A DNA stretch of 35,938 nucleotides, taken from positions 1 to 35,938 of the IMG/VR virus record IMGVR_UViG_3300044568_005034; one strand, given 5' to 3'. The translations under genes were made by a program, and so were the position numbers. The number at the start of each line of letters is the position of its first letter. Position 1 is the stretch's first letter. This document shows, piece after piece, positions 1 through 35,938 of this stretch. This DNA is from a virus. Under the pieces are notes generated by a model that searched no databases, was not told where the DNA came from, and saw only the letters and a program-made list of their open reading frames with translations.

Positions 1-345
1 TGTAACTGGTGTAGGTGTAACTGGTGTAGGTGTAACTGGTGTAGGTGTAACTGGTGTAGGTGTAACTGGTGTAGGTGTAACTGGTGTAGGTGTAACTGGC
101 GTAGGTGTAACTGGTGTAGGTGTAACTGGTGTAGGTGTAACTGGTGTAGGTGTAACTGGTGTAGGTGTAACTGGTGTAGGTGTAACTGGTGTAGGTGTAA
201 CTGGTGTAGGTGTTACTGGTGTAGGTGTTACTGGTGTAGGTGTTACTGGTGTAGGTGTTACTGGTGTAGGTGTTACTGGTGTAGGTGTTACTGGTGTAGG
301 TGTTACTGGTGTAGGTGTAACTGGTGTAGGTGTAACTGGTGTAGG
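1..345 (-). repeat. 15-bp minisatellite encoding (VTPTP)n
   Basis: Twenty-three contiguous 15-bp units start every 15 bases from 1 to 331 and continue beyond the left edge. Each encodes Val-Thr-Pro-Thr-Pro in frame in the giant minus-strand gene. Seven consecutive units (starting at 211 to 301) carry a T in place of A in the Val codon. This synonymous change is clustered, as expected if a variant unit was amplified by slippage or unequal recombination. The translated tract would be an extended Pro/Thr-rich stalk. Confidence 0.95.
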
Positions 346-3300
346 TGTAGGACTAGGAGTAGGTGTAGTTGGTCCAAATGTAGGTCCAATAACCGCAGGG
401 GTAAAAGAAACATAATCGAAATTATATGATTCAAAATCATAAAAATCACTAAAATTAAAAGCTGTTTTATTTGATTCACACAAATCTATATTTTCTTGAG
501 AAGCAGCACCATATGCTATGTGTGTCTCTATTACGCCATCTCCATATGGAGAAGAAGATATTTTAAATGCGTCATATTCTTCATCTGTCCCTACAAAGCA
601 TCCACATTCACAGTTTTTGTGATCAGCATATCCCCAAACATTCTTTACCACTGGAACAAATGTAGGGGTTGATGGCGTAACTGCTGGTGTCGCTACTGGA
701 GGAGGAAAACAGACGATTCCATCGTAAATCCTCAAGTATGCTATTCTTCCACCAGCATACTCTCTTGCAACTTGTGAATCATCCAAGAAGAAATTAAGTA
801 AATGTCCCGGATTATTGATGTTATCAAGGTTTAGTTGATCTGTATTAGATACAAACTGGAAAACACCATCTAATGCTACAGTTACTTCTTTTGTGCCATC
901 TTCAAGAACAAGGTTGCTCATTACAACAGTGTGAAAAACATTTGTTGTAAAAATTGTAACGCCATCAACAACAGGATATACTTGTAGTCTGTCATTAGGA
1001 CTTACATAGAATCCTTGATCTGAAATTCTATTTTGAGTGTCAATGATTCTGCGCCATCGTGCTGCTGATGTTGATGTAAATTCAAATATCATTTCAACAG
1101 AATAACTGTTATAGGTCAAAATTCCCGTTGTGTCTAAATAAAATCCACCTTGTTCGCTTGTAGGCGGATTACCACCAAACTTATAAACTGTTTGCGGCAC
1201 ACCGTTTACAACAGCTGATTCAAATCCGTTTTGGCTTAATGGATCTACAGCAACTAAGCTTGGTATGCCTAATTCTTCTGCATCTAAATTGCCATTAAAA
1301 AGATATGTTGCAACAACAGTCACATCACCACAATTAGAAGGTATTGGAGATGCAACAAAACCACTACTAATACCAGCTAATGTGGTTCTTGCTTGACTTA
1401 GATTTGCGCTTGTTTGGGCAGTAGTTATGTCTGTTGCGTATGTCAGCTTATCTGTTAATGCAGTAAAATTTCCGGTAGGATTTCCACCAGCAAAATATCC
1501 TTTTGTTGAATCTCCATCACATCCTGCTAACCCCCATCTTGCTTGGCTAAGATTTGCACTTGTTTGAGCTGTAGTCGTGTCTGTTGCATATGCTAATTTA
1601 TCTGCTGTTACAACAACTGAGCCAGAGTTTCCACCAGCAAAATAACCTTTGGTTGATCCTTCAGAAACTCCTACCAAATATTCTCTTGATTGGCTTAAGT
1701 TTGCTGTTGTTTGCGCAAAAGTTGCGTCTGTTGAATATGTTAATTTGTCTGCGGTTGCTACAGTTGAAGGAAGGGTAATATATCCGCCAGCGAAATATCC
1801 TTTTATTCCGTCACCAGAACATCCAGCCAAAACACGCCTTGCTTGGCTTAAATTTGCAGTTGTTTGAGCGTTACTTGTATCACTTGAATATGTTAATTTG
1901 TTTGCTGTTGTGACAACATTGCTAGCAAATCCACCAACAAAATAACCTTTAGTTGATCCTTCTGTAACACCAGCTAAACCCCATCTTGCTTGACTAAGAT
2001 TTGCACTTCCTTGAGCAACAGTTGTATCCGTTAAATATGTTAATTTATCTGCTTTTGCAATATCTATTTGATTATTTCCACCAGCGAAATATCCTTTGAT
2101 TGAATCTCCAGAACATCCTGCTAGTCCCCATCTTGCTTGGCTAAGATTTGCACTTGTTTGAGCAACAGTAGAATCAGTAGCAAATGTTAATTTATCTGTT
2201 GTTACGACATAAGATGCAATAGTATCCACTCCACCAGCAAAATATCCAGCTGTAGTAGGTGGAGATGGACTTGGAGCAGTATTATTACCAACTCCAGCCA
2301 AACTACTTCTTGCTTGACTTAGATTTGCAGTAGTTTGAGCAGCAGTTGTATCAGTTGCATATATTAGTTTATCTGCTGTTGCGAGATAACTTCCAGCTGC
2401 ACCAGCAAAATAACCTTTTGTAGATCCTTCAGAGATACCAGCTGGCGCACCTCCTGTTTGAGTTAAATTAGCACTTGTTTGTGCCGCAGTTGTGTCATTT
2501 GAATATGTTAATTTATCTGCTGTTGTGACACCGACTGATCCTATGCCTCCACCAGCAAAATAACCTTTTGTTCCTTCACCAGAACATCCAGCCATACTAT
2601 ATCTTGCTTGACTTAGATTAGCAGATGTTTGAGCAGCAGTTGTATCTGTTGAATATAATAATTTGTCTGCCGTTGCGACATCAATTAAGCCCGATGTGTA
2701 ACCACCAGCAAAATAACCTTTTGTTGAATCACCAGAACATCCAGCTACAAAATCTCTTGCTTGACTTAAATTTGCAGTAGTTTGAGCAACAGTTGTATCA
2801 GTTGAATATGTTAATTTGTATGCTGTTGCAAGAAAACCACCGTCCCAGCCTCCACCAGCAAAATAACCTTTTATTGAGCCTTCAGAAATACCAGCCAAAT
2901 TAGATGTTTCTACACTTAAATTTGCAGTAGTTTGAGCAGCAGTTGTATCATTAGAATATGTCAATTTATCTGCTGTTACATTATATGTGTTATCACTAAA
3001 TCCACCAGCGAAATATCCTTTAGTTGAACCTTCAGAACATCCAGCCAATCCAGCTCTTGCTTGACTTAGATTTGCGGTAGTTTTTGCAACAGTTGTATCT
3101 GTAGAATATGTTAATTTGTCCGCTGTTGCTAGTACCCCACCATTTGTTCCACCTGCAAAATAACCAGCTGTAGCAGTAGGTGTAGGGCTAGGTGTAGGAC
3201 TAGGTGTAGGACTAGGTGTAGTTGGTGTAGTTGGTGTAGTTGGTGTAGTTGGTGTAGTTGGTGTAGTTGGTGTAGTTGGTGTGGTTGGTGTAGTTGGTGT

Positions 3301-4344
3301 AGGACTAGGTGTACCACCGCTAACACCAGATAGAGCATTTCTTCCTTGACTTAGATTTGCGCTTGTTTGAGCAGCAGTTGTATCTGTTGCATATATTAAT
3401 TTATCTGCTGTTGCAACCTGACCTACACCTCCCTGACCACCAGCAAAATAACCCTTTGTTAATCCTTCAGAAGATCCAGCCAGAAGATATCTTGCTTGGC
3501 TTAAAATTGCACTTGTTTGAGAAACCGTTGTATCATTAGAATATGTTAATTTATCTGCTAAATTAGAACTAACAAAATATCCTTTTGTTGAATCTCCATC
3601 ACATCCTGCTAGTCCCCATCTTGCTTGGCTAAGATTTGCAGTTGTTTGAGCTGTAGTCGTATCTGTTGCATATGCTAATTTATCTGCTGTTGCAACAACA
3701 TTGGAACCGGAAGTATCTCCACCAGCAAAATAACCTTTTGTTCCTTCTCCAGAACAGCCAGCTAAACCATATCTTGCTTGGCTTAGATTTGCGCTTGTTT
3801 GTGCAGCAGTAGAATCAGTTGCATATGTTAATTTATCTGCTGTGGCGACAACATTAAAACCGGAAGTAGTTCCACCAGCAAAATAACCTTTTGTTAATCC
3901 TTCTGAAACACCTGCTAAACCACTTCTTGCTTGAGTTAGATCCGCACTTGTTTGAGCGGTTGTTATATCTGTTGAATATGTCAATTTATCTGCGGTTGCG
4001 ACAATGCTAAATCCAGCAGTATTTCCTCCAGCAAAATAACCTTTTGTTCCTTCTCCAGAACAGCCAGCAAATACAGATTTTGCTTGAGTTAAATTTGCGC
4101 TTGTTTGAGCAGCAGTTGTATCTGTCGAATATGTTAGTTTGTCTGTTGTTACCAAATAACCACTGTTATTAATTCCACCAGCAAAATAACCAGCTTCAAA
4201 TCCTTGTGGATCTAATGATAAAACTGAAAACGAATATTCTTCATAGTTATTTAACTGCATATTTTCAATAAATATTGGTGTAGATTCAGGAACATTAGCA
4301 CCTGAATCTATTTTGTCACTTTGTTGATCGTTATTATTATTCAT
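1..4344 (-). CDS. Giant adhesin/tail-fibre protein with three kelch propellers, LamG-like and CxCxC domains (3' end outside window)
   Basis: The frame opens at ATG 4344 and stays open to the window edge, giving at least 1448 codons. After about 50 N-terminal residues come 18 kelch-like blades of about 50 aa with the pattern GYFAGG, then [19 protein letters not shown] and LAGVS. They fall in three groups of six (about residues 51-345, 389-690 and 703-1000). A Pro/Thr linker separates groups 1 and 2, and a short APSPSP linker separates groups 2 and 3. A LamG/concanavalin-like region follows (about 1004-1210; [24 protein letters not shown]). Next is a Cys-rich domain (about 1233-1290, CECGC), then VTPTP pentads running off the edge. 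The gene starts 15 nt after the 2246-aa giant ends, so the two are probably co-transcribed. Kelch and LamG folds typically bind proteins or glycans, so receptor or surface binding is inferred. The presence of the gene is secure; the function is not. Confidence 0.85.
478..645 (-). other. CxCxC domain shared by the two giant proteins (copy 1)
   Basis: This is the counterpart of the segment at 5283-5455. The order of conserved elements is VW, HK-x-C-x-C-x-CFVGT, YD, PYG-x-GVI, YG-x-A, QENID and a C-terminal Cys. It lies between the LamG-like domain and the VTPTP stalk. Conservation is clearly stronger than in the surrounding linkers, so it is a discrete domain duplicated between the two fibre genes. 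Confidence 0.75.
3185..3310 (-). repeat. Pro/Thr linker repeat (9-bp PTT units) between kelch groups
   Basis: A 9-bp unit (gtagttggt on the plus strand) is repeated about nine times and flanked by gtaggactaggt units. In frame it encodes a PTT/PTP-type linker between the first and second six-blade kelch groups of the giant protein. The low complexity suggests a flexible or extended spacer and a site of length variation. Confidence 0.85.
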
Positions 4345-4359
4345 TTAAAATTCCCAAAT

Positions 4360-7300
4360 TTAGCTTGAAGGTCTAGCTGTTATTACGCCCCATTGGTATC
4401 TAGCAGAGAGAGTCATAGAACTCCAAGTAATTCCATCATAAGATACTGCTCCAATCAGAGGATTAGTTGTTGTAGGACCATACTTAGGAACAGCAACAAA
4501 CTTACCCTTAAAGTAAGTAATTGTAGTCCACAAAGCTACAGATGGTAAATTACCGCCTAAATTCCAAGTTTCTCCGTTATCATCTGAATATATTGTCGTG
4601 TTGGAAACTGATTCATTAATAGCAACAAATTTACCTTCTCCAAAGGTTGAATTCCACTGTCCAGTTGCTGGTATAGTTTTTTCCGTCCAATCTAAACCAT
4701 TTGTAGATATTGCACATTTATTTGTCCCATATCCAAATGCTATGAAATATCCATTTCCATAAGATATAGATGTGTAAGTTATGGATGATGGTAAATTTCC
4801 TTCATCCCATGTTTCTCCATCAAAACTCATAACAGATTTAGGTCCGTTGTTAGAAATTCCAACATATCTTCCATTACCATAAGCAGCATCAACTGTAATA
4901 AATGGTGCAGTTGTTATTGTGCCAGTTGTCCAATTTTCCAAATCTGTTGATTTTCTATAATTCTCTCCATTAAATATTATAAATTCTCCATCATTATGCA
5001 CAATTGCATCAGATTTGTCATAAGAAGTCAAACTAAGAGGATTAACAGTCCAATTTACGAAATCACCTGAATAACCAACATTAGTTCTTCCAGCAATAAC
5101 AAAAGCATCAAGACCATAAGTTGAAACTGGTTCTGCAATTTCTGGTGTATCAGGCACATTTTCCCAAGCAATACCATCGTAAGATATCATGGCTTTGCCT
5201 TCATTACCAGAGATACCCATTACTGCAACTATATCCGGGCTAGCTGTTGGCGTTTGTGATGGAGTTGGGTTAATGTTTTGATTGCAATCATCAATATTTT
5301 CTTGTGTTGCTTCACCATAAAATCTAAATGTTTGAATAACACCATTACCATATGGTGTTACATCTTCTCTGTAAGTGTCATAATCTTCTTGCGTACCAAC
5401 AAAACAATCACAGAAACATTCTTTGTGATTTATAAACGCCCATACATAACGATCTGCTGTCGGCGTTGCTGTTGGCGATGCTGTTGGCGATGCTGTTGGC
5501 GATGGTATTGGTGATGGCGTAGTTGGCGTAGTTGGCGTTGGAGTAGGACTTGGAACAGCATTATTGCTAACTCCCGCCAAGCCACTTCTTGTTTGACTTA
5601 AATTTGCGCTTGTTTGTGCTGCTGTGATATCGGTTGCAAACGTAATTTTGTCTGTTGTCGGTTGAAGAATAGATCCACCAGCAAAATAACCATTATTTGA
5701 ACCTTCAGAAACACCAGCTAAACTAGATCTTGCTTCACTTAGATTTGCGCTTGTTTGAGCAGTAGTTGTGTCAGTTGAATATATTAATTTGTATGCTGTT
5801 GCAACTGATGTGATAACAATTCCGCCAGCAAAATAACCTTTTGTTGAATTTCCATTACATCCTGCTAACTCATATGTTGCTTGACTAAGGTTTGCGCTTG
5901 TTTGAGCAGCGGTAGAATCAGTTGCAAATATCAGTTTATCTGTTGTTCCTACAAGATCTGAAGAAAATCCACCTGCAAAATATCCTTTGGTTAGTCTTTC
6001 AGAAATACCAGCCAAACCTAATCTTGCTTGACTTAGATTTGCTGTTGTTTGAGCAGTAGTTATGTCTGTTGAATATGTCAGTTTGTCTGTTGTTGCGGAA
6101 TAAGTAAAAAAAGTACTAGTGCTTCCACCAGCAAAATAACCTTTGGTTCCATTACCTGAACATCCTGCTAAATAACTTCTCGCTTGACTTAAATTTGCAC
6201 TTGCTTGAGTGATAGTCGTCTCTGTTGAATATGACAACTTGTTTGCTGTGGCAACAACTGAGCCAGAATCCCCACCAGCAAAATAACCTTTGATTGAATT
6301 TCCAGAAACTCCTGCTAAATAACCTTTGGCTTGAGTTAAATTAGCACTTGTTTGAGCAATGGTTATATCTGTGGAATATGTCAGCTTATCTGTTGTTACC
6401 AAATATGAACCATTGTCTCCACCAGCAAAATAACCAGCCGTAGCAGTTGGCGCAGTTGGCGTAGTTGGTGTAGTTGGCGTAGTTGGCGTAGTTGGTGTAG
6501 TTGGTGTAGGAGTAGGGGTAGGCGTAGGCGTAGGCGTAGGTGTAGGCGTAGGCGTAGGCGTAGGTGTAGGTGTAGGTGTAGGTGTAGGAGCAGCACCACC
6601 ACTAACGCCAGCTAAACCACTTCTTGCTTGACTTAGATTAGCACTTGTTTGAGCAACAGTTGTATCAGTTGAATATGACAACTTATCTGCTGTTGCTAAT
6701 ACAGCAGCACTAAATCCTCCAGCGAAATAACCTTTAGTTCCATTGCCTGAACATCCAGCTAAATTATATCTTGCTTGACTTAGATTGGCACTTGCTTGAG
6801 CAACAGTTGCATCTGTCGAATATGTCAATTTATCTGCTGTTGTCACAATCGCCGAAATATTAATTCCACCAGCAAAATAACCTTTTGTCGATCCTTCAGA
6901 AATACCAGTTAAACTATATCTTGCTTGACTTAGATTAGCACTTGTTTGAGCAGCAGTTATATCTGTAGAATACGTTAATATGTCTGCTGTTGCTAGTACA
7001 GCACCAGTGTATCCACCAACAAAATATCCTTTTGTTGATCCTTCCGAAACACTGGCTAAAGTACTTCTTGCTTGGCTTAGATTTGCCGTTGTTTGAGCTG
7101 TAGTTGTGTCTGTTGCATATGTTAGTTTGTCTGTTGTTAGTAAATAACCACTGTTATTAATTCCACCAGCAAAATAACCTTTTGTTCCTTCTCCAGAACA
7201 TCCTGCCAAACCGTTTCTTGCTTGGCTAAGGTTTGCGCTTGTTTGCGCCGCAGTTGTGTCTGTTGAGTATATCAGCTTATCTGCTGTTGAAAAATAAGAA

Positions 7301-10300
7301 ATACCAGCAGATCCACCAGCAAAATAACCCTTAGTTGAACCTTCAGAAACACCAGCTAAAACGCCTCTTGCTTGAGTTAAATTAGCACTTGTTTGTGCCG
7401 CAGTTGTATCATTAGAATATGTTAATTTATCTGCTGTCACAACATTTGCTGAATTATTAGCGCCACCAGCAAAATAACCAGCTATAGCAGGATTTGGAGT
7501 AGGACTAAATGTTAAACATCCATATTCCAAATCAGACCAATATTCAGAATTAGGAAGTGCTTGTTGATACCAAGTAATTCCATCTACAGAAACAATTGCT
7601 GTATCTGAATCTCTTGCAATTGCAATAAACCTGTCAACTGCGAACTTAACAGCAATCCAATCTTTATTTCCTGCTAATGCAACAGGAGTCCACGATACGC
7701 CATTTGTTGAGTAAAAAGCCTTAGAGTCAATAGATAGTCCTTTACGATCCAATGCAACAAATACGCCATTTCCGAAAGCAATGCATTGCATTCCATTGTT
7801 AACATTGCCAGTTGGAGTAACATCCCAGTTTACTCCATCTGTTGACCACATTGAATATCCAACTGGTCCAGTACCACTTAATGCTACATAAGTACCATTA
7901 CCGTAAGCAGTTCCGTAATATATAGGTCCAAATACATTGTATTGATCCCAGTTTATTCCATCTGGTGATGTAGCAATTACATCACCACCTAAAGCAATAA
8001 ATAAATCATTTACATAAGAAACTGACTGCCAATCTGACGAAGACGGCATATTGTTTTGTGTCCAATTTATGCCATCAGGAGAAATTGCATAAATATCTGT
8101 GGAAATGGCAACAGCAACAAATTTACCGTTGCCATAAGCAATAGAAAACCAATTTAATTCTGCTGGCAAATCATTGACTTCCCAATTTATGCCATCGCTA
8201 CCATATATTGATTTATCAGAACCAGCTGCTACAGCAACAAACTTATCATCTCCATGAGTTATAGATATCCAAGTATAAGATCCTGAAAGAGCGCCGTCAC
8301 GCCATGTGAAACCATCTGCACTTAATCCAATTTGATCTCCAAACGATATTGCTAAAAAGGCACATGAAGGATCAACAGGAGGAAATATTGGAGGAACAGG
8401 AGTTACTGGTGTAACGGGTGTAACAGGAGCTAAACATCCATGTTCTATGTCAGACCAATTTTCAGAATTTGGAAGAACCTCATCTGTCCAAGTAATTCCA
8501 TCAATAGAAACAATTGCTGCATCTGAATCTTTCGCAATCCCAACAAATCTGCTGTTGGCAAATTTAACGCTAATCCAGTCTTTATTTCCTGTTAAAGCAA
8601 CACCAGTCCACGATACGCCATCTGTTGAGTAAAAAGCCTTAGAGTCAATAGATAGTCCTTTACGATCTAATGCAACAAATACGCCTTTTCCAAAAGCAAT
8701 ACATTGAACTCCATTATCACTACCACTAATTAAAGTCCCACTCCAATTTATTCCATCTTCTGATGTAATTGCATATCCATTGGAGTTTCCGCTTAATGCA
8801 ACGTAAGTTCCATTGCCGTAAGCAGTTCCATAATAAGCTACTTCACTTCCGCCTGTCAAATTATATTCATTCCAGCTTATTCCATCTGCTGATGTAGCGA
8901 TTACATCGCCACCCAAAGCGACAAACAAGTTATTGATGTAGGAAACTGATTGCCAATATGCTGAAGATGATATGCTGCGTTGAGTCCAATTTATCGCATC
9001 AGGAGAAGTAGCATAAATATCTGTGTTGTAAGCAATAGCGACAAACTTACTATTGCCATAAGCGATAGAATACCAATTTAAACTTGCTGGTAAATCATTA
9101 ATATACCAATTGACACCATCAGCACTGTAAATTGATTTATTGGAACCAACTGCTACAGCAACAAACTTATCGTCTCCATAAGTCAAAGATATCCAATCAT
9201 AAGATCCTGAAACAGTTTCATCAGTCCATGTAGAACCATCTGTGCTTATTGCTATTTGATTTCCATAAGATATTGCTAAAAAATCACATGAAGGTGGATT
9301 TGTTACGCAACCATATGTAATAGCATTCCAATTAGAACTGACAGGAAGCGTGTGTTCACTCCAAATTAAGCCATCATATGACACAGCAATAGTGTCACCA
9401 CTTGCAACAAAAGCTACAAACTTGTTATCGCTAAATATAACTTTATGCCAAGAACTATTGGATGGCATGTCTCCTTCTGTCCATGTGGTTCCGTTTGTTG
9501 AATGAACAAATTTAGGTCCACTTCCCACAATGATAAATTTATTATTTCCAAATGCTATGTCTTTTGTACCGCTTTGGAAATAAGATGATGAAATTGATGA
9601 ATAATTCCAAACTGTTCCATTGGTTGATGAAACACTTTTAGATGATGCTGAAGAAGCATATCCATCTATTGTGACGTATTTCCCATTACCATAAACAGTG
9701 TTTTGCCCAAATGGTAGTAAACCTCTGCCACCAATAGAAACTTCTGTCCAAGATGTTGCATCTTCTGATATTGCAACTTTATCCATTGACAATGCAATAA
9801 ATTTATTATTTACATAAGAAATTGAAAACCAAGTAGAGCTTGACGGCATTGTCCGTAAAGTCCAAGTTTCTCCATCATTTGAAGTGAAATAATCATCTGT
9901 TCCATAGGAAATTGCTAAATAATTACCAAATGAGCCATAAACGACTTTAAGTAATCCTGATATTGTGGGATCGTTACTATCAATCCAACTTGTACCATTA
10001 AAACTATAAATTGCCTTAGAACCACCAACAGCGACATACTTGTTATTGCCGAAAGTAACTCCAAACATTGATTGTGGAGCAATTTCTGTTGTACCATCTG
10101 CCCATGTAACACCATCTTGAGAAGCAACAGACACATAGTCGCCAATTGCAACAAAATTACAATCAAGTGCTGGTGGTGATGTTATGCATCCATAAACAAT
10201 GTCTTTATATCCAAAGTCATTAGGAAGAGTGTTTTCTGTCCAGTTTATTCCGTCTGAAGATAAAGATATGGTATCATTTGATAGTATTGTGAATGTGTTA

Positions 10301-11100
10301 TCACCAAAAACGATTCTATTCCAAGCTTTAGCTGATACCAAATCAGCTTCTATCCAGATTTGACCGTCATCAGAATAAATGACTTTGTCACTGTTGTTGC
10401 CGATTGCAACAAATACTCCGTTTCCAAATGCTACATCTTTTAACCCATCTGGGAATGAAGAAGTTGTAATGTTGGAAGCATTCCATGTAGAAGCATCTGT
10501 TGACCAAACGCTTTTAAATCCACCATCCATTGTTACATAATAACCATTACCATAAACAACAGATGCGTTGTAAGTTAGTATTGTTATGCCACTTAACGTA
10601 ATTTCATTCCATGTTTCAGCATCAGTTGACGTGAGTATTTTGTTTGTTCCAAGAACAATAAATAAATCATTTACATAATTAATGGAATCCCAATACTCAA
10701 CCGATGGCAAATTGCCAACATTAGAACCAGCCCAAGAAACACCATCAACAGATGTTGCATAGTAACTGCTATCATATGAAACAAGTACGAATTTGTTATT
10801 ACCGTAGGCAATTGAAGACCAAGTAACAGAAGTAATGTATGGTAAGTCGCTAAATGTCCAATTAATTCCATCAATTGATTGAATTGCTGAATATTGTGAA
10901 ATATTTATAGCTACATATCTGTTATCGCCAAAAGTTACACAATCTCCACCTATTGGCATGGTTCCAGCTGTCCAAGATGATCCATCTTCAGAAAACTGGG
11001 AATATAAATCTGATACTGCTACAAATCCACAAGATGGAGGAGCAACTGGCGTGAGACTTAAAATATGCTCTTTATTTTTGCCTTGAAATTTATCTGTCAT
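4360..11100 (-). CDS. Giant multi-propeller adhesin/tail-fibre protein (2246 aa)
   Basis: Asp-box motifs (SxDGxxW, with a following YGNxxFVA strand) occur in four blocks of seven: about residues 24-304, 314-600, 608-893 and 908-1197. Two six-blade kelch-like groups follow (GYFAGG; about 1206-1500 and 1554-1847), each followed by a Pro/Thr linker. A CFCDC-containing domain lies at about 1882-1940, and a fifth seven-motif Asp-box block runs from about 1955 to the end. The first four Asp-box blocks begin with C-x-F-[VL]-A and end with [YH]GC, suggesting Cys-closed propellers. No signal peptide, enzyme motif or transmembrane segment is seen. ATG overlaps the stop of the PKD gene by one base (TAATG), so translation is probably coupled. 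Asp-box repeats are known from sialidase-type and Ycf48-like propellers; nothing here shows sialidase catalysis. A structural adhesin role is inferred from the baseplate neighbourhood. Confidence 0.9.
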   Translation of the reverse strand: MTDKFQGKNKEHILSLTPVAPPSCGFVAVSDLYSQFSEDGSSWTAGTMPIGGDCVTFGDNRYVAINISQYSAIQSIDGINWTFSDLPYITSVTWSSIAYGNNKFVLVSYDSSYYATSVDGVSWAGSNVGNLPSVEYWDSINYVNDLFIVLGTNKILTSTDAETWNEITLSGITILTYNASVVYGNGYYVTMDGGFKSVWSTDASTWNASNITTSSFPDGLKDVAFGNGVFVAIGNNSDKVIYSDDGQIWIEADLVSAKAWNRIVFGDNTFTILSNDTISLSSDGINWTENTLPNDFGYKDIVYGCITSPPALDCNFVAIGDYVSVASQDGVTWADGTTEIAPQSMFGVTFGNNKYVAVGGSKAIYSFNGTSWIDSNDPTISGLLKVVYGSFGNYLAISYGTDDYFTSNDGETWTLRTMPSSSTWFSISYVNNKFIALSMDKVAISEDATSWTEVSIGGRGLLPFGQNTVYGNGKYVTIDGYASSASSKSVSSTNGTVWNYSSISSSYFQSGTKDIAFGNNKFIIVGSGPKFVHSTNGTTWTEGDMPSNSSWHKVIFSDNKFVAFVASGDTIAVSYDGLIWSEHTLPVSSNWNAITYGCVTNPPSCDFLAISYGNQIAISTDGSTWTDETVSGSYDWISLTYGDDKFVAVAVGSNKSIYSADGVNWYINDLPASLNWYSIAYGNSKFVAIAYNTDIYATSPDAINWTQRSISSSAYWQSVSYINNLFVALGGDVIATSADGISWNEYNLTGGSEVAYYGTAYGNGTYVALSGNSNGYAITSEDGINWSGTLISGSDNGVQCIAFGKGVFVALDRKGLSIDSKAFYSTDGVSWTGVALTGNKDWISVKFANSRFVGIAKDSDAAIVSIDGITWTDEVLPNSENWSDIEHGCLAPVTPVTPVTPVPPIFPPVDPSCAFLAISFGDQIGLSADGFTWRDGALSGSYTWISITHGDDKFVAVAAGSDKSIYGSDGINWEVNDLPAELNWFSIAYGNGKFVAVAISTDIYAISPDGINWTQNNMPSSSDWQSVSYVNDLFIALGGDVIATSPDGINWDQYNVFGPIYYGTAYGNGTYVALSGTGPVGYSMWSTDGVNWDVTPTGNVNNGMQCIAFGNGVFVALDRKGLSIDSKAFYSTNGVSWTPVALAGNKDWIAVKFAVDRFIAIARDSDTAIVSVDGITWYQQALPNSEYWSDLEYGCLTFSPTPNPAIAGYFAGGANNSANVVTADKLTYSNDTTAAQTSANLTQARGVLAGVSEGSTKGYFAGGSAGISYFSTADKLIYSTDTTAAQTSANLSQARNGLAGCSGEGTKGYFAGGINNSGYLLTTDKLTYATDTTTAQTTANLSQARSTLASVSEGSTKGYFVGGYTGAVLATADILTYSTDITAAQTSANLSQARYSLTGISEGSTKGYFAGGINISAIVTTADKLTYSTDATVAQASANLSQARYNLAGCSGNGTKGYFAGGFSAAVLATADKLSYSTDTTVAQTSANLSQARSGLAGVSGGAAPTPTPTPTPTPTPTPTPTPTPTPTPTPTPTTPTTPTTPTTPTTPTAPTATAGYFAGGDNGSYLVTTDKLTYSTDITIAQTSANLTQAKGYLAGVSGNSIKGYFAGGDSGSVVATANKLSYSTETTITQASANLSQARSYLAGCSGNGTKGYFAGGSTSTFFTYSATTDKLTYSTDITTAQTTANLSQARLGLAGISERLTKGYFAGGFSSDLVGTTDKLIFATDSTAAQTSANLSQATYELAGCNGNSTKGYFAGGIVITSVATAYKLIYSTDTTTAQTSANLSEARSSLAGVSEGSNNGYFAGGSILQPTTDKITFATDITAAQTSANLSQTRSGLAGVSNNAVPSPTPTPTTPTTPSPIPSPTASPTASPTATPTADRYVWAFINHKECFCDCFVGTQEDYDTYREDVTPYGNGVIQTFRFYGEATQENIDDCNQNINPTPSQTPTASPDIVAVMGISGNEGKAMISYDGIAWENVPDTPEIAEPVSTYGLDAFVIAGRTNVGYSGDFVNWTVNPLSLTSYDKSDAIVHNDGEFIIFNGENYRKSTDLENWTTGTITTAPFITVDAAYGNGRYVGISNNGPKSVMSFDGETWDEGNLPSSITYTSISYGNGYFIAFGYGTNKCAISTNGLDWTEKTIPATGQWNSTFGEGKFVAINESVSNTTIYSDDNGETWNLGGNLPSVALWTTITYFKGKFVAVPKYGPTTTNPLIGAVSYDGITWSSMTLSARYQWGVITARPSS
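5283..5455 (-). other. CxCxC domain shared by the two giant proteins (copy 2)
   Basis: This segment encodes about 58 residues with VWAFINHKEC, then FCDCFVGT, PYGNGVIQT, YGEATQENID and a final Cys. It matches the segment at about 478-645 in the neighbouring giant gene ([37 protein letters not shown]). In both proteins it sits between Pro/Thr-rich linkers. I do not recognise the family. The clustered Cys plus a preceding His could bind a metal or form disulfides. Confidence 0.75.
6436..6597 (-). repeat. Pro/Thr linker repeat (TPT and PTP units) between kelch groups
   Basis: Two adjacent low-complexity arrays are present: 9-bp gtagttggc/t units near 6440-6505 and 6-bp gtaggc/t units near 6505-6590. 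They encode an alternating Pro-Thr run followed by PTT units. This linker joins the two six-blade kelch groups of the 2246-aa protein. Confidence 0.85.
7500..9300 (-). repeat. Recent tandem duplication of a seven-blade Asp-box module (offset 918 bp)
   Basis: Asp-box modules 3 and 4 of the 2246-aa protein are close copies. A 45-base stretch ending in the TTTACGATC block is identical at about 7705-7749 and 8623-8667, exactly 918 bp (306 codons) apart. Flanking segments differ only by scattered substitutions. The whole module was therefore duplicated in frame. Confidence 0.8.
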
Positions 11101-12119
11101 TATAACACCTTTACTGGATTTGAAACTATAATTTTATTTACTTGATTGCCTCTTAGTGTTATTAACAAAGTTGGCATATATGTTCCTGCTCTTTGGTATT
11201 TATGGGTTGTGTAGTGTATATTTGGGTTAACTTGTCTTTGGTTACCACCATCTTCAAATACCCAAAATCTTTCTACTATGTCTCCACCAGACTGATCTAT
11301 CAAGTTAAAACTTGTTGCTTCAATTCCCATTTTGTTCGCAGTCTGAACAGAATATCCAACGCTAGGTGTAGCATAAACAAATAAATTTGGTATTTCGTTT
11401 GATGCTGTTATATATCCTTTTTTAACAACAAGTCCTTGTGCTCCCAAGTTTGTTACAATTCTCAACTTAACATCAAAGCTTCCTTCACTGGAATAAGTAT
11501 GGGTTGGGTTTCTTTCTAGGCTAGTTCCACCATCTCCGAAGTCCCAAAAAAACTTATTTGCAATTACATTGCTAAAATTTTGAAATTTTACAGTTAAAGG
11601 AGAAGGACCATTTAGAGGATATGCTCTAAATAATGGCTTTGGTGCTAAAAGCTTTATTTCTTGTTGTTTGAGAATGTTGTTTAAGGAGCCACTGGCTGGA
11701 AGATCTGCTGTACCTAAAGTATTTTCAATTTTTATAACAGCATCTTTAATGCTGTTGTGATGGTCTGCAAAAACTCCACCAATAATTTGCGCTCCAACGT
11801 CCCAATTAGTTTGTCTTGATCCAGCAAACCCACGAACCAAATTACTAAATGTTTGATTGGTTCTTTTCTCGTAATAAACATATTCTGGAAAAGTAGCATA
11901 TTTTTCAGGCAAATTAATTCTTAAAACGCCTTTGTCTGAAAAGTTTTCTGCATTTTCGACAATAATTAAATCTGACCCGTAATTCAATGCTTGAGTTAAA
12001 TTTGTTTCGCTATTATTTTTAGCAAAATAAAGCGTATCATAGTTATCAATAGCTTCTGGAAATACTGATAGATCACCAGCCAGATATCCCAAATCATAAC
12101 TACTTAGTTTACTGACCAT
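11100..12119 (-). CDS. PKD-domain baseplate/fibre-associated protein (339 aa)
   Basis: Residues 1-160 form an unrecognised N-terminal region with YLAGDLSVFPEAID, LVRGFAGS and a GGVFADHHN segment. A PKD domain follows at about 162-240 (FWDFGDGGTS, then HTYSSEGSFDVKL). A second, degenerate PKD-like domain lies at about 245-339 (FWVFEDGG, then HKYQRAGTYMPTL). PKD domains are Ig-like extracellular binding or spacer modules. The gene lies between baseplate genes and the giant fibres, so a connector between baseplate and fibre is plausible. The start overlaps the upstream coiled-coil gene by 11 bases. An AGGAG directly abuts the ATG, which is too close to be ideal; an AAAGG about 11 nt upstream may serve instead. 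Confidence 0.85.
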   Translation of the reverse strand: MVSKLSSYDLGYLAGDLSVFPEAIDNYDTLYFAKNNSETNLTQALNYGSDLIIVENAENFSDKGVLRINLPEKYATFPEYVYYEKRTNQTFSNLVRGFAGSRQTNWDVGAQIIGGVFADHHNSIKDAVIKIENTLGTADLPASGSLNNILKQQEIKLLAPKPLFRAYPLNGPSPLTVKFQNFSNVIANKFFWDFGDGGTSLERNPTHTYSSEGSFDVKLRIVTNLGAQGLVVKKGYITASNEIPNLFVYATPSVGYSVQTANKMGIEATSFNLIDQSGGDIVERFWVFEDGGNQRQVNPNIHYTTHKYQRAGTYMPTLLITLRGNQVNKIIVSNPVKVL

Positions 12120-12708
12120 CTCCTAAAAGACCTTTCCTCGTATTTATCAATTTTAAAAATTGAACTTTTGTTTTACTAGAATTATCTAATTGCAATATCG
12201 ATCTAACCAATTCTTTATTTACAGGATTACCTAACAAAAAATCTAAATTTAATTCATTACTAAATTTATTTTCAAAGTATTCAGCTTGAGATTCTGTATT
12301 ATTCCAATTTTTAATAACATGTTTAGAATCAATTTTATCAAAAATTTTTGTAAATTCTTCACATTCTTTTTCATAGTTTTCTTTGTTTTCTAACAATTTA
12401 TTATGATTTATTTGTAAATTTGCTAAACTTCTTTCTAATTTTCTAACCAAAAAAGGAGTTTTTCTGCTATTTTTTTCCTTTTCTTCTTCTATTTCTATTT
12501 TTTTAATTTCAATATCATCTAAAATATTTTCAATCTCCATATTAAGACTTATAAGACTTTCATATCTTGTTTTAAGTTCTCGAATACATTGCCACGCTTG
12601 AGCGTCTAATGTTAATTCTTTTCCAATGATGAATTTTTCAATTTGATAGTCGCTGTGTCTGTTAACAACGATATTCTTATCAAGTATTTCTTTTATTTTG
12701 TTTAACAT
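12109..12708 (-). CDS. Coiled-coil protein of unknown function (199 aa)
   Basis: The protein is strongly charged and helical. Residues about 45-125 are rich in Glu/Lys with heptad-like Ile/Leu spacing, indicating a coiled coil. The N-terminal segment YQIEKFIIGKELTLDAQAWQ looks globular and may be a conserved head. There is no signal peptide or transmembrane segment. The gene sits between two small baseplate-type genes and overlaps the PKD gene by 11 bases. No Shine-Dalgarno is visible upstream of the ATG, so it may depend on readthrough or coupling from the preceding gene 17 bases away. It could be a structural rod or an assembly chaperone; I do not recognise the family. Confidence 0.8.
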   Translation of the reverse strand: MLNKIKEILDKNIVVNRHSDYQIEKFIIGKELTLDAQAWQCIRELKTRYESLISLNMEIENILDDIEIKKIEIEEEKEKNSRKTPFLVRKLERSLANLQINHNKLLENKENYEKECEEFTKIFDKIDSKHVIKNWNNTESQAEYFENKFSNELNLDFLLGNPVNKELVRSILQLDNSSKTKVQFLKLINTRKGLLGDGQ

Positions 12709-12725
12709 ATATTAATGTAGTAATG

Positions 12726-13511
12726 TTAATCAAGAGGCAGGTCAAAATCAATTCTAATTATATCAATTGAAGTTATAGCATTGTCTAATGTAAATCCAGT
12801 TCTTAGATCATTTTCAATGTAACCATTTAATTGATATGAATTTGTTGCTAATGGTGTTGGAACATAAATCAATGATCCATCATTATAAATTCTTACACCA
12901 TTAATATAAACTCTTAAAGATCCAACTTCAAATGGAACATTAAGACCAGTTATATAATTAGTGTAATCAGGACTTAAATTAGCTGAAGGTGGCTCTACTC
13001 CATAAAAATGTCGATGTGCATTTTGCAAACCAACAGCAACTTCGGCAGAAATAATGTTAGGTTCTGTTACATTAAAGCTAATAGTTGTAGAATTCTTAAA
13101 TACAATTGGTCCATTATTAAAAAAAACTGTTTTACTAATTTGATCTACTTGAATTGTTAAGTTTGTTGCTTCATCAGAAATAAGTTCTAGTTTTTGACGT
13201 TCAGATAATTCCATTCTAACATAATCAGTGCCATTGTACATGCCATCTTCGTGAGCACCAATGTTATGTAACGCTTCATTAATCTTATTGCTTTTTAGAT
13301 TACCATTTTGTTCTAAAGACTGATCAAGTCTAGCCGCTAAAGTTCCAGTATTTCCAATTGCAGACTCAAGAATAGCCGTATTTGTGTCTACAGCACTGTT
13401 GATTATATCATCTCTTTGGACGAGAGCATTGATAGGCAGGTTATCAACCTGATAATAATAAGGCTGTAATGGTTGATAACTTGGAACTGATATTATACTT
13501 ATATCTGGCAT
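12726..13511 (-). CDS. Baseplate/fibre structural protein (261 aa)
   Basis: The N-terminus has PYYYQVDNLPINALVQRDD, resembling the short 'N-P-L/I-x-x-L-x-x-RD' segments at the start of many phage fibre and baseplate proteins. A helical stretch follows (about 35-110), then a beta-rich C-terminal half with SLRVYINGVRIYNDG, typical of phage structural proteins that display a parameter-like 'VYINGVR' strand. There is no enzymatic motif. It lies 20 bases after the 156-aa gene in the baseplate operon. The assignment as a virion structural protein rests on context and composition; the exact role is unknown. Confidence 0.8.
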   Translation of the reverse strand: MPDISIISVPSYQPLQPYYYQVDNLPINALVQRDDIINSAVDTNTAILESAIGNTGTLAARLDQSLEQNGNLKSNKINEALHNIGAHEDGMYNGTDYVRMELSERQKLELISDEATNLTIQVDQISKTVFFNNGPIVFKNSTTISFNVTEPNIISAEVAVGLQNAHRHFYGVEPPSANLSPDYTNYITGLNVPFEVGSLRVYINGVRIYNDGSLIYVPTPLATNSYQLNGYIENDLRTGFTLDNAITSIDIIRIDFDLPLD

Positions 13512-13531
13512 AGTAACATATTTAGTCTAAA

Positions 13532-14002
13532 TCAAAGTAAATTTACTCTCCAATTCCAAACAATTTGAATATCAGATGTTTTTGATAGAGGAGAAAATGT
13601 TGCCATTGAGTATAAAATGTCATTGTTTAGCACTAAAGCCATTTCAGAAATATTATAACCATTTGCATCATCAAAACTTAGAACAGATGTAAAAACGACT
13701 TGTGTAGCGTTTGTTGAGTCAATATTGGTAACAACTGGCTTGTTTGCTCTAGTCAAACCAAAAAGACCTGTTCTATCTGCATCTACATATCTTGTGGTAG
13801 TTCCATCAGTTCCACCATCACCAAAAATCATTCTAGAGACAAACTGATTGTAAATGCCATCAATTTTGTTGGCAAGAACTTTAACTAATTCAGATCTACC
13901 ACCAATAAGAACAGCATTGCTGAAATCAATGTTACTTTCTTCGCCATTCTTATTGATGATTTTTCCTGTCACATGACCAATACATTTTGATAAATCGTTC
14001 AT
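13532..14002 (-). CDS. Small tail-fibre/baseplate structural protein (156 aa)
   Basis: The protein is beta-rich, with SRMIFGDGGTDG at about residues 56-67, then VDADRTGLFG and a C-terminal IQIVWNWRVNLL. This resembles small structural proteins next to the gpI-like gene in many myoviruses, in which a GDGG segment is followed by a Thr-rich loop. The ATG overlaps the stop of the 1031-aa gene by four bases (ATGA), consistent with coupled translation. No membrane segment or catalytic motif is visible. The identity is tentative: a minor baseplate or fibre-attachment protein. Confidence 0.75.
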   Translation of the reverse strand: MNDLSKCIGHVTGKIINKNGEESNIDFSNAVLIGGRSELVKVLANKIDGIYNQFVSRMIFGDGGTDGTTTRYVDADRTGLFGLTRANKPVVTNIDSTNATQVVFTSVLSFDDANGYNISEMALVLNNDILYSMATFSPLSKTSDIQIVWNWRVNLL

Positions 14003-17000
14003 ATTTTCCCTTCGATTTTCTTACTGTCTCTAGTTAAAATAGTATAACCAATACTTTCTTCTTGAATCGAAACAGACTTGGGTCCATTAGCAAAATCAGC
14101 TAACGCAAATGGAGAAGAATTAGCAGTTTGATACGTTATCAAGTTATTACTAGACCTGTCAATATAATCAAAACTATTTCCCAAAATTGTTGTAGAATTT
14201 TCAATATACTGAATTAATTCGTAATTGACAGAGCTTCCACCACTTGAAATTGTTCCCCAATCCTCAAACCTTCCTGAAATATAAAGATAATCAGTTGAAC
14301 TTATATTTACCTCTGAAATAATCGAATAAAAATAATTTGAATTTATTTTTATTAAATAATTTTCTTTAAAAGTGCTGTTGCGAATTGCATTAGGATTGTT
14401 TGGATCAGTAAATGTTGGAAAAGTTAATGGCTTTGCTAACAACATTTTATTATAATTAACATTTCCAACATTGTATGTTAATCTTTTTAATATTTTACCG
14501 CTTATTCCCACTTGATCTCCACTGACGTATCCATCAATATAGAATTCATCAGTTTCAGTTGGATATTGATCTATGTAATATTGATTGGAAGTAGAATCAA
14601 TGTAAAAATAATTATTTCCTTGCAGAAGTTCTTGTATATTAGTAACTCCTGTACCGGGATCTACAACTACTCTGCCACGATTTAAAACATCATAAATTCC
14701 AGTCGTTGACTCAAAAATTATATTATTATTTTCGTCCAACAATTTATAGTTTAATCCGCCAACTGGCATATTGCTTAATGTTCCATTATTGGCAATAGTT
14801 AATTTATTATTTACGACATTGCTAATATTATAAATAAAACCAGTTAAAACGATTTCAACTTTCCATGCAGCAAGAGCATTGCCGTTGTTTACGTCATGTA
14901 CAGTCTTTATCGGATAATACAAGTAATCAAAAGATTCATCGATAATGCTGTAAGTGTTATCTTCATAAACATTGAAATTAGTGTCCGCAATAATTATGTT
15001 TGATAATATAAATGTAAATTCAGTTATGTTTAATGGTTCTGAAAAACTTTCAATCACTTCAACAATGTTGTTTGTAGGATTTTCAACTGTGTAATTACCA
15101 CTGTTTATGTGCGGTGACAAAATTTGTAAAAATGTTTTTGCCGGATTAACATTAATCCCCAATGATTGTAAATTTTGGGAAGAACAAAAAAGAACAATGT
15201 TTTTATTAAATGCCATTGTTGTGCCAGATTCAATGCTACTGGAATTTGCTAAAGAATTTCTAAGCACAGGATTATACAGATCAGATCCCGGAATAATATT
15301 TCTGTTAAATACATTACTTATTTCTCCAGAAATCAAAAATTCAGCACCATTATACCTTATAAGTATTTCCCAACTTTCATTTGCAGGAAGCATGTAATCC
15401 TGCATAAATCCATTAAATTGCAAAGTATGTAATATTGCATGAAAAGGAATATAGTCTGCAATAATTTCCTGCGCTTCAGTTAATCTAATGTTGGACAAAT
15501 CTTGTATAGTAAGCTCAGCGTTGAACCTAGAACTTATCGTGTTCCTACAAGGCTCTACAAAATCTTTATCAATGTTTTTAGGGTCAAAACTGTCTCTTAA
15601 AGAACCATTGTATTCATCCATATTATATGCTTGTTCTGAATAAGGAAATTCAGTTCTAACCTTGCCAAATATTATTGGATCATAAAACGGATTCTTAACA
15701 TTGATAATAATATCAAATAATGGGTCGCTTTCCTCAATTACATGTGTATTCCAATCTTTTTTTGGATACTTAACATATCTTTCATCTCTCGTGTCAGCTA
15801 ATGGCAGCGATAATATATAACCATGTAGTTGAATCTCTTCATTGTCAGGCAATTTTTTTATCTGATATGTTATCTTTAAATGAGACCCAATTCCTAACGG
15901 ATTTCCAATATATTTCATATATGATTTGCCGTTAGAAGTGTAAATTGTGATATTGCTTAAATCTAATGTTTCATAATTATCAATAACAATAGAATTTCCA
16001 TTTATAGAAGACTTCGCTACTTGAAAAGAAAAATAAATATCATTTTTATCTAAACTTACTTTTTCTAGTTGAAAAATATTATCATTTAGATAAACAAAAC
16101 TTTCTGTAAAAGTATATTTGGTTCCCACTTGCCATAGTTGTGAAAATTTATCAAGTTCAATTCCAGCATCATTCAGAGCTTCTTTTAAAGCCCTTATTGT
16201 TCCTTTAGATTTATTAAGAGGAACAGCTTTTTTAATTTGTTTTCGCCATCTGGTTGGGTCAGAACTTCTTAGTCTCAAATTAAATAAATTAGCTAGATAT
16301 ATTAACAAAGGCTCTTGTAAAACATTAGCATCAAGAAGATCAATGATTTGATTGACCAAATCTTCCATGTTTTTAAAACCAATGTTAATCGATTGGTTTA
16401 GTTTGTCTAAAATTTCGGGCGTTCTGTCATCACTTGAATATGTTGTTTTGTACATTTCTGGCAAATAACGAGTCAATAAATCATAATATTTATTTTCAGG
16501 AGTTCTGTGACTTGGATTGCTTGTATACGCTGCAATATCACTTAAAAGATAAAATCCCAAGTGTGCGCTTAAAACGTCTCCAGAAGGGTTTGGCTTCCAT
16601 TTGTAACAAATAAAATAGTCACCTTCTCTTACTCCCAAAGCATCCCAATAAAAAGAAAATCTACAATATGGAAATTCATTATTTGGAGCACTCTGAACAG
16701 GAGAATCTGTATTAGGTTGACCTCTTACCCATAAAGGATTAGTTGCATTTCCTCGTTGGTAAACAATAATAGAATTTTGATAATAAAAAGGACTTGTAAC
16801 AATAGTTGTTTGCCAATCGTTCAAAGCATCATTAGCTATCTTGATATTTTCTTCCGAAGGATTATTACAAGCAATATTTTTAAAATACAAATATTTTTCT
16901 TCAAGATTTTCCTGAGAAACTTGATTATCATATTCTTGCATATTTGTAGAAGCATAACTGCGTTCTATAAAATATATTGTTATGTTTTCTATGTAATAAG

Positions 17001-17094
17001 GATCTTCAAAGTAACATTTATTAGAATCTGGAGTTAAGAATACAAACTCGACTCTATCGTTAACTTTTGGATTATCTGTATATAATTTATTCAT
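13999..17094 (-). CDS. Large baseplate protein with P2 gpI-like domain (1031 aa)
   Basis: Residues about 205-320 carry a P2 tail protein I-type domain: LTRYLPEMYK, a helical stretch LVNQIIDLLD, LLIYLANLFNLRLRSSDP, then a basic helix and NKSKGTIRALKEALNDAG. In the family this domain belongs to wedge proteins next to baseplate J. The N-terminal 200 residues are an extra domain and the C-terminal ~700 residues are beta-rich and unrecognised. The protein is much longer than P2 gpI (about 180 aa) and is nearer in size to T4 gp7, a wedge protein, which it may replace functionally. It follows the gp6-like gene with an 8-base overlap, the expected J-I gene order. The domain call is good; equivalence to gp7 is inference. 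Confidence 0.85.
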   Translation of the reverse strand: MNKLYTDNPKVNDRVEFVFLTPDSNKCYFEDPYYIENITIYFIERSYASTNMQEYDNQVSQENLEEKYLYFKNIACNNPSEENIKIANDALNDWQTTIVTSPFYYQNSIIVYQRGNATNPLWVRGQPNTDSPVQSAPNNEFPYCRFSFYWDALGVREGDYFICYKWKPNPSGDVLSAHLGFYLLSDIAAYTSNPSHRTPENKYYDLLTRYLPEMYKTTYSSDDRTPEILDKLNQSINIGFKNMEDLVNQIIDLLDANVLQEPLLIYLANLFNLRLRSSDPTRWRKQIKKAVPLNKSKGTIRALKEALNDAGIELDKFSQLWQVGTKYTFTESFVYLNDNIFQLEKVSLDKNDIYFSFQVAKSSINGNSIVIDNYETLDLSNITIYTSNGKSYMKYIGNPLGIGSHLKITYQIKKLPDNEEIQLHGYILSLPLADTRDERYVKYPKKDWNTHVIEESDPLFDIIINVKNPFYDPIIFGKVRTEFPYSEQAYNMDEYNGSLRDSFDPKNIDKDFVEPCRNTISSRFNAELTIQDLSNIRLTEAQEIIADYIPFHAILHTLQFNGFMQDYMLPANESWEILIRYNGAEFLISGEISNVFNRNIIPGSDLYNPVLRNSLANSSSIESGTTMAFNKNIVLFCSSQNLQSLGINVNPAKTFLQILSPHINSGNYTVENPTNNIVEVIESFSEPLNITEFTFILSNIIIADTNFNVYEDNTYSIIDESFDYLYYPIKTVHDVNNGNALAAWKVEIVLTGFIYNISNVVNNKLTIANNGTLSNMPVGGLNYKLLDENNNIIFESTTGIYDVLNRGRVVVDPGTGVTNIQELLQGNNYFYIDSTSNQYYIDQYPTETDEFYIDGYVSGDQVGISGKILKRLTYNVGNVNYNKMLLAKPLTFPTFTDPNNPNAIRNSTFKENYLIKINSNYFYSIISEVNISSTDYLYISGRFEDWGTISSGGSSVNYELIQYIENSTTILGNSFDYIDRSSNNLITYQTANSSPFALADFANGPKSVSIQEESIGYTILTRDSKKIEGKI

Positions 17095-18652
17095 AGGTAA
17101 AACTTATTGCTATACTTTCTGGTCTAATAATCTCAAAATACCTTGCGTTTACAGTTTTTCCACTGTTGTCAGGATCGCTTGTTGTGAAATAAATATCATA
17201 TCTGCTTGGTTGTTGCATATCTGAAAGAGCTTTGATAACATCAATGTCTCTTAAATTCTGTTCATAATCCCAATTATTTACTGAAAAGAAACTTTCAATT
17301 CTTGAAGTTATATTAGTTTTTATTTCATCTTCAAACTTTTTATAATATTTATCCATTACCACATTAACAGAAATGTTAGTTAAAATGATTTCGCCATCAA
17401 GAATGCTAAGATAATCAGTCATCATTTTGTTAGCATTTATGTGTTGCATAAACTCATATTTAAATTGACTGGATGATTTTTCTAGATCTAAATTGTTTAC
17501 TTTTGTTAAAACATAAAGTTCAACAATGTTGGAACTACACCCAGAATGTCTCAATACAGCATTTGCTTTACCCATCACTCCATTATAAGGTGTTGCAAAT
17601 AAATTGGCATAATTTTTGTAATCACTGCCAGAAACACATCTATTTTGAGATTGATTGTAAATTGGAAGTTTATATCTAATATCATCAATCGTTTCGCCAG
17701 CATATCCATGCTCTCCTTTAGTGTAATTTGTCAAATTGACAACCGCACTGTAAACTTCACCTGAAATTGGTATTAAAGTTTGGGTATTTACGAAGTTGCT
17801 GACAATGTTACCTGATGGTCCACCACCTATTCTGTAAACAATTTGTATTGTAGATCCAGCAGATGGAATGTATCCTGCTCTATTGTTACCAAATATAATA
17901 TAAACTGAATAATCAGAATTATATTCAATTCTATATTCTCTTCTAGGAGATGATTCAGTAAAATATTTGACTTGATCCCACTTTGTGCCATCAACGCTTA
18001 CACGAATGGAATCAAGCAAGACTGGACTGTAAGTTAACAAATATGCCTGATCAGTTCCACCTACAGCACCAAAAGCATCACTATAAGTTCTACCTTCTAA
18101 TCCAACAATATTACTATTGATCAATGTTCCATTGTTTATGTAAATGTTTTCATCGTAAATAGGTCTATTTAACGAATCAGAAGGAAACAATTCTATTGTT
18201 GTGGTAACATTGTTATTTAATATGTCAACTGGATATGGTGTTGGTATTTCTAAATCAACATTGTAAGTCGTTTGCACTCTTGCAGACCAAAGGCTTTTAC
18301 CAGCAATTGGCGGTTGAGGTTCATAACCAACAAGCTTTGCTAATCTCAAAGCATTTTCTAGTTCTGTAACCGTATCAATAAATACTTCATTGGCTATTTG
18401 ATCTGTCTTAAATGAAAGAGTGTCTGCAATAAATGCCCAATTTTCAATAAGCATAATACCAAGACTTGACTCAACAAAATCATTAAACTCAGCGCCAAAT
18501 TTTTCTTTAATATAAGCCACCAAACGAGACTTCATTGACCAAAAATCTTGATTAGTATAATTTAAGGAAAATATTTGAGGTCTTGTGTTATTAGCACCAA
18601 GTTTGTATGGCTTTAAATCAAACGGACATTTTTCCAAATCAGCCCCCTTCAA
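17087..18652 (-). CDS. Baseplate wedge protein, baseplate J/gp6-like (521 aa)
   Basis: This looks like a baseplate J family protein. The N-terminal helical region has FVESSLGIMLIENWAFIADT and a TELENALRLAKLVGYEPQPP segment typical of the family, where the particle-facing domain is followed by VSVDGTKWDQV and VYIIFGNNRAGYIPSAG (about 215-275). The core continues with VYRIGGGPSGNIV and later RCVSGSDYKNYANLFATPYN, a hallmark-type stretch of gp6/gpJ proteins. Family members form the wedge ring around the hub. The gene lies directly after gp25, as in P2 and T4-type clusters. Its start overlaps the end of the gp25-like gene by 14 bases. Confidence 0.9.
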   Translation of the reverse strand: MKGADLEKCPFDLKPYKLGANNTRPQIFSLNYTNQDFWSMKSRLVAYIKEKFGAEFNDFVESSLGIMLIENWAFIADTLSFKTDQIANEVFIDTVTELENALRLAKLVGYEPQPPIAGKSLWSARVQTTYNVDLEIPTPYPVDILNNNVTTTIELFPSDSLNRPIYDENIYINNGTLINSNIVGLEGRTYSDAFGAVGGTDQAYLLTYSPVLLDSIRVSVDGTKWDQVKYFTESSPRREYRIEYNSDYSVYIIFGNNRAGYIPSAGSTIQIVYRIGGGPSGNIVSNFVNTQTLIPISGEVYSAVVNLTNYTKGEHGYAGETIDDIRYKLPIYNQSQNRCVSGSDYKNYANLFATPYNGVMGKANAVLRHSGCSSNIVELYVLTKVNNLDLEKSSSQFKYEFMQHINANKMMTDYLSILDGEIILTNISVNVVMDKYYKKFEDEIKTNITSRIESFFSVNNWDYEQNLRDIDVIKALSDMQQPSRYDIYFTTSDPDNSGKTVNARYFEIIRPESIAISFTYE

Positions 18653-19055
18653 ATGGTATTGCTAAAATTAAATTTTCAACAACATTGATTTGCTCTGGAT
18701 TTATATAGTTAATTTTTACCAAGACTCCATTCTGATTTGTATAAGTTCCTTCCTCTTTATCACTTTCAGATAAATTAGCGACAACAATCGACTTAACAGT
18801 AATTCTTGGTTCCCATGTAGCAATTGCATTCGTAATCGCTTCAGTTATAGCTGATCTTGTTACCTCGTTATTAGGCTCGTAAAAAAATTTACGCAAAGGT
18901 GTGCCAAATTGAGACAACATGACTCTATCACCGGGATTAGTCAAAATTAACTGGATTAAATCACTTTTAATATTTCTTGGTCCTAATTGAGTGTAAAAAA
19001 ATCCTAAAGGATTTTTTGACACCGGAAACGGAAGACCTTTTAACACAATTGCCAT
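18639..19055 (-). CDS. gp25: Baseplate wedge protein gp25/GPW-like (138 aa)
   Basis: The sequence matches the gp25/GPW family: a short N-terminus (LKGLPFPVSKNPLGFF), then IKSDLIQLILTNPGDRVMLSQFG at about residues 31-53, PLRKFFYEPN, and a helical ITEAITNAIATWEPRITV. Family members are about 120-140 aa and interact with gpJ/gp6 in the wedge. The frame is open further upstream to an ATG at 19124, but I chose ATG 19055. It has AGGAG upstream at good spacing, it avoids overlap with the needle gene that ends at 19078, and it restores the usual family length and N-terminus. Confidence 0.92.
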   Translation of the reverse strand: MAIVLKGLPFPVSKNPLGFFYTQLGPRNIKSDLIQLILTNPGDRVMLSQFGTPLRKFFYEPNNEVTRSAITEAITNAIATWEPRITVKSIVVANLSESDKEEGTYTNQNGVLVKINYINPEQINVVENLILAIPFEGG

Positions 19056-19077
19056 TAAAACTCCTAAATAATTATTT

Positions 19078-21273
19078 TCAACTAAGAGGTAACCCTCCAG
19101 AACACTGATCATCACCCGGAGCACATGCTTCTATATTTAGATTGCCAATTCCAATCCCAGTAGCTGCATTACTACAAGAAGCATAAACTCTATCACTTGC
19201 TTTAATACAACCATTTGGCATTAAAACCAATATTGGGAATATGCCCGGAACACACTCTTCTTTATTCGCAGTTGCTTGAGCGGTTGCTTGATCCAGTTCT
19301 GGTTTCAATAAATTCTCTGGAGGACTTACTCTATTGTTATCAGTATTGCTTGGTGGTTTGTAATCTCTACCAGCTAACAAGAATATTTTTTCGTCCACTT
19401 TGACAACATGATTTTTTCTGCCAATGTGAAAGAAATCTTCCTCTGTATAATCCAACCTGTTCGTTTTAACATATATTATCTTGTGACCCTCGATAACATC
19501 TAAAGCATTCTCTTTCGCATACAAAAATAAATTTCCACCTGATCTTACTTGTATATATCCCGATTCGTTAACATCTGGATATCCCTCTTGTAATTGAATA
19601 ATATGAGGTCTTGAACCATTCTCAATAGTTTTTTGAGGAGCAATAATATCAATTGATTGCCCTTGAGTTGTTTTTTGATCAGGACTGTCATTTAATGTAA
19701 TTTGTAACCCATAACCAGTTCTTAATTGCATATAAGCTGCATTAGCATTGTTCTGAGGGAATACTCCATCTTTACGACACCCGTATTCTCTTTTATTGCC
19801 CTCGTCAGACATAATAAATTGGTGTTTGCTAGTTGATGTCATAATAATACCTTGACCAGCTGAAGCTCTACCATCACAATTAGGACCATCAACAGCATCA
19901 CACAAAAATATTTCATTTCCCAAAGCACTATGTAATTTTATTCCATTTGAATCACTACGAACCGTATCAGATCCACTATCAGTTCTTTCTAAATCATTCA
20001 TTTCAATCAAATGACCAGTTGCTGATTTCCAATATGTTCTGCCAGCAAATTTATTGTCACAACCAAAATCAAATGCTTCTGTACTCCTGTTCCAATCCAT
20101 AGATCCTCTTGGTTGATTCACAGAATCATCCATCACAAGAGTATGACCCGAAATAGAAAGTATCTGTACTCCAGTTTGAGGTAAATCACATTTATTGTTT
20201 TGAGGAGTTTGTGGACCTCTGTAAGGTCTACACTCACTTGCTTGTTTGAAAAATGGATTTCTACCATTTTGACTATCTGGTCTCTCTTGTGTTTCTGGTT
20301 TGCCACCAATAATAGTTGATTGACTCGATGACGCATCACTTGAATAAGCACAATCTGTATTTTCGCTTTTTTTATTTAAAGCTTCATTGGTAACTGTGGA
20401 ATTTCCCGACATATCAATTGCTGTTTGCCCATTTGAAGCGTTATTTATGTCGTAAACAGGAGGATTTGGAAGTCCTACAATACAACTCGTATCTCCATCT
20501 TTTTGATTGTTAGCACATGTTGGATGCGCCCATTGACCAGCATAATGCAAATGGTCATCCTTAAATATCATCCAGTTCCCACAACCACTCATAATTTCAA
20601 TTCTTTTCCACTTTCTATTGCATCTGGCATCCCCATCAACCATTTTCATCATGTGCTTTTCAGGAGTTTTAAACCCATATATATTGGGATATGTGGCTCT
20701 TGTTAAGATGGACTGGTCTTTACTTAATTGCGATATAGAATCAATATCATATCCATTATAAGATTCTGTATTCCAAGGAGGAAAAACTTGTGAACCATCA
20801 TTTGGTCCACAAAGATATCCATTTCTTCTGCCTGCATATAATTGATTAAATTCTTCAATCGGCGTATTAAAATAACTCAACGATCCCGGTCCACGTTCTC
20901 TACACCATGTAGTTCCTAAATAATAAGCCGCTCCATTATTGCCACCTTCAAAAGCAATGATAACTGTTGACCCAGCTGGAGGAATCCATGATGAACCACT
21001 ATCGTCAAATCCACCAAAAGATGATATAGGCAAAGCCCAAGGTAAACTTGAAACTTCTGAAGTAGGATCATCAAAAATTGGAGAAAACCACTGTACTCTA
21101 TTTTGCTTCCAGATATCCATCGTACTAACGCAAATAGCAGAATAAATACCAAATTTACTTATAGGTTGCTTATATCTTGGATCTCGTAAATCTTTTGTTG
21201 CGACATTAAGTTCTGCAACTTTTGACTCAAGATTTTCTAATCTTTTATACATCTCTTCAGCCATGTCTGCCAT
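19078..21273 (-). CDS. Baseplate hub/needle protein with gp5-type OB fold (731 aa)
   Basis: A short N-terminal coiled coil (LENLESKVAELNVATKDLRD) is followed by an OB-fold-like domain at about 35-130, with LPWALPISSFGGFDDSG, then PPAGSTVIIAFEGGN and YYLGTTW, resembling the gp5/VgrG N-terminal domain. From about residue 360 onward there are beta-strand repeats such as GHTLVMDD, GHLIEMND, GNEIFLCDA, HQFIMSDE and YGLQITLND, suggestive of a triple-stranded beta-helix needle. No lysozyme domain is apparent between OB fold and needle. Many Cys occur near the C-terminus (NIEACAPGDDQCSGG), possibly metal-binding at the tip. The start has GAGGT just upstream of ATG. It sits between the hub gene and gp25, which is the expected order. 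Confidence 0.85.
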   Translation of the reverse strand: MADMAEEMYKRLENLESKVAELNVATKDLRDPRYKQPISKFGIYSAICVSTMDIWKQNRVQWFSPIFDDPTSEVSSLPWALPISSFGGFDDSGSSWIPPAGSTVIIAFEGGNNGAAYYLGTTWCRERGPGSLSYFNTPIEEFNQLYAGRRNGYLCGPNDGSQVFPPWNTESYNGYDIDSISQLSKDQSILTRATYPNIYGFKTPEKHMMKMVDGDARCNRKWKRIEIMSGCGNWMIFKDDHLHYAGQWAHPTCANNQKDGDTSCIVGLPNPPVYDINNASNGQTAIDMSGNSTVTNEALNKKSENTDCAYSSDASSSQSTIIGGKPETQERPDSQNGRNPFFKQASECRPYRGPQTPQNNKCDLPQTGVQILSISGHTLVMDDSVNQPRGSMDWNRSTEAFDFGCDNKFAGRTYWKSATGHLIEMNDLERTDSGSDTVRSDSNGIKLHSALGNEIFLCDAVDGPNCDGRASAGQGIIMTSTSKHQFIMSDEGNKREYGCRKDGVFPQNNANAAYMQLRTGYGLQITLNDSPDQKTTQGQSIDIIAPQKTIENGSRPHIIQLQEGYPDVNESGYIQVRSGGNLFLYAKENALDVIEGHKIIYVKTNRLDYTEEDFFHIGRKNHVVKVDEKIFLLAGRDYKPPSNTDNNRVSPPENLLKPELDQATAQATANKEECVPGIFPILVLMPNGCIKASDRVYASCSNAATGIGIGNLNIEACAPGDDQCSGGLPLS

Positions 21274-21274
21274 A

Positions 21275-22990
21275 TCAACCTCTAAGCTTTGTTCTTGGTG
21301 AAGGTATTTGTGTCAATTTTAAATCTGTAACCCATCCACCATCGTTTATTGTGTGATCACAACCTGTTACAGTATAAAATCCATCTGATATCATAGAATT
21401 AATTTTTGGATTTGCTAACCAATCTGTCTGAATACCAATTGGCGTTATACCTTGCGTAAAGACAGCAAATGGATTGATAAATATAATTTTTATCGCTCCA
21501 CCCTTTATGTTTAAAGACCAAAGAAATCTAGGATCTCCCTGAATTGTCATGGTAGCTGTTATAGCACCAGCAGTTTCTGGTTTACTGTAGTTTTCAGCAG
21601 CAATTGCTGCAACACCAGCTTGCGCTTGCACTCTAGGTAAGTTTTTCGGAGCATCTCTATCCCAAGCATCATTTGCCACAGCTCCTCCCATCGCAATATC
21701 TTGACCCGGAGCTGTTTTTGAATTCTTTTCTTGATCAGCCTCGTTACCATCAAAAGGATTACATAAGTCTTTAACTTGTACTGCTCTAATGTTAGACCCA
21801 CCACCCGCTTGACCACCTATAGCTTTATTGGGAATACCAACAAGATTTATTTTAGGAGAAAATCGTATTACTGGACTATAGTCTCCACCATTAACAACAT
21901 ATGTTCCTAAAAATGGTCCTAATCCGCAAAATGCCATCGAACCTCTTCTTTGAATGCAAAATGTACTGTCAGCTTCAACTAAATAAAGAGCATCATCATT
22001 CGCCCCTGTCGGGAACATCATGTAAACACCTTTGTTACTTGTGGTTACAAATGTATCCATATTTTTTCTAATAGCATCCAAAGGAGGCAAATTATAACCA
22101 GCATAAACTCCTTTTTTCGTTGCATTTGGCGCACTACCAGCACCTTTTTCTGCGCCAATACTCCACTCTCCATTAGCACCCTGTGGAGGTCTAGCCAAAA
22201 TAACACGAGCTTTTGCAGGATCATCAAAGGCAATTCTTGGAGGACAATCACCATTTAACATTATCTCAGCCGCCCTTAACAACGGAACTTGTTGACCCGG
22301 TGCTCCTACCCTCTTGTTAACCGTTAAATTCGAATAAGGTCCATCTGCCGATTTTAAAATTAAATTATATCTCCATATGTTTCTTTCAACATGAACTTCT
22401 ATCTGATGTAAAAAGAAATTAATGAATGGACCTATTGGTCTACCAGCAATTCTTTTGGAAGGAGAATTAACATAAGGCTGATAAACAGCTTTCTTTCCTT
22501 CAGAATTCACAAAGACATAACCAACATTAACCGAAACAATGAATATTTCTTGAGGCTTTACAACATTGTCATTGTTAATACCCTCTTTGTTCCAACATCT
22601 ATTCTTATAGACTGTATTGTAAAATCCAATAAAATCATTTCCAGAAGTATCAACAATTTCTAAAGTTGCACCATACGCATTCTCAATCGACAAAGTAAAA
22701 CTTTTTATAAACGCATTTCTAGATTCATTGCTTCCTAGAAAATTACCTGTAGAAACATAATATAATTGTTGTTGTTCTTGTCTTGCTACTTGCAATTGTT
22801 CATTGTCAAAACGCAAAACTCTATAGAACCTCGCCTCTACAAATGGAGAATACATTTGAAATGGCAAAGTCTCTGGAATACCTGTGGGTCCAGTAAACGG
22901 TAAAGCTCTTCTTAAATCACCGCATTGATTGTAGCTCGTACCATCTACTACAAAACTTGGAGGAATTTGATATTTTAAATTTATAGGCAT
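21275..22990 (-). CDS. Baseplate central hub protein, gp27/gpD-like (571 aa)
   Basis: The C-terminal part is typical of the hub: MTIQGDPRFLW (about 475-485), IIFINPFAVF, then MISDGFYTVTGCDHTINDGG and a final strand KLTQI. Hub proteins of gp27 or P2 gpD type carry this 'G-F-Y-x-V-x-x-x-x-H-x-x-x-x-G' region. The middle contains long loops (ANGEWSIGAEKGAGS, GGQAGGGSN) that make it longer than T4 gp27 (391 aa). The gene ends one base before the needle gene and starts one base after the gp53-like gene, consistent with hub assembly. The call rests on C-terminal motif and position. Confidence 0.8.
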   Translation of the reverse strand: MPINLKYQIPPSFVVDGTSYNQCGDLRRALPFTGPTGIPETLPFQMYSPFVEARFYRVLRFDNEQLQVARQEQQQLYYVSTGNFLGSNESRNAFIKSFTLSIENAYGATLEIVDTSGNDFIGFYNTVYKNRCWNKEGINNDNVVKPQEIFIVSVNVGYVFVNSEGKKAVYQPYVNSPSKRIAGRPIGPFINFFLHQIEVHVERNIWRYNLILKSADGPYSNLTVNKRVGAPGQQVPLLRAAEIMLNGDCPPRIAFDDPAKARVILARPPQGANGEWSIGAEKGAGSAPNATKKGVYAGYNLPPLDAIRKNMDTFVTTSNKGVYMMFPTGANDDALYLVEADSTFCIQRRGSMAFCGLGPFLGTYVVNGGDYSPVIRFSPKINLVGIPNKAIGGQAGGGSNIRAVQVKDLCNPFDGNEADQEKNSKTAPGQDIAMGGAVANDAWDRDAPKNLPRVQAQAGVAAIAAENYSKPETAGAITATMTIQGDPRFLWSLNIKGGAIKIIFINPFAVFTQGITPIGIQTDWLANPKINSMISDGFYTVTGCDHTINDGGWVTDLKLTQIPSPRTKLRG

Positions 22991-22991
22991 G

Positions 22992-23318
22992 TTAAAATGT
23001 ATTTATTGGTAGACGAATGGTTTTACCTGCAACAAAATCTTTTATATCATAAATACCATTTATTTCCATTATAAGCCACCAAGAATCAGGATAACCATAA
23101 ACTTGAACAGAAACTAAATCAGGTCTATAAGCAAAACCTTCTGGAATCACAGCATACTTGTCATATGTGGTAACAGGATAAGTTCTCCTCTTATAAACTT
23201 CAAATGTAAGCTTCTTCTCGTCACCGTAAACATAAACTTTAGAATCTTGGTATCTAGACAAAGCATTAACGTATTTTGAAGCAGTTGCAGTTTTCGATTC
23301 TTCAATTTTATATGCCAT
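22992..23318 (-). CDS. gp53: Baseplate wedge protein gp53-like/LysM-type (108 aa)
   Basis: The C-terminal two-thirds match the T4 gp53 / tail-X pattern: YAVIPEGFAYRPDLVSVQVY, then DSWWLIMEINGI and a closing GKTIRLP. In this family the segment 'RPDL...YG...WW.I...N.I' is followed by a LysM-like strand, and the protein bridges wedges at the hub. The N-terminal 40 residues are polar (SRYQDSKVYVYGDEKK) and may contact neighbours. The length is typical of short LysM-only tail proteins, while T4 gp53 is longer (196 aa). The gene is separated from flanking genes by one or two bases on either side. Confidence 0.8.
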   Translation of the reverse strand: MAYKIEESKTATASKYVNALSRYQDSKVYVYGDEKKLTFEVYKRRTYPVTTYDKYAVIPEGFAYRPDLVSVQVYGYPDSWWLIMEINGIYDIKDFVAGKTIRLPINTF

Positions 23319-23319
23319 T

Positions 23320-23874
23320 TTATGCCCCTAATTGTAGTATTCTTTCTGCGCCGGGAAGATATCTAGAATCGTAAACAACATCAAAGTCTAAATCTATATC
23401 AAGCTTCATAGGTAAATATCTACCAAATGGATAATCAGTATTCCAAACTTGATCAGTAGGAAAAGAAGTGGTATAACTTAACATTACAACATTTAGCTCA
23501 ACACCATTATTAGCTAATAAATCACCACACTTAATGCTCAAAACAACAGGAGGAATATAAGGAATTATGTTTGCTGGATCTCTTCTAGGATATACACAAG
23601 CTTCCAAAATTCTTAAATATGATATATTTCTATAAATACTATCAGCATCATAAGAAACAAGCGTGAATTTCCACTTTATAGACCTAGCAGTACCTGCGCT
23701 AAATGTTTTGAACGGCATTGTTCTGCCCATGCCCTCCTCAGAATTGTAATTAGCACCTTTGCTGTCTGTTATAGATGGTAAACTATACATATAAACGTAA
23801 AGACCTTGTGCCCTAATATAACAATCAGGGATTACGTTAAGTTGACCAGTATTTGTAGTTGCAATAATTCCCAT
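23320..23874 (-). CDS. Baseplate/tail tube-associated structural protein (184 aa; gp48/gp54- or Dit-like, tentative)
   Basis: Pattern elements include RSIKWKFTLVSYDADSIYRN, ILEACVYPRRDP, YIPPVVLSIKCG, VELNVVMLSYTTSFP and a final PMKLDIDLDFDVVYD. An alternation of 'KWxFTLVxYD', 'CVYPR', 'PPxVxLxxG' and 'LxxDIxLxFD' is what I expect from proteins that cap or initiate the tail tube, including LysM-free gp48/gp54 types. The gene follows the tape measure and precedes gp53, which fits that role. There is no catalytic motif. A candidate late-type promoter lies about 22 bases upstream of the ATG. The function is inferred mainly from context. Confidence 0.75.
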   Translation of the reverse strand: MGIIATTNTGQLNVIPDCYIRAQGLYVYMYSLPSITDSKGANYNSEEGMGRTMPFKTFSAGTARSIKWKFTLVSYDADSIYRNISYLRILEACVYPRRDPANIIPYIPPVVLSIKCGDLLANNGVELNVVMLSYTTSFPTDQVWNTDYPFGRYLPMKLDIDLDFDVVYDSRYLPGAERILQLGA

Positions 23875-23895
23875 GTTTTAACTCAGTAATTTTTT

Positions 23896-23905
23896 AGTAT
23901 TTATT
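23896..23905 (-). promoter_or_regulatory. Candidate late-type promoter (AATAAATACT)
   Basis: On the minus strand this reads AATAAATACT, one base away from the T4 late promoter core TATAAATA, followed by CT as in many T4 late sites. It lies in the 39-base gap between the tape measure stop and the next gene start, so a transcript would begin just upstream of the 184-aa gene. The AT-rich composition makes chance matches likely. Confidence 0.35.
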
Positions 23906-23913
23906 CTGCAACA

Positions 23914-26900
23914 TTAATATATTGCTTTGATCGCATCACTTTTTGTATAAGATCCACCCATCATGTTACTAAGTCTAGGATCTACTTTTGAATAATTCCT
24001 AGATCCATACTCATCAATCATTCCTCCAGCCGGAGCAGAACTAGACATATTCTTCAATCTATCTGAAATTTCTCTTAAAATCGAAACCATTTCTGCTGAA
24101 TTTTTTTCTTGCACAACTGATGTCCCAAATTTATCACTCGGCATCGTCGCCATCTGCGCTTTAGTTCTTTCATTTGTAGTTATTAATTGATTTTCAGGAG
24201 AATATGGAACATTTCCAACTCTTCTGTTAAATAACATTTGTGGACCTTCATTAGGGTCATTGTCTGAATATCTGTTAAGGAGATTAGAACGACTACCTTC
24301 ATTATTATCTGAATAACGATTTAAAAGATCTTTTTTAAGTGACAATAATTCTTCTGTTTGCAAACCTGTTCGTTTAAAAGAATTGTCTGGACTGCTTGTT
24401 GCATCTTTCATATGAGCAATCAAATTGGTATACATCTCTTCTGGTTTAGCAGTGCGGTCTTTCATATGAGCAATCAAATTGGTATACATCTCTTCTGGTT
24501 TAGCAGTGCGGTCTTTCATATGAGCAATAGGATTAGTAAACATGCTTTCTGGGCTAGCCTTGCCTCTGTTCGCATGAGCAAGAGCATTAGAGTAAATGGG
24601 TCGATTAGGAGGCATTTCTAATGTCATTTCTGACATGTTAAAAGGTCCATTGCCTTTTGCGATTTGATTAAATTCTTTTGGAACTACTATTTCACCTTCA
24701 TGCAAATACGCCAAACCATTTTCTGTAATTCTGTTTGTTCCCACTTGAAAATGGTCAATAGGATCTCCCGGTTTCGGTGGTCCTCCTCTTAAATTTGGGT
24801 CTCGATCTGCTCTTTCACCCGCTCTTCTCAGCCTTTCAATTTCGTCTGTTGCCATTTTTAGAGCGTTTCTTAGTTGGTCATTTGCTATCTTTAATGCATC
24901 TTTTGCAGCGTCTGGAAGTTCTCCTGTTTCGCCAAAAGCAATAATTTTGACAATTCCAAGAATTTCTCGCATAGTTTGCCGCATTTCTGATGATTCTTTA
25001 TTAATATCATGTAAAATTTTTGTAGATGGATCTAACCCTTCTTGTTTTTCAGTTGCTAATATTTGATTTGCGGATTGAATTTTTTCAATTGTTTCTCTGA
25101 GAGCACTTGTATCACCTCCTTCAGCTTTTTTCAGGACATCATCTAACATATCTGGGGTTATATCTAATGTTTTTTCTCCTCTTGCATCTAATCCTTTATT
25201 TATTTCGATTAAAGAATTTGCCATTACATTCTTCATTATATCTTTATTCGTAAAGTTCAATTTTTTATAAGCTTCTGGAGATAAACCTTGTAACGCTGCA
25301 ATGTCAGAATCTAATCCTTCAGTTTTTCTTTTTGTTCCAAAAGCAGATGCACCTTCTTGGAAATTTTTGGCACCTTTAAAAGATTCGCTTATTGTAGCCA
25401 GAATGTCAAGACCCTTGGATGTCTTTAAGCTACTTTCTTTTTCTTCGAGAGCTGCTTTTTCTTTCGGTGTTAAACCTGCTTTGGCTTTTTCTTTTTTAAT
25501 ATCAGCCATTTTTTGATCAAATGTTTTAGTACTTTCTTCAAGCGCCTTTTTCATCATTAGCAATTCGCCTGCTTGCTTTCCTGTTCGAGAAACTGCTTGA
25601 AGATTCAAAATCATTTTTTCTTCAGCACTTAGCTTTTCAAATTGTTCCATCGAGGTAAGACCCATCTCTTCTAAAACATTGCTAAATCCTTTACTAAATT
25701 TACTCATCGATTTTTCTGATTTAGTCATAGTTCCTGTTAGTAACTCTTCGTAAACACCACCAGAATCTGCGGCTTGGCGCATAATTGTAGCCATAGCATC
25801 GCCGCCGTCTAATAGTAACTTTGTTCCATCTGTTAAATATTTTTGCATTTCTGAACCAGCATCTTCAACACCAAACTTTTTGAAACTTGCTGACATCTGC
25901 ATAACATTTTTCATTGACATTGTTGTTAAATTACCAGAATTTCTTAAACTTCGTGTAAATGCTTGACTGCTTTGAACAACGTCTCTTAATTTATCTCCTG
26001 TTATACCAGTATTTCTTGCGACATCAATCATTGACTTGTTAGCAAAACCTATTTGTTCAGTAGTCATGTTACCAGCAATACTTAAATCTAAAAATGTTTC
26101 ATGTAATGACCCAGCAGCTAATCCAAGTTGTCTTTCAGTGTTTAACTGAGCAACTGCAATTTTTTGCATATCTTTGCTGCTTTTTATGCCTGATCTTGCA
26201 TACTTTACAAGTTGTTTTTCAAATTCGACTTCATTAAATCCAGTTTTATGCACAGATTTTGATATTTTAGTAAAATTTTCTAATATGTATCCACTTTCTG
26301 CTGTCAAACCTTGTGTTTGATGAATAGCTCTTTTCATATCAACATTAAATTGATTTATCTCTGTTGCCATTGCAAACGGATTAAAAAGCATGTCACCAAT
26401 TGTTTTTGGAAAAAGTTCTGGCAAACTTAACAAACTAGTTTCAAAGTCTTTAAGAAAGTCAACAAGCATACCAACCCATGATCGGGAAGGCGCACCCGGA
26501 ATTCCACCACCACCACCACCACCAATTCCACCACCACCACCACCACCACCACCACCACCACCACCACCACCACCACCAATTCCACCACCACCACGGCAGC
26601 ACGTTTTCAATAAGTCTTCTATTCTTCCTAATATTGTCTTTTCAGTATCGCCCGGCACAACCGAAAATCTTTCTATAGGCATTCTGGCATCAGTGTCGCT
26701 AGTTCTTTCTATTGTATCAGATAATTTCCTAGTATTTTTTTTATTTGCTAGATTTCCATTTTTAATGTAATTGGCAATTTCTTCGACAGTTTGTCTTATC
26801 TTGTCCACTCCTGCTTCAAATTTATTTGATATTTCTTTCAACGAATTAAATAATTCTTTAAAGTCACTTTCAGTTTTTGCTTTACTCTCTTTTGTTTCTC

Positions 26901-26949
26901 CAGTAAGGTCTCTTTCATTTATGCCTAACTCGTTTTTTACGCCTGCCAT
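23914..26949 (-). CDS. Tail tape measure protein (1011 aa)
   Basis: The size and predominantly helical composition suit a tape measure. Residues 1-110 are charged and helical. A Gly-rich run of about 33 residues follows at about 119-150, then a long helical core (about 155-700) with typical phage-core repeats such as QFNVDMKRAIHQTQGLTAES. A C-terminal TENGLAYLHEGEIVVPKEFN motif (about 742-761) is commonly seen near the end of phage tape measure proteins. Tandem 18-aa repeats (AHMKDRTAKPEEMYTNLI) occupy about 793-850. There is no peptidase domain and no clear transmembrane helix. The gene is located before the baseplate hub genes as expected. Length sets tail length in the family, so the repeats could affect it. 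Confidence 0.88.
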   Translation of the reverse strand: MAGVKNELGINERDLTGETKESKAKTESDFKELFNSLKEISNKFEAGVDKIRQTVEEIANYIKNGNLANKKNTRKLSDTIERTSDTDARMPIERFSVVPGDTEKTILGRIEDLLKTCCRGGGGIGGGGGGGGGGGGGGGGGIGGGGGGGIPGAPSRSWVGMLVDFLKDFETSLLSLPELFPKTIGDMLFNPFAMATEINQFNVDMKRAIHQTQGLTAESGYILENFTKISKSVHKTGFNEVEFEKQLVKYARSGIKSSKDMQKIAVAQLNTERQLGLAAGSLHETFLDLSIAGNMTTEQIGFANKSMIDVARNTGITGDKLRDVVQSSQAFTRSLRNSGNLTTMSMKNVMQMSASFKKFGVEDAGSEMQKYLTDGTKLLLDGGDAMATIMRQAADSGGVYEELLTGTMTKSEKSMSKFSKGFSNVLEEMGLTSMEQFEKLSAEEKMILNLQAVSRTGKQAGELLMMKKALEESTKTFDQKMADIKKEKAKAGLTPKEKAALEEKESSLKTSKGLDILATISESFKGAKNFQEGASAFGTKRKTEGLDSDIAALQGLSPEAYKKLNFTNKDIMKNVMANSLIEINKGLDARGEKTLDITPDMLDDVLKKAEGGDTSALRETIEKIQSANQILATEKQEGLDPSTKILHDINKESSEMRQTMREILGIVKIIAFGETGELPDAAKDALKIANDQLRNALKMATDEIERLRRAGERADRDPNLRGGPPKPGDPIDHFQVGTNRITENGLAYLHEGEIVVPKEFNQIAKGNGPFNMSEMTLEMPPNRPIYSNALAHANRGKASPESMFTNPIAHMKDRTAKPEEMYTNLIAHMKDRTAKPEEMYTNLIAHMKDATSSPDNSFKRTGLQTEELLSLKKDLLNRYSDNNEGSRSNLLNRYSDNDPNEGPQMLFNRRVGNVPYSPENQLITTNERTKAQMATMPSDKFGTSVVQEKNSAEMVSILREISDRLKNMSSSAPAGGMIDEYGSRNYSKVDPRLSNMMGGSYTKSDAIKAIY
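24406..24621 (-). repeat. 54-bp tandem repeats in the tape measure gene
   Basis: Units start at 24406, 24460, 24514 and about 24568. The copies at 24406 and 24460 are virtually identical along 54 bases, and the next are degenerate (AHANRGKASPESMFTNPI and a partly diverged copy). They encode 18-residue segments AHMKDRTAKPEEMYTNLI. The identical copies point to recent duplication within a coding repeat in frame. Confidence 0.9.
26504..26594 (-). repeat. (GGT)n microsatellite encoding polyglycine in the tape measure gene
   Basis: The plus strand reads repeated CCA. The longest uninterrupted run is 26528-26578 (17 triplets), flanked on both sides by shorter runs separated by GIG-coding interruptions. 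It encodes about 30 Gly residues after CCRGGGG. Trinucleotide slippage would alter the length without a frameshift. Apparent plus-strand poly-His and poly-Pro frames over the same bases are artefacts. Confidence 0.92.
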
Positions 26950-26956
26950 GGTTTAC

Positions 26957-27451
26957 TCACTTTTGTATCATGTCTTGTACTGAATTATTTATCAACTTGC
27001 TTATTTGATCTTTTACGTTTTCTCTAATTGCTTCTGATTCTTGTGGATCTATTGATCTGCTAACTGACATAGATCTAAGAATCAAATCACAATCTAAGAC
27101 TTTTAAATTTTTCAGACCATTTCTCTTATATGTCCTGTACGCATCTACTATATATTCATAAGGCTTTACATTCTGATAATTGAATCCTGTACGACATCCA
27201 TTTAGTTTATCTTTTTGCAATACTTGTTTAATTTGATTAAACGTCAAATAATGCAAGTTAACACCATGAATATAATTATTGCTTACATATGTTAAAATAG
27301 CCAAAGGATAGACATCATTTTTAGCAAACAAATATTGAAATGTAACAAGACTGCCACTTGTGACAGTCTTTAAACTAGGACCATATTGGTTGCCTCTGAC
27401 ACCTCTGGAAATGACATCTTTGAATAAACTTCCATATTCATTACGAGCCAT
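26957..27451 (-). CDS. Small conserved phage structural protein (164 aa, LHYL-type)
   Basis: Residues about 45-80 contain NDVYPLAILTYVSNNYIHGV followed by NLHYLTFNQIKQVLQ. A 'Y-D-x-F/Y-P-L ... G-x-N-L-H-Y-L' core occurs in a small protein family I remember from T4-like phages, usually annotated only as virion structural; this is from memory and not verified. The C-terminus is helical. Its start overlaps the nucleotidyltransferase gene by 11 bases and it ends eight bases before the tape measure gene, so it belongs to the tail transcription unit. The precise function is unknown. Confidence 0.75.
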   Translation of the reverse strand: MARNEYGSLFKDVISRGVRGNQYGPSLKTVTSGSLVTFQYLFAKNDVYPLAILTYVSNNYIHGVNLHYLTFNQIKQVLQKDKLNGCRTGFNYQNVKPYEYIVDAYRTYKRNGLKNLKVLDCDLILRSMSVSRSIDPQESEAIRENVKDQISKLINNSVQDMIQK

Positions 27452-28832
27452 AATTCATCTTTTCTTTTATTGCTTTGTCTAATAAATTTTTCCTGACGGC
27501 ATCCATTTCTCCATAATTTGGACTTGTACCTAAAAATTTAATATATTTTGGATTAGCGATCTTGTCTCCTGATTCGTCATCAATATATTTTTTTGTTACA
27601 TTTGAATAATCTTGCTTGAAAACTTTATAATACAAATCACCTTTACCGAACAAATTCAGAAAATCATAAATTTTAGAATGTGGTAATCTTGTAGGCATTG
27701 TAAGAAAATCGTGAATAAGATGTGTGTTATGTGTGTTTCCATTGCACCACACAGCTAATTTCATAAATCTGCTAATTTCTTCAGCATCTCCTTTGGAATA
27801 ACCTTGAGTTAACAACAAACTTTTTGTCATTTCTGGATTGTTAGGATAAAGAAGATACGCAGTTGTCATGATTTTATTGTTTGGTAAATCATTAATAATA
27901 TTTGCGAAATTGCAATTAGGAAATAATTTGTTGAGTAATTTGGCATGTTGCAAGTTTTTTAAATATTGAGTTGGATCAACATCTAAATTGTCAATTGCTT
28001 TAACATAATAGTTTTTAATGATTCTTCCATCAAATTCTGCTTCTTTAATAAAATGGTGCATAACATGTAAAAACTTATCAGGAATTTTTTTGTCATTTGA
28101 AAAACGACAACAAATATCAGCTAATCTGAATGGAAGGTAATGGTCTCTTTTAAATGTAGTTTCTGGGCTTTCTACAGTTGAAATTTCTCCAACTTTTAAA
28201 TCATGTGCTCCACCAACAGGATCAGTTAGTTCTCCGTTTTCTCCATCAGAATTTTTCAACTTCAAGTAAAGAGCATTAATTGTTATGTCTCTTGTAAATG
28301 CATCTTGATCGATGTTGTGAACAAATTTAGCTTCTGTCGGAATTAAAAATCTATTTTTATTATTTTTGTTAAATGTGGAAATATAGGCTTTTTGGTTTCC
28401 TTTTTGGACAACTATTTCCATGATGTTGTTTTTTGAATCGTGTCTTGCTGGGTAGTAGACAAGTTCTTTATCATCAAACTGATGGTCACCAAACACTTTT
28501 TTGAATGGTGTTTCGGAATTCTTTAAAATAAGTATAATCTCATCTGGAGTTGCATCGGTTGCAATATCAAAATTCTTGAATGTTTTTCCGCTTAAATGAT
28601 CTCTTAATGTTCCACCAGTTAAATATATGCTTTTTCTTTTTAAAGTAGGTTGAATTGTACCTTTGCTTTTATCAAGTGTAGTATAACCTATTTTTACTTT
28701 ATCGCTATTCTCAAACGCTTCTATAATTGGTTTGAGTAACGAATTATTTGCAGAATCTACTTTAAAAGGTCTAAAATTACTTGAACCTTTTACGTCTTTA
28801 AGTCTAATTTTAGATAATAATTCTTCGCTCAT
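27441..28832 (-). CDS. CCA-adding enzyme/poly(A) polymerase-type nucleotidyltransferase, altered catalytic site (463 aa)
   Basis: Residues about 69-92 show the family head motif: YLTGGTLRDHLSGKTFKNFD followed by IATDATPDE. A second hallmark, TRDITINALYL, is at about 184-194 and DPVGGAHDLKVGEI at about 205-218. This matches class II CCA-adding enzymes and bacterial poly(A) polymerases of the pol-beta superfamily. In those enzymes the catalytic pair is D-x-D in K-D-x-D; here the first Asp is Asn (KNFD), while the second Asp is retained. The 'D..LR...RF' motif after it is also degenerate (DHYLPFRLADICCRF). The remaining ~220 residues are helical. The gene lies within the tail operon, overlapping genes on both sides (ATGA; 11 bases), which is unusual for an RNA enzyme. 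The fold is well supported; activity is uncertain. Confidence 0.85.
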   Translation of the reverse strand: MSEELLSKIRLKDVKGSSNFRPFKVDSANNSLLKPIIEAFENSDKVKIGYTTLDKSKGTIQPTLKRKSIYLTGGTLRDHLSGKTFKNFDIATDATPDEIILILKNSETPFKKVFGDHQFDDKELVYYPARHDSKNNIMEIVVQKGNQKAYISTFNKNNKNRFLIPTEAKFVHNIDQDAFTRDITINALYLKLKNSDGENGELTDPVGGAHDLKVGEISTVESPETTFKRDHYLPFRLADICCRFSNDKKIPDKFLHVMHHFIKEAEFDGRIIKNYYVKAIDNLDVDPTQYLKNLQHAKLLNKLFPNCNFANIINDLPNNKIMTTAYLLYPNNPEMTKSLLLTQGYSKGDAEEISRFMKLAVWCNGNTHNTHLIHDFLTMPTRLPHSKIYDFLNLFGKGDLYYKVFKQDYSNVTKKYIDDESGDKIANPKYIKFLGTSPNYGEMDAVRKNLLDKAIKEKMNYGS

Positions 28833-29239
28833 TTTTGTATTCCTATAGCATATAAAATGTATCCGACAGTTATTGGAAGCACAATGTTATAGATAGTTAT
28901 CCATCCATTATACAATAAAGTAAACATATTTTTCACATTTGATTCAGCGCCAATTTTACATTTATATAAATATTCATGTCCATTTTCAAGATTATAAATT
29001 CTATCAATCATGTTATCAATGTTGTCAACAAGCTTTTCCAGTTTGTCTTCAAAAAGTATGATTTTAGTATGCAATTCTATATGTTTGTCAATAATTTTTT
29101 CAAATTTATTATCTAATTTATCTTGGTTTTCCAGCATGATTTTAACTCTTTCATCAACTCTTGATGTTGAGTCATAAAGAATTTGTACTTTCTTTTCCAG
29201 ATTGTCATCATCTGGATTATTTTTTTTTCCAGTAACCAT
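28829..29239 (-). CDS. Membrane-anchored coiled-coil protein (136 aa)
   Basis: Residues 15-95 form a charged coiled coil with RVDERVKIMLENQDKLDNKF and further heptads. A C-terminal hydrophobic segment (about 110-132, WITIYNIVLPITVGYILYAI) is a likely single transmembrane helix. There is no signal sequence. This arrangement resembles phage small membrane proteins associated with lysis or with the inner membrane during tail assembly, but I do not recognise it. The stop overlaps the nucleotidyltransferase start (ATGA), so it heads the tail transcription unit. A TATAAATA box overlaps its start codon; if that box is a real promoter, the start would be lost from the transcript and M35 would be an alternative. 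Confidence 0.75.
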   Translation of the reverse strand: MVTGKKNNPDDDNLEKKVQILYDSTSRVDERVKIMLENQDKLDNKFEKIIDKHIELHTKIILFEDKLEKLVDNIDNMIDRIYNLENGHEYLYKCKIGAESNVKNMFTLLYNGWITIYNIVLPITVGYILYAIGIQK

Positions 29240-29246
29240 ATTTATA
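29239..29246 (-). promoter_or_regulatory. Exact TATAAATA late-promoter-like box
   Basis: The minus strand reads TATAAATA followed by TGG, and its final A is the A of the ATG of the 136-aa gene. This is an exact match to the T4 late promoter core, situated in the 41-base divergent gap. A transcript from such a box starts several bases downstream, which is inside this gene. It could be chance in this AT-rich gap or could drive the downstream nucleotidyltransferase and tail genes. Confidence 0.35.
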
Positions 29247-29280
29247 TATATTATTTTGTTGTTAAATTGTAAATAATAAC

Positions 29281-29727
29281 ATGAAAAACAAATCGATCAT
29301 TCCGCCAGTGTCTGTTATATTGCCTTCTTCTGAAGGTAGCACGATTGTAAGTGATGAGCAGTTGATGGGACTTTATGGTGAAATTTTAGAAGATTTGCGT
29401 AGTGATCGCAAGGAAGTGGATGCTATTTTATCAAATTTTGTTGAAATGGTTATGAATGAAGGTGATTCGACATCAGCTTCAAAGGAAGCTTTGGTCAATT
29501 TGGCAAAATTAAAATCAGAGATTGCAATTGGTAAAAGCAAAATTGCAGATCTTATGACCTCTTTGAAAATTAAAGAGAGACATGTTTCTAAAATTAATGC
29601 CACTCAAAATAATAATATAACAATAACCGATAGAAGAAATTTGATTGAAACGATAAATAAATTAACAAACGATAAGGAAGAACAAGATGATGAGTTTGAT
29701 CAATCTTCAAAATTGGCTAATGAGTGA
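29281..29727 (+). CDS. Helical protein of unknown function (148 aa; small-terminase-like possibility)
   Basis: This is the first gene of a plus-strand group that diverges from the tail operon. Residues about 25-105 are helical and charged, with GLYGEILEDLRSDRKEVDAI, then FVEMVMNEGDSTSASKEALV and KIADLMTSLKIKER. The succession of helices with a conserved 'EGD-x-x-S-x-x-S' segment recalls small helical DNA-packaging or regulatory proteins of T4-like phages; small terminase is one possibility. The C-terminus is acidic (EEQDDEFDQ). No Shine-Dalgarno is visible upstream of the ATG. It overlaps the next gene by 41 bases. The identity is not established. Confidence 0.65.
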   Translation: MKNKSIIPPVSVILPSSEGSTIVSDEQLMGLYGEILEDLRSDRKEVDAILSNFVEMVMNEGDSTSASKEALVNLAKLKSEIAIGKSKIADLMTSLKIKERHVSKINATQNNNITITDRRNLIETINKLTNDKEEQDDEFDQSSKLANE

Positions 29728-30955
29728 GCAAGAAAATCCAGCAGGACCACCTGATTCTTTTATGGGATCAGATCCGACAAGTCTTGCTCCTCAGTCATAT
29801 GATAAAACAACACAATTAAGTGTTCCAAAAGTTAAATCTCCTATGGAACAACCAAATATTCAGGAACCAAGAGAACCTGATATGCCCAAAGATTCTAAAA
29901 TATCTGATTTTAGTTCTTGGAAAAATAAGTTTTTTAAAGAGAGCATCAAGAACGATGTTGGCACTTTACTTCAAATGATTAATAACGTCAGAGAAGGAGA
30001 ACTTTCCACCTATCAGAAAAAGTTTGTAGAAGATAATCTTCAAATTGTTTTCTTAAGGCAAAATTCTAATATTAATAAAGCATCTGGTGAAATGCGCAAA
30101 AAAATTAGAGAAGATCTCGATATGGCTAATCCGGGCGTTTCTCTGTCAAATCATTTTTCATCCACATTGTCATCAATGCCAGAATTAATAAATACATTTA
30201 TTAGAATATCTGGCTATTATAGCAATAAAGCAGATCTTCATAGGAAGTACATTGCATCTTTACTTGGAGCAATTCAAGTGGGTTCTGGAGCGCAACAAGA
30301 AGATATAGTTTATAATGAAAAAACTTTTTCAATTAGAATATCAACTAGATTTAATAGTAAATTTGGACTTGTTGATGTAGGCAGGTGGTCATTGCAACAA
30401 GATGATCCAGAAAAGTATCTTGCTGATGCTGAATTAGAAAAACTTGATAGTGGCGCACCAGAAGAGAAAAGAGTTTTAAGGCATAGAATTATTGTCGAAT
30501 CAATTGCAACTTCATTTGAAAAAAGAGTTTTTATTGTTAATGTGTTAGCCGATAATGGAACACTTTATTTTGTTGGCATGGATATTTCTAACATTCTCAG
30601 AAGCGGATATGATAGCGGCGTTTTCACAGTTTCTACATTCCAAAATGATGCTTCAGAAGCACTATTTGACTCCGATGGTAATCTCACAACTCTTCAAGAT
30701 ATTAAAATACAATATCAAAAAGAAAGCGGAGAAATGGACGAAAATGGTAACCCTCTTAAAGATAGAACTGAATTTCTTGTCAAAAGAGACGGAATTCTAT
30801 TTGTGAATGCTTCCCTAGAAACATTGATGGATGCATCCGGTAGTGTCAATGGTTTAAGTGTCAAAGAACTACCATATAATGGAAATCCAAGCGACTTGGT
30901 CAATTTGACCAGATGTGTTGCTAGCGTACCAGAACAAATACTTCGCAACTGCTAA
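29687..30955 (+). CDS. Protein of unknown function, probably virion-related (422 aa)
   Basis: Residues 1-75 are Pro/Ser/Gln-rich and look disordered. A helical segment (about 78-190) is followed by a mixed alpha/beta domain with FSIRISTRFNSKFGLVDVGR, HRIIVESIATSFEKRVFIVN and VLADNGTLYFVGMDISNILR. It ends in LTRCVASVPEQILRNC. No catalytic motif or membrane helix is seen. The start at 29687 has AAGGAAG upstream; an in-frame ATG at 29720 would reduce the overlap but lacks a Shine-Dalgarno. It lies between two other unrecognised plus-strand genes, so the set is probably one operon. I do not recognise the family. Confidence 0.7.
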   Translation: MMSLINLQNWLMSEQENPAGPPDSFMGSDPTSLAPQSYDKTTQLSVPKVKSPMEQPNIQEPREPDMPKDSKISDFSSWKNKFFKESIKNDVGTLLQMINNVREGELSTYQKKFVEDNLQIVFLRQNSNINKASGEMRKKIREDLDMANPGVSLSNHFSSTLSSMPELINTFIRISGYYSNKADLHRKYIASLLGAIQVGSGAQQEDIVYNEKTFSIRISTRFNSKFGLVDVGRWSLQQDDPEKYLADAELEKLDSGAPEEKRVLRHRIIVESIATSFEKRVFIVNVLADNGTLYFVGMDISNILRSGYDSGVFTVSTFQNDASEALFDSDGNLTTLQDIKIQYQKESGEMDENGNPLKDRTEFLVKRDGILFVNASLETLMDASGSVNGLSVKELPYNGNPSDLVNLTRCVASVPEQILRNC

Positions 30956-30976
30956 TAGAATATAAGGAAAAATATC

Positions 30977-31474
30977 ATGTTATTTAAAGAATATGTTAAT
31001 CGTGATAAAACAATGACAAAGAAAAGATTACTTCTTTTAATGTATTCTTTGGAAAAAGATGGTCTACGAGTTGAAGATTTTACACACGAAGATAAACCTT
31101 ATATTTTTGTCTACGCTTATCCAGTTGCCACAACATTTGAGGGTGTAAGATTTTGCATGCATGGAGATATTCTTGCCTTTCAGACGGCAAAGAAACCTGA
31201 TACACAACCTTATGGTGAAGCGTATGAACTTGATTTACAAGCAATGGTAATCGATATATTTAATAACGAAAAAAATAAAACAGAAAAACATATTACTAAT
31301 ATGCTTCTTAGCCTTATTGGCAGAGAACTAAGAGATCATTTCAAAAAAGCCAAAGCAGCTGAAGAATATGTTTTGACTGGACAAGTAGGTGACGGTAAGA
31401 GCGCATCAGGACAAATTGTTATTAGAAATAATGGAACTGATTATGCAAACACAGTTCTTAGTAAATGGAATTAA
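30977..31474 (+). CDS. Protein of unknown function (165 aa)
   Basis: A basic N-terminus (RDKTMTKKRLLLLMYSLEKD) leads to a beta-rich stretch with DKPYIFVYAYPVATTFEGVR and MHGDILAFQTAKKPD, then a helical region (IDIFNNEKNKTEKHITNMLL, RELRDHFKKAKAAEEY). It ends GQIVIRNNGTDYANTVLSKW. No transmembrane segment or enzyme motif is visible. AAGGA precedes the ATG at suitable distance. It follows the 422-aa gene by 21 bases on the same strand. An A/T-only inverted repeat straddles its stop codon. Confidence 0.7.
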   Translation: MLFKEYVNRDKTMTKKRLLLLMYSLEKDGLRVEDFTHEDKPYIFVYAYPVATTFEGVRFCMHGDILAFQTAKKPDTQPYGEAYELDLQAMVIDIFNNEKNKTEKHITNMLLSLIGRELRDHFKKAKAAEEYVLTGQVGDGKSASGQIVIRNNGTDYANTVLSKWN

Positions 31475-31491
31475 AAATATAAATTTTAATT
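31469..31491 (+). other. A/T-only inverted repeat with near-late promoter box
   Basis: AATTAAAA (31469-31476) is inverted by TTTTAATT (31484-31491) around a seven-base loop containing TATAAATT (31478-31485), one base from the T4 late box. It lies at the end of the 165-aa gene, before the glycosyltransferase. A stem with no GC is weak, so the promoter-like reading is more likely than a terminator, but both are uncertain. Confidence 0.3.
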
Positions 31492-31514
31492 ATTGCTAAC
31501 GAGTAAACCTGAAG

Positions 31515-32366
31515 ATGATTAATGTGAAAAATGTATCATTTGATTCGTGGTACAATCAATTGAAAAACAAACAAGTTGTCATTCCAAATAAAGGAATAGG
31601 AGATATAATAATAAGTTCTAATTATGCAAAATATGCTGAATGTGGAATTCTCTATTTTGAAACATTTTTAGATTACAGAAACAAATTCATCAAAGAATAT
31701 TGCACTTCAATGAATCTTCCCTTTTATGTAACAACAGAGCAAAAAAGATCAATTATACTTAATAACAATCAATATAAAAAAATAATTCAATTTGATATAC
31801 CTAAACTGTTTAACGATAAAAACAAAGACGATAAGCTAAGTAACATTTTTACACAAAATCATGGTTTTGTAAAGAATACAGATGAAAAGAATGTGCTAAT
31901 ATGCCCTATGGGATCACAAGACAGCAAAATCGCAAACTTTAAAAGACACATATTCAAAAATCATTTAGAAAAAATAATTGACTTGCTATTAAACAAAAAT
32001 TTTAAAGTTTTTCTTGTTGGGATAGAAAAAGATATAAAAGAATATGGTTTTTACAAAAACATTAAATGGATAAATACTAATCACATAATACATGATGAGA
32101 AGAATAAAGAAGAAATAGATATAAAAAAATTTATGCAGTTTACAGTTAATGCAACATTTACAATATCAGCTGCAACATTCTTTCCAATTTTATCAAGTAT
32201 GTTTAATATTCCAACATTAGTAATAAGAAGATATGATGCGTTTAACCATCCAATGTATGAAAACAATAATGATTTTTCTAATTTTTTCTATAACACAAAA
32301 TGGTATAAAAGCTTGCGATTAGTTACTTATGAAGAAGTTTATGATCATTTAAACAAAATTAGATAG
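31515..32366 (+). CDS. Glycosyltransferase family 9 / heptosyltransferase-like protein (283 aa)
   Basis: The N-terminal segment NKGIGDIIISSNYAKYAE resembles the GT9 'G-x-G-D-x-x-x-x' start, in which the loop binds the acceptor side. The C-terminal half holds NVLICPMGSQDSKI, then a helix and FKVFLVGIEKDIKEY, similar to the nucleotide-sugar binding half of GT-B enzymes; TISAATFFPILSSMFNIPTL is the expected late helix near the donor site. GT9 enzymes transfer heptose or related sugars to lipopolysaccharide cores. A possible role is sugar addition to host surface or virion glycans. There is no signal sequence. Codon use is very AT-rich, as in the next gene. The length (283 aa) is shorter than the usual 320-350 aa. 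Confidence 0.65.
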   Translation: MINVKNVSFDSWYNQLKNKQVVIPNKGIGDIIISSNYAKYAECGILYFETFLDYRNKFIKEYCTSMNLPFYVTTEQKRSIILNNNQYKKIIQFDIPKLFNDKNKDDKLSNIFTQNHGFVKNTDEKNVLICPMGSQDSKIANFKRHIFKNHLEKIIDLLLNKNFKVFLVGIEKDIKEYGFYKNIKWINTNHIIHDEKNKEEIDIKKFMQFTVNATFTISAATFFPILSSMFNIPTLVIRRYDAFNHPMYENNNDFSNFFYNTKWYKSLRLVTYEEVYDHLNKIR

Positions 32367-32409
32367 AATATTATATACATTAATTAAGAATAAGGATATT
32401 GCGCTTAAC

Positions 32410-33021
32410 ATGATAAAAAATAAAAAATTAGAAACTTATGAATTTAATCAATTGTTTAATATTATTTTTTTAAATTTTAATAAAAATTGCTTGATGGGTA
32501 AAGAAAAAACAAGGTTTCTGTATCAACAGTTAATGTCTATTGAAAAAAAATGCAGAACTGCCGAAATTGGTGTTTTTCAAGGATTTTCTTCAAAAATTAT
32601 TGCTCTTTGTAATGGTGGGAAAGAACATTATTGTTATGATACTTTTTGCGGTGTGACAAAATCAGATTCTAGTATAGATAAACATATTGATGGGGATTTT
32701 AACTACCCTTTGGAAAAAGTACAACGAAATATCAATTTGAATAATGTAATATACAAAAAAGGCATTTTTCCCGAAACATTTGATGAAGGAAATTTAGAAT
32801 TTTCTTTTGTGCATAGCGATACTGATACTTATTTTGGGACCAAATCTTCATTAGACTGTTTTTCAAAAATTATGTGCGAAAACGGTAAAATATTGTTTGA
32901 TGATTATAAATGGAGATATTGTCCCGGTGTGGAAAAAGCAATATCTGAATTTTTATTATCAAATAAAAATTATAACTCACAAGTTAACGGAAATCAATGC
33001 GTTTTAACTAGAATTTCATAA
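32410..33021 (+). CDS. TylF/MycF-like SAM methyltransferase (203 aa)
   Basis: The SAM-binding loop is AEIGVFQGFSSKIIAL (about residues 51-66), followed by YCYDTFCGV. Later motifs are FSFVHSDTDTYFGTKSSLD and KILFDDYKWRYCPGVEKAIS. In TylF/macrocin O-methyltransferase-like enzymes, the 'H-x-D-x-D' and 'DDY' elements help bind metal and sugar, and these are present. Such enzymes methylate sugar hydroxyls. The gene follows the GT9-like gene by 43 bases and ends two bases before a strong terminator hairpin, so the two genes probably form a glycan-modification pair. The acceptor cannot be deduced. Confidence 0.8.
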   Translation: MIKNKKLETYEFNQLFNIIFLNFNKNCLMGKEKTRFLYQQLMSIEKKCRTAEIGVFQGFSSKIIALCNGGKEHYCYDTFCGVTKSDSSIDKHIDGDFNYPLEKVQRNINLNNVIYKKGIFPETFDEGNLEFSFVHSDTDTYFGTKSSLDCFSKIMCENGKILFDDYKWRYCPGVEKAISEFLLSNKNYNSQVNGNQCVLTRIS

Positions 33022-33022
33022 A

Positions 33023-33061
33023 GTAAAGCAGGATACTAATATCCTGCTTTACCATTTTTTT
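33023..33061 (+). terminator. Rho-independent terminator, probably shared by convergent genes
   Basis: GTAAAGCAGGATA (33023-33035) pairs perfectly with TATCCTGCTTTAC (33040-33052), a 13-bp stem with a 4-nt CTAA loop, followed by CA and seven T. It ends the TylF-like gene at 33021. The small minus-strand gene stops at 33064, on the other side. On that strand an A-run precedes the stem but the T-run after it is weaker, so termination of the plus strand is favoured. Confidence 0.92.
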
Positions 33062-33063
33062 GC

Positions 33064-33192
33064 TTAGCCAATAATCATACTTTTAATTTTTGAAACAATC
33101 ATGTCATAAACCATCTTAACCCACATAGGCTGAGGAAGAAGGTTCCATCCAACGATTAAACCACAACCGAACCAAAACATTGCATCCATCAT
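33064..33192 (-). CDS. Small hydrophobic protein (42 aa)
   Basis: An ATG at 33192 is preceded by GGAGGTGAT, an almost complete Shine-Dalgarno. The translation is 42 residues, MMDAMFWFGCGLIVGWNLLP followed by QPMWVKMVYDM and a basic, helical end. Residues 5-19 are hydrophobic and could form a short membrane helix or interact with membranes. It converges with the TylF-like gene at the shared terminator. I have a vague memory of similar short 'GLIVGWN-x-x-PQP' proteins in large phages but cannot check it. The strong ribosome-binding site and position make it a credible gene despite its size. Confidence 0.75.
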   Translation of the reverse strand: MMDAMFWFGCGLIVGWNLLPQPMWVKMVYDMIVSKIKSMIIG

Positions 33193-33244
33193 GGTATCAC
33201 CTCCAATAGTATATATCCATAATATTTTAAATTATATATTTATC
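33183..33244 (-). promoter_or_regulatory. Leader of the 42-aa gene: late-like box and strong ribosome-binding site
   Basis: GATAAATA on the minus strand (33244-33237) differs by one base from the TATAAATA late core, and GGAGGTGAT precedes ATG 33192. The distance from the box to the start is about 45 bases, long enough for a leader. The intervening sequence is AT-rich and unstructured by eye. Confidence 0.4.
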
Positions 33245-33431
33245 CAATTATCTCACTGTATGTGGAAATTACAAACTTTATTACTGTTGGCAGTATTTTA
33301 AGCGTTGTTTAACCTACGAATAATGCCATGAGAATCGTTTTTTTATTTAAATGCTAGTTAGAGTCAACTCGATAAGATAATTCATTAACGGTGCCATTAT
33401 TCAATAAAAATTTTATTATGTAGACAATTGA
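33245..33431. other. Intergenic region, 187 bases
   Basis: This is AT-rich sequence between the HNH gene stop and the small-protein leader. I see no gene, tRNA, clear hairpin or repeat. It could hold an unrecognised promoter for the small gene. Confidence 0.5.
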
Positions 33432-33707
33432 CTATGTGCATTCGACTAGTTTTGTGACACCATCTTCTACTACTTCTATGTATTCTCGCCAACTTAAGCT
33501 TTTGTGTCTTCTTATAATCTTTATTTGACCAGCATGAACTTTTCTGTGACAATTGCTACACAAAAGAACACAATTTTCATGATCATATTTTCCTTTATTT
33601 TCACCTTCTAGTATTCTGTGTATGTCTAATGTGGCAAGATTATTTTCTCCACATAAGACACATTTTCCTCTAGATAGTTTGTATGTTTTTTTATTTTTTA
33701 TTCTCAT
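33432..33707 (-). CDS. HNH endonuclease (91 aa)
   Basis: This is a compact zinc-ribbon HNH domain. CVLCGE at about residues 16-21 and LLCSNCHRKVHAGQ at about 48-61 supply the two Cys pairs and the C-terminal His residues, and LDIHRILEG (about 27-35) supplies the first His. In other HNH enzymes a second His often follows; here it is Arg (H-R-I), a variant I recall in phage HNH proteins, so this is not by itself evidence of inactivity. The ORF is free-standing, with no DNA-binding extension, and could be a homing-type or packaging-associated nuclease. It is oriented against the neighbouring methyltransferase genes, sharing a 43-base divergent gap where TATAAT is visible on its strand (33727-33722). 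Confidence 0.85.
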   Translation of the reverse strand: MRIKNKKTYKLSRGKCVLCGENNLATLDIHRILEGENKGKYDHENCVLLCSNCHRKVHAGQIKIIRRHKSLSWREYIEVVEDGVTKLVECT

Positions 33708-33750
33708 GTTTTAACTAAATAATTATAGACAATTTATTTATTGAGGTATT

Positions 33751-34695
33751 ATGAAAATAGATTTAATTAATTTGGTTAATAGCATACAAGATAAATTAAA
33801 CGATCTTAAAGTCAAGATAGATAGTTTGCCAAACGACCAAAATTTTATGAATCTTAAAAATGAAAATGTTTCTATTGTGCAGCAAACTATTGTACAGCAA
33901 ACTATTCAGCAGCAAGCAATTGATGTTCAAAAGCAGTTGGAAGATTTTATTAGCAATCCGCAATGGGTTGCAGCTGTACCACCTGATCTTATGTGTGATG
34001 AAAATAACAATGAAGATAAGATGGAACGTGCTAGAGGCATAAGAGATATATTTTACCCAAATTATTCGTTTGAAAATAAGAGAATTTTAGATTTTGGTGC
34101 TGGTTATGGACATTTAGTTAAAGCTGTTTCTGAGAATAATCCTGCAATAGTTGTTGGGTATGACATAAAAAATGATTTTCAAATTGATTCTAACGATAAA
34201 ATGAAATTTACAACATCTTGGGATGATGTTCTAAAAAATGGTCCATATGATTTGATATATATTTATGATGTTATTGACCATATTGTAGACGATAGACCGG
34301 AACAATTTCTTTCTAAGGTAAGGTTATTGTTATCTGATAATGGCGTAGCAAGAATGAGATGTCATCCTTTTATAGGAAGACATGGCGGACATGCTTATAC
34401 TAAAGTAAATAAATCTTATGCTCACTTGGCTTTAACAAAAGAAGAATTAATTGCGCTAGGATGCGACTTGAAAAATTACCCAACATTAAAAGTGCTAACC
34501 CCGATTATGACTTATAATAAATTTATTGTAAGTTCTGGATTAAAAATAATTGATCAAAAAACTATTTCTGAACCAGCTGAAAAATTCTTCTTGGAAGGAG
34601 ATGTTGGAAATAAAATTAAAGTAAACCTGAATATTAAAAACTTATTAATCCCTCAAATGAGTATACAATTCTGCGATTATACGTTAACTAAATAA
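33751..34695 (+). CDS. Class I SAM methyltransferase with N-terminal coiled coil (314 aa)
   Basis: GAGG shortly before ATG 33751 supports the start. Residues 1-75 are helical with a Gln-rich repeat (VQQTIVQQTIQQQ), a likely oligomerisation coil. The methyltransferase domain follows: RILDFGAGYGHLVKAV (motif I, about residues 110-125), VVGYDIKND (motif II) and YDLIYIYDVIDHIVDDRP (motif IV). RHGGHAYTKVNKSYAHL lies in the post-IV region. The substrate is unknown; acceptor residues of nucleic-acid methyltransferases such as NPPY are not seen. The neighbours suggest small-molecule or glycan methylation. It is separated from the GT9/TylF pair by the terminator, the 42-aa gene and the HNH gene. Confidence 0.82.
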   Translation: MKIDLINLVNSIQDKLNDLKVKIDSLPNDQNFMNLKNENVSIVQQTIVQQTIQQQAIDVQKQLEDFISNPQWVAAVPPDLMCDENNNEDKMERARGIRDIFYPNYSFENKRILDFGAGYGHLVKAVSENNPAIVVGYDIKNDFQIDSNDKMKFTTSWDDVLKNGPYDLIYIYDVIDHIVDDRPEQFLSKVRLLLSDNGVARMRCHPFIGRHGGHAYTKVNKSYAHLALTKEELIALGCDLKNYPTLKVLTPIMTYNKFIVSSGLKIIDQKTISEPAEKFFLEGDVGNKIKVNLNIKNLLIPQMSIQFCDYTLTK

Positions 34696-34698
34696 ATC

Positions 34699-34731
34699 CT
34701 TATGTTGAAATAGTATATATTTCAATATAAG
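34699..34731 (+). other. 14-bp hairpin running into the Shine-Dalgarno of the next gene
   Basis: The left arm (34699-34712) CTTATGTTGAAATA pairs with TATTTCAATATAAG (34718-34731) around the loop GTATA, with one G-U pair. It lies three bases after the methyltransferase stop. The right arm ends with AAG of the ribosome-binding site AAGGAG (34729-34734), so folding would hide part of the site. No T-run follows, so it is not a standard terminator. It may be a translation-control or RNA-processing element. Confidence 0.75.
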
Positions 34732-34739
34732 GAGAATTC

Positions 34740-35264
34740 ATGGCTAATGTTACTGCCGGTTTCGGCGTACAAATATTTGATAATACTTACACTGGTGGAG
34801 CAAGCGACAAAATCGCCAGTGTCGCTAGTGGAAGAATTTTAGTTGAAACTGGCAATCTTAACATACAAGGCTTAGCCAGCGGAACACCTGTTATTACAAC
34901 AGAAACAGAGATATCTGACGATGTAATAACATCTTACGGCACTTCGGAAAATGTTTCTTCTACAACAAGTTCAGTAGTTTCGTACTATAACATATCCAGT
35001 GAAAAAACATTTTATTTAAAAGAAATAATTGCTAGCGCATCTTCTGGTCCTGTCAAAGTAATTGTAGAATACGCTGCTGCTTCAACCGGAGCAGCATCAG
35101 GTACTTATGCTGTTGGATTTTTTTCCTCAGCAAACCCAACACTAACAATTCCATTTTATCAACCAATCGCCATCAGTGGTCCTCTTTACATAAGAGTTAC
35201 CATGAAAAATGATTCAGCATTTACGCAAGATCTTTATTCAACCATTATTGGAAGATTAATATAA
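34740..35264 (+). CDS. Beta-rich structural-type protein (174 aa)
   Basis: AAGGAG precedes ATG 34740. The protein is Ser/Thr/Ala-rich with repeated short beta strands (VTAGFGVQIFDN, SGRILVETGN, FYLKEIIASASSGPVKVIVE, IAISGPLYIRVTM). It lacks Cys and charged clusters, like phage decoration, fibre or neck proteins. The segment 'S-x-K-T-F-Y-L-K-E-I-x-A' followed by 'V-K-V-I-V-E' suggests a jelly-roll. It lies after the hairpin and one base before the next gene. Structural role only by composition and context. Confidence 0.65.
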   Translation: MANVTAGFGVQIFDNTYTGGASDKIASVASGRILVETGNLNIQGLASGTPVITTETEISDDVITSYGTSENVSSTTSSVVSYYNISSEKTFYLKEIIASASSGPVKVIVEYAAASTGAASGTYAVGFFSSANPTLTIPFYQPIAISGPLYIRVTMKNDSAFTQDLYSTIIGRLI

Positions 35265-35265
35265 A

Positions 35266-35938
35266 ATGCATATTAATTACATATTAAATCTTGGTATTTC
35301 TAAGAAATCATATGTCGGTTCTGGTTCGTTTGAACTTGTAGGTGAAGCATCGACTATAATTGCCATAAATTATGAAGGTGCAGGTAAATTTGAATTAGTT
35401 GGAAATGCGATAACGGATTTAAAATATTATTACTTAGGCAACGGTTCATTTGAACTTGTAGGAACAAATACTGGAAAAATTCCAGAAAAACTATACACCA
35501 ATATTAAATTTTCTGTCAATCAGGTCGGAAAAACTTACGATAACAAACAATACAAAGTTTTACAAACACAAAGCGTTGGAGACTATCCACTTTATGTAAC
35601 CAGCAATACCTTGCAAACAAAGGTATTTGATAATAATAGTCTGTTTACAGATTCTGAAATATCAACAATACTTTCTAACAAGTATTCAAATGAAATAACA
35701 AAGTATCAAAAAACTATTGATTATATAAATCATAAGTTAAGCACAATACCATTGCCTACAGATGAAGAATTTTTGACAAACATTAAATTTAATATTAATG
35801 AAACATTTATCAATCTAGTTAACATAAACAATGAAGTTATTTCAATTGCTGGATCAGAAATAGAACCATATTATATAAGTGAATCTGAAATTGCTAATCA
35901 GAAAGCAGCTTTGACTACTCCAGAAAATATTGGTTATC
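35266..35938 (+). CDS. Partial protein with GxGxFELVG repeats (3' end outside window)
   Basis: The frame opens with ATG 35266 one base after the preceding stop and continues to the window edge, giving at least 224 codons. Residues about 16-70 contain three repeats: YVGSGSFELVGEA, YEGAGKFELVGNA and YLGNGSFELVGTN, spaced 20-22 residues apart. After that comes a region with VGKTYDNKQYKVLQTQSV, helices (EISTILSNKYSNEITKYQKT), then a polar end. The repeats resemble short beta units in phage fibre or baseplate proteins. There is no obvious Shine-Dalgarno of its own; coupling to the upstream gene is likely. The family is not recognised. Confidence 0.7.
   Translation, partial: MHINYILNLGISKKSYVGSGSFELVGEASTIIAINYEGAGKFELVGNAITDLKYYYLGNGSFELVGTNTGKIPEKLYTNIKFSVNQVGKTYDNKQYKVLQTQSVGDYPLYVTSNTLQTKVFDNNSLFTDSEISTILSNKYSNEITKYQKTIDYINHKLSTIPLPTDEEFLTNIKFNINETFINLVNINNEVISIAGSEIEPYYISESEIANQKAALTTPENIGY

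Follow-up and report, generated by a model that had tools for sequence, protein, structure and literature searches.

According to the part of PMC4901313 considered here, beta-propellers occur in the receptor-binding proteins of phages phi11, PRD1 (P2) and PhiKZ (gp131C). The PhiKZ gp131C protein, from a Pseudomonas myophage (PDB 4GBF), is described there as a seven-bladed propeller at the baseplate periphery that is suspected of binding the receptor, while Gp45 of Staphylococcus phage phi11 carries a propeller thought to recognise the host, the ring of which is closed by pairing of its terminal strands. Gp45 differs from the protein reported below in having five blades and one propeller per chain, in a trimer with a helical stem; for gp131C one propeller is described, versus seven of two kinds here, and the likeness is one of description only (PhiKZ gp131 was absent among the structure matches listed, which is uninformative either way). 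The large myophage vB_PcaM_CBB encodes proteins annotated as kelch-type propellers (CBB_550, CBB_552 and CBB_554), CBB_552 being present in virions; this annotation comes from InterPro only, and tandem or Asp-box rings go unmentioned in the part of PMC5259590 considered.

The phrog_19111 family, a 443-position profile that carries no function, matched the kelch blocks of our protein P0001 (E 5e-76) and of P0002 (1e-104) and left the Asp-box-like part unmatched. A related kelch repeat, 36-39% identical, was found in Synechococcus phage S-SKS1 (HQ633071, L134). Over a 6.8-kb stretch of that phage, 3, 5, 8 and 9 repeats were detected in four short ORFs, and no Asp-like blades; the ORFs lie beside a sulfotransferase gene, and their arrays are broken or open, with counts not divisible by six. 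Several propellers per chain are present in the ectodomains of eukaryotic LRP2, LRP4 and LRP6, which were among the top Foldseek matches of our three-ring model with an overall rmsd of about 16-31 A and therefore provide an analogy only. The LRP rings are of the YWTD type and are accompanied by EGF modules. No multi-propeller phage protein was named in the titles or abstract openings of the open-licence phage propeller/kelch literature, and prior publication is possible. Propellers in phage adhesins being already known, the new part of this report is the number, the mixture and the whole-ring turnover of the propellers.

The stretch of DNA that we analysed (the window) comprises the 35,938 bases of an IMG/VR virus record. 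Its poly-propeller gene encodes a protein, P0001, which, judging from its motifs and from structure models, very probably contains seven closed propeller blocks with 7-7-7-7-6-6-7 blades (Table 1). The domain order is A7-A7-A7-A7-K6-K6-Cys domain-A7, where A denotes an Asp-box-like and K a kelch block. The original prediction had described alternating propeller types in a protein made almost wholly of propellers; the actual order is grouped (A-A-A-A-K-K-A) and a Cys-rich domain at about residues 1884-1945 had been missed. Pro/Thr stalks between some of the propellers, also proposed there, were borne out at residues 1503-1553 and 1851-1883 (the latter Pro/Thr/Ser). No N-terminal anchoring domain was seen in P0001, in which 23 residues precede the first ring; either terminus might serve for attachment to the tail. 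The Cys-rich domain, predicted with middling confidence to fold as beta-beta-alpha-beta-alpha, is recognisable by its HKECFCDCFVG motif in three genes, at different points in the domain order; when the phage collection was searched for it (E up to 0.1), no match was found. The whole gene was also present in the IMG/VR contig L008 (100% identity); contig L010 corresponded to its first 5341 bases (100%), and L011, L012 and L013 to 2363, 1500 and 1297 bases of it (99.96-100%).

Table 1. Location of the poly-propeller gene, its domains and the neighbouring genes in the window (one domain copy lies in the relative L014)
Feature	Coordinates	Strand	Remarks
Poly-propeller gene (P0001)	4360..11100	minus	2246 aa; ATG at 11100, stop 4360-4362
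Asp-box-like block 1	10186..11031	minus	residues 24-305, 7 blades; fold by homology
Asp-box-like block 2	9307..10161	minus	residues 314-598, 7 blades; fold by homology
Asp-box-like block 3	8434..9288	minus	residues 605-889, 7 blades; AF2 model
Pro/Thr/Val linker	8365..8433	minus	residues 890-912
Asp-box-like block 4	7516..8364	minus	residues 913-1195, 7 blades; AF2 model
Kelch block 1	6595..7485	minus	residues 1206-1502, 6 blades; AF2 and solved kelch match
Pro/Thr stalk	6442..6594	minus	residues 1503-1553
Kelch block 2	5551..6441	minus	residues 1554-1850, 6 blades; fold by homology
Pro/Thr/Ser stalk	5452..5550	minus	residues 1851-1883
Small Cys-rich domain	5266..5451	minus	residues 1884-1945
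Asp-box-like block 5 (C-terminal)	4363..5235	minus	residues 1956-2246, 7 blades; AF2 model
Neighbour gene, open at window end	1..4344	minus	kelch 6+6+6, further domain, Cys-rich domain, TPTPV repeats
Neighbour kelch block	3310..4197	minus	6 blades
Neighbour kelch block	2275..3171	minus	6 blades
Neighbour kelch block	1354..2253	minus	6 blades
Cys-rich domain, second window copy	451-642	minus	
Cys-rich domain, copy in L014	about 9918-10133		
PKD-domain protein	11100..12119	minus	339 aa; weak baseplate-wedge profile match
Baseplate cluster	13999..21273	minus	
I-like gene	13999-17094	minus	
J/gp6-like gene	17087-18652	minus	
Baseplate wedge subunit gene	18639-19124	minus	presumably W/gp25-like
V-like gene	19078-21273	minus	OB spike domain

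The strict motif S.D[GA]..W was found in 26 copies in P0001 and the form [ST].[DNE][GAF]..W in 32, the motif starts falling into five blocks (residues 37-281, 327-574, 619-865, 927-1171 and 1973-2220). Seven blades were counted in each of these blocks by motif position and blade HMM, so the seven SxDGxxW motifs predicted for the four N-terminal blocks and the C-terminal block hold when degenerate blades are included. GYFAGG occurred in 11 exact copies and once as GYFVGG, six at 1208-1457 and six at 1556-1804, which agrees, this one variant included, with the six predicted for each of the two kelch groups; GYF[AV]GG was present in all 12 kelch blades with a within-block spacing of 49-52, as in the typical kelch repeat, which is some 50 residues long and has hydrophobics plus Gly-Gly in strand B. 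When P0001 was residue-shuffled 200 times, [ST].[DN][GA]..W was found 0.3 times on average (maximum 3), versus 31 in the real protein, and GYF[AV]GG 0 versus 12 times. The blade HMMs were derived from the window proteins themselves, so their E-values are not independent.

The textbook Asp box is SxDxGx[TS]W and lies between strands 3 and 4. This 8-residue form was found in one of the 35 blades (SDDNGETW at 2172); most of the others had an SxDGxxW-like motif, one residue shorter, at the same place, and for this reason the blocks are named Asp-box-like. P0001 had no match to BNR/sialidase families in Pfam (E up to 1) or NCBIfam (E up to 0.1), so it is not classed as a member of BNR, and none to the curated kelch families of Pfam or NCBIfam. 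A weak kelch sequence match to KLHL12 was obtained with phmmer (E 0.0033 and 0.0036), and profile A2 gave no match against the PDB at 0.01. Matches to Pfam INV_N, which at E 0.00025 did not reach its cut-off, to Pfam EPTP and, on the Pro/Thr stalk, to internalin K and AaBglC were all dismissed as sub-threshold or low-complexity.

Two segments were folded with AF2, namely residues 605-1505 (blocks 3, 4 and kelch 1; 901 residues), with an alignment of 27 rows made up of the query, L009, L014, L015 and kelch rows, and residues 1862-2246 (Cys domain and block 5), with 27 Asp-like rows including the query; single or double Asp-like blocks were left out of the multi-ring alignments, in which MAFFT had placed them on kelch rings or made them span two rings. 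The mean pLDDT was 83.2 for the first segment, with a pTM of 0.42, indicating that the domains were well predicted and their mutual placement was not, and 82.7 for the second. Blocks 3, 4 and 5 had a strand pattern of 3 + 6x4 + 1 (one inner strand of block 5 being only two residues long), which corresponds to seven blades provided that the final strand completes the blade begun by the initial three.

The whole ring of the kelch 1 model matched SAKe6BE (Z 41.1, rmsd 1.7, 279 of 281 residues) and KEAP1 (1zgk; Z 39.8). The block 5 model matched virginiamycin B lyase, a seven-bladed propeller (Z 26.0, rmsd 2.5, 258 residues), the 7-bladed designer protein v31WRAP-T (Z 24.6, rmsd 2.7, 270 residues) and the Photorhabdus lectins PLL/PHL (Z about 22-23); Foldseek ranked kelch chains on top for this block, with a poorer fit (rmsd about 5-9 A). 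The structure matches listed for blocks 3 and 4 were kelch and tandem-propeller LRP chains, so that the ring assignment of these blocks depends on the strand pattern. A propeller fold is proposed for blocks 1 and 2 and for kelch 2 by homology to the folded blocks (40% and 37% identity to block 3, and 66% of kelch 2 to kelch 1). The four of seven blocks that were folded thus gave models consistent with the closed seven- and six-bladed propellers of the original prediction, with no open solenoid or other count among them: the strand patterns fit 7, 7 and 7, and kelch 1 and block 5 match solved closed propellers.

The block boundaries pointed in the same direction. Asp-like blocks 1-4 start mid-repeat at a strand C-x-F-[VL]-A and end mid-repeat at [WY]..[IL]x[YH]GC, while block 5 starts at D-I-V-A and ends at QWGVITA; when the end and the start of a block are joined, they give the hairpin type (YGNxKFVAV) found within full repeats, which is how a blade built jointly from the first and last strands should look. 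In the kelch blocks, which open on strand B (GYFAGG) and close behind strand A (LAGVS), the phase is likewise that of a shared blade.

A pair of cysteines marks the seam in blocks 1 to 4 of P0001 (Cys24/Cys305, Cys314/Cys598, Cys605/Cys889 and Cys913/Cys1195) and in the same four blocks of L009, and also in L014's first block; both ends are free of cysteine in block 5 of P0001 and in L014's second block. Among the full Asp-like blocks of P0001, L009 and L014, cysteines were thus present at both ends in 9 of 11, at neither in 2 and at one end in 0, the 11 blocks not being independent cases because P0001 and L009 are 88% identical. The corresponding numbers for 66 seven-blade groups of relatives, among the matches listed, were 2 (both ends), 62 (neither) and 2 (one end), in a tally that missed the Cys-paired block of L014 and, of the four in L008, picked up two. 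Both double-Cys groups belong to L008, which is nearly identical to the window. By this tally the seam pair is not general in the wider family. Outside the cell, the paired cysteines would staple rings 1-4 shut through a disulfide.

Relatives were collected in IMG/VR scans that gave 8 loci, the best 80 of 513 confirmed loci (Asp-type), 31 loci and 4 loci, many of them overlapping, so that those of the Asp type are a sample of the best matches. The 185 proteins with at least three blade hits were reduced to 108 at 70% non-redundancy and to 97 after removal of 11 cut at the locus end; groups touching cut ends and one-hit groups were left out of the counts, which are rough in the relatives because the HMM iterated on them misses several blades of P0001. 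At a gap limit of 12 and among the matches listed, seven blades were present in 67 of 111 Asp-like groups (14 in another 2) and six in 45 of 66 kelch groups (12 or 18 in another 4).

The 56 one-block Asp-like proteins, again among the matches listed, had 7 blades in 42 cases, 14 in 2, 8 in 7, 6 in 4 and 3 in 1. All seven proteins with a count of 8 had a partial hit of 14-26 residues at both ends, consistent with a ring of seven blades whose seam lies elsewhere. The 16 one-block kelch proteins listed had 6 (11 cases), 18 (one), and 2, 5, 8 and 34 (one each), the 34 repeats dividing into five sixes and four. In the multi-block proteins, the listed Asp-like groups had 7 blades in 24 of 39 (21 in one, other numbers in 14) and the listed kelch groups 6 in 26 of 30 (12 in two, 5 in two). 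The rule is broken by two kelch proteins (L112 with 8 and L120 with 5), by the S-SKS1 ORFs with 8 and 9 kelch repeats and by the four one-block Asp-like proteins with 6; some of the odd counts will be missed blades. By these HMM counts, 7 for Asp-like and 6 for kelch rings dominate among the 97 relatives listed, and exceptions exist. L132 and L133, from a Patescibacteria MAG (JAOZKL01), were the only kelch relatives from the one genome scan; one of them has six repeats, and they could be phage contigs within the Patescibacteria bin. Limnohabitans phage DC31 (XLZ15464.1) is a distant relative that has been cultured.

A single propeller (rounded) was found in 70 of the 97 proteins among the matches listed, the largest number of rings among these being that of L008 (5 Asp-like, 2 kelch). 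Both kinds of propeller were combined in 2 of 108 proteins (L008 and L014), and also in L009, which had been dropped as redundant. The L009 protein, 88% identical to P0001, lacks kelch 2 entirely and proceeds from kelch 1 through the stalk to the Cys domain. L014 and L015 (45-50% identical) have the order A7-stalk-A7-Cys domain-stalk, after which L014 has a K6 and L015 ends at the contig edge. L104 has five kelch sixes in a 2956-residue frame and L118 (5133-11975) encodes a kelch protein of 2281 residues with about six six-blade blocks; the repeats of the latter are of a different sequence style (GYFGGG, DGIQF). Across these relatives the blade number per ring has mostly been held while the number and order of the rings changed.

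The distribution of amino acid changes between the window and L009 was analysed for residues up to 1503, starting in the Asp-like blocks from the second blade; loop limits were judged by eye with the help of motifs and DSSP, and Fisher tests were applied with codons taken as independent. In the Asp-like blades, the 2-3 and 4-1 loops had changes in 68 of 356 codons versus 60 of 625 elsewhere (p 3e-5) and versus 25 of 241 in the 1-2 loop and Asp box (p 0.004); separately, the numbers were 23/97 for the 2-3 loop, 45/259 for the 4-1 loop, 6/73 for the 1-2 loop, 19/168 for the Asp box, 8/120 for strand 2 and 9/96 for strand 3. In the kelch blades, the BC and DA loops had 13 changes in 75 codons versus 10 of 220 elsewhere (p 9e-4) and versus 1 of 52 in AB and CD (p 0.008), the signal lying in BC (12/45) with DA nearly unchanged (1/30). 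According to the parts of PMC4668279 and PMC6650413 considered, the substrate face of a kelch domain is made up of its BC and DA loops.

Across the 30 kelch blades of both window genes, mean column entropy was 2.65 bits for BC and 1.62 for DA (2.95 and 2.85 in its last two positions), versus 0.67 for CD, 1.38 for AB and 0.18 for strand B. The Asp-like blades gave 2.85 bits for the 4-1 loop, 2.66 for the 2-3 loop, 2.08 for the 1-2 loop and 1.41 for the Asp box; strand 3, at 2.76 bits, is level with the 2-3 and 4-1 loops, which makes the contrast between faces weaker across the protein's own Asp-like blades. Loops might also change for lack of constraint, and the argument for a variable face is based on the contrast between the faces: substitutions relative to the closest relative evidently fall more on the face of the 2-3 and 4-1 loops.

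The comparison with L009 also separated the gene from its surroundings. Identity of the backbone was 75-83% in 15 of 16 500-base bins and 69% in one, versus 84-92% across the 9 bins of the poly-propeller gene, and the switch lay near the gene boundary (megablast: 80.8% for 11086-14676, 88.6% for 6563-11078). At four-fold sites the gene was 21.4% divergent (of 718) and six neighbours 43.3-53.8%, in a test of two relatives and seven genes in which one neighbour had only 22-23 such sites. With about half the synonymous divergence of its neighbours, the gene was evidently exchanged by recombination. Versus L014, the backbone of which is similarly distant, the protein was 50% identical over 1045 residues and the neighbours 73-86%. 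By these divergences, in two relatives only, the gene was exchanged in one pair and has diverged fast in the other; it has evidently moved between phages separately from its baseplate neighbours.

Besides the baseplate cluster, the genes upstream of the poly-propeller gene on its strand include three unknown genes and the PKD gene, the stop of which shares base 11100 with the poly-propeller start codon. In P2-type phages, the fibre genes come after gene I. The poly-propeller gene occupies such a fibre slot, behind the co-oriented V-, J- and I-like genes and the wedge gene, and this position supports the putative fibre identity of the original prediction. Among phage records, LR756511.1, an uncultured 595-kb phage, came closest to the J/gp6-like gene (42%) and was the only record matched by the PKD gene (39%, with E values up to 1e-5). 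In the same slot (17327-21349 of L131, positions 536000-566000 of LR756511.1) this phage has ORFs of 663 and 674 residues that are related to the PKD gene at their N-termini; the 30 kb examined gave no propeller hits. On its other side, the poly-propeller gene is followed by the neighbour gene 1-4344, with a further domain that looks laminin-G-like by eye and a long TPTPV repeat reaching past the window end. No tRNA genes were found in the window, which has a tRNA nucleotidyltransferase-like gene (27441-28832, minus) and a methyltransferase-like gene (32410-34695, plus).

We consider P0001 to be probably an adhesin, a long tail fibre of modular build by which a phage with a contractile tail binds its host multivalently, a prediction for which the variable face and the movement of the gene between related viruses speak together, since they fit a swappable tool for gripping host cells. 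Stalks and tandem rings would also give a long chain that serves only to extend the reach of a fibre or to decorate it, with another protein binding the host; the neighbouring gene could carry the tip, and phage CBB, which encodes kelch-domain proteins, has hair-like tail appendages to which the part of PMC5259590 considered assigns no known function. Such a passive spacer would need neither changes concentrated on one face nor gene exchange against a diverged backbone, and we regard it as unlikely. Somewhat less probable still is an adhesin whose target is not the infection receptor but particles, mucus or extracellular polysaccharide, and which holds the phage where hosts are: many discs could provide broad, weak binding and the model of block 5 resembles propeller lectins in fold, whereas the tail-fibre slot favours a role in adsorption, while being compatible with this reading too.

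Sialidases are among the Asp-box propellers, and a weak profile match to an exo-alpha-sialidase chain was obtained (E 0.073, 30 profile positions), so that a glycan-cutting enzyme (sialidase or depolymerase) built on these propellers was considered. The sialidase motif has the form [FY]RIP; no motif of this type was present in P0001 and no enzyme family was matched at curated cut-off in Pfam or NCBIfam. The sialidase reading was rejected for want of a supporting motif or family, and an enzyme of either kind is very improbable.

In the host-binding fibre that we favour, each disc would keep one constant face and present one variable face, and several weak contacts with glycans or proteins of the host surface would sum to firm binding. 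The second gene would add three more discs, and host range would change by swapping loops, discs or the whole gene. More tentatively, it is possible that the lineage recognises its hosts with a combinatorial array of at least 10 closed propellers from two adjacent genes, with two unrelated folds that each have a constant and a variable face, some rings being stapled by a pair of cysteines at the seam, and that this array evolves by gain, loss and exchange of rings.

Known phage adhesin propellers come one per chain in the part of the comparison literature considered (PMC4901313), versus seven here. This phage group was met here only as metagenome contigs. Its proteins form a natural set for studying how multivalent recognition evolves and what fixes the blade number, and the family is a source of ready-made rings. 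Given its exchange between diverged phages, the poly-propeller gene is a candidate determinant of host range.
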